Source of the DNA: Micromonospora sp. Llam0
GTDB lineage: Bacteria > Actinomycetota > Actinomycetes > Mycobacteriales > Micromonosporaceae
Assembly: GCF_003751085.1 (NCBI RefSeq)
Contig: NZ_RJJY01000001.1
Span: 1,364,001-1,428,000, forward strand
Reading direction: 5' to 3'
DNA: 64,000 bases
Every line of letters begins with the position of its first letter. Positions within the stretch are counted from its first letter, which is position 1. This document shows, one piece after another, positions 1-64,000 of the stretch. The position numbers were made by a program, and so were the translations under genes. The notes beneath the pieces were generated by a model. It had not been told where the DNA came from. It ran no database searches and worked only from the letters and a program-made list of their open reading frames with translations.

Positions 1-179
1 ATCGGCTGGGAAATTGTTGTACGAGGTCCGCTCCGTATCCAATCGGAGATCATCGCTGCCGTCGCGGCCTGGGTGGGGCCGGCGGGTGTGCCCCGGCGGT
101 CCCGCGTGTCGCGGCGGCTAGGCTCGACGCGGAGACGATTCCGGCGGCCCGCGCGGGCCGGCCGACGGAGAGGAGAGGC
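1..179 (+). promoter_or_regulatory. Upstream region of the MBL hydrolase, candidate -10 at 119-124
   Basis: No gene is supported here. A TAGGCT hexamer at 119-124 resembles an actinobacterial -10 element and lies about 55 bases before the GTG start at 180. No convincing -35 is visible. A GGAGAGGAG purine run just before the start would serve as ribosome binding site. The first bases may hold the tail of an upstream unit outside the window. Confidence 0.35.
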
Positions 180-896
180 GTGCTCATCACCGGCTTTCCG
201 GCGCAGGCGTTCGGCACCAACTGCTACGTGGTGGCCGCCGGGCCGGGCGAGCAGTGCGTCGTCGTCGACCCCGGCATCGGGGTGCTCGACCAGCTGGACC
301 AGGCGCTGGCCGAGCACCGGCTGCATCCGGCGGCGGTGCTGCTCACCCACGGCCATCTCGACCACACCTTCTCGGTGGCGCCGGTCTGCGGGGCGCGCGG
401 CATCACCGCGTACGTGCATCCCGGCGACCGGGAGATGCTGGCCGACCCGGCGAAGGGTCTGTCGACGGATCTGGCCGCGATGTTCGGCGGTCGGCTGCCG
501 TACAGCGAACCGGACGACGTGGCCGAGCTGACCGACGGCGCCACGCTGCTGCTCGCCGGGTTGGAGATCACCGTCGACCACGCCCCCGGCCACACCGGCG
601 GCTCGGTGCTGTTCCGGCTGCCCGGCGCCGGCTCGCCCTGGGAGGCCGAGCAGGTCTGCCTCTCCGGCGACGTGCTGTTCGCCGGCTCGATCGGCCGCAC
701 GGACCTGCCCGGTGGCAGCCTGCCGACGATGATGACCAGCCTGCGGGACAAGGTCCTGCCGCTGGCCGACGACACCGTGGTGCTGCCCGGCCACGGCCCG
801 GCCACCACCATCGGCCGGGAGCGCGCCAGCAACCCTTATCTGCACGAGGCCGCCGGCAGCGGCACCGCCGCGCCGGCCCGACGTACCGGACTGTGA
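180..896 (+). CDS. MBL-fold metallo-hydrolase (glyoxalase II-like)
   Basis: A 238-residue cytoplasmic hydrolase of the metallo-beta-lactamase fold, with the T-H-G-H-L-D-H zinc-binding signature at residues 56-62, a later G-H-T-G histidine near residue 137, and an S-G-D-x-L-F metal-bridging aspartate. These are the ligands expected of a glyoxalase II-type dinuclear centre. Start is GTG, chosen because a strong GGAGAGGAG ribosome binding site precedes it. It lies 10 bases upstream of hisS and is probably co-transcribed. The same hydrolase-hisS order is conserved in actinobacteria (for example next to hisS in mycobacteria, from recall). The physiological substrate is not known; S-lactoylglutathione is unlikely because actinobacteria use mycothiol. 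Confidence 0.88.
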   Translation: MLITGFPAQAFGTNCYVVAAGPGEQCVVVDPGIGVLDQLDQALAEHRLHPAAVLLTHGHLDHTFSVAPVCGARGITAYVHPGDREMLADPAKGLSTDLAAMFGGRLPYSEPDDVAELTDGATLLLAGLEITVDHAPGHTGGSVLFRLPGAGSPWEAEQVCLSGDVLFAGSIGRTDLPGGSLPTMMTSLRDKVLPLADDTVVLPGHGPATTIGRERASNPYLHEAAGSGTAAPARRTGL

Positions 897-906
897 CAAG
901 GACACC

Positions 907-2241
907 GTGATGAGCAAGCCCAGGCCGATCTCCGGCTTCCCGGAGTGGTCGCCGCCACAGCGGATGATCGAGCAGTACGTGATCGACCGGCTGCGGCACA
1001 CCTTCGAGCTGTACGGGTTCGCGCCGCTGGAGACCCGCGCGGTGGAGCCGTTGGACCAGCTGCTGCGCAAGGGGGAGACCTCGAAGGAGGTCTACCTGCT
1101 GCGCCGGCTGCAGGCCGATCCGGACACGCAGACCGGTGACGACGCCCTCGGGCTGCACTTCGACCTGACCGTGCCGTTCGCCCGCTACGTGCTGGAGAAC
1201 GCCGGCAAGTTGCAGTTCCCGTTCCGCCGCTACCAGATCCAGAAGGTGTGGCGCGGCGAACGGCCGCAGGAAGGCCGCTACCGCGAGTTCCTGCAGGCCG
1301 ACATCGACATCGTCGACCGCGACGAGCTGGCCCCGCACCACGAGGCCGAGCTCCCGTTGATCATCGGTGACGCGCTGGCCAGTCTGCCGATCCCGCCGGT
1401 GCGGATCCAGGTCAACAACCGCAAGGTCTGCGAAGGTTTCTACCGGGGGATCGGGTTGACCGATCCGGACGCCGCGCTGCGGGCGATCGACCGGCTGGAC
1501 CGGTTCGGCCCGCAGCGGGTGGCCGAGCTGCTGATGAGCACGGCCGGCGCCAGTGAGAGCCAGGCGAAGGCCTGTCTGTCGTTGGCGGAGATCTCCGCGC
1601 CGGACGCCTCGATCGACGACGCGGTACGCGGCCTCGGCGTCGAGCACCCGTTGCTCGACGAAGGGCTGGCAGAGCTGGTCGCGGTGCTGCAGACCGCCGC
1701 CGCGCACTCGCCCGGCCTGTGCGTCGCCGACCTGCGCATCGCCCGCGGTCTCGACTACTACACCGGCACGGTCTACGAGACCCAACTGCAGGGGTACGAG
1801 CGGTTCGGTTCGATCTGCTCGGGCGGCCGCTACGACGATCTCGCCTCGGCCGGGGCGGACCGGTTCCCGGGCGTGGGCATCTCGATCGGCGTGTCCCGGC
1901 TGCTGGGCCTGCTGTTCGGCGCCGACGCGTTGTCGGTCTCCCGGCCGGTGCCGACCTGTGTGCTGGTGGCGTTGCCGGCCGAGGCCGACCGGCCGGCCGG
2001 CAACCGGGTGGCCGACACGCTGCGTCGGCGGGGGATCGCCACCGAGGTGTCGCCGTCGGCGGCCAAGTTCGGCAAGCAGATCCGGTACGCGCAGCGCCGT
2101 GACATCCCGTACGTCTGGTTCCTCGGGGTCGACGGTGAGTCGGACAGCGTCAAGGACATCCGCTCGGGGGACCAGGTGTCGGCGGCCGCGGACGCCTGGT
2201 CACCGCCGTCGGCGGACCTCCAGCCGACGGTGACCGGCTGA
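907..2241 (+). CDS. hisS: Histidine--tRNA ligase
   Basis: Class II aminoacyl-tRNA synthetase that charges tRNA-His. The 444-residue product is in the normal size range. It shows the motif 2 region (F-R-R-Y-Q-I-Q-K-V-W-R-G-E near residue 107), the HisRS-specific histidine motif L-D-Y-Y-T-G-T-V-Y near residue 280 and the motif 3 stretch G-I-G-V-S-R near 325, followed by a C-terminal anticodon-binding domain. Two adjacent starts are possible, GTG at 907 or ATG at 910; AAGGA a few bases upstream serves either. Expected to act as a homodimer in the cytoplasm. Its stop is followed at once by a short tandem repeat (2230-2286). Confidence 0.97.
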   Translation: MMSKPRPISGFPEWSPPQRMIEQYVIDRLRHTFELYGFAPLETRAVEPLDQLLRKGETSKEVYLLRRLQADPDTQTGDDALGLHFDLTVPFARYVLENAGKLQFPFRRYQIQKVWRGERPQEGRYREFLQADIDIVDRDELAPHHEAELPLIIGDALASLPIPPVRIQVNNRKVCEGFYRGIGLTDPDAALRAIDRLDRFGPQRVAELLMSTAGASESQAKACLSLAEISAPDASIDDAVRGLGVEHPLLDEGLAELVAVLQTAAAHSPGLCVADLRIARGLDYYTGTVYETQLQGYERFGSICSGGRYDDLASAGADRFPGVGISIGVSRLLGLLFGADALSVSRPVPTCVLVALPAEADRPAGNRVADTLRRRGIATEVSPSAAKFGKQIRYAQRRDIPYVWFLGVDGESDSVKDIRSGDQVSAAADAWSPPSADLQPTVTG

Positions 2242-2286
2242 CAGTGACCCGGCTGACAGTGACCCGGCCGATGGTGACCTGGCTGG
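2230..2286. repeat. Four imperfect 13-15 bp tandem repeats over the hisS stop
   Basis: Units beginning GTGACC(C)GGCTGACA start at 2230, 2244, 2259 and 2274. The first overlaps the last codons and stop of hisS; the rest are non-coding. Later units have drifted (CCGATG, CTGG). It looks like duplication of the gene's 3' end, similar in style to repeats at 19483 and 35126. No function is evident. Confidence 0.75.
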
Positions 2287-2354
2287 TCGACATAGCGGAC
2301 ATACGGCGGCGATAGCCGCAAGATCATCTGGGAAAGTGGCGGTGCGGCCCGACT

Positions 2355-2391
2355 TAACCTACGGTTGCGTAAGTTACGCTGTCGTAGGTTA
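2355..2391. promoter_or_regulatory. Nested concentric palindrome upstream of the desaturase gene (likely operator)
   Basis: Outer arms TAACCTACG (2355-2363) and CGTAGGTTA (2383-2391) are perfect inverted repeats. Inside them GCGTAA (2367-2372) and TTACGC (2374-2379) form a second perfect pair, and both are centred on base 2373. The site lies 20 bases before the start codon. TTGCGT (2365-2370) and TAGGTT (2386-2391) could be -35 and -10, so a bound repressor would block the promoter. Such palindromes before desaturase genes are usually bound by TetR-type lipid regulators (family knowledge); the regulator is not identified here. Confidence 0.7.
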
Positions 2392-2411
2392 CCCCGGTAG
2401 GGAGAACGTCG

Positions 2412-3353
2412 TTGACCGTCGCCGCCACCACCCCGATGTCCCAGACCGCGCTGCTCGTCGAGCTCGAACCGGTGGTCGCCGAGAACCTTGACCGGCACCT
2501 CGGCCTGGCCAAGGAGTGGTTCCCGCACGAGTACGTGCCGTGGAGCGACGGGCGGACCTTCGACGGCCTGCTCGGCGGCGAACCGTGGTCGCCGGAGGAC
2601 ACGCAGATCCCGGACGTCGCCCGTACCGCGCTGATCGTCAACCTGCTCACCGAGGACAACCTGCCCTCGTACCACCGCGAGATCGCCACCCTGTTCGGTC
2701 GTGACGGCGCCTGGGGCACCTGGGTGCACCGGTGGACCGCCGAGGAGGGCCGGCACGGCACCGCCATCCGGGACTACCTCACCGTCACCCGGGCGGTGGA
2801 TCCGGTCGCGCTGGAGCGGGCCCGGATGGTGCACATGTCCAACGGGTACGCCAACCAGCACGACGACGAGGTGCTGCACTCGCTGGCGTACGTGTCGTTC
2901 CAGGAGCTGGCCACCCGGATCTCGCACCGCAACACCGGTCGGGCCACCGGTGACCCGCTCTGCGAGCGGTTGCTGTCCCGGGTCGCCGCCGACGAGAACC
3001 TGCACATGATGTTCTACCGCAACCTGCTCGGCGCGGCGTTCGAGCTGGCGCCGAGCCAGGCGATGCGGGCGGTGGCGGATGTGGTCGCCGACTTCCAGAT
3101 GCCGGGCGTGGGCATCGAGGGCTTCGCCCGCAAGTCGGTGGCGATCGCCATGGCCGGCATCTACGACCTGCGTCAGCACCACGACGAGGTGCTCGCGCCG
3201 GTGCTGCGCCAGTGGGACATCTGGAACGTCACCGGGCTGGACGCCGACGGCGAGGCGGCCCGGGACCAGATCGCCGCCCAGATGAACCAACTGGACACCG
3301 CCGCGTCCCGGTTCGAGACCCGGCGGGAGGAGCGGCGCGCCCGCGGCCGGTGA
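2412..3353 (+). CDS. Acyl-ACP desaturase (ferritin-like, DesA family)
   Basis: A 313-residue soluble fatty-acid desaturase of the ferritin-like di-iron class, which puts a cis double bond into acyl-ACP. The iron ligands are visible as E-E-x-x-H (E-E-G-R-H-G near residue 115) and D-E-N-L-H-M near 198, with another carboxylate on a neighbouring helix. The N-terminal W-F-P-H-E-Y-V-P-W segment is typical of actinobacterial DesA proteins. The start is TTG at 2412, backed by GGTAGGGAGAA 6-16 bases upstream; ATG at 2436 is a weaker alternative. It is a single-gene unit with a nested palindromic operator in front and a strong terminator behind. Likely role: membrane fluidity. Confidence 0.9.
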   Translation: MTVAATTPMSQTALLVELEPVVAENLDRHLGLAKEWFPHEYVPWSDGRTFDGLLGGEPWSPEDTQIPDVARTALIVNLLTEDNLPSYHREIATLFGRDGAWGTWVHRWTAEEGRHGTAIRDYLTVTRAVDPVALERARMVHMSNGYANQHDDEVLHSLAYVSFQELATRISHRNTGRATGDPLCERLLSRVAADENLHMMFYRNLLGAAFELAPSQAMRAVADVVADFQMPGVGIEGFARKSVAIAMAGIYDLRQHHDEVLAPVLRQWDIWNVTGLDADGEAARDQIAAQMNQLDTAASRFETRREERRARGR

Positions 3354-3388
3354 GTGCTGTCGCGGCACTTTGCGAACGATGAGGTACG

Positions 3389-3416
3389 GGTCCCGTGGCT
3401 GGTCGGCCACGGGACC
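3389..3416 (+). terminator. Terminator after the desaturase gene
   Basis: GGTCCCGTGGC (3389-3399) and GCCACGGGACC (3406-3416) form a perfect 11-bp stem with a 6-base loop, followed by TTCGTCGTG with only a weak T content. It separates the desaturase unit from the urea-transport operon. Confidence 0.88.
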
Positions 3417-3494
3417 TTCGTCGTGTGTGGTCCGTCCACGGTGTCCGTCCGGTCTGTCGACCGCACAGCCGTTCAGGTTCGTTGTGAGACGGGC

Positions 3495-3531
3495 TTAACG
3501 CGTTGGAAATCGATGGGTCGAGATTTATGAA
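3495..3531 (+). promoter_or_regulatory. Candidate urtA promoter with GlnR-like box
   Basis: TTAAC (3495-3499), six bases, then GAAAT (3506-3510) matches the GTnAC-n6-GaAAC half-site pattern of the actinobacterial nitrogen regulator GlnR. A promoter is readable across it: -35 TTGGAA (3503-3508), 17-base spacer, -10 TATGAA (3526-3531). A second box further on (GTCGA at 3517-3521, GAAAC at 3529-3533) is off by one base in spacing. A GTAAC-n6-GAAAT box also precedes ureA, which supports a shared regulator. Confidence 0.55.
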
Positions 3532-3584
3532 ACCCGGCGTCCCTACGTTTCGTGGCACCACGACTTCGGCTGAAGGGGAGTTGG

Positions 3585-4811
3585 ATGCCACGACGCTTCC
3601 GGGGCGGCCTCGCCGCACTCTGTATATTGTCGACATTGGTTGCCGCGACCGCCTGCGCAGAGGACCCCACGTCCTCGGCCGGTGGCGGCGGTGACTCCGA
3701 CACCATCAAGGTCGGTATCCTGCACTCGCTGAGCGGCACCATGGCGATCAGCGAGGTCACCGTACGCGACGCAGAGTTGCTCGCGATCGAGGAGATCAAC
3801 GCCGCCGGTGGCGTGCTGGGCAAGCAGATCGAACCCGTCGTCGAGGACGGCGCGTCGGACTGGCCCACCTTCGCCGAGAAGGCGCAGAAGCTCATATCCC
3901 AGGACAAGGTCGCCACCGTCTTCGGCGGCTGGACGTCGGCCAGCCGCAAGGCGATGCTGCCGGTCTTCGAACGCAACAAGGCACTGCTGTGGTACCCGGT
4001 GCAGTACGAAGGGCTGGAGAGCTCCGAGTACATCTTCTACACCGGGGCCACCACCAACCAGCAGATCGTCCCGGCCCTGGACTACCTCGCCGAGCAGGGC
4101 CACCAGACGATCTTCCTGGTCGGCAGCGACTACGTCTTCCCGCGTACCGCCAACAAGATCATCACCGCGTACGCCGAGGCCAACGGCATGCAGATCGTCG
4201 GCGAGGAGTACACCCCGCTGGGCCACACCGAATACAGCACCGTGGTCAACAAGCTGCAGCAGGCCCAGCCCGACGCGGTGTTCAACACCCTCAACGGCGA
4301 CAGCAACGTCGCCTTCTTCAAGCAGCTGACCAGTGTCGGCGTCACCGCCGAGACGATGCCGACCGTGTCGGTCAGCGTCGCCGAGGAGGAAGTCGTCGGC
4401 ATCGGCCCGGACAACGTCGCCGGCCACCTGGTGGCCTGGAACTACTACCAGACCACCGAAGGCGAGCGGAACACCGCCTTCGTCGAGGCGTTCAAGGCCA
4501 AGTACGGGGCGGAGAAGGTCACCTCCGACCCGATGGAGGCCGGCTACAACGCGGTCTACCTGTGGGCGGCGGCGGTCGAGGCGGCCGGCAGCACCGACGT
4601 CGAGGCGGTCAAGGAGGCCGCCGGCGGGATCAGCATCGAGGCCCCCGAAGGCACGGTCACCATCGACGGCGACAACCAGCACGTCTACAAGACAGCCAGG
4701 ATCGGCGTGGTGCAGCCCGACGGCCAGATCCAGGAGGTGTGGAACTCCGGCGAACCGATCAAGCCGGACCCGTACCTGACCGGCTACGACTGGGCCGAAG
4801 GCCTGTCGTAA
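3585..4811 (+). CDS. urtA: Urea ABC transporter, substrate-binding lipoprotein
   Basis: A 408-residue extracytoplasmic binding protein that captures urea for the UrtBCDE importer. It has a lipoprotein signal peptide (two arginines, hydrophobic run, A-A-T-A-C lipobox with Cys near residue 25) and the branched-chain-amino-acid-type periplasmic fold. UrtA-typical segments are [22 protein letters not shown] and [11 protein letters not shown]. The ATG at 3585 is chosen over an in-frame upstream start at 3552 because AAGGGGAG lies 4-12 bases before it and the signal peptide then begins correctly. First gene of the operon urtABCDE, with a GlnR-like promoter. Confidence 0.93.
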
Positions 4812-4844
4812 CAGGCCGATAGCAAGCGGAGGGAGGTGCCCGCC

Positions 4845-5720
4845 ATGGCGGTACTCAACCAACTGGTCATCGGCGCGAGCATCGGAGCGGTGCTGCTCCT
4901 GATCGCGCTGGGACTGACGTTCACCTTCGGACAGATGGGCGTCATCAACATGGCCCACGGGGAGTTCATCCTGGCGGGCGCCTACACCGCGTACATGATG
5001 CAGGGGCTGGTCGGGGCGCAGGCCGTCCCGGCCGCCCTGCCGGTCGCGTTCCTCATCGCCGGCACCATGGGCCTGATCCTGGAACGACTGGTGATCCGGC
5101 GGTTCTACGGTCGGCCGCTGGACACCCTGCTGCTCACCTTCGGCGTCAGCCTGATCCTGCAGCAGCTGGCCCGGGACATCTTCGGTGCGCCGAACGTGCA
5201 GGTCACCGCGCCCGGCTGGCTCACCGGCGGGATCGACGTGGCCGGCATACAGCTGCCGTACAACCGGATCTTCATCATGGCCCTCGCGGTCGGCTGCGTG
5301 GTGGCGATCTCCCTCTACCTGAGCAAACTGTCCTACGGCCGGCGGATGCGGGCGGTGATGCAGAACCGGGAGCTGGCGGCGGTGACCGGGGTGGCCACCC
5401 AGCGGGTCGACCAGCTCACCTTCTTCATCGGCTCCGGCCTGGCCGGCGTCGCCGGGGTGGCGCTGACCCTGATCGGCCCGGTCGGGCCGTCGCTGGGCAC
5501 CTACTACATCGTGGACGCGTTCCTCGTCGTCGTCGCCGGGGGGCTCGGACAACTACGCGGGGCGGTGATCGCGGCGGTCGCCCTCGGCGTGATCAACAGC
5601 TTCGTCGAATTCTGGACCGATGCGAGCCTGGCCAAGGTGGTGGTCTTCGCGGTGATCGTGGCCTTCCTCCAGTTCCGTCCGCAGGGCATGTTCGTCCTCC
5701 GTTCCCGGGCGCTGACATGA
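4845..5720 (+). CDS. urtB: Urea ABC transporter, permease UrtB
   Basis: A 291-residue LivH-type inner-membrane permease with about eight hydrophobic helices. The early segment G-L-T-F-T-F-G-Q-M-G-V-I-N-M-A-H-G-E-F is a hallmark of UrtB/LivH proteins. The ATG at 4845 is preferred over an in-frame GTG at 4836, because the GGAGGGAGG ribosome binding site (4828-4836) would overlap that GTG. It would pair with UrtC to form the channel for urea. The last four bases overlap the start of urtC (ATGA). Confidence 0.93.
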   Translation: MAVLNQLVIGASIGAVLLLIALGLTFTFGQMGVINMAHGEFILAGAYTAYMMQGLVGAQAVPAALPVAFLIAGTMGLILERLVIRRFYGRPLDTLLLTFGVSLILQQLARDIFGAPNVQVTAPGWLTGGIDVAGIQLPYNRIFIMALAVGCVVAISLYLSKLSYGRRMRAVMQNRELAAVTGVATQRVDQLTFFIGSGLAGVAGVALTLIGPVGPSLGTYYIVDAFLVVVAGGLGQLRGAVIAAVALGVINSFVEFWTDASLAKVVVFAVIVAFLQFRPQGMFVLRSRALT

Positions 5721-6886
5721 GCGCCGCCCGGACGACCGCCCGCTGGCCCGGACCGGTCGGCTTCGTCGCCGTCGGCGTGCTGCTGCTGGTCGTGGCACCG
5801 CTGGTGCTCAGCCCGTTCCGGCTCGACCTGCTGGCCAAGTACCTCTGCTACGCGATCGTGGCGGTCGGCATCTACCTGGCCTGGGGGCGCGGCGGCATGC
5901 TGACCCTCGGCCAGGGCGTGTTCTTCGGCCTCGGCGGCTACGCGATGGGCATGCACCTCAAACTCACCGACGCCGGTGAGGGCAACCTGCCTGACTTCAT
6001 GGTGTGGAGCGGCGTGGAGACCCTGCCGGCCATCTGGGGGCCGTTCCGCAATCCGGCGTTCGCCCTGGTCATGGTGGTGGTGCTGCCCACCGTGGTGGCG
6101 CTGATCCTGGGCACCCTGGTGTTCCGCCAGCGGGTCCGGGGCGCCTACTTCGCCGTACTGTCCCAGGCCCTGGCCGCCGCGTTCGTGATCCTGCTGGTCG
6201 GCCAGCAGGGCCTCACCGGCGGCACCAACGGTCTGACCAACGTGCAGTTCTTCTTCGGCCTCGACCTGTACGACCCGACGCAGAAGCGGATCGTCTACTA
6301 CGTCGCCGTCGGCGTGCTCGGCCTGGTGTTTCTCGCCGCCTGGCAGCTCACCCACAGCCGGTTCGGCAAACTGCTGGTCGCCATCCGCGACGGCGAGGAC
6401 CGGGTCCGCTTCCTCGGCTACGACCCGGCCGTGGTGAAGACCATCGTGTACGCGCTGTCGGCGGCCATGGCCGGGATCGCCGGCGCGCTGTTCGTGCCGG
6501 TGGTCGGCATCCTCGGCCCGGCCGACCTCGGCGTCGTGCCGTCCATCGAGATGCTGGTCGCGGTCGCCATCGGCGGGCGCTTCTCGCTGGTCGGCGCGGT
6601 CGGCGGGGCGATCCTGTTCAACTACGGCAGCACGGTGCTCAGCGAACAGTGGCCGTCCGGCTGGCTCTACCTGCTCGGTGGCCTGTTCATCGCGGTGATG
6701 ATGTGGGCGCCGCGCGGCCTCGCCGGGCTGCTCGCCGACGGCTGGGCGGCGGTACGGCACCGCTGGCCGGGCCGCGCCGGACCGACCGCACCGGTCTCCC
6801 CGGCGGCCACCACGGACGGCGCGGCCACCGACGCCGCCGGGCGGCCGGCCGAGACCAGCGTCGGGGTCGGAGGTGTGAAACCGTGA
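5717..6886 (+). CDS. urtC: Urea ABC transporter, permease UrtC
   Basis: A 389-residue LivM-type permease with about nine transmembrane helices and a charged Ala/Thr-rich C-terminal tail of about 40 residues. The segment Y-L-A-W-G-R-G-G-M-L-T-L-G-Q-G-V-F-F-G is characteristic of UrtC. The start overlaps the urtB stop as ATGA and the end overlaps urtD as GTGA, so translation of all three is probably coupled. It is expected to form the heteromeric membrane pore with UrtB. Confidence 0.93.
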   Translation: MSAARTTARWPGPVGFVAVGVLLLVVAPLVLSPFRLDLLAKYLCYAIVAVGIYLAWGRGGMLTLGQGVFFGLGGYAMGMHLKLTDAGEGNLPDFMVWSGVETLPAIWGPFRNPAFALVMVVVLPTVVALILGTLVFRQRVRGAYFAVLSQALAAAFVILLVGQQGLTGGTNGLTNVQFFFGLDLYDPTQKRIVYYVAVGVLGLVFLAAWQLTHSRFGKLLVAIRDGEDRVRFLGYDPAVVKTIVYALSAAMAGIAGALFVPVVGILGPADLGVVPSIEMLVAVAIGGRFSLVGAVGGAILFNYGSTVLSEQWPSGWLYLLGGLFIAVMMWAPRGLAGLLADGWAAVRHRWPGRAGPTAPVSPAATTDGAATDAAGRPAETSVGVGGVKP

Positions 6887-7704
6887 GCGGCAAACTGGAG
6901 GTACGCGGCCTTGACGTCGTCTTCGACGGCTTCCAGGCGATCAGCGACCTCGACCTGACCGTCGAGCCGGGGGAGCTGCGCTTCCTGATCGGTCCCAACG
7001 GTGCCGGCAAGACCACCCTGATCGACGTGGTCACCGGCCGGACCCGGCCGGCGTCCGGGTCGGTGCGGTTCAACGGCCAGGAGCTGGTCGGCCGCCGCGA
7101 GCACCGGATCGTCCGGCTCGGCATCGGCCGGACCTTCCAGACGTCGGTGGTCTTCGAGCAGCTCACCGTGCTGGAGAACCTCGACCTGGCGGCCAGTTTC
7201 CGCCGGCGGATGGTCGGCCTGCTGCGTCGCCGACGTGGGGTCTCCGACCAGGTGTCCCGGGCGCTGGACACCACCGGCCTGGCCGACCTGGCGTACCGGC
7301 CGGCCGGGGTGCTCTCCCACGGGCAGCGCCAGTGGCTGGAGATCGGCATGCTGATCGTGCAGCAGCCCAGTCTGCTGCTGCTCGACGAGCCGGTGGCCGG
7401 GATGAGCCGCAGCGAACGGGACCGTACCGGTGAGCTGTTGCGCGAGGTCGCCAAGGACCACACGGTGATGGTGATCGAGCACGACATGGAGTTCCTGCGC
7501 CGGTTCGCCAGCACCGTCACCGTGCTGCACGAGGGCCGGCTGCTCTGCGAGGGCACCGTCGCCCAGGTGCAGGCCGACCCGCGCGTGCAGCAGGTCTACC
7601 TGGGGCGCTCCGGTGAGGACGGCGCCGAACCCGCCGTACCGTCGGCTGTTTCCACACCGGCGGCCGCTGCCGGACCGTCAGCCGCTCAGGAGGCGTCGTC
7701 GTGA
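6883..7704 (+). CDS. urtD: Urea ABC transporter, ATP-binding protein UrtD
   Basis: A 273-residue LivG-type ATPase that powers urea import. It shows the Walker A G-P-N-G-A-G-K-T, an ABC signature region L-S-H-G-Q-R-Q-W-L-E-I (the signature serine is in L-S-H-G-Q) and Walker B L-L-L-L-D-E-P. L-S-H-G-Q with W-L-E-I is typical of UrtD. The reading frame is open far upstream, but that part is a shadow of urtC. The GTG at 6883 is the true start: GGAGG at 6869-6873 and a GTGA overlap with urtC support it. The C-terminal 30 residues are Ala/Pro-rich and probably disordered. Confidence 0.93.
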   Translation: MSGKLEVRGLDVVFDGFQAISDLDLTVEPGELRFLIGPNGAGKTTLIDVVTGRTRPASGSVRFNGQELVGRREHRIVRLGIGRTFQTSVVFEQLTVLENLDLAASFRRRMVGLLRRRRGVSDQVSRALDTTGLADLAYRPAGVLSHGQRQWLEIGMLIVQQPSLLLLDEPVAGMSRSERDRTGELLREVAKDHTVMVIEHDMEFLRRFASTVTVLHEGRLLCEGTVAQVQADPRVQQVYLGRSGEDGAEPAVPSAVSTPAAAAGPSAAQEASS

Positions 7705-8402
7705 GTGCCATGTTGACCGTCGAAGGCCTCGACGTCTCCTACGGCCGGGCCCAGGTGCTGTTCGGGGTCGACCTGCAGGCCCCGGCCGGGTCGCTGGTCT
7801 GCGTGATGGGCCGCAACGGGGTCGGCAAGACCACGCTGCTGAAGGCGATCACCGGGGTGCTGCCGGTGCGGTCCGGCCGGGTGACCTTCGAAGGCCGCGA
7901 CATCACCAAGCTGCGTACCCATGAGCGGGTCCGGCTCGGTCTCGGCTACGTCCCGCAGGGCCACGAGACGTTCCCGCAGCTGACCGTCGCCGAGAACCTG
8001 CAGGTGGCGGTCGAGGCGGCGCGGACCGACAAGGCTGCGGTCGACGAGGCGCTGGACCTGTTCCCGGCGCTGCGCGGGCTGCTGCGCCGCCGGGCCGGGT
8101 TCCTTTCCGGCGGCCAGCAGCAGCAGTTGGCGATCGCCCGCGCCCTGGTCACCCGGCCGAAGATGCTGCTGCTCGACGAGCCGACCGAAGGCATCCAGCC
8201 GTCGATCATCATCGAGATCGAGGAGGCGATCGAACGGCTGCACACCGAGGCCGGGCTGGCGATCCTGCTGGTCGAGCAGTATCTCGAACTGGCGCTGCGG
8301 CTGGCCGACCGGTTCGTCATCCTCGACGCCGGCGAGGTGGTCCGGGCCGGCGACAAGGAGGACCTGCGCGACGAGTCGGTCCGTCAACTGCTGTCGGTGT
8401 GA
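7701..8402 (+). CDS. urtE: Urea ABC transporter, ATP-binding protein UrtE
   Basis: A 233-residue LivF-type ATPase, last gene of urtABCDE. Walker A is G-R-N-G-V-G-K-T, the signature L-S-G-G-Q-Q-Q-Q-L-A-I-A-R and Walker B M-L-L-L-D-E-P-T-E-G-I-Q-P; the E-G-I-Q-P extension is typical of UrtE. GTG start overlaps the urtD stop (GTGA), with AGGAGG upstream. It works with UrtD at the cytoplasmic face of UrtBC. The operon ends about 20 bases before a convergent thioesterase gene. Confidence 0.93.
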   Translation: MSAMLTVEGLDVSYGRAQVLFGVDLQAPAGSLVCVMGRNGVGKTTLLKAITGVLPVRSGRVTFEGRDITKLRTHERVRLGLGYVPQGHETFPQLTVAENLQVAVEAARTDKAAVDEALDLFPALRGLLRRRAGFLSGGQQQQLAIARALVTRPKMLLLDEPTEGIQPSIIIEIEEAIERLHTEAGLAILLVEQYLELALRLADRFVILDAGEVVRAGDKEDLRDESVRQLLSV

Positions 8403-8421
8403 TCCGGCCGGCTGGGCGGTC

Positions 8422-8955
8422 TCAGGTCGTCGGCGGGAGCTCGAACAGCAGACAGGACGAGGTGGCGTGGGCGGCCAGCCGGCCGGCGGCGTCGGTCAGT
8501 TTCGCCTCGGCGTACGCGGTGCGCCGCCCGCGCTGCACCACGGTGCCCTCGCAGCGCAGCGTGCCCGAGGCGAGCGTCACCGGGCGCAGGAACTTCACGT
8601 TCAGGTCGATCGAGGTGTAGCTCGTCCCGGCCGGCAGCACCGAGTGCACCGCGCAGCCGGCCGCGGTGTCCAGCAGGGTCGAGATGATGCCGCCGTGCAC
8701 CGTGCCCAGGGCGTTGTAGTGGAACTCCTGCGGGGTCAGCACGGTGACCACCCGGCCGTGTTCGGGCTCCAACCCTTCGAGGCCCAGCATCACCATGACC
8801 GGTGGGGCGGGGATCTCACCGGAGGCCATCGCCTGCAACTGGCCCAGCCCGTCGAGGCCGTTCAACGCCGCCAGCCGCACCGTGGCGGGGTCGGTCCACG
8901 AGAAGGTGCGACTGCGCTGCGCCGCGTCCGGCGCCGGCTGCTGAGTCTGTGTCAT
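8422..8955 (-). CDS. PaaI-type hotdog-fold thioesterase
   Basis: A 177-residue acyl-CoA thioesterase-like protein. The hotdog core carries N-A-L-G-T-V-H-G-G-I-I-S-T-L-L-D-T-A-A-G, the catalytic/CoA-binding signature of the PaaI family, followed by L-N-V-K-F-L-R-P-V. Substrate unknown, probably an aromatic or medium-chain acyl-CoA. The ATG at 8955 is chosen because a longer frame would run into the operator at 8978-9002. It is divergent from an HxlR-type regulator with a perfect palindrome between them, so it is likely that regulator's target. Confidence 0.82.
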   Translation of the reverse strand: MTQTQQPAPDAAQRSRTFSWTDPATVRLAALNGLDGLGQLQAMASGEIPAPPVMVMLGLEGLEPEHGRVVTVLTPQEFHYNALGTVHGGIISTLLDTAAGCAVHSVLPAGTSYTSIDLNVKFLRPVTLASGTLRCEGTVVQRGRRTAYAEAKLTDAAGRLAAHATSSCLLFELPPTT

Positions 8956-8977
8956 GGACGCAGACTGGCAGCCGGTT

Positions 8978-9002
8978 GCTAGGTCTGTCAACGAGACCTA
9001 GC
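8978..9002. promoter_or_regulatory. Palindromic operator between thioesterase and HxlR regulator
   Basis: GCTAGGTCT (8978-8986) and AGACCTAGC (8994-9002) are a perfect 9-bp inverted repeat with a 7-base spacer. It lies 22 bases upstream of the thioesterase start and 9 bases before the regulator start, where one dimer could control both divergent genes. Confidence 0.8.
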
Positions 9003-9011
9003 CTGGTCGGG

Positions 9012-9494
9012 GTGAGACCTACCGCACTCGACTGGTCCATCGACAACTGCACCATCGCCCGCACCATGGAGATCATCGGCGAGCGGTGGACCGTCGTCGT
9101 GCTCCGCGAGGTCTTCAACGGCGTACGGCGCTTCGACCAGATGCGCGAACGCACCGGCGTCCCCCGGCAGGTGCTGACCAACCGGCTCACCATGCTGGTC
9201 GACCAGGGTCTGCTGCGCCGCCACCCGTACCAGGAGCCGGGGGAGCGGCAACGCTACGAGTACCGGCTCACCGGCAAAGGGCTCGACCTGTGGCCGGTGC
9301 TGGTCGCGCTGCTGCAGTGGGGCGACCGGTACTGCGCCGACCTGGACGGCCCGCCGCTGGCCGTGGCCCACCGTGACTGCGGCGCCGAGGTCGGCGTCAC
9401 GATGCGCTGCGCCGCCGGCCACGACGTCGCCGACCCCCGCGACGTACTGCCCCGCCCCGGCCCCGGCGCCCGCCGCCGCGAACCGACCGGCTGA
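9012..9494 (+). CDS. HxlR family winged-helix transcriptional regulator
   Basis: A 160-residue DNA-binding protein. The segment C-T-I-A-R-T-M-E-I-I-G-E-R-W-T near the N-terminus, F-D-Q-M and the V-L-T-N-R-L recognition region are standard for HxlR proteins; a C-terminal part has R-D-C-G and R-C-A-A-G-H, possibly a small metal- or redox-sensitive tail. GTG at 9012 starts 10 bases after the palindromic operator and has no clear ribosome binding site, so the message may be nearly leaderless. Likely autoregulated and controlling the divergent thioesterase. Confidence 0.85.
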   Translation: MRPTALDWSIDNCTIARTMEIIGERWTVVVLREVFNGVRRFDQMRERTGVPRQVLTNRLTMLVDQGLLRRHPYQEPGERQRYEYRLTGKGLDLWPVLVALLQWGDRYCADLDGPPLAVAHRDCGAEVGVTMRCAAGHDVADPRDVLPRPGPGARRREPTG

Positions 9495-9511
9495 AGCCCT
9501 ACCCTGCGGGT

Positions 9512-9904
9512 GTGCACATCTCGCTCACCGCCATCGTCGTCGACGACTACGACCCGGCCATCGACTTCTTCACCACCGTCCTCGGCTTCGAGTTGGTCGA
9601 GGACTCCCCGTCGACGACCAACGACGGTCGCCCCAAGCGGTGGGTGGTGGTGCGGCCGCCCGGTGCCGAGACCGGCATCCTGCTGGCCCGCGCCGACGGC
9701 GACGCCCAGCGGGCGGCGATCGGCAACCAGACGGCCGGTCGGGTCGGCTTCTTCCTCCGGGTGGACGACTTCGAGGCCGCGTACCAGCGGATGGTCGACC
9801 ACGACGTGCGGTTCGTGACCGCGCCGCGCACCGAACCGTACGGCCGGGTCGTGGTCTTCGTCGACATCGCTGGCAACCGCTGGGACCTGATCGGCCCCGC
9901 CTGA
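9512..9904 (+). CDS. VOC family (glyoxalase/bleomycin-resistance fold) protein
   Basis: A 130-residue single-domain vicinal-oxygen-chelate protein. It shows the paired beta-alpha-beta-beta-beta pattern, with D-Y-D-P-A-I-D-F-F-T-T-V-L-G-F early and V-F-V-D-I-A-G-N-R-W-D-L-I at the end, where a metal-ligand Glu is often replaced. GTG start. It follows the HxlR gene after 17 bases and is probably in the same transcript. Substrate unknown. Confidence 0.82.
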   Translation: MHISLTAIVVDDYDPAIDFFTTVLGFELVEDSPSTTNDGRPKRWVVVRPPGAETGILLARADGDAQRAAIGNQTAGRVGFFLRVDDFEAAYQRMVDHDVRFVTAPRTEPYGRVVVFVDIAGNRWDLIGPA

Positions 9905-9975
9905 GCCTCGCCCCAGCTGGTCGGCCTGCGGCGGGCGTCACGCAGCTCCTCGCCGGGGGGGTGATCTACCCGAGC

Positions 9976-10026
9976 CTGCCAGTGGCTCCGCCTGACTTGT
10001 TCATCCTCGGGCAGAGCCACTGGCAG
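9976..10026. terminator. Large perfect inverted repeat, probable bidirectional terminator
   Basis: CTGCCAGTGGCT (9976-9987) and AGCCACTGGCAG (10015-10026) are perfectly complementary over 12 bp with a 27-base loop. A short CCG/CGG pair extends the stem inward. It sits between the convergent VOC gene and secreted-protein gene. No T-run follows on either strand. Confidence 0.6.
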
Positions 10027-10092
10027 TATCCAGGGTTACGACCAGCATCTCGCTGGAGACTGTTGGTCGGGGGCGCATGTGTACGGTCGTGA

Positions 10093-10461
10093 CTACCAGT
10101 TCGGGGGGAGATAGTTGGACTTGGTCACCCCGCGGTTGGTTTTGCTGATGCGGTAGTTGGACCCGCAGTTCGCCTTGGAGTACCCGCCGATGCCCACGCC
10201 GTTGCCGTAGGCGGTCTTCGTCGTGCCCGAGTTCACGTGGATGCACTTGGTCCATGCACGGTAGAAGCCTGTGCCACCCCGACACATGACCCCGTAGGTG
10301 GCGGTCCCGGGGGTAGCGTTGCAGTTCGTCGGCAGCGCGAGCGCCGGCGCGGCGGTGACCGTGACAACACCGAAGGTCGAAGCGAGCGCAAGAGCCAGGG
10401 ATACCGCTACCCGTTTCGTGGTGCTGAGCCTGCGCCCCGCCCTGTTTTTTCTTTCTCGCAC
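10093..10461 (-). CDS. Small secreted cysteine-containing protein
   Basis: A 122-residue protein of unknown function. It opens with a basic stretch (R-E-R-K-N-R-A-G-R-R) and a hydrophobic run ending A-A-P-A-L-A, a good type I signal peptide. The mature part of about 75 residues is rich in Gly, Asn, Thr and Tyr and has four cysteines, enough for two disulfides. GTG at 10461 is chosen because GAGAGGGA lies just upstream; an open frame extends further but without a ribosome binding site. It stands alone between a convergent VOC gene and the guanidine transporter operon. No catalytic motif recognised. Confidence 0.7.
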   Translation of the reverse strand: MRERKNRAGRRLSTTKRVAVSLALALASTFGVVTVTAAPALALPTNCNATPGTATYGVMCRGGTGFYRAWTKCIHVNSGTTKTAYGNGVGIGGYSKANCGSNYRISKTNRGVTKSNYLPPNW

Positions 10462-10736
10462 CTTGTTGTCCCTCTCTGTCGGTCGGTCGGTCCCAACCTC
10501 GGCATCGTGTCCGTAGCTCCTGCGGCGCAGTGTTCGCACCGTCAAGCCATCCGAATGAAGCTCATCAGGTTGGCTGCCGCCGAGATCCGCCGACTCGGTA
10601 ACGCTCTATCATGTACAAGCTCGCGGGTTCGCCGCCAGTGCAACTCTGTCACAGGCCTGGAAGATCAAGTGACGTGGGCCTTGCCGGACCGCCGCCCTGG
10701 CCTCGGCCCGCACGGGCGATCCTTATGAGACGCAGC
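10462..10736. other. Intergenic region without a recognised gene
   Basis: It should hold the promoter of the small secreted protein and the end of the guanidine transporter transcript, both minus strand. Composition is less GC-rich than its neighbours around 10540-10620. No convincing -10/-35 pair, tRNA or strong terminator hairpin was found. Confidence 0.4.
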
Positions 10737-11591
10737 CTAGGCCCCGGTTCCGGCGGCGGCGTGCCGCTGGTGGTAGGTGCGGACCCGGTCCTCCACCTCG
10801 GCGCGCAGCGCCAGGAACTTCGGCAGCCGTTTGACGGCCAGGTCCCGTGGCCCGCCGTCCCGGTCCGGCGGCAGCTCCACCGGCAGGTCGGCGGCGACCC
10901 GGCCCGGGTCGCTGGCCAGCACCACCACCCGTTGACCGAGGAAGACCGCCTCCTCGACGTCGTGGGTCACCATCACCACGGTGGTGCCGGTGTCGGCCCA
11001 CACGCGGCGGACGAACATCTGCATGTCCTCCTTGGTCTGCACGTCGAGGGCACCGAACGGCTCGTCGAGCAGCAGCACCCGCGGTTCACAGGCCAGCGCC
11101 CGGGCGATCGCCACCCGTTGGCGTTGCCCGCCGGAGAGCTGCTTTGGCAGCGCGTGCCGTAGCCCGGTCAGCCCGGTCTCGGCCAGGTACCAGGCGACCC
11201 GCCGGGCCCGTTCGGCCCGACTGATCGGCAGCAGCTCCAGCCCGAACGCGACGTTGCGTTCCACCGTCCGCCATGGATACACCGCACCGCTCTGCAGCAC
11301 CAGCCCCCGGTCCGGACCCGGCCCGGTGACCGGCGCGCCGTCGAGCAGCACGCTGCCCCGGCTCGGTGGCGCCAGCCCGGCGATCAGCGACAGCAGGGTC
11401 GACTTGCCCGACCCGGAGGCGCCGACCAGGCAGACGAACTCGCCCCGGCGTACCGCCAGATCCACCCCGTCGAGTGCGCGCAGCGACCCGCCTGCGGCGG
11501 TCCGGAAGTCCTTGCCGACGCCGTCGAGACGCACCAGTGGCGCATCGGCGGGCGGGGCTGTGCCTGTGCCTGCGGTTTCGGCTTCTTTCAT
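10737..11591 (-). CDS. ABC transporter ATP-binding protein (SsuB/TauB type, likely guanidine uptake)
   Basis: A 284-residue ATPase of the nitrate/sulfonate/taurine class. Walker A G-A-S-G-S-G-K-S-T, Q-loop L-V-L-Q-S-G-A-V-Y-P-W-R-T, signature L-S-G-G-Q-R-Q-R-V-A-I-A-R and Walker B V-L-L-L-D-E-P-F-G-A-L-D are all intact. Start is ATG at 11591, overlapping the permease stop (ATGA); the longer open frame upstream is a shadow of the permease. It is the last gene of the riboswitch-controlled operon. Transporters of this class are recurrent members of the guanidine-I riboswitch regulon, so guanidine is the inferred substrate. Confidence 0.85.
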   Translation of the reverse strand: MKEAETAGTGTAPPADAPLVRLDGVGKDFRTAAGGSLRALDGVDLAVRRGEFVCLVGASGSGKSTLLSLIAGLAPPSRGSVLLDGAPVTGPGPDRGLVLQSGAVYPWRTVERNVAFGLELLPISRAERARRVAWYLAETGLTGLRHALPKQLSGGQRQRVAIARALACEPRVLLLDEPFGALDVQTKEDMQMFVRRVWADTGTTVVMVTHDVEEAVFLGQRVVVLASDPGRVAADLPVELPPDRDGGPRDLAVKRLPKFLALRAEVEDRVRTYHQRHAAAGTGA

Positions 11592-12460
11592 CCGGCCCAC
11601 CTCCCGACCCGGTCGCGGGTGGTCCGCAACGCCAGGTCGATCGCCACCCCGATCAGGGCGATCACGATCAGTACGGCGAAGATGTTGTCGAGCTGGTTGA
11701 ACCGCTGCGACCGGACGATCCGGTAGCCCAACCCGGACTGGGCGTTGATCAGCTCGGCGACCACGACGAAGTTCCATGCCGCCGCCGCGTTGACCCGGAT
11801 CGCGTCGATCATGCCGGGCAGCGAGTGCGGCACGATCACCTTGCGCAGCACCTCGAAGCGCCGGGCACCCAGGGTGTACGAGACGTCGATCAGCCCGGCC
11901 GGCACGGTGCGGACCACGTTGGCGGTCATCAGGGTGTTGAAGAAGACCGTCGCGATGAAGATCAACGCCACCTTGGACGGCTCGCCCAGCCCCAGCCAGA
12001 TGATCAGCAACGGGATGAACGCGCTGGCCGGCAGGTACCGCAGCAGGCCGATCATCGGCTCCAGCGCCGCCCGACCGGCCTGGAAGCTGCCCATCAGCAG
12101 GCCGAGCGGCACCGACACCGCCACCGCCAGGCCGAAGCCGCGCAGCACCCGGCCGACGGTCGCGGCGGTGTCGGTCCACAACTGACCCGTCCGGGCCATC
12201 TCCACCCCTGCCGCCACCGACTGCAGCGGCGACGGCAGGAAGTCCGGCTGCCCGTCGACCAGCATGCTGCCGATCTGCCAGGCGGCCAGCGGCACCACGA
12301 TCGAGGCGACCGTCAACGTCCAGCGACCGGCCGCCGGGATCGGCGTCCGGATGGCCAGCAGCGCCGGGACCCGGCGGGCCGGGCGCCGCCGGGGCAGCGG
12401 CCCCCACGACGCCCGGCCCGCACCGTCGGTGGCCGCAGCCGGCTCCCGGGTGACGGTCAC
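11588..12460 (-). CDS. ABC transporter permease (SsuC/TauC type, likely guanidine uptake)
   Basis: A 290-residue inner-membrane permease with about six hydrophobic helices after a roughly 45-residue charged N-terminus. The cytoplasmic EAA loop is seen as A-R-R-F-E-V-L-R-K-V-I-V-P-H-S-L-P near residue 200. It overlaps the binding-protein gene upstream (GTGA) and the ATPase gene downstream (ATGA), consistent with tight co-translation of a three-part importer. Substrate inferred from riboswitch and gdmH-like context only. Confidence 0.85.
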   Translation of the reverse strand: MTVTREPAAATDGAGRASWGPLPRRRPARRVPALLAIRTPIPAAGRWTLTVASIVVPLAAWQIGSMLVDGQPDFLPSPLQSVAAGVEMARTGQLWTDTAATVGRVLRGFGLAVAVSVPLGLLMGSFQAGRAALEPMIGLLRYLPASAFIPLLIIWLGLGEPSKVALIFIATVFFNTLMTANVVRTVPAGLIDVSYTLGARRFEVLRKVIVPHSLPGMIDAIRVNAAAAWNFVVVAELINAQSGLGYRIVRSQRFNQLDNIFAVLIVIALIGVAIDLALRTTRDRVGRWAG

Positions 12461-13491
12461 GGCGAGACCGCCGCCACGAACTGCCCGTCGAGCAGCCCGT
12501 CCAGCGGCGGTGCCTCGTCGACCAGACCAGTAGCCACCAGGAACTCGGCGATCGATCGGGCCTGGAAGTCCAGGTTGGCCGGGGTGTCGCCCGGTGCGAA
12601 CGCCGCCTGGTTGTCGGCCAGGTCGAAGATCGTCGTCCCGGCGTCGTACGTGCGGTAGTCCTCGACGCTGACCCCGGCCTGCGCCGCCATGATCTCCACC
12701 GCCTCGTCCGGGTTGTCGGCGATCCAGCCCAGGGTGTCGAACCAGGTGTCCACCACCGCCTGGACCTGCTCCGGATGCGCGGCCACGAACGCCGAGTCGA
12801 ACACCAGGTGGTCCGGGATCGCGCCGGGGTGCTCCGCCGAGGTGGCGATCGCCCTGCTGCCCTCGCGGCCCAGCGCGGTCGTGGTGAACGGGGCGAACGC
12901 GCCGACCGCGTCGACCTGCCCGGCCAGGAACGCGGCGGCGGCCGCGTCGGTCAGCAGCGGGCTGATCTCGACGTCGTCGGCGCTCAACCCGGCCTCGGCC
13001 AGCGCCAACAGCAGCAGGTAGTGGTCGACCGTGCCCTCCTCGATCGCCACCCGCTTACCGGCCAGGTCGGCCACCGAATCGATCCCCGGCGCGGCGATGA
13101 TCTGGTCGTTGCCGGTCGAGTTGTCGTTGACCAGCACCACGGTCTGCGTCGCGCCGCCGCTGACCGACGACAGGGTGTCGTTGAGGGTCTGGCTGTTGGC
13201 GTCCAGGTTGCCGGTGGCCAGCGCGGTCAAACTGTCGGTGTAGCTGTCGAAGTAGGTCAGCTCGACGTCGACGCCGTTGGCTTCGAACAGGCCCTGCTCC
13301 TGCGCGACCTGCCAGGGAAACCAGCCCGGCCAGGCGCTGAAGCCCAACCGTACGGTGGTCGAGCCGTCGCCGTCGGCGGCGGAACCGTCGTCGCCGCAGC
13401 CGGCGGCGGTGACCAGCAGCGTGGCCGCGCAGACGGCGGCGCTCAGCGCCCGGGTGGGGGAGCGGCGGGAAGATCCGGCGGTACGTCGCAT
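12457..13491 (-). CDS. ABC transporter substrate-binding lipoprotein (NMT1/SsuA type, likely guanidine)
   Basis: A 344-residue extracytoplasmic binding protein. It has an N-terminal lipoprotein signal (R-R-T-A-G-S-S-R-R, hydrophobic run, T-A-A-G-C lipobox, Cys near residue 32) and the NMT1/SsuA fold, with L-G-F-S-A-W-P-G-W-F-P-W opening the first lobe and D-L-A-G-K-R-V-A-I-E-E-G-T the hinge region. Family members bind sulfonates, nitrate, thiamine precursors or small cations. Position between the guanidine-hydrolase-like gene (60 bases upstream) and its permease points to guanidine. Confidence 0.85.
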   Translation of the reverse strand: MRRTAGSSRRSPTRALSAAVCAATLLVTAAGCGDDGSAADGDGSTTVRLGFSAWPGWFPWQVAQEQGLFEANGVDVELTYFDSYTDSLTALATGNLDANSQTLNDTLSSVSGGATQTVVLVNDNSTGNDQIIAAPGIDSVADLAGKRVAIEEGTVDHYLLLLALAEAGLSADDVEISPLLTDAAAAAFLAGQVDAVGAFAPFTTTALGREGSRAIATSAEHPGAIPDHLVFDSAFVAAHPEQVQAVVDTWFDTLGWIADNPDEAVEIMAAQAGVSVEDYRTYDAGTTIFDLADNQAAFAPGDTPANLDFQARSIAEFLVATGLVDEAPPLDGLLDGQFVAAVSP

Positions 13492-13551
13492 CTCTATGTC
13501 CTCCTGCGGAAAGGGACTTACGGGGGATCGGCGTCGCGGTGACTCAGTGGC

Positions 13552-14718
13552 TCAGTGGCGGGGCAGATGCCCGGCGCGGACCAGACAGCCGAGGGTGTCG
13601 CAGATGACCCGGGTGGCGATCAGCGAGGTGATCTCGGCGTTGTCGTACGGCGGCGAGCACTCCACCACCTCGATGCCCGCCAGGGGCTTCTCGGCGATCA
13701 GCTGGATGAACTTGAGGACTTCGCGGGGCAGGAAGCCACCCGGTTCGGGCCAGCCGGTGCCGGGCACGAACGCGGCGTCCAGACAGTCCACGTCGAACGA
13801 CAACCAGACCGCCTCGGCACCGTCCCAGGCGACTTCGAGGGCCTTGGCGGCGGCGGCCTCGATGCCCATCTCGACGCAGTCGGTGACCGTCATGATCGTG
13901 GTGCCGCGTTCCCGGCCGGCCTTGACCCCGGGGCGGGGGGCCTGCCAGCCGCCGATGCCGATCTGCACCAGGTTCTTCGGCGGCACGTTCGGGATGTCGG
14001 TGGCGTGGAACCACGGGGTGGTGTGCATCCGCTCGTCGAGGTCGGTCTCCTGGGTGTCGACGTGCCGGTCGAAGTGGATGATGCCCAGGTTGCCGTCGAG
14101 GTGTTCGGCGACGCCGCGCACCGTCGGGTAGCCGATCGAGTGGTCGCCGCCGAGCACCACCGGGAACGCCCCGGAAGCGTAGACGTGGCTGACCGCCTTG
14201 GAGATCTGGTCGAAGGTCTTCTCGATGTTCGCCGGGATGGTGAAGACGTCCCCGAGGTCGGCGATCGTGATCGACTCACGCAGGTCGACGCCGAGTTCGA
14301 ACGAGTACGGCCCGTACAGCGCGGAGATCTTGCGGATGCCCTGCGGCCCGAACCGGGTCCCCGAGCGGTAGGTCGTACCGCCGTCGAACGGCGCGCCGAG
14401 CACCGCCACGTCGTATTCGCCGCAGCGGCGCACGTCCTCGACGTACGGTGCCTTCAGGAAGGTGTTGATCCCGGCGAAGTGCGGCAGCTCGCCACGGGAG
14501 AACGTCGGGATCCGCTTGTCGACGATCGAGTCGGCGCCGGGCAGGCCGTACTCCAGGCCCCGGGCGATCTCCTCTTCCCACTTGGTGGTGGGCAGCTCGG
14601 CCTCGCGGGCGACCGCGTACGCCGCCTCCGGGCCGTAGTTGCCGTGCAGCTCGGGCTGGTCGCTGGGCTGCTGGTCACGGTGCTGGTGATTGTGGTGATG
14701 ATGGTGGTGGAAGCCCAC
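13552..14718 (-). CDS. gdmH: Arginase-fold hydrolase, probable nickel-dependent guanidine hydrolase
   Basis: A 388-residue ureohydrolase. Metal ligands are complete: G-G-D-H-S (residues 190-194), D-R-H-V-D (217-221) and F-D-V-D (D309, D311). D-R-H-V-D instead of the usual D-A-H-x-D, plus Y-G-L-P-G-A-D-S-I-V-D, F-A-G-I-N-T-F and G-T-G-W-P-E-P-G-G-F, is the pattern I recall for guanidine hydrolases (GdmH, Synechocystis Sll1077) rather than agmatinases. Reaction: guanidine plus water gives urea and ammonia. The GTG at 14718 is set by GGAGGTG just upstream; a longer frame to 14832 would translate the riboswitch. The N-terminus has six consecutive His (residues 4-9) and two more by residue 13. First gene of the operon. 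Agmatinase is the alternative, made unlikely by the riboswitch. Confidence 0.85.
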   Translation of the reverse strand: MGFHHHHHHNHQHRDQQPSDQPELHGNYGPEAAYAVAREAELPTTKWEEEIARGLEYGLPGADSIVDKRIPTFSRGELPHFAGINTFLKAPYVEDVRRCGEYDVAVLGAPFDGGTTYRSGTRFGPQGIRKISALYGPYSFELGVDLRESITIADLGDVFTIPANIEKTFDQISKAVSHVYASGAFPVVLGGDHSIGYPTVRGVAEHLDGNLGIIHFDRHVDTQETDLDERMHTTPWFHATDIPNVPPKNLVQIGIGGWQAPRPGVKAGRERGTTIMTVTDCVEMGIEAAAAKALEVAWDGAEAVWLSFDVDCLDAAFVPGTGWPEPGGFLPREVLKFIQLIAEKPLAGIEVVECSPPYDNAEITSLIATRVICDTLGCLVRAGHLPRH

Positions 14719-14767
14719 GGGCACCTCCGAATGAGGGCCTGGCTGAGGCACAGCCAGACATCCGGCT

Positions 14768-14905
14768 GCCTCCCGGGCTTTTGTCCCGCCGTGGAACGCC
14801 GCCCGCCACGCTGGCGGGTCCGACGTCTGCACCTCTCGGACCTGTCCCGTCCCCGGCTGCCCGTCTCTGGCTGCCCGGCGGCGGCGGAACCCTAGGTGCG
14901 CCTCA
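14768..14905 (-). ncRNA. Guanidine-I riboswitch (ykkC class)
   Basis: On the minus strand the conserved blocks appear in order: CTAGGGTTCCG (14895-14885), GGTCCGAGAG (14842-14833) and GGCGGGACAAAAGCCCGGGA (14790-14771), separated by pairing segments. These are the signature of the guanidine-I aptamer (from recall of the family). Downstream, CTGGCTG (14757-14751) and CAGCCAG (14745-14739) form a 7-bp hairpin, and CCTC just before GGAGG could mask the ribosome binding site of the hydrolase gene. No U-run follows, so control may be translational. Confidence 0.93.
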
Positions 14906-14948
14906 CCGTTGGTGAGTCACCCCGGAGTAGACGCGCTTGTGGTTTCGG

Positions 14949-15896
14949 TCACTTTGCTGACCCGTTGCCGTCGGGTATCGGCTGCGCGCGGGCAGCCAGG
15001 TCGGACCAGACCCGCTCGTACGCGGCGACGTGCGCCGGCTGGTCGAGGTACATCGTCCCGGTCAGGGTGCCGAGCCGGACCAGCCCCGACCCGGCCGGCT
15101 GCCGTCCGGGGACCGTCGTGGCGGCGGCGAAGCACAGCAGGGTGAACGAGTTGGTCATGCCGGCGTGCGCGCCGCCGGCCAGCGGCAGCGTCCGTACCGA
15201 GATTCCCGGCCTGATCGCGAGCGCCCGCAGGTGGTCGAGTTGCGCCCGCGCCGTCTCGGCGTCGCCGACGGTACGCCGCAGCGCGCCCTCGTTGACGATC
15301 GCCTGCACCGCCGGCGGATGCTGGTGGGTCAGCAGGTGCCGCTGCCGCGCCGCCAGCTGGTCGAGGCGGGCGGCGGTGTCGTCGTCGCTGCGCAGACCGG
15401 CCGGGCACCGCAGCAGCGCCTCTGCGTACCCGGGGGTCTGCAGCAGGTCCGGTACCGTCGCCTGGCCGTAGCAGCGGATCAGCGTCGCGGACTGTTCGAA
15501 CACCGGGTACGGGTCGGCGTCGATCGGCAGTCCGGCCAGCGCGTCGTGCCACCAGCGGCCGCCGTTGGGGCGGTCGATCTCCGCTGCGAGGGCGAGCAGC
15601 CGTTCCCGGGTCTCGTCGTCGGCCTGGTACAGCCGGCACATCGCTGACATGTCCGCTTCGTTCCAGCGGACCCGCGGGTCGCCGGCTTCGATCCGCCAGA
15701 GCGTGCTGTTGCCGCGTCGCAGCTTGTCGGCGGCGACGTCCTGGGACAGCCCGGCCTCGTACCGCAGCGCCGCCAGGCACCGCCCCACCTGACGCCGCAG
15801 CAGGGCCGTCCCGCCGGCCTGCGCGTTGGTGCCCGCCGTCCGGGCAGCCCGCCCGTTGTACGCCCCGGCCCGTCGGCCGTCACCCCTGCCAGTCAT
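14949..15896 (-). CDS. XRE family HTH protein with DUF5753 C-terminal domain
   Basis: A 315-residue regulator of the large actinobacterial family often encoded beside a small DUF397 partner. The helix-turn-helix spans roughly residues 35-85 (A-L-R-Y-E-A-G-L-S-Q-D-V-A-A, then S-T-L-W-R-I-E). The rest is the DUF5753 domain, with P-D-L-L-Q-T-P-G-Y-A-E-A and S-V-R-T-L-P-L-A-G-G-A-H-A-G-M. No DUF397 gene is adjacent. Divergent from a 62-residue HTH gene with an inverted repeat between. It ends about 40 bases before the riboswitch on the same strand. Target unknown. Confidence 0.82.
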   Translation of the reverse strand: MTGRGDGRRAGAYNGRAARTAGTNAQAGGTALLRRQVGRCLAALRYEAGLSQDVAADKLRRGNSTLWRIEAGDPRVRWNEADMSAMCRLYQADDETRERLLALAAEIDRPNGGRWWHDALAGLPIDADPYPVFEQSATLIRCYGQATVPDLLQTPGYAEALLRCPAGLRSDDDTAARLDQLAARQRHLLTHQHPPAVQAIVNEGALRRTVGDAETARAQLDHLRALAIRPGISVRTLPLAGGAHAGMTNSFTLLCFAAATTVPGRQPAGSGLVRLGTLTGTMYLDQPAHVAAYERVWSDLAARAQPIPDGNGSAK

Positions 15897-15915
15897 ACCC
15901 GATAGCGTGAAGCAT

Positions 15916-15937
15916 GACGTTGGCTCATGTCAACGTC
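15916..15937. promoter_or_regulatory. Inverted repeat between divergent regulator genes
   Basis: GACGTTG (15916-15922) and CAACGTC (15931-15937) form a perfect 7-bp inverted repeat with an 8-base spacer. On the minus strand it contains TTGACA, a consensus -35 for the XRE gene. It is placed to control both divergent genes. Confidence 0.55.
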
Positions 15938-15963
15938 TTAAGCCTAGGTCCAGTATCAAGGTC

Positions 15964-16152
15964 GTGAACCTTGAACTGGTCGGTGCGGCTGAGATCGGGC
16001 ACATGCTCGGCGTCTCCCGTCAACGGGTTCACGTGATCACCCGTAGCAAGGGATTTCCGGAGCCGGTCGCAGAACTCGCCATGGGTTCGGTGTGGTTGAA
16101 GGCCGACGTCGAGCGGTGGATTCAGGAGAACCGGCCGCCCAAGATCAGCTGA
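15964..16152 (+). CDS. Small AlpA/excisionase-like helix-turn-helix protein
   Basis: A 62-residue protein that is almost entirely a winged-helix DNA-binding unit of the MerR/AlpA type: E-I-G-H-M-L-G-V-S-R-Q-R-V-H-V-I-T, then G-F-P-E-P-V and W-L-K-A-D-V-E-R-W-I. GTG at 15964 is chosen because the domain begins there; the frame is open upstream but crosses the inverted repeat. No integrase or phage gene is nearby, so a role as excisionase is not supported. It may regulate the divergent XRE gene. Confidence 0.68.
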   Translation: MNLELVGAAEIGHMLGVSRQRVHVITRSKGFPEPVAELAMGSVWLKADVERWIQENRPPKIS

Positions 16153-16285
16153 GCCGCGTACCGCTGCGGTTCCGTAGTGGGGATCGACATTTCCGCACGC
16201 TGGCGTGGCTTCCCTGTGGCACGTGGTGCCCAAGATGCGGGAACGCGCTCCCGAATTACGAGACGGCGGGTCTATCGTCGGGGGC

Positions 16286-17086
16286 ATGGCAGCCGTATAC
16301 ACGCATGGTCATCACGAGTCGGTGCTGCGCTCCCACCGCTGGCGTACCGCCGAGAACTCGGCCGCGTACCTGCTTCCGCACCTGCGGCCCGGCCAGGCGC
16401 TGCTCGACATCGGCGCCGGTCCCGGCACCATCACCATGGACCTCGCCGCGCTCGTCGCCCCCGGCCGGGTCACCGCCACCGAGGTCACCGACGAGGCGCT
16501 GTCACTGTCCCGCGCCGAGGCGCGGGCCCGGGGCGTCACGACTGTCGACTTCACCACGGCCGACGTACACGAGCTGCCGTTCCCCGACGACGCGTTCGAC
16601 GTGGTCCACGCCCACCAGGTCCTCCAGCACGTCGCCGACCCGGTCCGCGCGCTCGCCGAGATGCGCCGCGTCTGCCGGCCCGGGGGAGTGGTCGCGGCCC
16701 GTGACAGTGACTACGACCGCTTCGCCTGGCACCCCGCCGTACCCGAGCTCGACGAATGGCTCGCGCTCTACCGGGCGACCGCCCGCGCCAACGGCGGCGA
16801 ACCGGACGCCGGCCGCCGCCTGCTCTCCTGGGCACGGGCCGCCGGGTTCGGTGGCGTCACGCCCGGCGCCTCCGCCTGGTGCTACGCCACCGACGAGGAC
16901 CGCCGCTGGTGGGGGACCATGTGGTCGGAGCGTATCGTCGCCTCCGAGATGGCCCGGCAGATCGTCGCCGCCGGCACCGCCACTCACGCCGACCTGCAGC
17001 GCCTCTCCGCCGGCTGGCTCCGCTGGGCCGACGCCCCGGACGGCTGGTTCGCCATCCTGCACGGCGAAATTCTCTGCCGTGCCTGA
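16286..17086 (+). CDS. Class I SAM-dependent methyltransferase
   Basis: A 266-residue UbiE-like methyltransferase. Motif I is L-D-I-G-A-G-P-G-T-I-T-M-D-L near residue 45, with the acidic ribose-binding residue in T-A-T-E-V, and a later D-V-V-H-A-H-Q-V-L-Q-H-V and M-R-R-V-C-R-P-G-G-V. The start at 16286 follows TCGGGGGC; an in-frame ATG at 16205 has no ribosome binding site. Acceptor unknown. It lies about 60 bases before the epimerase gene and might belong to the biosynthetic set that follows, or be independent. Confidence 0.82.
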   Translation: MAAVYTHGHHESVLRSHRWRTAENSAAYLLPHLRPGQALLDIGAGPGTITMDLAALVAPGRVTATEVTDEALSLSRAEARARGVTTVDFTTADVHELPFPDDAFDVVHAHQVLQHVADPVRALAEMRRVCRPGGVVAARDSDYDRFAWHPAVPELDEWLALYRATARANGGEPDAGRRLLSWARAAGFGGVTPGASAWCYATDEDRRWWGTMWSERIVASEMARQIVAAGTATHADLQRLSAGWLRWADAPDGWFAILHGEILCRA

Positions 17087-17146
17087 CCCGGCGGGCCTGA
17101 TCGATCGCCGTGGATTATCGGCGTGGTGCGTGACAAGCTGATTCGC

Positions 17147-18232
17147 ATGGAGCTCGACGTCGGTCGGATGACCCTGCGTCTGTTGACGGTGTTCCGGAGT
17201 TCGCAGCACTCCTACGACTCGACGGACACCTGCCTGGTGACCGTCGTCCACGACGGCGTCACCGGCGTGGGTGAAGGCACACCGGCCTGGGCGCACGGCG
17301 AAACCGTCGAGCAGGTCGTCGCGGCGGTCGCCGAACACGGCAAAGACGTCCTCGGCCCGGACCTGTCCGATCCGGACCGGGTCCTGGATCGGGTGGCCGA
17401 CTGGGACGGACCGGTCGGTGCGCGGATGGCACTCGACGGCGCGGTGCACGACTGGCTGGGCCGGTCCGCCGGCATGCCGACGTGGCAGTTGTACGGCGTA
17501 CCGCGCATCCTGCCCGAGCCCACCGGGTACACGATCGGGCTGGGCAGCGTCGAACAGACCCTGGAGCTGGTGGCGAACGCCCCGCCGGTGGGCGCGTTCA
17601 AGATGAAGGTACGCGGTGCCGGGGACCTCGACCGGCTGGCCGCCGTCCGTGCGGTCACCGACCTGCCGGTGCGGATCGACCCCAACGAGGCGTGGGACCT
17701 GCGGACCGCGCAGGAACTGACCCCGGCCCTGCGCGCCCTCGACATTCAGCTCGTCGAGCAGCCGTTCCCGAGAGACGCGGTCGACGCCTACCGCCGCTAC
17801 CGTGACGTGCCCGACCGGCTGCCGGTCTTCCTGGACGAGGGCTGCACCGACGTGGACAGTGCCCGGGCAGCCGCCGGCCTGGCCGACGGGGTGGTGGTCA
17901 AGCTGGCCAAGTCCGGTGGGGTGCGGGCCACCCGACGGGTGATGGAGGCCGCCCGCCAGGCGGGTCTGTCGGTGATGCTCAGCTGCAACTGCGAGTCGGA
18001 ACTCGCGTTGAGTCAGGCCGCCCTGCTGGCGCCGCTGGCCGACCGCATCGACATCGACAGTCAGTTCCTGCTGCGTGATCCCCCGTTCCGCGGCCTGGGC
18101 CTCGACCAGGGGCGGATCGTCCTCGGCGACGCCCCAGGGCTGGGTGTGCTGCCGTCCGACCAGCACGCCGTCGGCGTCGTCGACCTGTCGACCGGAGTCG
18201 GCGTCCGGTCCGGCGGCGGGCCGGCCGACTGA
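17147..18232 (+). CDS. Enolase-superfamily epimerase/racemase (dipeptide epimerase-like)
   Basis: A 361-residue protein of the muconate-lactonizing/mandelate racemase group. Acid-base and metal residues are visible: F-K-M-K-V (catalytic lysine), R-I-D-P-N-E-A-W (first metal Asp), L-V-E-Q-P-F (Glu), F-L-D-E-G-C-T-D (Asp) and V-V-V-K-L-A-K-S-G-G (second lysine). The two-lysine layout fits amino-acid or dipeptide epimerases; L-Ala-D/L-Glu-type epimerases are closest in pattern. ATG at 17147 is preferred; GTG at 17123 is possible. The stop overlaps the MFS start by one base, so epimerase and exporter are likely coupled. Substrate unknown. Confidence 0.82.
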   Translation: MELDVGRMTLRLLTVFRSSQHSYDSTDTCLVTVVHDGVTGVGEGTPAWAHGETVEQVVAAVAEHGKDVLGPDLSDPDRVLDRVADWDGPVGARMALDGAVHDWLGRSAGMPTWQLYGVPRILPEPTGYTIGLGSVEQTLELVANAPPVGAFKMKVRGAGDLDRLAAVRAVTDLPVRIDPNEAWDLRTAQELTPALRALDIQLVEQPFPRDAVDAYRRYRDVPDRLPVFLDEGCTDVDSARAAAGLADGVVVKLAKSGGVRATRRVMEAARQAGLSVMLSCNCESELALSQAALLAPLADRIDIDSQFLLRDPPFRGLGLDQGRIVLGDAPGLGVLPSDQHAVGVVDLSTGVGVRSGGGPAD

Positions 18233-19461
18233 TGGCAGCACCGGCCACCCCCCGCGCGGCCGCAGACACCAGTCGCTGGCCGGCACCGCGCGGGCGCGCC
18301 TTCACCCGCGCCCAGTGGGCCGTGCTGATCGGCGGATTCCTGGTCAACGTCGGCTCGTTCTCGATCTATCCGTACCTGGCCGTGCTGCTGCGGGAACGCC
18401 TGGACGTGGGCATGGCACAGGTCGGGGTGGTGCTCGGGGCGGCGACCCTGGTGCAGTTCGCCAGTGCTCCGGCGACCGCCGCGGTGGCCGAGCGGATCGG
18501 CCTGAAACGGTCCCTGGTCGCCGCGCTGCTGCTGTACAGCCTCGGTGGGGCGGCGTTCCTCGCGGGACAGCGGGTCCCGGTGCTCACCGTCGCGGGCCTG
18601 CTGCTCATCTCCGGCGGCGGATCACTGTACTCGCCGGCGTACCGCAGCTATCTGGTGCACGACGTGGGCGACGAGCACCGGCCCCGGCTGGTGTCGGCGG
18701 GCAACGCCGCAGGCAATCTCGGCATCGCGGTGGGGCCGGTGGTGGGGGCGTTGTTCGTGCACCGTCCGGCCGTGATGTTCGCTGCCGTGACGACGGTGTA
18801 CGCCGGTGTGGCGCTCGGTCACGTCTTTCTCCGCCGGGAGCGGCGGGTCGCCGACGCACCACCGGTGGAGCCGTTCCGGCGGATGCTGCACGGGGTGGCG
18901 GTGCTGCCGTTCGTCGTCACCGCCGTGTCGTTCTACGTGCACATGCAGTTCTACCAGTACCTCTCCAGTTACGCCCAGGGCCGGATGGCGACCCTGTTGT
19001 TCGGGGCGGCGATGATGGGCTACTCGCTCGGCCTGGTGGTGGTGCAGCCCCTGGTCGCCGAGCGGGTGGGGAGGATGAGCTACCCGGCGGCGGTGGCCAT
19101 CGGATTCGGTGCCCTGGCGACCGGGATGGCCGCGTTCGCGGGTGGAAACGGTCCGGCGGTCGTCGGCGGGGTCGCCGCGATCAGCGTCGGCAGCGCCGTG
19201 TTGTTCCTCAAGAACGACCTCGAAGCGTTGGCGGGGTCGAGAAGGTCGGCGACGGTGGCCTTCGGTCAGCAACGGCTCGCGGTGGGGGTCGGTTCGTTCC
19301 TCAGCGGCGTCGCCGGGGGCAGTGTGTACGGGGCGTTCGAACGCGGCGGGTTCCTGCCCGGTTTCTGGCTGGTCGTCGCGGCCCAGTGCGTCGTTCTTCC
19401 GGTGCTCGTGCTCACCGTGGGGCGATGGCTGGGGCGTCGCCCAGCACAGGACGACTTGTAG
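18232..19461 (+). CDS. MFS transporter (probable exporter)
   Basis: A 409-residue major-facilitator protein with about twelve hydrophobic helices after a short polar N-terminus (about 25 residues). The sequence L-V-S-A-G-N-A-A-G-N-L-G-I-A-V-G-P-V-V-G at helix 5 resembles the drug-export motif C region. It starts on the last base of the epimerase stop, which ties it to that pathway. Likely role: export of the product of the neighbouring biosynthetic genes, or self-protection. It is convergent with the PLP-enzyme gene, 6 bases apart. Confidence 0.85.
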   Translation: MAAPATPRAAADTSRWPAPRGRAFTRAQWAVLIGGFLVNVGSFSIYPYLAVLLRERLDVGMAQVGVVLGAATLVQFASAPATAAVAERIGLKRSLVAALLLYSLGGAAFLAGQRVPVLTVAGLLLISGGGSLYSPAYRSYLVHDVGDEHRPRLVSAGNAAGNLGIAVGPVVGALFVHRPAVMFAAVTTVYAGVALGHVFLRRERRVADAPPVEPFRRMLHGVAVLPFVVTAVSFYVHMQFYQYLSSYAQGRMATLLFGAAMMGYSLGLVVVQPLVAERVGRMSYPAAVAIGFGALATGMAAFAGGNGPAVVGGVAAISVGSAVLFLKNDLEALAGSRRSATVAFGQQRLAVGVGSFLSGVAGGSVYGAFERGGFLPGFWLVVAAQCVVLPVLVLTVGRWLGRRPAQDDL

Positions 19462-19467
19462 TCGCGC

Positions 19468-20619
19468 TCATCCGGTCGGCGCGGGCCAGTCGGTTCCGGG
19501 CCAGTCGGTTCCGGGGCGGTCGATTCCCGGACGGTCGATTCCCGGGCGGCCGGCGACGGCGGCGGGCTGCGGGTCCTGGCCGGCCGAGGGCGGGCGGGCA
19601 CGTCGCGCCCACGGCATGGTCGACCAGGGTTGGGCCAGCTCGTCTAGGGAGGTGATCTCGACCGGCTCCAACGTGTCCATGTCGAGTGCTTCGCGGTGGC
19701 GGGCGAAGACCTTGTCGACGTAGCGATGCCCGGTGTCGGCGCCGATCAGCAGGTGCATCCGTTCCGGGTGCCGGCGGGCCTCCCACCGGGCCGCGAGATA
19801 CGCCGCACCGGTGGAGAGACCGGCGAAGACCGCATGAGACCGCATCAGCGCGATGGTGCCGGCCATGGCATGCCGGAAGGCGATCCAGTGCACCTGGTCG
19901 TACAGTTCGTGGCGGACGTTGTCGAAGGGGATGGCGCTGCCGATCCCGGCGATGATCGCGTCCGGATCCGGGAACCGCTCACTGCCGAAGCTGACGCTGC
20001 CGAACGGTTGCACACCCACGAGCCGGGTCGACGGCTCGTGAGCGCGGATCGGCAGAATCAGTCCGGCGCTGGACGCGCCGGTGCCGACGCTGGCGACGAC
20101 GGTCAGCGGGACCTGTGGTACGGCGGCCCGGACGAGGGTCGCCAGTTCGGCGTAGCCGAGTCGGTGCACCGGGTCGTGGTACTGGCGCATCCAGTGCATG
20201 CCGGGGTTGGCGCGCAGGAGCTCCTGCACCCGCGCCACCCGTCGGTGCTGGTCAAGTCGTAGATCGCTCTCGACGGGCATCTGGTGCACGGTGGCGCCGA
20301 GGATCTCCAGCTGCGACCGGATGGTCGGGGTCACCGTGGTCGAGGCGACGATGTGGCAGCGCAGTCCGTACCGGTGACAGGCCATGGCCAGCGCGAGGGC
20401 GTAGATGCCGCTGGAGCTGTCGATGAGGGTGTCGCCGGGGCGGACGGTCCCCGCCGCCAGCAGCGTCCGTACCGCGCCGAGGGCGGCGTAGACCTTCAGG
20501 GTCTCGAACCGGGCGAGGACCAGGGTGTCCGACAGGCGGATGAGGCTCGGAGTCTTGATGGCATCGGTGACGTGCAGGTGTACCGGTGGCGGGGGCGTCG
20601 ACGGGCCCGTGGACGGCAT
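19468..20619 (-). CDS. PLP-dependent fold-type II enzyme (cysteine synthase/SbnA-like)
   Basis: A 383-residue cytoplasmic enzyme of the tryptophan-synthase-beta family. The Schiff-base lysine is K42 in F-E-T-L-K-V-Y-A-A-L, the phosphate/substrate loop S-S-S-G-I-Y-A-L-A-L-A follows near 68, and V-A-S-V-G-T-G-A-S-S near 185 is the glycine loop. Relatives make cysteine, diaminopropionate or other beta-substituted alanines. The last 25 residues are a tandem repeat (R-P-G-I-D twice, then R-P-G-T-D-W and P-G-T-D-W) that is foreign to the family and encoded by the DNA repeat at 19483-19542. ATG has AGAGGAG upstream. Divergent from a methyltransferase gene. Confidence 0.82.
   Translation of the reverse strand: MPSTGPSTPPPPVHLHVTDAIKTPSLIRLSDTLVLARFETLKVYAALGAVRTLLAAGTVRPGDTLIDSSSGIYALALAMACHRYGLRCHIVASTTVTPTIRSQLEILGATVHQMPVESDLRLDQHRRVARVQELLRANPGMHWMRQYHDPVHRLGYAELATLVRAAVPQVPLTVVASVGTGASSAGLILPIRAHEPSTRLVGVQPFGSVSFGSERFPDPDAIIAGIGSAIPFDNVRHELYDQVHWIAFRHAMAGTIALMRSHAVFAGLSTGAAYLAARWEARRHPERMHLLIGADTGHRYVDKVFARHREALDMDTLEPVEITSLDELAQPWSTMPWARRARPPSAGQDPQPAAVAGRPGIDRPGIDRPGTDWPGTDWPAPTG
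19483..19542. repeat. Four 15-bp tandem repeats in the 3' end of the PLP-enzyme gene
   Basis: Two perfect copies of GGGCCAGTCGGTTCC (19483, 19498) are followed by two variants (GGGGCGGTCGATTCC at 19513, CGGACGGTCGATTCC at 19528). In frame on the minus strand they encode a five-residue repeat at the C-terminus. Confidence 0.9.
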
Positions 20620-20874
20620 GGGCTGATCGCTCCTCTGACGTTTGTTGCATTGTCCCTGGTGGATGTGCTTGTTTTGGTGGAAGACTCCTGTCGCTCCGGT
20701 GTGGAGGCCGTGTCGAGTTGTTCTGCTGACAGGTTGGTCGCGCCGGAAGGCGGATTGGTTCCTGTGCTCTACCCCGTTGCGGTAGTGGTCAGTTTTCTTC
20801 GGTCAACGGGGAACTTCCGTACATCGTCGAGCGACCTGTAAGGCGTCAGTCGTCGCGCGAGTTCGGAGCTGCCG
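20620..20874. promoter_or_regulatory. Divergent promoter region between PLP enzyme and methyltransferase
   Basis: A 255-base, less GC-rich region that must hold both divergent promoters. AGAGGAG for the PLP gene and GGAG before the methyltransferase start are visible. I found no clear palindrome or consensus hexamer pair that I would defend, and no Fur, Zur or Nur box of good quality. Confidence 0.45.
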
Positions 20875-21654
20875 ATGGAGTGGTTTGCAGACGACGGGTT
20901 CTGGGTGGACTTCGCTGGCGCGTTGTTCGCCCCGCACCGTCAGCAGGAGGCCCGGAGCTGGGTGGCGACCTCTCCGCTGCTGGAGGTCACGGCTGGGACC
21001 AGCGTGCTCGACCTCGGGTGCGGTCCGGGCACCTACGCCGTCCCGCTCGCCGCACGCGGTGCCAAGGTCACCGGGGTTGACCTCAGCGCGGCCATGCTGG
21101 ACCGTGCCGACCGGGCCAGTGCGCAGGCCGGCGTGCCGGTACGTCTGGTCCGTGCCGACATGCGGGAGTTCGTGGAACGGGACCGCTACGACGTGATCAT
21201 CAGTATGTACACCTCGTTCGGGTACTTCACCGATCCGGCGCAGAATCAGCTCGTGCTGCGCAATGCCTGGCAGAGCCTGGTGCCGGGCGGCCGCCTGCTG
21301 CTGGACCTGTTCAGCAAGGAGATCTTCGCCCGGTGGGCGGGAACCCCGAAAGTCGTCGAGGTGGACGGCGGATACCTGGTCATGCGGGATACCGTCCTGG
21401 ACGACTGGACCCGGTTCCGCAGCGACTGGACCCTGATCCGGGGCGACACCGCCCGGCACGCCTTCTTCGAACAGTTCGTCTACAGCGCCGCCGAGATTGG
21501 CACCATGCTGAACGCCGCCGGATTCACCGACATCACCTGTTTCGGCGGCTTCGCCGGGGAACCGTACGACAATCACGCGCAGCGGCTGATCGTGCAGGCG
21601 CGCCGTCCCGTGCAGGCGAACCGTCCTCGGCAGGCCGAGGAGGCGGGGACGTGA
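20875..21654 (+). CDS. Class I SAM-dependent methyltransferase
   Basis: A 259-residue methyltransferase with motif I V-L-D-L-G-C-G-P-G-T-Y near residue 45, acidic V-T-G-V-D-L-S near 65, R-A-D-M-R-E-F and a later L-V-P-G-G-R-L-L-L-D-L-F. N-terminal W-F-A-D-D-G-F-W is unusual and may be the acceptor cap. The ATG at 20875 follows GGAGCTGCC. Its stop overlaps the ATP-grasp gene (GTGA), so the two probably act in one pathway. Confidence 0.85.
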   Translation: MEWFADDGFWVDFAGALFAPHRQQEARSWVATSPLLEVTAGTSVLDLGCGPGTYAVPLAARGAKVTGVDLSAAMLDRADRASAQAGVPVRLVRADMREFVERDRYDVIISMYTSFGYFTDPAQNQLVLRNAWQSLVPGGRLLLDLFSKEIFARWAGTPKVVEVDGGYLVMRDTVLDDWTRFRSDWTLIRGDTARHAFFEQFVYSAAEIGTMLNAAGFTDITCFGGFAGEPYDNHAQRLIVQARRPVQANRPRQAEEAGT

Positions 21655-22874
21655 CCATCGCGTCGCTGGAGTCGCTGACGTTCGGCCTCACCCGGCTGCG
21701 TGACGCCGCCGCCGAGGCCGGACACCGGCTGTGCCTGCTCACCGGCGACCGGTCGGTCTACGCGTACGAACTCGACCGGCTCGGACTCGACGACGTGACG
21801 GTGATCGACGTCGACACCACCGATGTGGTCGCCTGTGCCGCCGCCCTTGACCGACTGCCCGACCTCGCAGGCCTGGTCAACTCCACCGACACGTGGATGT
21901 TGCCCGGGGCGACGTTGGCGGCCCGGTACGGCCTGCCCACCCTCGGCCCACAGGTGGCGCGGACATTACGGGACAAGGCGCAGGTCCGTACCCTGCTGCA
22001 CCGGGCCGGCCTCAGCCGTGCCGACGCGCGCAGCGTGGCACCCACCGGCGAAGCGGTCACCGAAGCGGTCGCGGCGACCGGCTACCCGGTGATCGTGAAG
22101 GACTCGGCGGGTACCTCGTCCCGGTCGGTGTGGCTGGTCCGCGACGACGCCGAACGCGACCGGACCGCCCGCCAGGTCGCCGACGCCGCCCTGCTGGGCC
22201 GGCACCTGGTGGTAGAACCGTACTTCCCGGGCCCGGTCTACAGCGTCGAGACGGTCAGCTGGCGCGGGCACACCAGGCTGCTCGGGATCGCCGTGCACAT
22301 CCACACCCCCGAACCTGTCCGCCGGGAGGAGGCCGTCGCCTTTCCGGTCGCGTTCCCGCCGGCCGAGTCGGACCGGCTGGCGACCTGGATAGGGGAGGTC
22401 CTCGCTGCGGTCGGGTTCACCGACGGCGTGGCACACACCGAGTTCGCCCACACCCCGGCCGGCCCGGAGGTCGTGGAGATCAACGGTCGGATCGCTGGCG
22501 CGGTCATCGGGGAGATGATGTGCCGGTCGCTCGGGGTGAACGTGTACGCCGCGGTGACCGACATCGCGCTCGGCCGCCGGCCCCGGCTGCTCGACGCCCC
22601 ACTGGGCGCCGACCGTGGCTACGGCATGACGTTCCTGCATCCACCGGCGCCGGGCCGACTCGCCGGCTGGTGCGGACCCGAGCGGCTACCGCTGTTCCCC
22701 GGGGGCCCGGAGTTTTTTCCGACCGCCCAGGTCGGTGACCGGATCGTCCACCTCGCCGACCAACGCGGCTGCACCGCCCTGGTGATGGCCGAGGGGCCCA
22801 CCGCCGAGATCGGCCTCTACCACTCGCTGGCCGCCGCCGGCACCGTCACCCACGAGATGCGACCGCTGGACTGA
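21651..22874 (+). CDS. ATP-grasp ligase (amino-acid ligase-like)
   Basis: A 407-residue ligase. The ATP-grasp core covers about residues 105-310: L-R-D-K-A-Q-V-R-T-L-L-H-R-A-G, the ATP-binding V-I-V-K-D-S-A-G-T-S-S-R-S-V, E-P-Y-F-P-G-P-V-Y-S-V-E and the metal-binding E-V-V-E-I-N-G-R-I. Relatives (BacD, DcsG and other L-amino-acid ligases) join a carboxylate to an amine through an acyl phosphate. The start is GTG at 21651, with GAGGAGG at 21637-21643 and a GTGA overlap with the methyltransferase; earlier in-frame codons belong to the shadow frame. Product unknown; an amide or dipeptide is inferred. Confidence 0.85.
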   Translation: MTIASLESLTFGLTRLRDAAAEAGHRLCLLTGDRSVYAYELDRLGLDDVTVIDVDTTDVVACAAALDRLPDLAGLVNSTDTWMLPGATLAARYGLPTLGPQVARTLRDKAQVRTLLHRAGLSRADARSVAPTGEAVTEAVAATGYPVIVKDSAGTSSRSVWLVRDDAERDRTARQVADAALLGRHLVVEPYFPGPVYSVETVSWRGHTRLLGIAVHIHTPEPVRREEAVAFPVAFPPAESDRLATWIGEVLAAVGFTDGVAHTEFAHTPAGPEVVEINGRIAGAVIGEMMCRSLGVNVYAAVTDIALGRRPRLLDAPLGADRGYGMTFLHPPAPGRLAGWCGPERLPLFPGGPEFFPTAQVGDRIVHLADQRGCTALVMAEGPTAEIGLYHSLAAAGTVTHEMRPLD

Positions 22875-22893
22875 AGACCCGGACAGGAGCCCC

Positions 22894-23652
22894 ATGAGCA
22901 CGTACGGACCGGAGACCTACGGCGACCGCAACGCCGACGTCTACGACGAGTGGCACGCCGACCTCGACCCGACCGACGCCGTCGACTGCCTGGCCGACCT
23001 GATCGGGCACGGTCCGGCCGGCCCGGTCCTCGAACTGGCCGTCGGCACCGGCCGGGTCACGATCCCGTTGGCGGGTCGCGGAATCGATCTGCGGGGCATC
23101 GACGCCTCCGAGGCGATGGTGGCCCGCATGCGGGCCAAACCGGGCGGTGACCGGATTCCCGTCACCATCGGCGACATGGCCGACGTCGATCCCGGCACCG
23201 GCGACCGGTTCGCCATGGTCTTCGTCGTCTTCACCACCTTCTTCTTCCTGATGACCCAGGAGGACCAGGTACGGTGCTTCGCCAACGTCGCCCGGCGGCT
23301 GCTGCCCGGCGGGCTGTTCGTGCTGGAGTGTCTGGTGCCCGACCTCGCCCGCTACCAGCGGCAGCAGAGCGTCGACGCCCACCGCGTCGACCACGACCAC
23401 GTCCGCCTGGTCGCGGTCCGCCACGACCCCGTCGACCAGCGTTTCGACGGACAGCACATCCTGATCAGCAACGACGGCATGCGGCTTGCCCCGGTGTCGA
23501 TGCGCTACGCATGGCCCTCCGAACTCGACCTGATGGCCCGCCTCGCCAGCCTGCGCCGTCGACACCGGTGGGGTGGCTGGCGTCGGGAGCCCTACCTCGG
23601 CACCGGCACCCACGTCACCGTCTACGACAAGCCGGCCGGGCCGGACGCGTGA
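22894..23652 (+). CDS. Class I SAM-dependent methyltransferase
   Basis: A 252-residue methyltransferase. Motif I reads V-L-E-L-A-V-G-T-G-R-V-T-I-P-L, followed by L-R-G-I-D-A-S-E-A-M, then F-V-V-F-T-T-F-F-F-L and L-L-P-G-G-L-F-V-L-E. The start follows CAGGAGCCCC 19 bases after the ATP-grasp stop, so it is the third gene of a likely methyltransferase-ligase-methyltransferase unit. It is convergent with the importer ATPase gene only 2 bases away. Acceptor unknown. Confidence 0.84.
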   Translation: MSTYGPETYGDRNADVYDEWHADLDPTDAVDCLADLIGHGPAGPVLELAVGTGRVTIPLAGRGIDLRGIDASEAMVARMRAKPGGDRIPVTIGDMADVDPGTGDRFAMVFVVFTTFFFLMTQEDQVRCFANVARRLLPGGLFVLECLVPDLARYQRQQSVDAHRVDHDHVRLVAVRHDPVDQRFDGQHILISNDGMRLAPVSMRYAWPSELDLMARLASLRRRHRWGGWRREPYLGTGTHVTVYDKPAGPDA

Positions 23653-23654
23653 CG

Positions 23655-24440
23655 TCAAGACCGGTCGGTGACGCCGAGGTCGATGGCGGGGGTCGCCGCG
23701 AGCAACGCCCGGGTGTACGGGTGGCGCGGGTCGCGGGTGACCTGCCCGGTCGGTCCCTGCTCGACGATGCGGCCGTGCCGCATGACCGCGACGCGGTTGG
23801 CGAGCTGCCGGACGACGGCGAGGTCGTGGGAGATGAACAGGCAGGCCAGGCCGAGCCGGTCGCGCAGATCGCACAGCAGGTTGAGGATCTTCGCCTGCAC
23901 CGATACGTCGAGCGCGGTGACGGGTTCGTCGCACACCAGCAGGCGTGGTCCCAGCGCCAGCGCGCGGGCGATCGCCACCCGTTGCTGCTGACCGCCGGAC
24001 AGCTGCCGGGGCCGGCGTCCGCCGACCGCAGGACCGAGCCCGACGAGGTCGAGCAGCTCGTCCACCCGTGCGGCGCGGGACCGGCCGTTGCCGACCCGGT
24101 GGATGTGCAGTGGCTCGGCGAGGGCCTGGCGCACCGTCTGAGCGGGGCTGAGGGTCAGGTACGGGTCCTGGAACACCATCTGGACCTGTCGCCGGTGTGC
24201 CCGCAGCGCGCGACCGCGCAGGGCGTGGACGTCGGCGCCGTCGAACCGCACCGATCCGGCCCAGGGCCGGTGCAGTCCGGTGACCACGCGGGCGAGGGTC
24301 GTCTTGCCGCAGCCCGATTCGCCGACGAGCCCGACGATCTCGCTGGCGGCGACCCGGAGCGTGACGTCCTCGACCACACTCTGCCGGCCCCGGCCGTGCC
24401 GCCGGGGGTGGTCGGCGGTGAGCTGTTCGATCTCCAGCAT
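23655..24440 (-). CDS. Peptide/nickel-type ABC transporter ATP-binding protein (NikE/DppF type)
   Basis: A 261-residue ATPase with Walker A G-E-S-G-C-G-K-T-T, the Q-loop F-Q-D-P-Y-L-T-L-S-P, signature L-S-G-G-Q-Q-Q-R-V-A-I-A-R and Walker B L-L-V-C-D-E-P-V-T-A-L-D. The C-terminal H-P-Y-T-R-A-L-L-A is the mark of the Opp/Dpp/Nik subgroup. Last gene of the four-gene importer operon, 3 bases after the fused permease-ATPase gene. Together with the fusion it gives the two ATPases such importers need. Confidence 0.87.
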   Translation of the reverse strand: MLEIEQLTADHPRRHGRGRQSVVEDVTLRVAASEIVGLVGESGCGKTTLARVVTGLHRPWAGSVRFDGADVHALRGRALRAHRRQVQMVFQDPYLTLSPAQTVRQALAEPLHIHRVGNGRSRAARVDELLDLVGLGPAVGGRRPRQLSGGQQQRVAIARALALGPRLLVCDEPVTALDVSVQAKILNLLCDLRDRLGLACLFISHDLAVVRQLANRVAVMRHGRIVEQGPTGQVTRDPRHPYTRALLAATPAIDLGVTDRS

Positions 24441-24443
24441 CGG

Positions 24444-26405
24444 TCAGCCTCCGTCCAGGTCGCCGAGTGCCAGAAGGGGCGGCGACGCTCCGGCCGCACG
24501 GGTACGGTGGCACGCCGAGCGGTGCGCCTGGACCGGACCCACCGGCAGCAGTACCGGCTGGTCATGGCCGCATCCTGCTACGGCGATCGGACACCGGGGA
24601 GCGAACGCGCAACCTGACGTGTCGTCCGGCCCGGCACCGGAGCGTCCCGGCATGGTGCGGAACCGGGTGCCCGGCGCCGCGCTGGAACGCGGCACGGCGT
24701 CGAGCAGGCCCCGGGTGTACGGATGGTTGGGGTGGCGCACCACGGTGTCGAGCGGCCCGTACTCCACGATTCGGCCGGCGTACATCACGGCCACGGCGTC
24801 GGCCAGCCGGGTGACCACCGCCAGGTCGTGACTGACGACGACCATTGCCATGCGCAGCTCGTCGCGGAGCTGCCCGAGCAGATCGAGCAGCCACGCTTGG
24901 ACGGTGACGTCGAGCGCAGAGGTCGGTTCGTCGGCGACGAGCAGCTCCGGCGAACCCGCGATCGCGACGGCGATCTGGACCCGTTGCCGCATTCCGCCGG
25001 AGAGCTGGTGGGGATACTGGCCGGCGACCGTCGCCGGGTCGGGCAGACCGGCGAGGCGCAGCAGATCCTCGCTGATCCGGCGGACCGCCGCCCGCCGGCC
25101 CTGGCTGCCCGCGTTGCGGACCGCCTCGTCGACGTGCGCGCCAATGCTGCGCAGCGGGTTGAACACGGCGAGACTGTCCTGGAAGACCACCCCGACCCGG
25201 CGGCCGTTGATTTGGCGGCGTTCCCGGAGAGCGAGCCCGACGAGCTCATGCGCCGTTGACCCGGTCCTTAGCAGCGCGGAACCGGTGACGAGCGCGCCCG
25301 GGTCCAGCAGACCGAACGGTGCCAACGCCGAGGTGGTCTTGCCGCTGCCGGACTCACCGACAATCGCCAGTGTCTCGCCGCGGCGTACCGCGTAGGAGAC
25401 GTCGGCGACGGCGCGGCGGACGCCGCCGTCCCGTGGATAGGCCACGGACAGGTCGCGTACCCGTAGTAGTACGTCGTCGTCGACCGTGGTCTCCGACTCG
25501 ACCGTAGCCGGCACCCCGGGGGCCGGTCGCCTGGGGCGCGGCACCCGTAGCCGGTCCGGAAGGATCCAGCGCAGCATCGACGGCCGCTCGTCGCCGACGG
25601 CCAGCCGTTCGCCGAGCAGGTTGCTCGCGAACACGACGGCGGTGATCGCAACGCCGGGCGGGTAGGCCAGCCACCAGGCCGAGGCCAGGTATGGGCGGCC
25701 TTCGATGAGCATCTGGCCCCATTCCGCCTGCGGGGGTGGGATACCGAGGCCGAGAAAGCTCAGCGTGGCCACGCCGAGCACGATGGAGCCAACGTCGGTG
25801 CTGGCATAGACCAGGCACGGGGCGAGGGCGGGTGGCAGCAGATGACGGCTGATGACCCGCACCGGGCCGGCGCCGAGCAGCCGTAGCGCGTCCAGGTGCG
25901 GGCTGGCCCGCAGACCCGCGACGCGGGCGCGGGCGATCCGCGCGTACGGGGCCCATGCCCACAGCGACATCGCGACGACGAGATTCTCCACCCCGGGACC
26001 GCGTACGCCGATGACCGCCAGTGCCACCAGCATTCCCGGTAGCGAGACCGCCATGTCGACGATCCGGGCGACGATTCGGTCGACCCAGCCCCCCAGGTAT
26101 CCGGCGACGGTGCCGGCGAGTACTCCGATGGTCACCGAGACCACTAGGACCGCCGCCGTGACGGTGAGTGAGATTCGTGCACCGTGCAGGAGCCGGCTGA
26201 GCTGGTCGCGGCCGAGCTGATCGGTGCCGAGCAGATGGTCCGCTGACGGTGGCAGCAGACTAGCCGACAGATCGTTGGCCGCCGGGTCGGCCGGCGCCAG
26301 CACCGGTGCCAGCAGCCCCACAAGCGCGAACCCGACCAGCGGCAGACCGACCAGCGCCGTCCGCACCGGCGCGGGTATCTTCCGCCTGCCGCCTCCGGCC
26401 GTCAT
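24444..26405 (-). CDS. Fused permease-ATPase of peptide/nickel-type ABC transporter (NikC-NikD/DppC-DppD)
   Basis: A 653-residue single protein. Residues 1-290 are a DppC/NikC permease (L-L-G-T-D-Q-L-G-R-D-Q-L-S-R-L-L-H-G-A-R, about six helices, EAA loop with L-L-G-A-G-P). Residues 310-653 are a DppD/NikD ATPase (G-E-S-G-S-G-K-T-T, L-S-G-G-M-R-Q-R-V-Q-I-A, L-V-A-D-E-P-T-S-A-L-D, then N-H-P-Y-T-R-G-L-L) ending in the C-x-F-A-P-R-C-P cysteine motif. No stop or start separates the two, so the fusion is genuine; such fusions are known in actinobacteria. The ATG at 26405 overlaps the upstream permease stop (ATGA); the longer open frame is a shadow. Confidence 0.87.
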   Translation of the reverse strand: MTAGGGRRKIPAPVRTALVGLPLVGFALVGLLAPVLAPADPAANDLSASLLPPSADHLLGTDQLGRDQLSRLLHGARISLTVTAAVLVVSVTIGVLAGTVAGYLGGWVDRIVARIVDMAVSLPGMLVALAVIGVRGPGVENLVVAMSLWAWAPYARIARARVAGLRASPHLDALRLLGAGPVRVISRHLLPPALAPCLVYASTDVGSIVLGVATLSFLGLGIPPPQAEWGQMLIEGRPYLASAWWLAYPPGVAITAVVFASNLLGERLAVGDERPSMLRWILPDRLRVPRPRRPAPGVPATVESETTVDDDVLLRVRDLSVAYPRDGGVRRAVADVSYAVRRGETLAIVGESGSGKTTSALAPFGLLDPGALVTGSALLRTGSTAHELVGLALRERRQINGRRVGVVFQDSLAVFNPLRSIGAHVDEAVRNAGSQGRRAAVRRISEDLLRLAGLPDPATVAGQYPHQLSGGMRQRVQIAVAIAGSPELLVADEPTSALDVTVQAWLLDLLGQLRDELRMAMVVVSHDLAVVTRLADAVAVMYAGRIVEYGPLDTVVRHPNHPYTRGLLDAVPRSSAAPGTRFRTMPGRSGAGPDDTSGCAFAPRCPIAVAGCGHDQPVLLPVGPVQAHRSACHRTRAAGASPPLLALGDLDGG

Positions 26406-27454
26406 CCGGTCTCCGACCGGACCTGGTGCGGGTGCCGACCGCCGGCCCGGCCCGGCCGACCCCACCGGGGCGATGTGGCGTCGGAGCGGACACCGGAGGT
26501 CCGACGGGACCGGGGATCGACGAGAATTTGTGCGACGTCGGCGAGCCGGTTGGCCAGGATGAAGCCTCCACCGAGCATGAGCGCGCTGGCCTGCAGGGCC
26601 GGCACGTCTCGGGCGGCGGCGGCGTGGACGAAGTACGCCCCGAGACCGGGCCAGCCGAAGATCTGTTCCACCACGACCGTGCCGACGAGCAGGCCGCCGA
26701 CGATCATCCCGGCGACGGACAGGATCGGCCCGGCCGCGTTCGGCAGCCCGTCGCGAAGCACGATCGACAGTGGCCCGCTGCCCCGGGCCATCGCCGCCAG
26801 TACGTACGGCCGGTCGATCGCTTCCCGTAACGTGACCGCCACCACCCGGCTGAGCACTCCGGCCGCCGGCAGCCCGAGCACCGCCATCGGCATCACCCAG
26901 GTCGCGGGACCGGCCATGCCTGACGTCGGCACCAGTTGCCACCGTAGGGCCAGCAGCAGAACCAGGAGGTAGCTCAGCCAGAACGCCGGCACCGACGTCG
27001 CCAGCAGCGCCCCGATCCGCAGGACCCCGCGCAGCGGCCCCCGGCCGGCCATCGCCCCGGCGACTCCGACGGTCATCCCGACCACGACGGCCACCACGAC
27101 CGATCCCGTCACCAGGCCCGCCGTCACGGTCAGCCGGTCGGCGATCTCGGGGCCGATCGGCAGGTTCGTCCGCAGCGACAGTCCGAAGTCGCCGGTGCTC
27201 GCGTCGGCCAGCCACCGCAGGTACCGTACCGGGGCGGGAGCGTCCAGCCCCAGTTCGGAGCGGACGGCCTCGACCTGCTCCGGCGTCGCCGGCCGGCCGG
27301 CCCGGGTGGCCGCCAGCACTGCGGCGGGATCGCCACGGGCCAGCAGCACCAGCGCGAACGTTCCGGCCGACAGCGCGAGCAGCACACCGACGGTGTCGAC
27401 GGTCCACCGCACGAGGTGGCCGCCGACGGACCGTGGCCGTCCGAAAACGCTCAC
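26402..27454 (-). CDS. Peptide/nickel-type ABC transporter permease (NikB/DppB type)
   Basis: A 350-residue inner-membrane permease with about six helices. Early D-P-A-A-V-L-A-A and E-L-G-L-D-A-P-A-P-V-R-Y-L-R-W-L, then the EAA region L-R-D-G-L-P-N-A-A-G-P-I-L-S and V-E-Q-I-F-G-W-P-G-L-G, all typical of DppB/NikB. GTG at 27454 overlaps the binding-protein stop (GTGA); the end overlaps the fusion gene (ATGA). The C-terminal 35 residues are Arg-rich and outside the fold. Confidence 0.87.
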   Translation of the reverse strand: MSVFGRPRSVGGHLVRWTVDTVGVLLALSAGTFALVLLARGDPAAVLAATRAGRPATPEQVEAVRSELGLDAPAPVRYLRWLADASTGDFGLSLRTNLPIGPEIADRLTVTAGLVTGSVVVAVVVGMTVGVAGAMAGRGPLRGVLRIGALLATSVPAFWLSYLLVLLLALRWQLVPTSGMAGPATWVMPMAVLGLPAAGVLSRVVAVTLREAIDRPYVLAAMARGSGPLSIVLRDGLPNAAGPILSVAGMIVGGLLVGTVVVEQIFGWPGLGAYFVHAAAARDVPALQASALMLGGGFILANRLADVAQILVDPRSRRTSGVRSDATSPRWGRPGRAGGRHPHQVRSETG

Positions 27455-29007
27455 CCGAGGGTGACTCCGGTCAGTTCGAGATCCACGTCGGTGGGCGGCA
27501 CCGCGAAGCCGTTCACCTCGTCGCGCACCGCCCAGAACCGAGGCCGGTACACCAACGGGACGAACCCGGTGTCGGCGGCCACCGCCTCGTAAAGGTTCTG
27601 ATAGGACTCGGCGCGAGCGGCTGGGTCGGCGGCGAACAGCGCCTTGTCGACCAGGTCCTCGATGGTCGGCGTCACCCACAGCGGCGCCCGCGCCCCGTTG
27701 GTGAACAGGGACACGATCGAGCTGGACGGGTCGTACGGTGCGCCGAGGGTCTCGAAGAAGGTCAGGTCGTACCTGCCCTCGGCCCGCTCGTCGTAGTAGG
27801 CGGCGGCGTCGACCGGAACCAGTTCCACGCCGATCCCCACCTCCTGCAGGGCGGCGGCGATCGCGGCGGCCATGGTGCGCGGGTCGAGCTGCCCCTCGGC
27901 CGGTGCGGCCGGAATGAGCAGCCGCAACGACAGCGGCTCGCCGTCGCGGGTCCGGGTCTCCCCTTCGCGGAGGTAGCCGGCGGCGTCGAGCACCCGCTCC
28001 GCGGCCGCCCGGTCGAAGTCGACCGGCAGATCGGTCCCGGAGTCCGGCACGTTCGGTGGGAACACCCGGCGGGCCGGTTCCGCATGGCCCAGGAACAACG
28101 CCGTCGCCAGCGCCTCGGTGTCGATCGCCCGGCCGACGGCCTCCCGGACCGCCCGGTCGCCGGCGGGGCCGTCGGGGTTGAACCCGAGCAGGATCGAGAC
28201 GTCCGCCGCGCCGGTGAGCAGCCGTACGCCGGCCCGCTCGCGCAACGACTGCGCCTCCACCGGCGTGATCGGGGCCAGGTAGGCGCCGCCGATCAGATCG
28301 ATCTCCCCGTTGGTGAGCGCGTCGACGCGGGCCTGGGAATCCGGGATGACCGTGAACTCGAGCCGCTCCAGACTTGGCTGCGGCCCCCAGTAGTCGTCGT
28401 TGCGCTCCAGCACGGCGCCGGTGGCGCCGTTGGAGACCAACTTCCACGCTCCGGTACCTACCGGGTCCTGGAAGGTGCCGTCGGTGCCGGCGGACTGCGG
28501 GCTGAGTAGCCGGACGGGACGGACGATCGACAACTCCTGCAGCAGCGGCTCGTACGGTTCGGACAGGGTGAGCACGACGGTGTCCGGATCCGGGGCGTCC
28601 ACAGCGGAGACGATCTGCGAGGCCCGGAAGAACGAGAAGCGTCCGTTGCCCACCCACCGGTCGAAGTTCCACTTGATGGCCGTGGCGTCGACCGGCGTTC
28701 CGTCGGTGAAGTGCACGTCGTCGCGTAGGTCGAAGCTCACCTGCCGACCGTCCGGTGCCACCGTCCAGGACTCGGCCAGGCCTGGCTCCAGTTGCCCGTC
28801 CTCGCCGTAGCTGACCAGCGGCTCGTAGATGGCGTCGAGGAGCAGGAAGTTGCCGGTGAACGCGTGCGGGTCCAGTGCGCCCGACTCGGTGCCCAATCCG
28901 ATTCGCAACGTCGTCGAGGTGGTGCCACCACCGGAGTCCGCGCTGCAGGCTGTGGTGAGTCCGATCGACGCGGCGAGGACGGCGGCAAGCATGCGGGGTC
29001 GCGGCAC
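27451..29007 (-). CDS. NikA/DppA-type substrate-binding lipoprotein
   Basis: A 518-residue solute-binding protein of the peptide/opine/nickel family. Lipoprotein signal with L-T-T-A-C lipobox near residue 21. Segments close to NikA as I recall it: F-D-L-R-D-D-V-H-F-T-D-G-T-P, L-L-Q-E-L-S-I-V-R-P-V-R-L-L-S-P, D-P-V-G-T-G-A-W-K-L and V-I-P-D-S-Q-A-R. These favour a nickel or metallophore substrate over simple peptides, but opine or peptide uptake is not excluded. GTG at 29007 has GGAG 7 bases upstream. First gene of the importer operon; it faces nickel-enzyme loci on either side. Confidence 0.85.
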   Translation of the reverse strand: MPRPRMLAAVLAASIGLTTACSADSGGGTTSTTLRIGLGTESGALDPHAFTGNFLLLDAIYEPLVSYGEDGQLEPGLAESWTVAPDGRQVSFDLRDDVHFTDGTPVDATAIKWNFDRWVGNGRFSFFRASQIVSAVDAPDPDTVVLTLSEPYEPLLQELSIVRPVRLLSPQSAGTDGTFQDPVGTGAWKLVSNGATGAVLERNDDYWGPQPSLERLEFTVIPDSQARVDALTNGEIDLIGGAYLAPITPVEAQSLRERAGVRLLTGAADVSILLGFNPDGPAGDRAVREAVGRAIDTEALATALFLGHAEPARRVFPPNVPDSGTDLPVDFDRAAAERVLDAAGYLREGETRTRDGEPLSLRLLIPAAPAEGQLDPRTMAAAIAAALQEVGIGVELVPVDAAAYYDERAEGRYDLTFFETLGAPYDPSSSIVSLFTNGARAPLWVTPTIEDLVDKALFAADPAARAESYQNLYEAVAADTGFVPLVYRPRFWAVRDEVNGFAVPPTDVDLELTGVTLG

Positions 29008-29178
29008 GGAGCACTCCAGATAGATGTCAGTCGATAATACGTCCCGGGGTTCGATAGGAGTAGTCGGCGCAACGGCATCGCTGGTTCCCGGCACACTCGT
29101 TTCGATACCGCGGATCGGCGGCGCGCCGGATCCGGATCATCGGGTCCCACGGTCGCGGGCCGGAGGGATAGGCCGGCT
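29008..29178 (-). promoter_or_regulatory. Promoter region of the NikA-type importer operon
   Basis: On the minus strand TATTAT (plus-strand 29034-29039) is a near-consensus -10, 27 bases before the GTG start, within an AT-rich patch (GATAATAC) unusual for this DNA. No matching -35 was found, which would suit an activator or a metal-responsive repressor. The region also carries the end of the TetR gene transcript. Confidence 0.45.
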
Positions 29179-29733
29179 CTACGGTCGCGGGCCGGGGGTG
29201 ACGAGTCGGCGTACGGCGGTGGTCACGCTGGCCCGGCGCGCGGTGACCGACGTCGGTGCCGGATCGTCGTAAGACCGGGCGACGGCGAGGACGACGGCGA
29301 GCAGTTCGGCGGGCGGGAGCGTGTCATCGACCCGGCCGGCGGCCTGGGCCTCGGCCAGGGAGGTCAGCTTGCGCTGCGTCGAGTGGTGGTTCTGCTCCAT
29401 CCGGGCGAGTTCGCCGGGGCGTTCGAGGGTGTGCCACTGCAGCAGTCGGAGCAGGTCCGGGTGTGCGACGCCGAAGTCGAACATCGCGACGGCGTAGCCG
29501 GGCAGGTCGTCGGCGTCGAACGGCACCGCCTCGATGAACCGCTCCAGGTGGGTGGCGAGGGTGGTGTCGAAGAGCTGTTCCTTGCTGCCGAAGTACGCGT
29601 AGATGAGCTGCTTGTTGGCGCCGGCGCGCTCGGCCACCCGGTCGACCCGGGCGCCGGCCAGTCCGTGGGCGGCGAACTCGACGGTGGCGGCGTCGAGGAT
29701 CCGTTGCTTGGTGGCGGTGGAGTCGCGGGCCAT
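29179..29733 (-). CDS. TetR family transcriptional regulator
   Basis: A 184-residue repressor. The N-terminal helix-turn-helix spans residues 8-55 (R-I-L-D-A-A-T-V-E-F-A-A-H-G, then V-A-E-R-A-G-A-N-K-Q-L-I-Y-A-Y-F-G-S-K), and the C-terminal half is the variable ligand-binding domain. Divergent from the SDR gene with two palindromic sites in between, the classic layout for autoregulated control of the neighbour. Confidence 0.9.
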   Translation of the reverse strand: MARDSTATKQRILDAATVEFAAHGLAGARVDRVAERAGANKQLIYAYFGSKEQLFDTTLATHLERFIEAVPFDADDLPGYAVAMFDFGVAHPDLLRLLQWHTLERPGELARMEQNHHSTQRKLTSLAEAQAAGRVDDTLPPAELLAVVLAVARSYDDPAPTSVTARRASVTTAVRRLVTPGPRP

Positions 29734-29750
29734 GCCGCCAGCCTACCCAG

Positions 29751-29807
29751 AACCAACTGGTTGGTTGACAACTGTGCGCGCGGCGTGGATGATGTAACTA
29801 TCTAGTT
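29751..29807. promoter_or_regulatory. Two related palindromes in the TetR-SDR intergenic region (operators)
   Basis: Site 1 is AACCAAC-TG-GTTGGTT (29751-29766), 7-bp perfect arms. Site 2 is AACTA-TC-TAGTT (29796-29807), extended on one side to TAGTTGGTTAC. Both share the TAGTTGGTT/GTTGGTT half-site and lie 18-33 bases before the TetR start and 22 bases before the SDR start. Confidence 0.75.
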
Positions 29808-29828
29808 GGTTACCTGCAGGGAGAGATC

Positions 29829-30710
29829 ATGAGCGACAAGGTCGCCATCGTTACCGGCGCCTCCTCCGGCATCGGCGAGGCCACCGCCCGCAAACTGCGC
29901 GCCATGGGCTACCAGGTCTACGCCGTCGCCCGCCGGCTCGACCGGATCGCTCCGCTGGCCGACGTCGGCATCCGGCCCGTCCGGACCGACGTCACCGACG
30001 ACGCCGCACTGGTCGACCTCGTCGAGCAGGTGCTGGCCGAGTCCGGGCGGATCGACGTGCTGGTCAACAACGCCGGCTACGGCTCGTTCGGCGCGGTCGA
30101 GGAGGTGCCGATGGACGAGGCCCGCCGCCAGTTCGACGTCAACGTGTTCGGCCTGGCCCGGCTGGCGCAACTGGTGCTGCCGCAGATGCGCCGGCAGGGC
30201 AGCGGTCGCATCGTCAACATCTCGTCGGTCGGCGGGAAACTCTACGAGCCGCTCGGCGGCTGGTACCACGCCACCAAGTTCGCCGTCGAAGGACTCAGCG
30301 ACTCGATGCGGATGGAACTCGCCCCGCTCGGCATCGACGTGGTCGTCATCCAGCCCGGTGCGATCGCCACCGAATGGCCCGCCATCGCCGGTCAGCACCT
30401 GCTCGCCACCTCGGGGCACGGCCCGTACGCCGACCAGGCGGCCCGCAGCGCGGCCATCTTCGCCGTCGAGGACGGCGGCCCGGCGTCGCCGCCCTCGGTG
30501 GTCGCCGACGCCGTCGCCAGAGCGGTGCGTGCCCGCCGGCCACGGACCCGCTACCCCGTCGGCCGCGGCGCGAAGATGATCCTGGCGGCCCGGCGGATTC
30601 TGCCCGACCGAGGCTTCGACCGGTTCGTCCGCATCATGCTGCGTACCCTTGTCCGCGTCGCCAACAGGTACGACGCCCGCCAGGCCCAGCTTGCCCGCGA
30701 CGGTGCCTGA
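29829..30710 (+). CDS. SDR family oxidoreductase
   Basis: A 293-residue classical short-chain dehydrogenase. Cofactor motif T-G-A-S-S-G-I-G at residues 9-16, N-N-A-G at about 79-82, the catalytic Ser in I-S-S-V-G-G and Y-H-A-T-K (Tyr and Lys) near 150, and Q-P-G-A-I-A-T-E-W. An arginine pair after the second strand (A-R-R-L-D-R) suggests NADP(H). AGGGAGAGATC precedes the ATG. Expected to be controlled by the divergent TetR protein. Substrate unknown. Confidence 0.9.
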   Translation: MSDKVAIVTGASSGIGEATARKLRAMGYQVYAVARRLDRIAPLADVGIRPVRTDVTDDAALVDLVEQVLAESGRIDVLVNNAGYGSFGAVEEVPMDEARRQFDVNVFGLARLAQLVLPQMRRQGSGRIVNISSVGGKLYEPLGGWYHATKFAVEGLSDSMRMELAPLGIDVVVIQPGAIATEWPAIAGQHLLATSGHGPYADQAARSAAIFAVEDGGPASPPSVVADAVARAVRARRPRTRYPVGRGAKMILAARRILPDRGFDRFVRIMLRTLVRVANRYDARQAQLARDGA

Positions 30711-30715
30711 GCCGG

Positions 30716-31756
30716 TCAGGGCGTGGTTCCGGCCGAGGACAACGCGGCCAGTTCCTCGGTCAGCAGCCCGGTCAGCAGCTCGACCTGCCCCTGATGCTCC
30801 GGGCCGGTCAGGTGCCGGCTCGGCATCTCCACCAGCATCACCAGATACAGGTGCATTCGGTAGAGAGCCAGCCTGCGGCGTACCCGATCGTCGTCGAGGT
30901 CGACCGCGGCGTTGCCGGCGGCGGCGCGGTAGCCGCGCAGGAACGGATGCTCCGGTTCCTGCTCGGCCCGACGGAACAGCAGCGGGGCGACCAGATCCAT
31001 CAGCGGATCGCCGTAGAGGTAGCGTTCACCGTCGACCAGGCCGGTCAATCGCAGTACGCCGTGCGCGTCGCAGGCGGCGAGGACGTTGCCGTCCCAGCCG
31101 TCCCAGTGCAGCAGGGCCGGCCGACGTACCGTGTCGAGCAGCCCGGCGTGCCGGGCGAGCAGCGACCGGAACCGGTCGGGTGACGCCGGCAGCCGCACCG
31201 ACCAGTCGGCGGCGTCGGCGAGCAGCTCCTCGACCATCGCGGTGAACGCCGCCGCCCAGGTCGCCGCGCCCGCCCGGCCGCCGTCGTAGCCGAACCGTCC
31301 GCCGGTGATCCGGTGCAACGCCGCGTACGCCACCCCGAGGTCGTGCCGCACAGCACTGTCATCGGGCGGTTCCGCGCTTTCGGCGATGGTCGGCAGGTTG
31401 CGGCCCGGCAGCCGGACGGTGACCAGCCAGTCACCGGCGCCCGGGTCGACCCCGTGGTGCAGTACGGCCGGTACCGGCACCTGCGGCGCGTGTGCCGCCG
31501 CCAGCCGCAGGTACCGCGCCTCGGCGGCGATCATGCCGCGTTCGTAGCGCAGCACCGGCACCTGCGGGGGCGGTCCGACCTTCAACACGACGCTGCGCCC
31601 GTCGGCCAGCTCGGCCGACCAGACGGCGGCGAACCAGCCGCCGTCCAGCGGTGCGCAGTCGACCACCCGTGGCGGCGGGTCGAACGACGCCGCGAGGTAG
31701 CGCTCAACGTCGGCGGTGGTCAACGCCCGGCGTGTCGGGCTCGCTCCGTTGGCCAT
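30716..31756 (-). CDS. Aminoglycoside phosphotransferase-like kinase (APH family)
   Basis: A 346-residue protein of the APH/choline-kinase fold. V-V-L-K-V-G-P is the ATP-binding lysine strand. The catalytic loop reads L-L-H-W-D-G-W-D-G-N-V-L: the H-x-D and distal N are kept, though two Trp residues replace the usual H-G-D-L-H-x-G-N pattern. The metal-binding segment is L-V-D-G-E-R-Y-L-Y-G-D-P. The ATG at 31756 is chosen because the upstream open frame has no family similarity. Substrate unknown; a resistance role cannot be read from the sequence. Convergent with the SDR gene. Confidence 0.78.
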   Translation of the reverse strand: MANGASPTRRALTTADVERYLAASFDPPPRVVDCAPLDGGWFAAVWSAELADGRSVVLKVGPPPQVPVLRYERGMIAAEARYLRLAAAHAPQVPVPAVLHHGVDPGAGDWLVTVRLPGRNLPTIAESAEPPDDSAVRHDLGVAYAALHRITGGRFGYDGGRAGAATWAAAFTAMVEELLADAADWSVRLPASPDRFRSLLARHAGLLDTVRRPALLHWDGWDGNVLAACDAHGVLRLTGLVDGERYLYGDPLMDLVAPLLFRRAEQEPEHPFLRGYRAAAGNAAVDLDDDRVRRRLALYRMHLYLVMLVEMPSRHLTGPEHQGQVELLTGLLTEELAALSSAGTTP

Positions 31757-31838
31757 GGACCAATTCTCGTCCGCGCCTTGTCGGTGGGTCTGGGCGATGT
31801 CGGTGGGCTGTGGCAGCATCGCGCGGGTGACCGTCAGC

Positions 31839-31866
31839 GTGAGGCAGGAAGCCTGAGGCAGGAAAC

Positions 31867-31881
<15 letters not shown>
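31839..31881 (+). repeat. Three 14-bp tandem repeats at the AraC-type gene start
   Basis: TGAGGCAGGAAGCC (31840), TGAGGCAGGAAACG (31854) and TGAGGCAGGAGCAG (31868). The last copy is the real gene start. Copy 1 forms GTG-AGG-CAG-GAA-GCC-TGA, a five-codon ORF with its own start; copy 2 gives the matching frame opened by CTG. Confidence 0.88.
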
Positions 31882-32304
<423 letters not shown>

Positions 32305-32309
32305 CCGCC

Positions 32310-32720
32310 ATGGACATCACGATTCACTCCAGCTTCCTGCCGCACGACGCCGCCGACGCCGCGTTGGCCTTCTGGCGCGACCTGCTCGGTTTCGAGCTGC
32401 GTCTGGACGTCGGCTACGACGGGATGCGCTGGCTCACCGTCGGCCCGGTCGACCAGCCCGGTACCGCGATCGTGCTGCACCCGCCGGGTGTCGACCCCGG
32501 CATCACCGACGACGAGCGCCGTACCATCACCGAGATGATGGCCAAGGGCACCTACGCCGGCATCCTGCTGGCCACCAGCGACCTCGACGGGGCCTTCGAG
32601 CGGCTGCAGGCCGGCGACGCGGACATCGTCCAGGAGCCGACCGAGCAGCCGTACGGGGTCCGCGACTGCGCCGTGCGGGACCCCGCCGGCAACCTGATCC
32701 GCATCCAGCAGACCCAATAG
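32310..32720 (+). CDS. VOC family protein (glyoxalase-like)
   Basis: A 136-residue vicinal-oxygen-chelate protein: A-D-A-A-L-A-F-W-R-D-L-L-G-F at the first alpha-beta unit and Y-G-V-R-D-C-A-V-R-D-P-A-G-N-L-I-R-I at the end. ATG at 32310 is used; GTG at 32301 in the same frame is possible. It starts 5 bases after the AraC stop and ends 12 bases before the UvrA-like gene. Such proteins next to UvrA-like ATPases often act in drug resistance, but no substrate can be named. Confidence 0.84.
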   Translation: MDITIHSSFLPHDAADAALAFWRDLLGFELRLDVGYDGMRWLTVGPVDQPGTAIVLHPPGVDPGITDDERRTITEMMAKGTYAGILLATSDLDGAFERLQAGDADIVQEPTEQPYGVRDCAVRDPAGNLIRIQQTQ

Positions 32721-32732
32721 GTAGGGGATTCG

Positions 32733-35104
<2,372 letters not shown>

Positions 35105-35120
<16 letters not shown>

Positions 35121-35920
35121 GCCCCGGCCCGGTCTGGTGCGGCCCGGTCTGGTTCGGCCCGGCCGAGGCGGTCTGGTTTGGCCCGGTCGAGTTCGGCACG
35201 GACGCCGCGGGCGGTCGGGCCGGTCGCGGTGACCAGCATCGCCGGCCCGCCGGCCAGCGGCAGCCGGGCCGCGCCGGGGCCGAGCGGAATGGCTGCCGGG
35301 GGCCCGCCGGCCGCCCACTGCGGCCGCACCACCAACACCGAACCGGTCGCCTTCGCCCCGGCGAGCACCGCCGGCCCGGCCCAGCCGTCGGCGCGCGGGC
35401 CCACCGCCAGGTCGGTGCGCAGCACCGTGCGGCCCGCGTACCGGACGGTGGTGTCGATCCGGGCGTCGCCGGACGGCTCACCGTCGCGCCCGCAGACCAA
35501 CTCCTCCCGCCACACCAGGGCCGCGCCGTCGGCCAGCTCCACCACCGACCGGGACAGGTGGTGGCAGCCGGCGGCGGCGATCAACGGCTCCGGCAGCCAG
35601 CGCAGCTCGCCGCCGGCCGCGACCCGGACCAGCATCTGCAGCGTCGACCGCCGGCCGTCGGGCCCGGGCAACGCCAGCGACGCCGCGACAGTACGCAGAC
35701 ACACCCGCGCCCCCGGCCCGACCTCGACGTCCAGCCGCAGGTCGTCGCCGCCGAGCGGGCCGGCCGCCGCGCCGACCAGATGCACCTGGACTTCGCCGCC
35801 GTCGCCGGCCACTGCCGGGCCGGTGCGGCGCAGCACCAGCGGCGGCTCGCCGCGCAGGCAGACCAGCCGGGTCCGCCCGCCGGCGTCGACCTCGGCGACC
35901 AGCCGGGCGTGTGCCCGCAT
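35105..35920 (-). CDS. ureD: Urease accessory protein UreD
   Basis: A 271-residue scaffold protein that joins UreF and UreG to load nickel into apo-urease. UreD features: an all-beta pattern, G-D-D-L-R-L-D-V-E-V-G-P-G-A-R-V, the P-E-P-L-I-A-A-A-G-C-H-H region and V-W-R-E-E-L-V-C-G-R. The last 30 residues are Asp/Arg/Pro/Ala repeats (K-P-D-R, E-P-D-R, A-P-D-R) encoded by a DNA repeat and not part of the fold. ATG overlaps the ureG stop by one base. Last gene of ureABCFGD; its 3' end overlaps the UvrA-like gene. Confidence 0.88.
35126..35194. repeat. 15-bp tandem repeats at the 3' end of ureD
   Basis: GGCCCGGTCTGGTGC (35126) and GGCCCGGTCTGGTTC (35141) are near-identical, followed by degenerate units to GGCCCGGTCGAGTTC (35180-35194). 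In frame they encode the repetitive UreD tail. The array begins 5 bases after the UvrA-like stop codon. Confidence 0.8.
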
Positions 35921-36696
35921 CAGCAGGCGACCTCCGCCGGGGTCTGGGCGCGGGCCCGCAGCAGCCCACGGATCCAGTCGGCCACCGGAGCCGCCGTCCG
36001 GTCCTGCACCAGCGACAGGAACACCGTCGGCAGCTCGCCCCGGCGGGCGGCGGCGTCGCGTTCCATCACCGACAGGTCGGCGTTGACCAGCGGCGCCAGG
36101 TCCGTCTTGTTGATCACCAGCAGGTCGGCGGTGCTCACCCCCGGCCCGCCCTTACGCGGCACCTTGTCGCCGCCGGCCACGTCGACCACGAAGATCTGCT
36201 GGTCGACCAGGCCCCGACTGAACGTGGCGGTCAGGTTGTCCCCGCCGCTCTCCACCAGCACCAGATCGAGGGCGCCCAACTGGTCGGACAGGTCCTCGAT
36301 AGCATCCAGGTTGGCGGAAATGTCGTCGCGGATCGCGGTGTGCGGGCAGCAGCCGGTCTCCACCGCCCGGACCCGCTCCGCCGGCAGTACGCCGTTGCGT
36401 AGCAGGAAGTCGGCGTCCTCGGTGGTGTAGATGTCGTTGGTGACCACGGCCAGCCGCAGTTCGTCGGCGAGCGCCCGGCACAGCGCGGCGACCAGCGCGG
36501 TCTTGCCGGAGCCGACCGGCCCGCCGATGCCGATCCGCAGCGCGGGGGAGTTGTCCGGCAGCCGGGGCGGGTGCGGGTCGACCCCCGGATCGGGGTGGGT
36601 GTGTGGCACCTCCCCGTCGGTGTGCGCGTGCGGTTCGGTGTGCGCGTGCGGTTCGGCGGACCCGCCGTGGACGTGGGTGTGTGGTTCAGGACGCAA
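35920..36696 (-). CDS. ureG: Urease accessory GTPase UreG with His-rich N-terminus
   Basis: A 258-residue SIMIBI GTPase that delivers nickel to urease. P-loop G-P-V-G-S-G-K-T at 59-66, then V-E-T-G-C-C-P-H (the C-P-H metal motif), L-V-E-S-G-G-D-N and N-K-T-D-L. The first 45 residues contain ten histidines in H-x-H pairs, with E-P-H-A-H-T duplicated by an 18-bp repeat. This could store nickel in place of UreE, which is absent. The start is TTG at 36696, inside the ureF end, with GGAGG upstream; the frame has no better start that keeps the His tract. Stop overlaps ureD by one base. Confidence 0.9.
36619..36654. repeat. 18-bp tandem duplication in the His-rich part of ureG
   Basis: GGTGTGCGCGTGCGGTTC occurs twice back to back (36619-36636, 36637-36654). 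Read on the minus strand it encodes E-P-H-A-H-T twice, adding two H-x-H metal motifs. Confidence 0.92.
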
Positions 36697-37375
36697 AGAG
36701 ACGCACCTCCCAGGTGGCGTGGTGTTCGGCGTCGACCTCCGGGATCGGGGCCGAGCCGGCGGGCAGGTCGTCGACCGGCCGGTCGGCCAGGGCGGCCGCT
36801 CCGGCGGCGACCGCGTCGATGTCCGGCGCGAGCCGGGCCAGCAGGCCGTGCACCGCGTACGGGTCGAGGCCGAGCAGCCGCACGGCGGCGCTGGCCGGTC
36901 CGGTGACCGTGGTGTACGCGGCGGCCAGCGCAGCCTCGGCCGGGCCGAGCCCGGCGGCGGCTGCGACCACGCCGAGCGCGACCGGCTGGTGGCGGTCCCG
37001 GGGGCCGCCCGCCGGCAGCGCCCAGATGCCGCGTCCGGCGCGCAGCAACGCCCGACCCTGTGCCCGCGACGCGCGGCGCAGCGCGGGCGACGGGGTACGC
37101 GCGTCGATGCCTTCGTCGAGCGCGTCCAGCCGGCCAGGGCCGGCCCCGTCGGCGGTCGCCCCGTCGGCGGCTGCGGCTGCGCTGGCCGCGGCGGCCGCGA
37201 ACGCGGCGGCGGTGCGCCCACCGGTGCCGAGCCGGCCGGTCAGGTACGCCGCCACACCGGCCAGGTCGCGGACCCGGCCGGCGACGACGGCCGCCTCCAG
37301 CCCGCTGGAGTGGGCGTGCCCGCCGGCCGGCAGCCGGCCGTCGGCCAGCACCAGCAGCGTGGCGAGCCCGCTCAT
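36686..37375 (-). CDS. ureF: Urease accessory protein UreF
   Basis: A 229-residue all-helical accessory protein that binds UreD and acts on UreG. Diagnostic residues: [18 protein letters not shown] near the N-terminus and [16 protein letters not shown] near residue 180. The middle carries an Ala-rich low-complexity stretch (residues 57-75). It starts about 40 bases after ureC and overlaps ureG by 11 bases. Confidence 0.9.
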
Positions 37376-37414
37376 CGACGGGTCCGGACGTGACAGGTGA
37401 TCATCGGCCGGTCG

Positions 37415-39151
37415 TCAGAACAGGAAGTAGCGCTGCGCCATCGGCAGCTCCGTCGCCGGGGCCGGCTCGACCGTCTCCCCGTCGATGCGCACCGTGAACG
37501 TGTCCGCGTCGATCTCGATCCGTGGGGTGGCGTCGTTCAGCGGCATGTCCGCCTTGCCCCGCCGTCGGGTGTCGGCGACCGGGGCGAGCCGGCGTCGGAT
37601 CCCGAGCCGGTCGCCGAGCAGCGCGTCGATCGCCGCCGGCGCGACGAACGCCAGGCTGGTGGCGGCGGGCACGGTGCCGTACGCGCCGAACATCGGCCTC
37701 GGCAGCATCGGCTGCGGGGTCGGGATGGACGCGTTCGCGTCGCCCATCTGCGCCCAGGCGATCATGCCGCCCTTGATCACCAGATGCGGCCGTACGCCGA
37801 AGAACGCCGGATCCCACAGCACCAGGTCGGCCAGCTTGCCCGGCTCGACCGAGCCGATCTCGCCCTCGACGCCGTGCGCCACCGCCGGGCAGATCGTGTA
37901 CTTGGCGACGTACCGCCGGGCCCGCATGTTGTCGGCCGGCCCGTCGCCGGGCAGCGACCCACGTCGGGCCTTCATCACGTGCGCGGTCTGCCAGGTCCGC
38001 AGGATCACCTCGCCGATGCGCCCCATCGCCTGCGAGTCGGAGCCGATCATCGAGATGGCGCCGAGGTCGTGCAGGATGTCCTCACCGGCCATCGTGCTGG
38101 GCCGGATCCGGCTCTCGGCGAACGCCAGGTCCTCCGGCACGCTCGGGTTCAGATGGTGGCAGACCATCAGCATGTCGAGGTGTTCGTCGAGGGTGTTGAC
38201 GGTGTGCGGGCGGGTCGGGTTGGTCGATGACGGCAACACGTTCGGTTCGGCCGCCACCCGCATGATGTCCGGCGCGTGACCGCCGCCGGCCCCTTCGGTG
38301 TGGTACGCGTGGATCGACCGGCCGGCGATCGCGCCGAGGGTGGACTCCACGTACCCGGCTTCGTTGAGGGTGTCGGTGTGGATCGCCACCTGCACGCCGG
38401 AGGCGTCGGCCACCCGCAGGCAGGCGTCGATCGCGGCCGGGGTGGTGCCCCAGTCTTCGTGCAGCTTGAAGCCGCCGGCACCGCCGCGCAGCTGCTCCCA
38501 CATGGCTTCTTCGCTGACCGTGTTGCCCTTGCCGAGCAGCAGCACGTTGACCGGCCACGGGTCGAGCGCGGCGAGCATCATGCCCAGGTGCCACGCTCCG
38601 GGGGTGACCGTGGTCGCCTTGCTGCCCTCGGCCGGCCCGGTGCCGCCGCCCATGATGGTGGTGATCCCGCTCGCGAGGGCGGTCTCCATCAGCTGCGGGC
38701 AGATCAGGTGTACGTGGCTGTCGATCGCCCCGGCGGTGAGGATCTTGCCGTTGCCGGCGATGATCTCGGTGCCCGGCCCGATCACCAGGTCGGGGTGCAC
38801 CCCGTCCATCGTGTCGGGGTTGCCGGCCTTGCCGATCGCGGCGATCCGGCCGTCACGGATGCCGACGTCGGCCTTGACGACGCCCCAGTGGTCCAGCACC
38901 ACCGCACCGGTGATCACCGTGTCGGGTGCCCCTTCGGCCCGGGTGGCCCGGGACTGGCCCATCGACTCGCGGATCACCTTGCCGCCGCCGAAGACCACCT
39001 CGTCGCCGTACGCCGGGGTGCCGTCGGCACCGGGCGGCGCGCAGCGGTCCTCCTCGACCTCGATCAGCAGGTTGGTGTCGGCCAGCCGGATCCGGTCACC
39101 GGTCGTCGGGCCGAGCAGGGCGGCGTACCGCCGTCGGTCCAGGGTGCTCAC
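37415..39151 (-). CDS. ureC: Urease alpha (catalytic) subunit
   Basis: A 578-residue amidohydrolase that splits urea to ammonia and carbamate at a dinickel centre. All ligands are present at a constant offset from the Klebsiella enzyme: H146 and H148 (D-S-H-V-H), carbamylated K229 (G-G-F-K-L-H-E-D), H258, H284 and D372 (G-S-D-S-Q-A-M), plus substrate/general acid residues H231 and H332. GTG at 39151 overlaps the ureB stop (GTGA). The frame is open further upstream, but that is a shadow of ureB. Confidence 0.96.
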
Positions 39152-39582
39152 ACCGTGCCTCCCGTCTCGCCGGTGCCCGCCGCCTGGTCGGCCGGGCCGC
39201 GCCCGGTGCCCGCAGCGTCGGCCGGGCCGCGCCCGTCCAGCTCGCCGGCGCATTCGCCGCGCAGCCCGGCGACGATGCGCCGGCCGCCGAACGGCACCAG
39301 GGTTACCTCCCGGTCGACGCCGGGCTCGAAGCGCACCGAGGTGCCGGCCGGCACCGCCAGCCGGTGACCCCACGCGGCGGACCGGTCGAAGTCCAGCGCC
39401 GGGTTGGCCTCGGCGAAGTGGTAGTGCGAGCCGACCTGCACCGGCCGGTCGCCGGTATTGACCACCGGCAGGGTCAGCACCGGCCGGCCGGGATGGAGGG
39501 TGACCGGCCCGTCGCCGGGGATCAGCTCACCGGGAACGACTGTGCCGCCGTCGGCGCCCGACGGCGTGGATGGTGCAGTCAA
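39148..39582 (-). CDS. ureB: Urease beta subunit
   Basis: A 144-residue structural subunit. The core [30 protein letters not shown] and [12 protein letters not shown] is standard. About 30 extra C-terminal residues (G-R-G-P-A-D twice, G-T-G) are Gly/Ala/Asp-rich and repetitive. TTG start at 39582 with AGGAG a few bases upstream; no ATG or GTG is available at the family start. Immediately follows ureA and overlaps ureC. Confidence 0.93.
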
Positions 39583-39590
39583 TCTCGCTC

Positions 39591-39893
39591 CTAGGAGATC
39601 GGCTCGTGTACGGTGACCAGCTTCGTCCCGTCGGGGAAGGTGGCTTCCACCTGCACCTCGGGGAGCATCTCCGGCACTCCGTCGAGCACGTCCTCGCGGC
39701 CGAGCACGGTGCGCCCGGCCTCCATCAGCTCCGCCACGCTGCGGCCGTCCCGGGCACCTTCCAACAGGAAGGCGGTGATCACCGCGGTCGCCTCCGGGTG
39801 GTTGAGCCGGATGCCCCTCTCACGGCGCTTCCAGGCCACGTCGGCAGCGACGTGGATGAGCAGTCGCTCCTGCTCGTGCCGGGTGAGAAACAA
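39591..39893 (-). CDS. ureA: Urease gamma subunit
   Basis: A 100-residue subunit, exactly the family length when started at TTG 39893: [29 protein letters not shown] and the C-terminal [19 protein letters not shown] lies 6 bases before the TTG. An in-frame ATG at 39956 would add 21 residues that no family member has. First gene of ureABCFGD; GlnR-like box and a palindrome lie upstream. Confidence 0.95.
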
Positions 39894-39927
39894 GCCGGAC
39901 CTCCATGAGCGATCGAGACCTGGGTCG

Positions 39928-39942
39928 TGCCAGATGCTGGCA
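39928..39942 (-). promoter_or_regulatory. Perfect palindrome in the ureA leader
   Basis: TGCCAG (39928-39933), three bases, CTGGCA (39937-39942): a perfect 6-bp inverted repeat 34 bases before the ureA start. It could be an operator or a small RNA hairpin in the leader. It does not match a Nur or NikR site that I know. Confidence 0.5.
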
Positions 39943-39949
39943 TTCTGAC

Positions 39950-39976
39950 ATTTCAATCACGTTACGTACGCGTATC
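39950..39976 (-). promoter_or_regulatory. GlnR-like box upstream of ureA
   Basis: Read on the minus strand: GATAC (39976-39972), six bases, GTAAC (39965-39961), six bases, GAAAT (39954-39950). The GTAAC-n6-GAAAT part is a good match to the GlnR half-site GTnAC-n6-GaAAC, and GATAC is in correct register as a further sub-box. The urtA promoter has TTAAC-n6-GAAAT. Confidence 0.62.
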
Positions 39977-40024
39977 CGACTCACTGGGTCGGCGACCTCA
40001 CCTGCGCAGGCGGGGTGGTGGCGG

Positions 40025-40708
40025 TCATTCGTACAGGGCGGCGTCGACCAGGATCGCCACCCCGTCCGGCAGTTGGCACTGGACCTGGATCTCCAACTCC
40101 TGGATGCCCTCGACGACCGCGTCGAGTGAACCGGGCTGCTCGGCGGTCGCCTGGTACTGCCCGCCGCCGACGTCCCACGCCAGGCCGCCATCGCGGGTGC
40201 GTTCGCCGACCAGGACCTCGACGTGCATCCGGGCATCCGGTTGGCTATCGAAATGTGGCCGAACGGTCGCCTGGAACGTGTCGAATCGGCCGAAGAGCTG
40301 ATAGCTGACCTTGCTGACCTTGTCATTGCTCTGGTTACTCGGACACTTGATCATGATTGCGTGCTCGAATCCATCGATCTCGCGAAGTTCGCGTGGAAGA
40401 TCCGTCAGATTGCCGGCGCCGGCGTGGGCCGGGAGTGCGGAAAGGTATTCGACCCTGGTCGTGGCCGGGGAGCCGCCCTGGGTGGCGTCCGGAGACGTAG
40501 CCGCCGACGTTGTCGCTGACGCGTCAGTTGATGCCGTAGGTGCCGGTATCGCCTGCTGCCCGACCGGAAAGAGCCAGGCGAACACGGCGACGATCACCCC
40601 CAGTGCGGTGGCCGCGAGGCCAGCCAGCGCCAGCCGTTCGGATATTTTCCGCACCGGACGGCGCGGTCGGTCGGTGTCTTCACCTGCAGATTTGCCATTG
40701 TCGGGCAT
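40025..40708 (-). CDS. Membrane-anchored protein of unknown function
   Basis: A 227-residue protein. Residues 1-25 are charged and cytoplasmic, about 26-48 form one transmembrane helix (L-A-L-A-G-L-A-A-T-A-L-G-V-I-V-A-V-F-A-W), 50-85 are a Thr/Ala/Ser-rich linker, and the rest is an extracytoplasmic beta-rich domain with two cysteines (I-K-C-P, V-Q-C-Q). The stretch V-S-Y-Q-L-F-G-R-F-D-T-F is loosely like NPCBM-type carbohydrate-binding modules, which is only a guess. GC content is lower than the neighbours between about 40290 and 40420. Divergent from a gene with the same architecture. Confidence 0.72.
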   Translation of the reverse strand: MPDNGKSAGEDTDRPRRPVRKISERLALAGLAATALGVIVAVFAWLFPVGQQAIPAPTASTDASATTSAATSPDATQGGSPATTRVEYLSALPAHAGAGNLTDLPRELREIDGFEHAIMIKCPSNQSNDKVSKVSYQLFGRFDTFQATVRPHFDSQPDARMHVEVLVGERTRDGGLAWDVGGGQYQATAEQPGSLDAVVEGIQELEIQVQCQLPDGVAILVDAALYE

Positions 40709-40887
40709 GGTTCATCCATTGGGGTAGCAGAAGATAATTGTGGTGGCATGCAACCATTACCCTACTCGATCAAGCAAGTGGATCGGCGACCCCTCCGAGT
40801 GTGTCGATACCGGATCATGCATGCGGTCTCATGGGGTCTCCGAGTGATTGTCGGCCGTCCCTGGCCGAGGACGTTTGGAGGAGTCAG

Positions 40888-41655
40888 ATGTCGATTTCCG
40901 GAGATGGCCCGTCGAAGATTCCCGGTGCTGGTCGACCGGGCCGACCGGCCGGCAGGCTCCAGCGGTTGCTGGTCGCGGTGTCGGTGGTGCTCGCCGCCAC
41001 CTCGACCGTGATCGCCCTGCGGGCGGCGGACCGGGTCGATGCGCTGGCATCGCCGGCTGGTGGTGACAACGACGAGCCGGGGCCGGGCACCGCGCCGACG
41101 ATCGAGGCCTCCGCGACGCCTGATGGGCTTGCGGCCCCTGACGAGCCTGGGACGCCCGATGGGCCGGATCCGCTGCCCGGCGGTGGAACGCAGGTTGATC
41201 CGACCGCGCAGCCGACGCTCGACGCGCAGACCCAGTACACGGTCCACTATCCGCAGCAGACGCTGACACTGCGGCTGTCCGGCAACAACCAGAGCATGCA
41301 CGCCGACCTGGACGAACCACTGGCCGATGCTCCGTCGGCCGTTGCGGACATCACGCTGCGCGGCGGCTACAGCAACGCACCGGCCAACCTCGTGCTGGGC
41401 AGGGACGTCCGCGGCAGCCAGGTAGTCGAGTCGGGACTAACTCCGCACGACTGCTCGGAACAGATCCGCATCGCGCCCCTCGGCGCCGAGGCCCAGGTGC
41501 CGGTCCGGCAAGGTGTGGTGCTCTGCCTCTGGACGAGCCGTGCGGCGGCGATCAACTCGGGCATCGCGCAGCTTGTCGTGAAGCTGGAGATCACCGGGGT
41601 TTCCGCTGACGGGGCGGTCAGCCTGCGGATGGATGCCTGGAAGATTCCGGGGTGA
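40888..41655 (+). CDS. Membrane-anchored protein of unknown function
   Basis: A 255-residue protein: a short charged N-terminus, one transmembrane helix at about residues 26-45, a Pro/Asp/Gly-rich linker to about 115, and an extracytoplasmic domain with two cysteines (H-D-C-S-E and V-L-C-L-W). No family recognised. The ATG at 40888 follows GGAGGAG (40877-40883). The layout mirrors the divergent gene at 40025-40708, so the two may be paralogs or partners. Its end forms part of a shared terminator. Confidence 0.75.
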   Translation: MSISGDGPSKIPGAGRPGRPAGRLQRLLVAVSVVLAATSTVIALRAADRVDALASPAGGDNDEPGPGTAPTIEASATPDGLAAPDEPGTPDGPDPLPGGGTQVDPTAQPTLDAQTQYTVHYPQQTLTLRLSGNNQSMHADLDEPLADAPSAVADITLRGGYSNAPANLVLGRDVRGSQVVESGLTPHDCSEQIRIAPLGAEAQVPVRQGVVLCLWTSRAAAINSGIAQLVVKLEITGVSADGAVSLRMDAWKIPG

Positions 41656-41660
41656 GTCCG

Positions 41661-41700
41661 GGACGGGGCCATCCGGCGTCAGTTCGGATGGCCCCCGTCC
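41661..41700. terminator. Bidirectional terminator between a hypothetical gene and the antiporter gene
   Basis: GGACGGGGCCATCCG (41661-41675) pairs with CGGATGGCCCCCGTCC (41685-41700) over 15 bp with a single bulged C and a 9-base loop. The antiporter stop codon lies in the loop. Confidence 0.82.
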
Positions 41701-42932
41701 TGGTCAGTGCCGGCAGCCGCGGGCGGGTCGGGCGTGGCGCGGGTACGCCGGAAGCGGTCGTGCCAGGCCGGTGTCTCCCGTTCGTCGTCGAACGCGTTGG
41801 CGATCACCACGTCGGTCGACGAGTGCAGCAGGATCGAGATCACGATGGTCAGGGCGACCAGGTGGAACACCTCGTCGGCGGCGTCGATGCCGGACTTGAG
41901 CACGATCAGGCCGTAAACCACCGAGGCGAAGCCCTTCGGCCCGAACCACATCGCCGCCGCCTGCTCCCGGGGCGCCAACCCGGAGCGGACGAATGCGATC
42001 GCCAGCGCCACCGGGCGGGCGAGGAAGATGGCCAGCACCGCGAAAACCCATCCCGGCCAGGAGATCTCGCCGAGGAAATCGATCGAGATCAGCGCGCCGA
42101 AGACCAGTAGCGCGGCCAGCTTCAGCAGCTCGGAGACGCTCTCGCCGAAGTGTTCGAAGGCGGCCCGCTGGCGGGGGCCGAAGGTGGCGATGGTGCTGCC
42201 GGCGGCGAACGCGGCCAGGAACAGGTTGCCGTGGGTGGCCTGCCCGAGAGCCAGCACGAGCAGGCCGATCGCCACCCCGTTGAGCGGTGCGTACAGGGCC
42301 GACGCGGAGAACCACCGGGTGCGTTCCAGGGCGATCGCCAGTGCGGGGACGGCGACTCCGATGACCAGGCCGACGGCGAGTTCGGTGGCCAGCTCGTCGA
42401 GGTGCAGGTCGCCGGAGCCGGTGGCGATCGCCAGGAACAGGATCACGAACGGCAACGCGAGGCCGTCGTTGATCCCGGACTCGACGTTGAGCAGATGCCG
42501 CAGCCGGTACGGCACCTTCTCGTTGCCGACCAGCGCGGCGGCGAACACCGGGTCGGTCGGGGCCAGCACCGCGCCGATCAGCAGCGATTCCGCCCAGCCC
42601 AGCCCGGCGACGTAATGGGCCAGCACTGCGGTGATCAACAGGGTGAGCGGCAGCCCCCAGCCGAGCGCCCGGCCGGGCAGCCGCCAGGCGGACCGCAGGT
42701 CCTGCCAGCCGACCCGCATCCCGTCGGTGAACAGCACGGCGAACAGCGCCAGCTCGGCCAGGGTGTTGACGATCGACGAGTCGGCCTGCACGTCGAGCAC
42801 GCCGGTGGTCTGCGGCCCGAGCAGGAAGCCGGCCACCAGAAACAACGCCGCCGTGGACAGGATGGTGCGGTGGGCCAGCGCCGACACCAGCACAGCGACC
42901 AGCAGGACGGCGGCGAAACTCAGCAGCAGCAT
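41679..42932 (-). CDS. CPA1-type sodium/proton antiporter (NhaP-like)
   Basis: A 417-residue antiporter with about twelve hydrophobic helices. The ion-binding N-D-type signature is seen in A-P-T-D-P-V-F-A-A-A and N-V-E-S-G-I-N-D-G-L-A-L-P, both conserved in NhaP/CPA1 exchangers, and G-P-K-G-F-A-S-V-V-Y-G-L marks helix 11. Likely role: pH and Na+ homeostasis at the plasma membrane. The ATG at 42932 is used; the same frame is open for kilobases upstream only because it is antisense to aspS. Divergent from aspS. Confidence 0.9.
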   Translation of the reverse strand: MLLLSFAAVLLVAVLVSALAHRTILSTAALFLVAGFLLGPQTTGVLDVQADSSIVNTLAELALFAVLFTDGMRVGWQDLRSAWRLPGRALGWGLPLTLLITAVLAHYVAGLGWAESLLIGAVLAPTDPVFAAALVGNEKVPYRLRHLLNVESGINDGLALPFVILFLAIATGSGDLHLDELATELAVGLVIGVAVPALAIALERTRWFSASALYAPLNGVAIGLLVLALGQATHGNLFLAAFAAGSTIATFGPRQRAAFEHFGESVSELLKLAALLVFGALISIDFLGEISWPGWVFAVLAIFLARPVALAIAFVRSGLAPREQAAAMWFGPKGFASVVYGLIVLKSGIDAADEVFHLVALTIVISILLHSSTDVVIANAFDDERETPAWHDRFRRTRATPDPPAAAGTDQDGGHPN

Positions 42933-43082
42933 GTGAACTCCGGGACCGGCGGCGAGCGGTGGTGATGGTGTCGGGCCCGGTGATGGTACGTCCCGGCCGG
43001 GTCGGGATCGGCGCGGACCGGTGCCGGACGGGCTGACACAATGCGGAAGCAGTCCCGTACCCGCGATGAGGAGTTCCGTGCC

Positions 43083-44903
43083 GTGATTCGTACCCATGAC
43101 GCCGGCAGCCTGCGCGCCACGCACGCCGGCACGACGGTGACGCTCGCCGGCTGGGTGGCCCGCCGGCGCGACCACGGCGGGGTCATCTTCGTCGACCTGC
43201 GCGACGCCTCCGGTGTCGTGCAGGTGGTGTTCCGCGAGGAGATGCAGCTGGCCCACGCGCTGCGTAACGAGTTCTGCGTCCGGGTGACCGGCGTCGTCGA
43301 CCGCCGCCCGGAGGGCAACGACAACCCGGAGCTGGCCACCGGCGACATCGAGGTCACCGCGACCGAGCTGACCGTACTGTCCGAGGCCGCGCCGCTGCCG
43401 CTGCCGATCGACGACCAGGTCGACGCCGGCGACGACGTCCGGCTGCGGTACCGCTACCTGGACCTGCGGCGCAGCGGTCCGGCCGGGGCGTTGCGGCTGC
43501 GGTCGCGGGCCAACCAGATCGCCCGTACGGTGCTGCACGACCGCGACTTCGTGGAGATCGAGACGCCGACGCTGACCCGGTCGACGCCCGAGGGCGCCCG
43601 GGACTTCCTGGTGCCGGTGCGGCTGCAGCCCGGCACCTGGTACGCCCTGCCGCAGTCGCCCCAGCTGTTCAAGCAGCTGCTGATGGTCGCCGGGATGGAG
43701 CGGTACTACCAGATCGCCCGCTGCTACCGCGACGAGGACTTCCGGGCCGACCGGCAGCCGGAGTTCACCCAGCTGGACATCGAGATGTCGTTCGTCACCC
43801 AGGACGATGTGATCGAGCTGGGTGAGTCGATCGTCGGCGCGCTCTGGCGGGAGCTGGCCGGGCACGAGATCACCGGCCCGGTGCCGCGGATCACCTGGCA
43901 CGAGGCGATGGACCGGTACGGCTCGGACAAGCCGGACCTGCGCTACGGCGTGGAGCTGACCGAGCTGACCGGCTACCTGCGTGGCACGGCGTTCCGGGTG
44001 TTCGCCGGGGCGATCGACGCCGGTGGCTACGTCGGTGCGGTGGTGATGCCCGGCGGTGCCGCGCAGACCCGCAAGGAGCTCGACGGCTGGCAGGACTGGG
44101 CCAAGGCGCGCGGCGCGCGGGGCCTGGCGTACGTGGTGCTGGACGCCGAGACCGGCGAGCCGCGCGGCCCGGTGGCGAAGAACCTGTCGGCCGAGCACCT
44201 GGGTGGGCTGGCCGACGCGGTCGGCGCCAAGCCCGGTGACGCGATCTTCTTCGCCGCCTCGACGAACCGGCGGGAGGCGCAGGAGCTGCTCGGCGCGGCC
44301 CGCATCGAGATCGCCCGGCGGGCCAACCTGGTCGACGAGAGCGCGTGGGCGTTCTGCTGGGTGGTGGACGCGCCGATGTTCGAGCCGACCGAGGAGGGCG
44401 GCTGGACGGCGGTGCACCACCCGTTCACCTCGCCGACCGACGAGTGGCTGGACCGCTTCGACGACGCGCCCGGCGAGGCCCTCGCCTACGCGTACGACAT
44501 CGTCTGCAACGGCAACGAGATCGGCGGCGGCTCGGTCCGTATCCACCGGGCCGACGTGCAGCGGCGGGTCTTCGACCTGCTGGGCATCACCGAGCAGGAG
44601 GCGGCGGACAAGTTCGGCTTCCTGCTGGAGGCGTTCAAGTACGGCCCGCCGCCGCACGGCGGCATCGCGTTCGGCTGGGACCGGATCTGCATGCTGCTGG
44701 CCGGGGTGGACTCGATCCGTGAGGTGATCGCGTTCCCGAAGACGCGCGGCGGGTTCGACCCGCTGACCCAGGCGCCGACGCCGATCACCGCGCAGCAGCG
44801 GGCCGAGGCCGGGGTGGACGCCAAGCCGAAGCCACCGGCCGGGGTCGCGCCGACCCCGGCAGCCGGAACGGCAGGGGTGGCAGCCCTGGTGGAGCCGTCC
44901 TGA
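43083..44903 (+). CDS. aspS: Aspartate--tRNA ligase
   Basis: A 606-residue class IIb synthetase. OB-fold anticodon domain at the N-terminus ([19 protein letters not shown]), motif 2 at [13 protein letters not shown], the bacterial GAD insertion in the middle and motif 3 [12 protein letters not shown] at 43083 matches the family N-terminus and has GAGGAG at 43068-43073; an ATG at 43041 would add 14 unsupported residues. The Ala/Pro-rich tail is non-conserved. Followed by a strong terminator. Confidence 0.96.
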
Positions 44904-44923
44904 CCAGGTAACTGTCTTTCGGT

Positions 44924-44959
44924 CGTGGGCCCGGGGTGGACGTTCACCCCGGGCCCACG
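44924..44959 (+). terminator. Terminator after aspS
   Basis: A perfect 15-bp stem: CGTGGGCCCGGGGTG (44924-44938) pairs with CACCCCGGGCCCACG (44945-44959) across a 6-base loop. There is no T-run, as is usual for actinobacterial hairpin terminators. Confidence 0.92.
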
Positions 44960-45000
44960 CAGGTCTGCGGGCCATGTCTGCACCGGTTCCACAGAAGTTA

Positions 45001-45043
45001 TGCACAGGTATTGTGCAAACTTTCTCTGCAGAGTTATTGTGCA
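45001..45043. promoter_or_regulatory. Repeated TTGTGCA motifs upstream of ArsR-type regulator (operator)
   Basis: TGCAC (45001-45005) and GTGCA (45013-45017) form an inverted pair; TTGTGCA recurs at 45011-45017 and 45037-45043, both within TATTGTGCA. The set ends 4 bases before the regulator start, the expected place for autorepression, and is AT-rich relative to its surroundings. Confidence 0.6.
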
Positions 45044-45047
45044 GACC

Positions 45048-45659
45048 ATGGAAGAGCAACTCTCGACGGTCTGGCTAACTGGGGATCAGGTCCGCACCCT
45101 GGCCCACCCGCTGCGGTTGCGGCTGCTGGGCGCGCTGCGGTTGGACGGCCCCGCGACCGCCACCGCGCTCGCCCACGAGCTCGGCACCAACACCGGAGCG
45201 ACCAGTTACCACCTGCGCAAGCTCGCCGACGTCGGGCTGGTACGCGAGGAGCCGGCCCGCGGCACCGGCCGCGAGCGCTGGTGGCGGGCGGCGCACCAGA
45301 ACACCTCGTGGCGTAACACGTCCTTCGACGCCGACCCGGACGCCCGCGCCGCCGCCGACTGGCTCAACAGTTACTTCGTGCAGCAGTTCGTCCGCCGCGC
45401 CGAGGACTGGCACACCGCCCGCGACGGCTACTCGGCGCAGTGGCGTGACGCGGCCGAGTACTCCGACACCCGGTTGACTCTCACCTCGGACCAGTTGCGT
45501 CGGCTCAACGCCGAGATCGACGAGGTCATCGAGCGGTACCGCACCGATCCCGGCCCGGGTGACGGGCCGGCCGAGCAGGTGATGCTCTACAAGTACGCCT
45601 TCCCGCGCGTCGCCAAGGGCGGCGGCGACCGCGGCGGGTCGGCCGGGGACGAGCCGTGA
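45048..45659 (+). CDS. ArsR-type winged-helix transcriptional regulator
   Basis: A 203-residue regulator with an N-terminal winged helix: V-R-T-L-A-H-P-L-R-L-R-L-L-G-A-L, then A-L-A-H-E-L-G-T-N-T-G-A-T-S-Y-H-L-R-K-L and the wing R-E-R-W-W-R-A. The remaining helical part (W-L-N-S-Y-F, Y-R-T-D-P) may be a ligand or dimer domain; no Cys metal site is present. The start is ATG at 45048. Its stop overlaps the MFS start (GTGA), so the pair is a regulator-efflux operon. Confidence 0.88.
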   Translation: MEEQLSTVWLTGDQVRTLAHPLRLRLLGALRLDGPATATALAHELGTNTGATSYHLRKLADVGLVREEPARGTGRERWWRAAHQNTSWRNTSFDADPDARAAADWLNSYFVQQFVRRAEDWHTARDGYSAQWRDAAEYSDTRLTLTSDQLRRLNAEIDEVIERYRTDPGPGDGPAEQVMLYKYAFPRVAKGGGDRGGSAGDEP

Positions 45660-46948
45660 CCGCGCTGACCGCCCGCCAGGTGCACCGGCGCTATCTGATC
45701 CTGCACGGTCTGCGCTGGGCACCCACCGGGCTGCTGATCCCCGTCTGGGTGCTGTTGATGCTGGAGCGTGGGCTGACCCTGCCGCAGATCGGCCTGGCCG
45801 CCGCCGTGCAGGGGCTGGCCGTGCTGATGCTGGAGCTGCCGACCGGTGGGCTGGCCGACGCGATCGGTCGCAGGCCGGTGCTGATCGGCGCGGCGGCGGC
45901 GAACCTGGCGTCACTGGCGCTGCTGGTCGTCGCGGACTCCTTCGCCCTGTTCGTCGCCGTGATGCTGCTGCAGGGCCTCTACCGGGCGCTGGAGAGCGGG
46001 CCGCTGGAGTCCTGGTACGTCGACGCCACGCTCGCCGCCGACCCCGCCGCGCGGTACGAAGGCGGGCTGAGCCAAGGGGGAGTGGTGCTCGGCCTCGCGA
46101 TCGCCGCCGGATCCCTGGCCAGCGGCGGTCTGGTGGCACTCGGTCCGGTGGGTCCGGTCAGCGCGCTGACCGGACCGGTGCTCGTCGCGGCGCTGTTCCA
46201 GGTCGTCAGCCTGGTCGGTCTGGTGCTGCTGCTGGTCGAGGTACGGCCGGCGGCGGGAGCACCGACCCTGACGGCTTCGATCCGACAGGTGCCCTCCGTG
46301 GTGCTCGGCGCCGTACGGCTGCTCCGGCGGTCCCGGATTCTGCTTGCCCTGATCTCGGTCGAGCTGTTCTGGGGGTTCGGCATGATCTCCTTCGAGACCC
46401 TGATGCCGGTGCGTCTGGCGGAGGTGGCCGGCGACGCCGACCGGGCGGCGGCGCTGCTCGGCCCGGTCGGCGCGGTCGCCTGGCTGGCGTCGGCCGGCGG
46501 CGCCGCGCTGGTGCCGGCGGTCGCCCGCCTGATCGGTGCGCCGCTGACCGCCGCCGCGTTCCGCGTCCTGCAGGGGGCGACCGTGGTCGCGATGGCGCTG
46601 CTCGCCGGGCCGGTCGGCGTCGTCGCGGCCTATCTGGCCTGCTACGCCATCCACGGTGCGTCGAACCCGGTGCACATGGGTCTGCTGCACCGCCAGGTGG
46701 ACGGTGGGCACCGCAGCAGCGTGGTCTCGCTCAACTCGATGGTCGCGCACCCGGCGGGGGCGCTCGGCGGGGTGGTGCTGATGGGGATCGCCGGGGCGAG
46801 CACGGTCAGCCTGGCGATGCTGGTCGGTGCGGCCGTGCTGGCTGCGGCCGCACCGCTGTACCTGGTCTCGCCTGGTCCAAGCTGGATTGGCCGGCGCGGC
46901 CGTTGGGTATGGAACGGCCGACCGACTGAACCCCCCAGGAGGATCTGA
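45656..46948 (+). CDS. MFS transporter
   Basis: A 430-residue major-facilitator protein, about twelve helices. Motif A is G-G-L-A-D-A-I-G-R-R-P-V after helix 2. Likely a drug or metabolite efflux pump controlled by the preceding ArsR-type regulator, with which it overlaps by four bases. A small two-helix membrane protein starts on its last base. Confidence 0.87.
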   Translation: MTALTARQVHRRYLILHGLRWAPTGLLIPVWVLLMLERGLTLPQIGLAAAVQGLAVLMLELPTGGLADAIGRRPVLIGAAAANLASLALLVVADSFALFVAVMLLQGLYRALESGPLESWYVDATLAADPAARYEGGLSQGGVVLGLAIAAGSLASGGLVALGPVGPVSALTGPVLVAALFQVVSLVGLVLLLVEVRPAAGAPTLTASIRQVPSVVLGAVRLLRRSRILLALISVELFWGFGMISFETLMPVRLAEVAGDADRAAALLGPVGAVAWLASAGGAALVPAVARLIGAPLTAAAFRVLQGATVVAMALLAGPVGVVAAYLACYAIHGASNPVHMGLLHRQVDGGHRSSVVSLNSMVAHPAGALGGVVLMGIAGASTVSLAMLVGAAVLAAAAPLYLVSPGPSWIGRRGRWVWNGRPTEPPRRI

Positions 46949-47142
46949 TGTTCGCCATCGCTGCGGCTGTCGTTTTCGGCTTCGCCCTGCTGCTCGACCT
47001 GCTCGACACCGATCTCGGTGCGCCTGACCTGTTCAACTGGAACACCATGGTGCTGATCGGCCTGCTCTGCCTGGCTCTGTTCTTCGCCGGGGTCGGTCGC
47101 GGCACCGGCGGCGGTTGGTCCCGGCGCCGTCGGCGCAGCTGA
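46948..47142 (+). CDS. Small two-helix membrane protein
   Basis: A 64-residue protein: two hydrophobic helices (about 3-19 and 33-50) joined by a short acidic loop (D-L-L-D-T-D-L-G-A-P-D), ending in a basic tail (W-S-R-R-R-R-R-S). CCAGGAGGATCTG before the ATG is a strong ribosome binding site, and the start overlaps the MFS stop by one base. Function unknown; a partner of the transporter is possible. Confidence 0.78.
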   Translation: MFAIAAAVVFGFALLLDLLDTDLGAPDLFNWNTMVLIGLLCLALFFAGVGRGTGGGWSRRRRRS

Positions 47143-47156
47143 CCCGGCTGTTCACT

Positions 47157-47196
47157 GGCCCGATCTCGGTGCATTTCCGGCGTCCGAGATCGGGCC
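47157..47196 (+). terminator. Terminator before rarA
   Basis: GGCCCGATCTCGG (47157-47169) and CCGAGATCGGGCC (47184-47196) are a perfect 13-bp stem with a 14-base loop. It ends the regulator-MFS operon. TACTGT at 47199-47204, directly after it, looks like a -10 for a leaderless rarA message. Confidence 0.88.
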
Positions 47197-47211
47197 GGTA
47201 CTGTCTTGCTG

Positions 47212-48741
47212 ATGGAGTCCGACGTCCTCTTCTCCTACCCCGCCGGTGACCAGCGACGCGATGCGTCGCCGGCCGGCGGCGGCGTGGTGGCGGGCGACTC
47301 AGGCTCCGGCCCGCCCGCGTCGGCGCCGTTGCCGGTACGGATGCGTCCGGCAAGCCTCGACGAGCTGGTCGGCCAGGAGCATCTGCTCGCCCCGGGCGCG
47401 CCGTTGCGGCAGCTGGTGACCGGTACCGCCCCGATGTCGGTGATCCTGTGGGGGCCGCCGGGCTGCGGCAAGACGACGATCGCCCACCTGGTGGCCCGGG
47501 CCACCGACCGTCGTTTCGTAGCGATGTCGGCGCTGTCCGCCGGGGTCAAGGACGTCCGTGCGGTGATCGACGAGGCCCGACGGCAACGGCGTACCGGCGG
47601 GCTGCCGACGGTGCTGTTCATCGACGAGGTGCACCGCTTCAGCAAGACCCAGCAGGACTCGCTGCTCGCGGCGGTCGAGGACCGTACCGTGACGTTGCTG
47701 GCGGCGACCACCGAAAATCCCCATTTTTCGGTCATTTCGCCGTTATTGTCGCGGTGTGTCCTGCTCACCCTGCGGCCGCTCGGCGACGAGGCGGTCCGTG
47801 ACCTCCTCCGGCGCGCGGTGACCGACGAACGTGGACTCGGCGGCTCGCTACGGCTGTCCCAGCCGGCCGAGGATCACCTGGTCCGGTTGGCCGGCGGCGA
47901 CGTGCGCAAGGCGCTCACCGCACTGGAGGCGGCGGCCTCGGCGGCCACCGCGACCGACACCGGGAAGATCGACCTGCGTACCGCCGAGCAGGCGATCGAC
48001 GTCGCCGCAGTGCGCTACGACCGCGACGGCGACGCCCACTATGACGTGACCAGCGCGTTCATCAAGAGCATGCGTGGATCGGACGTCGACGCCGCGCTGC
48101 ACTGGCTGGCCCGGATGCTGGTCGCCGGGGAGGACGCCAGGTTCATCGCCCGGCGGATGGTGATCTTCGCCAGCGAGGACGTCGGGATGGCCGATCCGGG
48201 TGCGCTGTCGGTGGCGACCGCGGCCGCTCACGCCGTGGAGTACGTGGGGTTGCCGGAGGCGCAACTCAACCTTGCCCAGGCGGTGATCCACCTGGCCACC
48301 GCCCCGAAGTCCAACTCGACCACCGCAGCGCTGGCGGCGGCCGTCGCCGATGTACGGGCCGGCCGGGGCGGGACGGTGCCTGCACATCTACGGGACAGCC
48401 ACTACTCGGGCGCGCGGCGGATCGGCCACGGAGGCGGCTACCGTTACCCTCACGACGACCACCGGGGGGTGGTCACCCAGCAGTACCCGCCCGACGAGCT
48501 CGCCGGTGTCGACTACTACCGGCCGACCGAGCACGGCGCCGAGCGGACCGTCTCCGCGCGGCTGCCGGTGCTCCGCCGGATCGTGCGCGGCCTGCCGCCC
48601 GACACCCGCGCGTCCGCTGGACGCACCGGCTCCGGCTCGTCCGCTGGTGCCGCCGAACCTGATCCACCCGTCCCAGCGTCCGAGGCTGGTCCGGTGCCCG
48701 ATGACAGCGGCAGCGTTGCTGCCGGGGAGGTACAGCAGTGA
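47212..48741 (+). CDS. rarA: Replication-associated recombination protein A (RarA/MgsA AAA+ ATPase)
   Basis: A 509-residue AAA+ ATPase that acts at stalled replication forks. Walker [10 protein letters not shown], Walker [10 protein letters not shown], sensor 1 A-A-T-T-E-N-P and the MgsA C-terminal domain ([31 protein letters not shown]). The final 70 residues are low-complexity. ATG at 47212 is preferred and lies 8 bases after a -10-like hexamer, fitting a leaderless transcript; TTG at 47206 is the alternative. Stop overlaps the next gene (GTGA). Confidence 0.93.
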
Positions 48742-51137
48742 GAGCGCGCGGTTCTGACCGCCCCGATCACCCCGACGAGCGTCGTGAGGGCAAGCCGAAG
48801 GGCCGTCGGTGGGGCCGGGCACAGGTCGAGGAAGAGGTCAGCGGCGAGGAGACCGGCTGGCTGGACGATCTGCGGACCGCCAAGGAACAGCGGATCGACA
48901 TCGGACCCGGTGGCGTCCGACCAGAGGGTTCCCCAACGGACGGTCCGCCCTCCCGGTCCGCCGCCGCCCGCTCTGCGGCCCCGTCCCGCCCAGGTCCCCC
49001 GCAGCCCGGTCCGCAGTCGCAGCCTGGTCCGCAGCCGCGTCCCGGACCTCGACCGGCCGAGCCCGTTTCGCCGGCTGGTGCGAAGCCGTCCGAGCCACGA
49101 CCAGTCAGCCCCGCACCGGGCGGGCCGACCCCGGCCTCCGGTAGGCCGAGCCCGGCACCGGTCTCGGGTGGGCCGAGCCCGACTAGGCCGAGCCCGGCAC
49201 CGGTCTCCGGTGGGCCGACCCCGACCCCGGGCCGGTACGAGCGCCCGCCGCACCGTCCGTCAGCAGCGGATACCGTTGTTCCGCGGTCGGGCAACGCGCC
49301 GCCGTTGCCGCCGTCCGCGCCGCAGCGGCCATCCGGCGAACCCTTCGGCGGGCCCCGTTCCGCGCCGGGCACCCCGACCCGACCAACGTCCGGCCCCGGC
49401 GCCGATGGGCGCGACGAGACCCGGATCATTCCGCCGGTCAGGTCGTCCGGCGGGCGTCGACGCGCCCCGGAACCGGCGGACGAGTCCGGCGGCTGGGAGC
49501 GCCGCCCGGAGACGCCGCAACGTGGCCCGGCCGCCGGGGCGGACCGGGCGGGTCAGACCCGGGAAGGGGACGGCCCGGCACCGTCGCGGCCGTCAACCGG
49601 CCGGCATGCCTCGGCCGGCCAGCCGTTCGAGCCGGCCCGGCCGACCTCGGGCGGTCCCCGCCCGGCGCGGTCCGCGCCGATCCCCGGCCAGCCATCCCGG
49701 GGCGGCTCGGGCGGCCCGTTGGCCGCTCCCGTGGTCCCCGGGCCGGGCGGCGCCGTGCCACCGGCCCGTGGTCCGCAGCATGACCCGGGCTCCGACCAGC
49801 CGCCCCGTCCGGGCACCCGCCCGGCAGGACCGCCGCCAGGCCATCCGGCCGGCCCGCCGACCGCCACCCGTCGTGGGCCCGGCCGGGCGACGGTCCCGGC
49901 AGCCGGGCCGGTGCCGACCGGTGGCGGGCCGCGGCCACCCGTGACCGGGCCGCCGGCCACCGACCGACGGGACCCGTACGCCACCGGTCCGATCCGCCCC
50001 GGCCAGCCGGGTCGATCCGATCCGCCGGGCCGTCCCAACGAGGCCGGCACCTTCGGCCGCCCCGGCCGACCAGCTCACCCCGGCCGTCCAGCTGAGCCCG
50101 GGCCCGGTGGCGTGGCAACGATGCCCGGCGCGCCGGCACCTGGCCGGCCGGTGTCCGGCGGACCCGCGGGTGCCGCCGCGCCGCCGCACCACGATCGGCC
50201 GGCACCCGCCCCGCCCCGCCCGGTCTCCGGTGCCGGTGGTGGGGCGACGGTGGCGCGGTCGGCGTCGGTACCGGTGCGGCCGGGTGGGCCGGTGCCGCCG
50301 AGCGGACTCGCCCCGGTGTCCGGTGGAGCCGCCCCGGTCCCGGGAGGGGTCGCCCCGGTGTCCGGTGGGGGTGGCTCACCGGTCCGGTCCGGGCCGTACC
50401 GCCCCGACCGGTCGGGGCCCGAGGAGTCCGGTGTTGAGCAGCCCGGGCCAGAGCCGGGCGGTCCGAACCTGCAGCAGCGTCGGCTGCGGGCGATGGCCCT
50501 GATCATGGTCGCCGTCGTGGTGCTGGCCGCGCTCCCGCTCTACTTCGGTATCCGGGCGGCGACCCGCGACCCGGTCTTCAACTCCCTTGACCGGCTCGAC
50601 GTGCCCGGGTGGGCGGCGCAGGAGCGTACCGACGCGATCAGCGGGAGCCGTTGGTGCCTCATCGACTGCCGGTTCCGCGAGCGGACGATGACCTCCGAAC
50701 GCGGTACGGAGGAGACCGCCCAGGTCTACACCGCGGCACTGACCGACGCCGGGTGGCTGCCGTGGGACGCCGAGCTGTGCCCGTCCCAGCCGGTCGAGGG
50801 CCAGTACAACTGCTGGACCCGCGACGAACTCACCCTCGACCTGTGGGTCCGGCCACCGGCCTGCTCGGACGACCTGCTGCTGCAGCGGCCGACGGTGGAG
50901 CCGCCATCCGGTGAGTCGACCGACGGTGGGTCGGCCGACGGGGAATCGGCCGACTCGCCGCCGGTCACCGAGGCCGAGACCTGCACCGGTTCGGTCGTGT
51001 CGATCAAGGTGCGCAACGCGATCGGTGACGACCGGATGAAGCCACAGCCGAGTACCGATCCGTCGCTCACCGGTGAGGATCCGGATCCGGTCTTCACCGA
51101 CGACCCGCTGCTGGACCTGGAGGTCGAACCGTCGTGA
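48738..51137 (+). CDS. Large proline-rich single-pass membrane protein
   Basis: A 799-residue protein. Residues 50-575 are Pro/Gly/Arg/Ala-rich and probably disordered, with tandem S-P-A-P-V-S-G-G-P units. One transmembrane helix follows at about 590-610 ([18 protein letters not shown]). The last 190 residues are extracytoplasmic, acidic and contain six cysteines (W-C-L-I-D-C, E-L-C-P, N-C-W, A-C-S, E-T-C). It sits between rarA and alaS, overlapping rarA by four bases. Function unknown; the layout suggests a cytoplasmic scaffold linked to an outer sensor or anchor domain. Confidence 0.8.
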
Positions 51138-51244
51138 GCGGACGACCATCACTGACGGTAGGGTCTGCACGGTGGTGCGGCGCGAGCTGACCGCCGTCAG
51201 GTGAGCAGCGGCGGCGAGGCGTCGTGACAGAGGAGGACACAGGC

Positions 51245-51706
51245 ATGGACGGTGGACAGATCGCGGCGCTGGTGGCGGCCGGAGCGTTCCTGATGCTCGT
51301 GCTGGTGCTCGCGGTGCCGATTCTGCGGCTGCGGCACACCGTGGACGCGGCGACCAGGGCGATCAACGACCTGAACGACCGCACCGGTCCACTGCTCGGC
51401 CAGGTCAACACCTCGGTGGAGAACGTCAACACCGCGCTCGGGCAGGTGCACACCACGCTGGACGGCGTCAACATCCAGCTCGCCAAGATCGACACGATGA
51501 CGGGTCACGCGCAGAACGTCACCGCCAACGTGGCGAACCTCGCCACCGTCGTCTCGGCGGCGGCGGCCAACCCGCTGGTCAAGGTCGCCGCCTTCGGGTA
51601 CGGCGTACGGCGTGCCGCGTCCGCCCGCCGGCACGCCGAGCAGGAGCGCGACGTACGGGCGGAACTCAAGCAGCGGCGCCGGGCAGCCCGGCGCAACGCC
51701 GGATGA
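51245..51706 (+). CDS. DUF948 family membrane protein
   Basis: A 153-residue protein with an N-terminal helix (A-A-L-V-A-A-G-A-F-L-M-L-V-L-V-L-A-V-P) and a long amphipathic, probably coiled-coil region (residues 30-110), with repeated N-T and L-G-Q-V patterns, ending in a basic Arg-rich tail. This is the DUF948 architecture commonly found upstream of alaS in actinobacteria. ATG at 51245 follows GAGGAGG (51230-51236). Function unknown. Confidence 0.82.
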   Translation: MDGGQIAALVAAGAFLMLVLVLAVPILRLRHTVDAATRAINDLNDRTGPLLGQVNTSVENVNTALGQVHTTLDGVNIQLAKIDTMTGHAQNVTANVANLATVVSAAAANPLVKVAAFGYGVRRAASARRHAEQERDVRAELKQRRRAARRNAG

Positions 51707-51722
51707 CCGGGAGGACGCCGTC

Positions 51723-52028
51723 ATGAAACGCCTGCTCTGGCTCGGTGTCGGCATCGCCGTCGGCGCGGTGGTGGTCCGCAAGCTGGCCCGGACCGCCCAG
51801 TCCTACACGCCGTCCGGGATCGCCTCCTCGCTGTCGGAATCCGCTGGTGGTCTCGTCGAGTCGGTCCGTACCTTCGTGGAGGACGTGCGCGAGGGTATGG
51901 CGGAGCGCGAGCAGCAGATCCAGGCCGCGTTCGCTGAGGGCGTGGCGTTCGACGACCAGTTCGCCGACCTGCGGGGCGACCCGAGCGTCGGCGACGCGGA
52001 GATATTCCCCCAGGAGGACGTTCGGTGA
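51723..52028 (+). CDS. Small membrane protein upstream of alaS (DUF6167-like)
   Basis: A 101-residue protein: [21 protein letters not shown] gives one membrane helix, then an amphipathic helical region ([19 protein letters not shown]). GGGAGG precedes the ATG. It overlaps alaS by four bases (GTGA) and is probably translated together with it. Function unknown; assignment to DUF6167 is from position and layout. Confidence 0.8.
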
Positions 52029-54709
52029 AAACGGCGGAGATCAAGCGGCGGTTCCTCGCGCACTTCGAGGCCAACGGCCATGCCGTGGTGCCGTCAGCTC
52101 CGCTGCCCGCGATCGATGACCCGAACCTGCTGTTCATCAACGCGGGCATGGTGCAGTTCGTGCCGTACTTCCTCGGCCAGCGGACCCCGCCGTACCAGCG
52201 GGCGACGAGCGTGCAGAAGTGCATCCGGACCCCGGACATCGACGAGGTCGGCAAGACGTCGCGGCACGGCACCTTCTTCCAGATGAACGGCAACTTCTCG
52301 TTCGGCGACTACTTCAAGGAAGGCGCGATCCCGCTGGCCTGGGACCTGGCCACCAGGCCGGTCGACGCGGGCGGGTTCGGCATGGACCCGGAGCGGATCT
52401 GGGTCACCGTCTACCTCGACGACGACGAGGCGGCCGACATCTGGCGGCGCACCGGTGTGCCGGCGGCGCGGATCGTGCGCCGGGGCAACAAGGACAACTT
52501 CTGGTCGATGGGCATTCCCGGGCCGGCCGGGCCGTGTTCGGAGCTGTACTACGACCGGGGCCCGGCGTACGGGCCGGACGGCGGGCCGGAGGTCGACGAG
52601 GACCGCTTCCTGGAGTTCTGGAATCTCGTCTTCATGCAGTACGAGATCACCAACGTACAGAGCAAAGAAGTCTTCGACATCGTCGGCGACCTGCCGAAGA
52701 AGAACATCGACACCGGCATGGGCCTGGAGCGGATCGCGTCGATTCTGCAGGGGGTGGACAACCTCTACGAGATCGACGAGGTACGTCCGATCCTGGACCG
52801 GGCCGCCGAGCTGACCGGCAAGCGCTACGGTGCGGGATCCGGGCAGGCGGCGAGCGAGTCGCACCCCGACGACGTACGGCTGCGGGTGATCGCCGACCAC
52901 GTGCGGACCGCGCTGATGCTGATCGGTGACGGGGTGACCCCGTCCAACGAGGGCCGCGGCTACGTGCTGCGCCGGATCATGCGCCGGGCGATCCGCTCGG
53001 TGCGGCTGCTCGGTTGGCAGGACCGCGCCCTGCCGGAGCTGCTGCCGGTGGCCCGGGACTGCATGGCGCCGTCGTACCCGGAGCTGGCCGCCGACTTCGA
53101 GCGGATCTCCTCGTACGCGTACGCCGAGGAGGACGCCTTCCTGTCCACGCTGCGCGCCGGTACCACGATCCTGGACACGGCGATCGCCCAGACCAGGTCG
53201 GCCGGCGGCGGCAAACTCTCCGGCGACCAGGCCTTCCAGCTGCACGACACCTACGGGTTCCCGATCGACCTCACCCTGGAGATCGCCGCCGAGCAGGGGC
53301 TCTCGGTCGACCAGGACGGCTTCCGCCGGCTGATGTCCGAGCAGCGGGCCCGGGCCAAGGCGGACGCGCAGGCCCGCAAGACCGGGCACGTCGACATGTC
53401 CGCGTACCGCGGGGTGCTGGACAGCGGCGGGCCGGTGGAGTTCACCGGCTACGCCGAGGTGTCCCGCGAGTCGCGGGTCCGGGCGCTGCTCGGCGCCGGC
53501 GGCGCGGCGCTGCCCGCGGCCGGTGAGGGCGACGTGGTGGAGCTGGTGCTGGACAGCACCCCGTTCTACGCCGAGGGCGGCGGCCAGCAGCCGGACACCG
53601 GCCTGCTCACCGTCGGCGCCGGCCGGGTGGAGATCTTCGACGTGCAGCAGCCGGTGCCGGGCCTGATCGTGCACCGGGCCCGGGTGGTCAGCGGTGAGCT
53701 GCGCGCCGGGGAGTCCGGCTACGCCGAGATCGACATCCCGCGTCGGCGGGCGATCTCCCGGTCGCACACCGCGACGCACCTGGTGCACCAGACGATGCGC
53801 AACTTCCTCGGCGAGTCGGCGACCCAGGCGGGGTCGCTGAACGCGCCGGGCCGGTTGCGGTTCGACTTCAACACCCCCGGCGCGGTCGCGCCGTCGGTGC
53901 TGCACGACATCGAGCAGCAGGTCAACGAGGTGCTGCTGCGTGACCTGGAGGTGAACGCGTTCATCACCTCGCAGGAGGAGGCGCGCCGGCTGGGCGCGAT
54001 GGCGCTGTTCGGGGAGAAGTACGGCGACGAGGTCCGGGTGGTCGAGGTCGGTGACTACGCCCGCGAGCTGTGCGGCGGTACGCACGTGACCCGCTCCGGT
54101 CAGCTCGGCGTGGTGAAGATCCTCTCCGAGTCGTCGATCGGCTCCGGCGTGCGCCGGGTGGAGGCGCTGGTCGGCATCGACGCGTTCAACTTCCTGGCCC
54201 GCGAGCACCTGCTGGTGGCCCGGCTCGCCGAGCTGTACCGGGTGCCGGCCGACCAGGTCGCGGACCGGGTCCAGCAGACCGTCACCCAGCTGCGCGACGC
54301 CGAGAAGGAGCTGGAGAAGCTGCGCGCCCAGCTGGTGCTCGGCGGCGCGGCGGCGATCGCCGGCCAGGCGCGTGACGTGCGCGGGATCGCCTACGTCGGC
54401 ACCGAGGCGCCCGAGGGCGCGGCCGGCAACGACGTACGGACCTTGGCGCAGGAGATCCGGGGCAAGATCGACCCGGCCAGGCCGGCGGTGGTCGCGGTGG
54501 CGGCCCGGGCCAACGGCAAGGCGGCGCTGGTGGTGGCGGTGAACGCGGCCGGCAAGTCACGCGGGGTGTCCGCCGCCGACCTGGTCAAGGGGGCGCTGCA
54601 CGGCCGGGGCGGCGGCAACGCCGACCTGGCCCAGGGCGGTGGGCTGCCGGCGGCCGAGGCGGCGAACCTGCTGGTCGCGGTCGAAAAGGCGATCGCCGAG
54701 ACGGCCTGA
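52025..54709 (+). CDS. alaS: Alanine--tRNA ligase
   Basis: An 894-residue class II synthetase. N-terminal catalytic core with [24 protein letters not shown] and [15 protein letters not shown]. Editing domain with the zinc ligands H581 and H585 (S-H-T-A-T-H) and C683/H687 (C-G-G-T-H), then the C-Ala domain with a Gly-rich end. GTG at 52025 overlaps the preceding gene and has CAGGAGG upstream. The stop is one base before the first of two repeated mini-ORFs leading into ruvX. Confidence 0.97.
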
Positions 54710-54710
54710 G

Positions 54711-54750
54711 ATGAGCGGTACGAGGTGAGCGGTACGAGGTGAGCGGATTC
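54711..54750 (+). repeat. 14-bp tandem repeats forming coupled mini-ORFs before ruvX
   Basis: ATGAGCGGTACGAG (54711), GTGAGCGGTACGAG (54725), then GTGAGCGGATTC (54739), the true ruvX start. Copies 1 and 2 each read start-AGC-GGT-ACG-AGG-TGA, and each TGA overlaps the next start as GTGA. Confidence 0.92.
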
Positions 54751-55209
54751 GTCCGTGGGCGCCGGCTCGGCGTCGACGTGGGGCAGGTCCGGGTCGGTCT
54801 GGCGATCAGCGACCCGGACGGCATCCTCGCCACTCCGCTGATGACGGTACGGCGGGACCTGTCGACCGGCGGCGCGACGAAACCGGCCGACCTGCCCACG
54901 GATATCGCGAAAATTGTCCAGATAGTCCATGAGTACGAGGTCAGTGCGGTTATCGTCGGTCTGCCGGTGAACCTCGCCGGCCGCCACGGACCGGCCGCCG
55001 ACGCGGTCAGCGCATACGTACGGTTACTCGAAGTGGCGGTATCGCCGATTTCAGTCCTGACGACCGACGAAAGGATGTCGACGGTGGTCGCTAGCCGTAG
55101 GCTGTCCGAGCGGGGCGTTCGAGGACGACGTCAACGTACGGTGGTCGACCAGGCGGCCGCCGTGGAAATCCTGCAGAGCTGGCTGGACGCGCAGCGGAGG
55201 CAGAAGTGA
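54739..55209 (+). CDS. ruvX: Holliday junction resolvase-like protein (RuvX/YqgF)
   Basis: A 156-residue RNase-H-fold nuclease implicated in 16S rRNA processing and/or recombination. Core motifs L-G-V-D-V-G-Q-V-R-V-G-L-A, V-I-V-G-L-P-V-N-L-A-G and D-E-R-M-S-T-V with the C-terminal Q-R-T-V-V-D-Q-A-A-A-V-E-I-L. GTG at 54739 is the third copy of a 14-bp repeat; only this one opens the full frame. Followed by mltG with a four-base overlap. Confidence 0.93.
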   Translation: MSGFVRGRRLGVDVGQVRVGLAISDPDGILATPLMTVRRDLSTGGATKPADLPTDIAKIVQIVHEYEVSAVIVGLPVNLAGRHGPAADAVSAYVRLLEVAVSPISVLTTDERMSTVVASRRLSERGVRGRRQRTVVDQAAAVEILQSWLDAQRRQK

Positions 55210-56405
55210 TGATCGACGAACTGGACCTCGCCTTCGAGGACCGGGCCGACAAGGGCCGGCACCGTCGGGGCGCGCGGCGCAAGAAGTCGTCCGGCGGTGG
55301 CGGCCGCGGCAAGACCTTCGCCGCGCTGCTGGTCACCATGCTGCTGCTCAGCGTGCTCGGCGGTGGTGTCTGGTACGGCTTCGACCGGGTGCAGGGCTAC
55401 TTCGCCACCCCGGACTACGACGGCGGCGGCACCGGTGAGGTGGTGGTGCAGGTCCGGGCCGGTGACACCGCCACCGACATCGGCAACACCCTCGTCGAGG
55501 CCGGCGTGGTCAAGAGCGCCAAGGCGTTCGTCAACGAGGCCCGGGACAACTCCCGCAGCCAGAACATCCAGCCGGGTTTCTACACGCTGCGCCTGGAGAT
55601 GAGCGCGGCGACCGCGCTCGGCCTGCTGCTGGACCTGGAGAACAAGGTCTCCAACCGGGTGACCATCCCGGAGGGCCGTACCGCCAAGCAGATCTACCAG
55701 CTGCTGGCCGAGTCGACGGACATCCCGGCCGAGGAGTTCGCCACCGCCGCCGAGGATCCGGAAGCCCTCGGCGTGCCCGAGTGGTGGATGACCCGTACCG
55801 ACGGGCAGGAGGTGACGGTCTCCGCCGAAGGGTTCCTCTTCCCGGACACCTACGACTTCGATCCCGACGTCACCGCCCCGGAGATCCTCCGGGTGATGGT
55901 CAACCGGTTCCTGACCGTCACCGGTGAGATGGAGTACGCCGACCGGGTGCAGGCCGAACGCGGCGGGATCAGCCCGTACGAGGCGCTGATCGTCGCGTCA
56001 CTGGCGCAGGCCGAGGCCGGCATCGCCGAGGACCTCGCCAAGGTCTCCCGGGTGGCGTACAACCGGGTGTACAGCGGGACCTTCCCGTGCAGCTGCCTGC
56101 AGTTCGACGTGACGGTCAACTACTACTGGGAGCTGACCGGCCAGGAGACCAAGGCGTCCAAGGACATGACCCGCGAGGAGCTGTACGACGAGAGCAACCC
56201 GTACAGCACCCACGCGCACAGCGGGCTGCCGCCCACGCCGATCAACAACCCGGGCAAGGCCGCACTGGAGGGGTCGATCAACCCGCCGGACGAGGACTGG
56301 GTCTACTTCGTGGCGATCGACAAGGAAGGCCGTTCGGCGTTCGCCGAGACCCTCGACCAGCACAACCAGAACATCGAGATCGCCCGGCAGAACGGCATCC
56401 TCTGA
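55206..56405 (+). CDS. mltG: Endolytic murein transglycosylase MltG (YceG-like)
   Basis: A 399-residue membrane enzyme that cuts nascent glycan strands. Charged N-terminus, one membrane helix at about residues 38-56 and an extracytoplasmic YceG domain. The catalytic segment is seen as L-I-V-A-S-L-A-Q-A-E-A-G (Glu), with Y-N-P-Y-S-T-H-A-H-S-G-L-P-P-T-P-I-N-N-P-G-type residues near the end (S-N-P-Y-S-T-H). GTG at 55206 or ATG at 55209; GGAGG is at 55196-55200. Between ruvX and aroE, as in other actinobacteria. Confidence 0.95.
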   Translation: MMIDELDLAFEDRADKGRHRRGARRKKSSGGGGRGKTFAALLVTMLLLSVLGGGVWYGFDRVQGYFATPDYDGGGTGEVVVQVRAGDTATDIGNTLVEAGVVKSAKAFVNEARDNSRSQNIQPGFYTLRLEMSAATALGLLLDLENKVSNRVTIPEGRTAKQIYQLLAESTDIPAEEFATAAEDPEALGVPEWWMTRTDGQEVTVSAEGFLFPDTYDFDPDVTAPEILRVMVNRFLTVTGEMEYADRVQAERGGISPYEALIVASLAQAEAGIAEDLAKVSRVAYNRVYSGTFPCSCLQFDVTVNYYWELTGQETKASKDMTREELYDESNPYSTHAHSGLPPTPINNPGKAALEGSINPPDEDWVYFVAIDKEGRSAFAETLDQHNQNIEIARQNGIL

Positions 56406-56406
56406 G

Positions 56407-57270
56407 GTGTCCGCCCCCCGACCGTCCACCGCCGTCCAGCGGCGGGCCGCAGTGCTCGGCAAGCCGATCGGGCACTCACTGTCGCCGGTGATCCACAACG
56501 CCGGCTACCAGGCCGCCGGGCTGACCGGCTGGAGCTACACCGCGATCGAATGCGCCGAGGCGCAGCTGCCGGACCTGGTAGCCGGCCTCGGCCCGGAGTG
56601 GGCCGGGCTGTCGGTCACCATGCCGTTGAAGGAGGCGGCGCTCGCCCTCGCCGGGCGGGCCTCGCCGGTGGCCACCGCGGTCGGGGCGGCCAACACCCTG
56701 GTACGTCTGGCCGACGGCACCTGGTTCGCCGACAACACCGACGTGGCAGGGATGGTCGCGGTGCTGCGCGACGCCGGCGTCGGCACCGGTGCCCGGTTCA
56801 TCGTGCTCGGCGCCGGCGGCACCGCCCGGGCCGCGTTGGCGGCCGCCGCCGCGCTGGCCGCCGCATCGGTCACCGTGGCGGCCCGCCGACCGGCGGCGGT
56901 CGACGAGCTGGTACCGGTCGCCGACGCGCTCGGGGTGTCGATGACCGGTACCGCCCTGTCGGCCATCCCGACGGCGGCGGCCGGCACCGACGTACTGGTG
57001 TCCACCCTGCCGGAGGGGGCCGCCGACCCGTACGCCGACCAGCTGCCGTGGACATCCGGCACGGTCTGCTTCGACGCGATCTACGATCCCTGGCCGACTC
57101 CACTGGCCTCGGCGGCGGCCGCCGCCGGTTGCCGGGTGGTCTCCGGGCTGGATCTGCTGCTGGCCCAGGCGGTCGGGCAGTTCGAACAGTTCACCGGGGT
57201 CGCCGCGCCGGTACCGGCGATGCGGGCCGCATTGTCGACACGGCGAGCAGCGACAGCCCCGCCGCGCTGA
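56407..57270 (+). CDS. aroE: Shikimate dehydrogenase
   Basis: A 287-residue NADPH-dependent enzyme that reduces 3-dehydroshikimate. Substrate site G-K-P-I-G-H-S-L-S-P-V-I-H-N and V-T-M-P-L-K-E-A (catalytic Lys), A-D-N-T-D-V-A-G-M (Asp) and nucleotide loop G-A-G-G-T-A-R-A-A. It starts 1 base after the mltG stop (GTG). Its 3' end overlaps the convergent MFS gene by 80 bases. Part of the aro cluster, though separated from aroC by that inserted gene. Confidence 0.95.
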   Translation: MSAPRPSTAVQRRAAVLGKPIGHSLSPVIHNAGYQAAGLTGWSYTAIECAEAQLPDLVAGLGPEWAGLSVTMPLKEAALALAGRASPVATAVGAANTLVRLADGTWFADNTDVAGMVAVLRDAGVGTGARFIVLGAGGTARAALAAAAALAAASVTVAARRPAAVDELVPVADALGVSMTGTALSAIPTAAAGTDVLVSTLPEGAADPYADQLPWTSGTVCFDAIYDPWPTPLASAAAAAGCRVVSGLDLLLAQAVGQFEQFTGVAAPVPAMRAALSTRRAATAPPR

Positions 57271-58399
57271 GGATGATCAGCGCCATCGGGGTGGCGCTGG
57301 CCGTACCGACCAGCCCGACCAGCGGCGCGGCCAGCGAGGCGATCCCGGACTGGACCGCGCCGAGCAGCGCGGCCGCGGTGCCGGCGTGCCGGGCGTGCTC
57401 CTCCAGGGCCAGCGCCGTCCCGTTCGGCATCAACATCCCGATCGTGGCGACGTAGCCCGCCAGCGCCGGCAGGATCAGCCACAGCTGACCGGTGGTCGCG
57501 CCGGCCACCAGCAGCGCTGCGGCACCGGCACCGGCGATCAGCGCGCCGACGAACAGCGGCCGGGTCCGGTACCGGCCGACCAGCCGGGCGTTGAGCTGGC
57601 TGACCGCGATCAGCCCGACCGCGTTGACCCCGAACACCAGGCTGAACATGGTCGGGGACAGCCCGAACCCGTCCTGCAGCACGTACGGCGATCCGGAGAT
57701 GTAGGCGAACATGCCGGCGAAGGCCAGCCCCTGGGTCGACGCGTACCCGACGAAAGCCCGGTCGGTGAGCACCAGCCGGGCCGCCCTGGCCGCGCCGGCC
57801 AGACCGTCCGGGTTTCGGCGCTCGTCCGGCAGGGTCTCCGGCAGCCAGCGGGCCATGACGACGGTGAGCAGCGCGGCGACCACCGCGAGGGCGACGAATA
57901 TTCCCCGCCAGGAGGTCACCCGCAGCACCGCCGCGCCGAGCACCGGCGCGGCGATCGGTGCCACCCCGAAAATGATCAGCAGGCGGGAGAAGAACCGGGC
58001 CGCGTCGGCACCCGAGTAGAGGTCGCGCACCACCGCGCGGGCGACGACCACCCCCACCCCGCCGACGAAGCCCTGGACCAGCCGCAGCCCGGCCAACGCC
58101 TCGGCGTTGGGTGCCAGCGCGCACGCCAGCGAGACGACGACGTAGCTGGCGACGCCGACCAGCGCCGGCCGCCGCCGCCCCCACCGGTCGCTCACCGGCC
58201 CGCCGACCAGCTGCCCGAACGCGACGCCGATCAGGCACGCGGTCAGCGACAGCTGCACCCGGGCCGGGGTGGCGGCGAGGTCGTCGCTGATCGCCGGGAA
58301 CGCCGGCAGGTACATGTCGATCGACAGCGGCCCCACCGCAGTGACCGCGCCGAGCAGGATGAGCAGCACCGCTGGTCGGCGGCGGATGTCGTACGGCAC
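57191..58399 (-). CDS. Bcr/CflA-type multidrug MFS transporter
   Basis: A 402-residue, twelve-helix MFS exporter. [10 protein letters not shown] and [13 protein letters not shown] (motif A) are typical of Bcr/CflA pumps, with R-L-V-Q-G-F at helix 4. GTG at 58399, preceded by GGGGGG, gives a normal N-terminus; the 24-residue longer reading has no support. It is transcribed against the aro genes and overlaps the aroE end by 80 bases, as if inserted into the cluster. Substrate unknown. Confidence 0.88.
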
Positions 58400-58521
58400 G
58401 AAACCACCACCCCCCGAGACCGACCAACCGTACGTTAGGGCGGCTCGGTCGGTGTCCGGAGGGCGGGACACGGGCGACGTGGGTCACCGGGGTCCGACCA
58501 CGCCGTGCCACACTTTCCGAC

Positions 58522-59687
58522 GTGTTGCGTTGGCTGACCGCAGGTGAATCCCATGGCCCCGCGCTGGTCGCACTCCTCGAAGGCGTCCCCGCCGGCGTCG
58601 AGGTGACCAGTGCCGAGATCGGCCGCGAGCTGGCCCGTCGCCGGCTCGGCTACGGCCGGGGCGCCCGGATGAGTTTCGAGCAGGACGAGATCGAGATCGT
58701 CGGCGGCCTGCGGCACGGGGTGACACTGGGCAGCCCGGTCGCGATCCGGGTGGGCAACTCGGAGTGGCCGAAGTGGCGCACCGTGATGGCGGCCGACCCG
58801 GTCGACCCGGACGAGCTGGCCGGGCAGGCCCGCAACGCCCCGTTGACCCGGCCCCGGCCGGGGCACGCCGACCTGGCCGGGATGCAGAAGTACGGTCACA
58901 CCGACGCCCGGCCGATCCTGGAGCGGGCCAGCGCCCGGGAGACCGCCGCCCGGGTCGCCGTCGGTACGGTCGCCCGGGCGCTGTGCCGGCAGGCACTGGG
59001 CATCGAGATCGTGTCGCACGTGGTCGAGCTCGGTTCGGTGGCCGCCAAACCCGGGCTGCAGCCCCGGCCGGAGGACGCCGAGCGGGTCGACGCGGACCCG
59101 CTGCGCTGCCTCGACCCCGAGGCGAGCGCCCGGATGGTCGCCGAGGTGGACGCCGCCAAGTCCGACGCCGACACCCTGGGCGGCATCGTCGAGGTGCTCG
59201 CCTACGGCGTACCGCCGGGGCTGGGCAGCCACGTCCAGTGGGACCGCAAGCTGGATGCCCGGCTGGCCGCCGCGGTGCTGTCGATCCAGGCGGTCAAGGG
59301 TGTGGAGATCGGCGACGCGTGGCAGCAGGCCCGGTCGCGGGGCTCGGTCGCGCACGACGAGATCATCCCCACCGCCGCCGGGGTGCGCCGGGTGACCGAC
59401 CGGGCCGGCGGGCTGGAGGGCGGCATCACCACCGGCGAGCCGTTGCGGGTACGGGCCGCGATGAAGCCGATCTCCTCGCTGAACCGGGCGCTGTCGACCG
59501 TCGACGTCGTCACCGGGGAGCCGGCGACCGCCATCAACCAGCGGTCCGACGTCTGCGCGGTGCCGGCCGCCGCGGTGGTGGCCGAGGCGATGGTGGCGCT
59601 GGTGCTGGCCGAGGCGGCCACCGAGAAGTTCGGCGGCGACTCGGTCGCCGAGATCCGCCGCAACCTCGCCGGATACCTGGACCACCT

Positions 59688-59700
<13 letters not shown>
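58522..59700 (+). CDS. aroC: Chorismate synthase
   Basis: A 392-residue flavoenzyme that forms chorismate from EPSP. Signatures [31 protein letters not shown] and the C-terminal [10 protein letters not shown] are present. GTG start at 58522. The end of the gene (G-D-P-like codons for V-I-R) is duplicated with the aroK start in a 20-bp repeat. Needs reduced FMN; homotetramer in the cytoplasm. Confidence 0.96.
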
Positions 59701-61332
<1,632 letters not shown>

Positions 61333-61348
61333 CGGGAGGTGGCGCGGC

Positions 61349-61792
61349 GTGCGGACGTACGTGCTGAACGGCCCGAACCTGGGCCGGCTGGGCAGCCGTC
61401 AGGTCGACGTGTACGGGCTGACCAGCTACGCCGACCTGGTGGCGATGTGTGAGCAGGTGGGCCGGGACGCCGGGCTCGACGTCGAGGTGCGCCAGACCGA
61501 CGCCGAGCACGAGATGCTCGGCTGGCTGCACACGGCGGCCGACGCCGAGGCCGCCGTGGTGCTCAACCCGGGTGCCTGGTCGCACTACTCGTACGCGGTC
61601 CGGGACGCCTGCGCGTTGCTGCGCGGACCGCTGGTCGAGGTGCACATCTCCAACATCCACGCCCGCGAGCAGTTCCGGCACCACTCGGTGGTGTCGGCGG
61701 TCGCCACCGGGGTGATCTGCGGGCTCGGGGTGGACGGCTACCGGCTGGCGCTGCTGCACGTCGCCCGGCTGGCCGCGGCCCGTCCCCGCTGA
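61349..61792 (+). CDS. aroQ: 3-dehydroquinate dehydratase, type II
   Basis: A 147-residue dodecameric type II dehydroquinase. [10 protein letters not shown], the active-site Tyr in [23 protein letters not shown] and [12 protein letters not shown] at 61349 is chosen by the family N-terminus and GGGAGG at 61334; the longer frame is a shadow of aroB. The stop lies inside a terminator hairpin. Confidence 0.95.
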
Positions 61793-61844
61793 GCCGGGAC
61801 GGGCGAAGGACCGTGGGCCGTCCCGGCTGAGCCGGGTCCGGCCC
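61779..61844 (+). terminator. Two consecutive terminator hairpins after aroQ
   Basis: Hairpin 1: CCCGTCCC (61779-61786) with GGGACGGG (61796-61803), 8 bp, overlapping the stop codon. Hairpin 2: GGGCCG (61815-61820) and CCCGGC paired back to GCCGGG and CGGCCC, ending 61844. The two share CCGTCCC-GCTGAGCCGGG, so the second looks like a copy of the first. TAGACT at 61847-61852 directly after could be the efp -10. Confidence 0.75.
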
Positions 61845-61890
61845 GATAGACTTGGCAGATCCGTCCGCACATTGATGATCAAGGCAGGAA

Positions 61891-62448
61891 ATGGCGACCA
61901 CCAACGACCTGAAGAACGGGCTGGTTCTCAACCTCGACGGCGAGCTGTGGGCCGTCGTGGAGTTCCAGCACGTCAAGCCCGGCAAGGGCGGCGCTTTCGT
62001 GCGCACCACCCTGAAGAACGTGCTCTCCGGCAAGGTGGTCGACAAGACCTTCAACGCGGGCACCAAGGTCGACACCGCGACTGTCGACAAGCGGACCATG
62101 CAGTACCTGTACGCCGACGGCGAGGACTACGTCTTCATGGATCTGGAGACCTTCGACCAGATCATGGTGCCCGGCGGCACCGTCGGCGAGGCGGCCAACT
62201 ACCTGCTGCCCGAGGCTGAGGCGATCGTGGCGACCCACGAAGGTGTGCCGCTGTACGTCGAGCTGCCGACCAGCGTGGTCCTCGAGGTCACCTACACCGA
62301 GCCGGGTCTGCAGGGTGACCGGTCGACCGGCGGCAACAAGCCGGCCACGATGGAGACGGGGGCCACCGTTCAGGTGCCGTTGTTCGTCACCACCGGGGAG
62401 AAGATCAAGGTCGACACCCGCGACGGCCGCTACCTCGGCCGAGCCTGA
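61891..62448 (+). CDS. efp: Elongation factor P
   Basis: A 185-residue translation factor that relieves stalling at proline stretches. Three beta-barrel domains; the tip of domain I is V-K-P-G-K-G-G-A-F with the lysine that contacts the peptidyl-transferase centre. The domain III signature [13 protein letters not shown] and [10 protein letters not shown] end are typical. Stop overlaps the nusB start by one base. Confidence 0.97.
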
Positions 62449-62879
62449 TGGCCGAGGGGCCGAAGACTTCGATGCCGGCGCGCCGCAAGGCGCGCAAGCG
62501 GGCCCTGGACGTGCTCTACGAGGCGGACATGCGCAGTCTGCCGCCGGCGCAGGTGCTGGTCGGGTATCTGGCCCGGCTGTCGCCGCGTCCGGAGCATCTC
62601 GACTACGCGGTCGGCCTGGTCGAAGGGGTGGCGGCCCACCGGGACCGGATCGACGAGCTGATCGGCAGCTACGCCGAGGGATGGACGCTGGACCGGATGC
62701 CGGTGGTCGACCGTAACCTGGCCCGGATCGCCGTCTACGAGTTGCTCTACGTCGACGAGATCGACGACCCGGTGGCCATCACCGAGGCGGTCGAGCTGGC
62801 CCGGCAGATGTCCACCGACGATTCGCCGCGGTTCCTCAACGGTCTGCTGGACCGGATCGCCGAGTACACCCCGCACTAG
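62448..62879 (+). CDS. nusB: Transcription antitermination factor NusB
   Basis: A 143-residue helical RNA-binding protein that acts with NusE (S10) on boxA during rRNA transcription. R-R-K-A-R-K-R-A-L-D-V-L-Y-E-A-D near the N-terminus and D-R-N-L-A-R-I-A-V-Y-E-L-L-Y, N-G-L-L-D-R-I-A near the end are standard. Coupled to efp. Followed by a strong bidirectional terminator. Confidence 0.96.
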   Translation: MAEGPKTSMPARRKARKRALDVLYEADMRSLPPAQVLVGYLARLSPRPEHLDYAVGLVEGVAAHRDRIDELIGSYAEGWTLDRMPVVDRNLARIAVYELLYVDEIDDPVAITEAVELARQMSTDDSPRFLNGLLDRIAEYTPH

Positions 62880-62932
62880 CGGTTCCCGCCGCCCCGGCGG
62901 GCACAAGCCGCCACCGCCGGTGCCACGCGTCA

Positions 62933-62974
62933 CCGCCGACGGGCCCGATCCAGCTGGACCGGGCCCGTCGGCGG
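62933..62974. terminator. Bidirectional terminator between nusB and bldD
   Basis: CCGCCGACGGGCCC (62933-62946) and GGGCCCGTCGGCGG (62961-62974) form a perfect 14-bp stem with a 14-base loop that itself contains a CCAG-CTGG pair. TT follows on the plus strand only. It lies between convergent genes. Confidence 0.93.
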
Positions 62975-62989
62975 TTGGGTGCGCAGCCG

Positions 62990-63478
62990 TCAGGAGGCGA
63001 AGAACGCCCGCGGGTCGGCGACCAGTACGCCGTGCTCGTTCAGCCGCTCGATGAGGCCGGACGGCGACGAGTCGTACACGATCGCCAGCGCCCGCAGGTC
63101 GTCGGCGCGGATGGACAGCACCCGACCGTTGTAGTCACCGCGCTGCTGCTGGATCGCCCGGGCGTACCGGGCGACGTAGGCGAGGTCCTCGCCGACCTCG
63201 TCGTACAGCCGCTCCAGGTCCAGGACGATCTTGCTGGTGGGCTCGTGACGTACCCCACTGCCGTCCGGCAGCAGTTCCGACACGGGTACCCGGTAGAAGT
63301 CGGCCAGTTCGGCGAGGCGGGAGACGGTGACTGCCCGGTCCCCACGCTCGTAGGAACCGACGACGACAGCCTTCCAACGCCCGTTCGACTTCTCCTCCAC
63401 CCCCTGCAGGGACAGCCCCTGCTGCTGACGGATGGAGCGCAGGCGGGCGCCCAACGACTTGGCGTACTCAGAGGGCAT
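62990..63478 (-). CDS. bldD: Developmental master regulator BldD
   Basis: A 162-residue XRE-type repressor of sporulation genes that dimerises with tetrameric c-di-GMP. N-terminal HTH M-P-S-E-Y-A-K-S-L-G-A-R-L-R-S-I-R, K-A-V-V-V-G-S-Y-E-R-G-D-R-A. The C-terminal domain has V-A-R-Y-A-R-A-I-Q-Q-Q-R-G-D-Y-N-G and I-R-A-D-D-L-R-A-L, matching the c-di-GMP-binding R-G-D and R-x-x-D patterns recalled for BldD. The ATG at 63478 gives the conserved N-terminus. Its presence implies a differentiating actinomycete. Confidence 0.95.
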   Translation of the reverse strand: MPSEYAKSLGARLRSIRQQQGLSLQGVEEKSNGRWKAVVVGSYERGDRAVTVSRLAELADFYRVPVSELLPDGSGVRHEPTSKIVLDLERLYDEVGEDLAYVARYARAIQQQRGDYNGRVLSIRADDLRALAIVYDSSPSGLIERLNEHGVLVADPRAFFAS

Positions 63479-63534
63479 ACGGACTCTCCCAGTGCTTTGC
63501 CCGGGGCTTTCCCCAGCGATCGCTACGGAGCGTG

Positions 63535-63563
63535 ACGGTACGGCGGTTCGCAAGCGCGGTCAA
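63535..63563 (-). promoter_or_regulatory. Candidate bldD promoter
   Basis: On the minus strand TTGACC (63563-63558), 17 bases, TACCGT (63540-63535) match a housekeeping promoter, about 57 bases before the bldD start. BldD autorepression sites would be expected here; none was identified with confidence. Confidence 0.6.
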
Positions 63564-63724
63564 GTGGTGAATAGCTACCAGTGAACAAGATCGTGACGAC
63601 TTGCCCCAAATTTCGTCTTACTGATGCGACACTCAGCGCCCCATATCGGCTCGGCAACGGGACGCTGGTAACGTTCGGCGTGACCGCTGACCAGCCGGGT
63701 GCTGGCCGGCGGTAGCCATGACGT

Positions 63725-63757
63725 CCTTTAACGACCCGTCCGGTGAGGCGGGGAAGG
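63725..63757 (+). promoter_or_regulatory. pyrR: PyrR-binding RNA element in the pyrR leader
   Basis: CCTT (63725-63728) pairs with AAGG (63754-63757), and CCCG with CGGG inside, around a loop carrying TCCGGTGAGGC. The G-T-G-A-G-G loop with its flanks matches the PyrR-binding hairpin consensus. The 3' arm contains the GGGGAAGGGGG ribosome binding site, so binding by PyrR would mask it: translational repression by UMP-PyrR, as described for mycobacteria. Confidence 0.75.
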
Positions 63758-63765
63758 GGGTCCGC

Positions 63766-64000
63766 TGTGGCCTACCCGTCGGCCACCCAATCATCGGCGA
63801 CGATGCCACCGTCTGTTAAGAGCATCCTGACCAGCGCCGACATTCAACGCGTCGTCGACCGGATCGCCCATCAGGTGCTGGAAAAGACCAACGGGGCGCA
63901 ACGCACCGTACTGCTCGGAATTCCCACCCGGGGTGTGCCGCTCGCCCGCCGTCTCGCCGACCGGATTCGCACCTTCGAAGGGGTCGCCGTCCCGGTCGGT
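63766..64000 (+). CDS. pyrR: PyrR bifunctional pyrimidine operon regulator (5' part)
   Basis: The first 78 codons of a gene cut by the window end. After about 15 variable residues it reads S-I-L-T-S-A-D-I-Q-R-V-V-D-R-I-A-H-Q-V-L-E and V-L-L-G-I-P-T-R-G-V-P-L-A-R-R-L, the PyrR N-terminal pattern. PyrR binds pyr mRNA leaders in response to UMP and has uracil phosphoribosyltransferase activity. GTG at 63766 follows the masked ribosome binding site. It is expected to begin the pyrR-pyrB-pyrC operon beyond the window. Confidence 0.9.

Follow-up and report, generated by a model that had tools for sequence, protein, structure and literature searches.

The locus studied here is an operon of five pieces, which extends over positions 10737–14906 on the minus strand of the window, the 64,000-nucleotide stretch of DNA from the actinobacterium Micromonospora sp. 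Llam0 that was analyzed as a whole. An earlier note, made from the sequence alone, had located these pieces, and the coordinates and the strand that it gave are confirmed for all of them. In the direction of transcription, the operon is composed of a guanidine-I riboswitch aptamer (14768–14906), a gene, gdmH (13552–14718), for a predicted nickel guanidine hydrolase (guanidinase), and three genes of an ABC importer, which encode a substrate-binding lipoprotein (SBP) with the TauA/SsuA fold (12457–13491), a permease of the BPD_transp_1 type (11588–12460), and an ATPase similar to SsuB, TauB, and NrtD (10737–11591). The transporter genes overlap their neighbors by 4 nt, and the "three overlapping genes" of the earlier note are found in this trio, whereas gdmH is set off from the SBP gene by a gap of 60 nt. 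The gdmH reading frame is open from 14832; the start codon that has GGAGG at a suitable distance in front of it is GTG 14718, which gives a GdmH of 388 residues. Upstream, a gene for an HTH_31/DUF5753 regulator (14949–15896, minus strand) ends 42 nt ahead of the aptamer; the operon is therefore probably transcribed from a promoter within the regulator gene, or else the two share a transcript. No match to a sigma-70-type promoter was found in 14600–15200, which counts against the explanation of the locus that we propose below.

The aptamer was identified by a covariance-model match to RF00442 that spans the full model (positions 1–107), with 50.7 bits and an E value of 1.9e-8 in the 281-base stretch searched. 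Genome-wide (8.9 Mb; E 1.5e-7), no second match at E <= 0.001 was obtained from the 150 of 251 first-look candidates that were scored. The score stays below 63, the gathering score curated in Rfam, and an aptamer of this kind is consequently missed by routine annotation: when the window was scanned with default Rfam settings, at the gathering threshold, nothing was reported at this place. The earlier note had described a guanidine-I aptamer with its conserved blocks in the leader and had named the lack of a guanidine-I covariance hit as grounds for giving it up. Taken literally, no hit is obtained at the gathering threshold; the permissive search returns the full-model match, with the conserved blocks intact. 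The alignment contains two long inserts, of 28 and 17 positions where the model has 7 and 6, and we read these inserts as the cause of the low score. The six genomes of the same genus that have an RF00442 match show scores of 45.9–54.1 bits, all below 63, i.e., several members of one genus carry guanidine-I aptamers that escape the default Rfam threshold. In the same family, a match was detected in 39 of 250 genomes and exceeded the cut-off in 26; in the genomes of the related loci, 36 of 45 carry a match (over the cut-off in 31) and nine have none. In 39 of the 81 loci subjected to a pattern search, one of them the window, the leader blocks were found directly upstream of gdmH. Since gdmH-upstream copies in relatives exceed the cut-off, the window aptamer is read as a long-looped member of the family. 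A different arrangement is seen in locus L123 (G108:C143), where guanidine-I aptamers lie at contig positions 6227–6338 and 2645–2745, the second one 3.5 kb further on; SBP, permease, and ATPase genes follow the riboswitch there, and no gdmH was found on the available stretch.

From the conserved 3' end of the aptamer to the start codon, three hairpins are predicted for the leader. The left arm of hairpin H1 (GGGAGGCAGCCGG / CUGGCUGUGCCUCAGCC, 14741–14774, minus strand) consists of the conserved 3' GGGAG of the aptamer and the bases that follow it, and its partner arm lies downstream. Hairpin H2 (GUCUGGCUG / CAGCCAGGC, 14737–14759, minus strand) shares one arm with H1, to which it is an alternative, while the predicted hairpin H3 (GGCCCUC / GAGGUGCC, 14720–14739, minus strand) covers the Shine-Dalgarno GGAGG of gdmH (14724–14728, minus strand). 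In a swap test on 26 cluster representatives, the own arms of H1 (15-nt left arm) pair with −18.25 kcal/mol against −15.39 kcal/mol for swapped arms. None of 5000 permutations was as good with any of four arm definitions (z −5.37, −5.96, −3.71, and −4.78), yet in no more than 4 of the 26 species did the own arm outrank every other partner. The test supports H1 as a conserved structure, and because it takes up aptamer bases, this candidate OFF structure is likely the ligand-free form. For H2, the evidence of the swap test is weaker (rank 14 of 5000), and the mean energies obtained (about +3837) carry no meaning, probably owing to an undefined value from the short leader L066, which lacks the second arm.

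These hairpins could serve translational control, with H1 and H3 hiding the Shine-Dalgarno sequence without guanidine, and guanidine freeing H2 and thereby opening it. In agreement with such a switch, energy minimization of the window leader deprived of the upstream aptamer gives H1 and H3, H2 forms in the segment once GGGAG is left out, and the H1 swap test reaches the z value of −5.96. On the other hand, this leader fold is only modestly better than those of shuffled sequences (z −1.13, 28 of 200 as good), H3 fails its own swap test (z −0.33, with 1805 of 5000 permutations at least equal), and the predicted accessibility of the Shine-Dalgarno sequence does not differ between the ON and OFF states (mean ON minus OFF of −0.015 for 49 leaders, and of −0.045 for shuffles). 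Guanidine-I switches are, moreover, reported to act on transcription, according to PMC12186494. No U-tract follows H1 in the window leader. Sequestration of the Shine-Dalgarno sequence, convincing by eye in the leaders, was thus rejected as the control mode after the accessibility and H3 swap tests and is kept as a rival, one to which we would give a minority chance.

Profile matches confirm that the genes downstream of gdmH encode an importer of the SsuABC/TauABC type, as the earlier note had it, with an SBP, a permease, and an ATPase. The SBP, whose nearest named relatives are from Solwaraspora, exceeds the SsuA_fam subfamily cut-off, and misses the taurine equivalog cut-offs (TIGR01729, 56.4 against 304.25; PRK11480, 49.1 against 490). 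Its residues W54, W57, W60, D105, D123, D129, E151, D227, and W250 are identical in 49 of 49 aligned sequences, and D156 is kept in 48 of the 49. At the equivalent positions, alignments show Pro at 105, Pro or Gln at 151, and Thr or Ser at 156 in TauA and SsuA, where positions 154–156 presumably form part of the anion site. A cation would be well accommodated by these invariant acidic and Trp residues, which, together with the genetic context, point to guanidine as the predicted substrate. Transport of sulfonate, nitrate, or urea instead is improbable: the importer sits behind the aptamer and gdmH, the order being kept in 36 of 80 related loci, and Asp or Glu are invariant where TauA and SsuA carry Ser, Thr, Pro, or Gln, a difference that, taken alone, leaves urea possible. 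The sulfonate importer, in particular, was demoted on account of the operon position and the acidic residues. For the guanidine importer, these positions amount to a residue-level prediction of what lets a protein with the TauA fold bind a cation.

Gene orders were counted in those related loci, 80 in number, whose sequence continues for at least 3 kb downstream of gdmH. Besides the 36 loci in which SBP, permease, and ATPase genes follow gdmH, 44 are devoid of a downstream ABC set, so that the importer appears as one of several options. Twenty-one of these 44 belong to the Nitrospira group, in which an APC permease is found near gdmH in 15 of 24 loci. The other 23 comprise five loci with an APC permease, three with a sodium:solute symporter, three with an ABC set upstream (one of these sets is only 34–43% identical), and 12 in whose available flanks APC permease, symporter, and ABC set are all unseen. 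The symporter genes (PF00474) lie beside gdmH in place of the ABC set or APC permease, at 9144–10610 in L024, 6216–7991 in L038, and 2594–4081 in L044, the last one behind a guanidine-I leader; they may represent a third kind of guanidine importer.

The discovery of GdmH is said to go back to Funck et al. 2022. The window GdmH has the arginase fold (PF00491, 269.8 bits), and its metal ligands, in the motifs GGDH, DRHVD, and D-x-D, are invariant in an alignment of 23 sequences. DRHVD and TGWPEPGGF, from which the earlier note had recognized an arginase-fold enzyme of the guanidinase type with intact metal ligands, are both present. Among solved structures, the best match is the guanidinase of Nitrospira inopinata (9fek, 725.7 bits, E 1.4e-217). 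The Synechocystis guanidinase (7esr/7oi1) matches with 570.4 bits (E 2e-170), and the alignment with this protein, Sll1077, gives 67% identity over 359 aligned residues, in line with the relationship expected in that note. The next solved ureohydrolase reaches 186.6 bits (E 6.7e-54); the guanidinase structures exceed every other chain by over 380 bits among the best 60 of 69 matches. When aligned to 9fek, GdmH carries T116, H232, and W323 (native numbering) at the positions of the three diagnostic residues T105, H222, and W313 of the N. inopinata guanidinase, as given in PMC11410670. The cut-offs of two NCBI agmatinase models were missed (TIGR01230, 159.5 against 174.3; PRK02190, 215.4 against 302). 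Automatic names would mislead here, as had been cautioned: within the best 120 of 4764 GdmH relatives, the named ones are mostly called agmatinase by their sources, and the SBP passes a sulfonate cut-off, that of SsuA_fam.

That the enzyme is an agmatinase or another guanidino-compound ureohydrolase, with a riboswitch sensing guanidine merely as a by-product, would accord with the arginase fold, with the names of close relatives, and with the very minor release of urea from agmatine by the N. inopinata guanidinase (PMC11410670), yet it is most improbable in view of the missed agmatinase cut-offs and the far better guanidinase matches, on which the agmatinase identity was rejected, of the conserved specificity residues T and W, and of three more arginase-family genes of the genome, whose products could act on other substrates. 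These additional genes are located at G000 C2:777888–778706, C1:4675049–4675921, and C1:4382458–4382991, and one of them scores better than gdmH on the Arginase model.

A urease cluster (35105–39893, minus strand) lies outside the operon, 20 kb from gdmH, and could provide the second step of the pathway. It contains ureA (39591–39893), ureB (39148–39582), ureC (37415–39151), UreG (within 35920–37221), and ureD (35105–35920), all on the minus strand; the reading frame 35920–37221 also covers sequence upstream of UreG without a Pfam match. An Rfam match to 5_ureB_sRNA at the gathering threshold (38680–38976, plus strand) faces ureC on the opposite strand and may be an echo of the coding sequence. 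In the available gdmH flanks, ureC was observed in 17 of 107 oriented loci, a set with many short flanks and some genomes represented twice. Of the 58 loci whose flanks extend for 6 kb to either side, 12 have ureC near gdmH, and in the other 46 it was unseen. Dactylosporangium and Phytohabitans have the urease cluster ahead of gdmH, encoded by the same strand, with ureD starting 0.9–1.7 kb before the gdmH core. No model match over the cut-off was found in the window's genome for urea carboxylase. The urease linkage and this negative result fit a route from guanidine via urea to ammonia.

We conclude with high confidence that the leader aptamer, gdmH, and the three-gene ABC importer form a guanidine-inducible operon for nitrogen scavenging, with detoxification as an additional role. 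Guanidine bound by the aptamer would switch on gdmH and the importer genes, the importer would take up guanidinium, GdmH would convert it into urea and ammonium at a nickel-containing dimetal center, and the urease encoded 20 kb away would turn urea into CO2 and two more ammonia. At the level of sequence and comparison, this reading is supported by the identity of the aptamer, the enzyme family with its diagnostic residues, the recurring gene order, the urease linkage in some relatives, and H1 as a competitor for the 3' end of the aptamer; the ON direction of the switch is taken by analogy from characterized guanidine-I switches, and the presence of nickel in the GdmH active site from solved homologs. 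Points against it are the aptamer score below the gathering threshold, the 44 of 80 loci without a downstream ABC set, and the 46 loci with long flanks in which ureC was unseen near gdmH. The earlier note called the operon complete, a word that needs qualifying: searches of the genome found neither HypA nor HypB, and the last step of the pathway depends on a urease encoded 20 kb off.

The N-terminal segment of GdmH (MGFHHHHHHNHQH, encoded by 14680–14718 on the minus strand) is His-rich. Across 54 distinct leaders, that of the window among them, His makes up 24% of the residues (208 of 853) that precede the conserved core, whereas its share of the core is 2.6%; five or more His occur in 18 of the 54 tails. 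For the window and loci L002–L046, genes were called with a simple rule based on composition, and of the 514 obtained, only 10 have at least five His within the first 30 residues, i.e., seven GdmH, two UreG (L005 and L006), and one other; this enrichment is far from chance and is common to two nickel proteins. The UreG of the window also has a strongly His-rich N-terminal region, inside the longer reading-frame call. The GdmH tail of several close relatives, e.g., Dactylosporangium fulvum and Phytohabitans, is short or weak, and that of the Nitrospira group carries one or two His.

Elsewhere, nickel is loaded by HypA, HypB, and UreE. In the genome studied here, HypA and the UreE C-domain were not found, and the sole match to the HypB model is the UreG of the window, under the cut-off; that these three proteins were not found counts against the guanidine-assimilation reading. 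Nickel chaperones were not found in N. inopinata either, as stated in PMC11410670. A nickel-collecting role of the GdmH tail is plausible. The tail as a substitute for HypA was rejected, as its richness does not track the absence of HypA: His counts showed no association with HypA (Mann–Whitney p 0.37) in 15 HypA-positive and 10 HypA-negative isolates. These were drawn from 45 genomes, of which 21 have HypA (20 over the cut-off), after leaving out 14 MAGs and six isolates without a recognized leader. Catellatospora, Pseudofrankia, and Paractinoplanes have His-rich tails, yet HypA is encoded elsewhere in their genomes. The wider proposal, in which the actinobacterial tail collects nickel and, without HypA, HypB, and UreE, replaces, perhaps along with the His-rich UreG, the HypAB proteins that load the cyanobacterial GdmH, is speculative and in our opinion rather unlikely. 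If true, it would bear on the chaperone-free comammox guanidinase by analogy only, since the Nitrospira-group tails seen are not His-rich. A natural His tail nonetheless offers a concrete and cheap test case for the loading of a nickel hydrolase without HypAB. It is possibly the only part of the operon that might be new: no report of a His-rich guanidinase tail was found in the literature, in a search that had most subscription journals outside its reach and does not prove novelty.

Two other zones of the window attracted attention. An Rfam gathering match to ASdes (2745–2812, minus strand) lies opposite the predicted reading frame 2412–3353 and may be an echo of the coding sequence. A small biosynthetic cluster seems to occupy 16235–23652, where genes for three methyltransferases, an enolase-superfamily enzyme, an ATP-grasp L-amino acid ligase, and an MFS transporter stand in a row together with one for a PLP enzyme, which is encoded on the opposite strand.

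Operons with a guanidine-I riboswitch, GdmH, and an SsuA-type ABC importer have already been published, as PMC8390497 and PMC12186494 indicate. That of Synechocystis PCC 6803, described in PMC8390497, contains a guanidine-I leader, the guanidinase gene sll1077, hypAB, and the ABC importer genes sll1080-1082. The present operon resembles it in its guanidine-I leader, its 67% identical guanidinase, and its SsuA-type SBP with permease and ATPase, and differs from it in that no hypA or hypB was found in the genome, in the His-rich GdmH N terminus, and in the long-looped aptamer. With N. inopinata (PMC11410670), it shares the guanidine-I leader, the best solved match, 9fek, and nickel chaperones that were likewise not found; the N. 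inopinata operon carries an APC permease in contrast to the ABC importer seen here, and the N-terminal extension of its guanidinase is described as stabilizing, whereas that of the window is His-rich. Compared with TauABC and SsuABC, the SBP has invariant acidic residues at their Ser, Thr, Pro, or Gln positions and misses the taurine cut-offs. Because the gene set and its riboswitch were already described for Synechocystis and others, the operon is another example of a known arrangement, in an actinobacterium, and it adds a clear actinobacterial case to guanidine assimilation.
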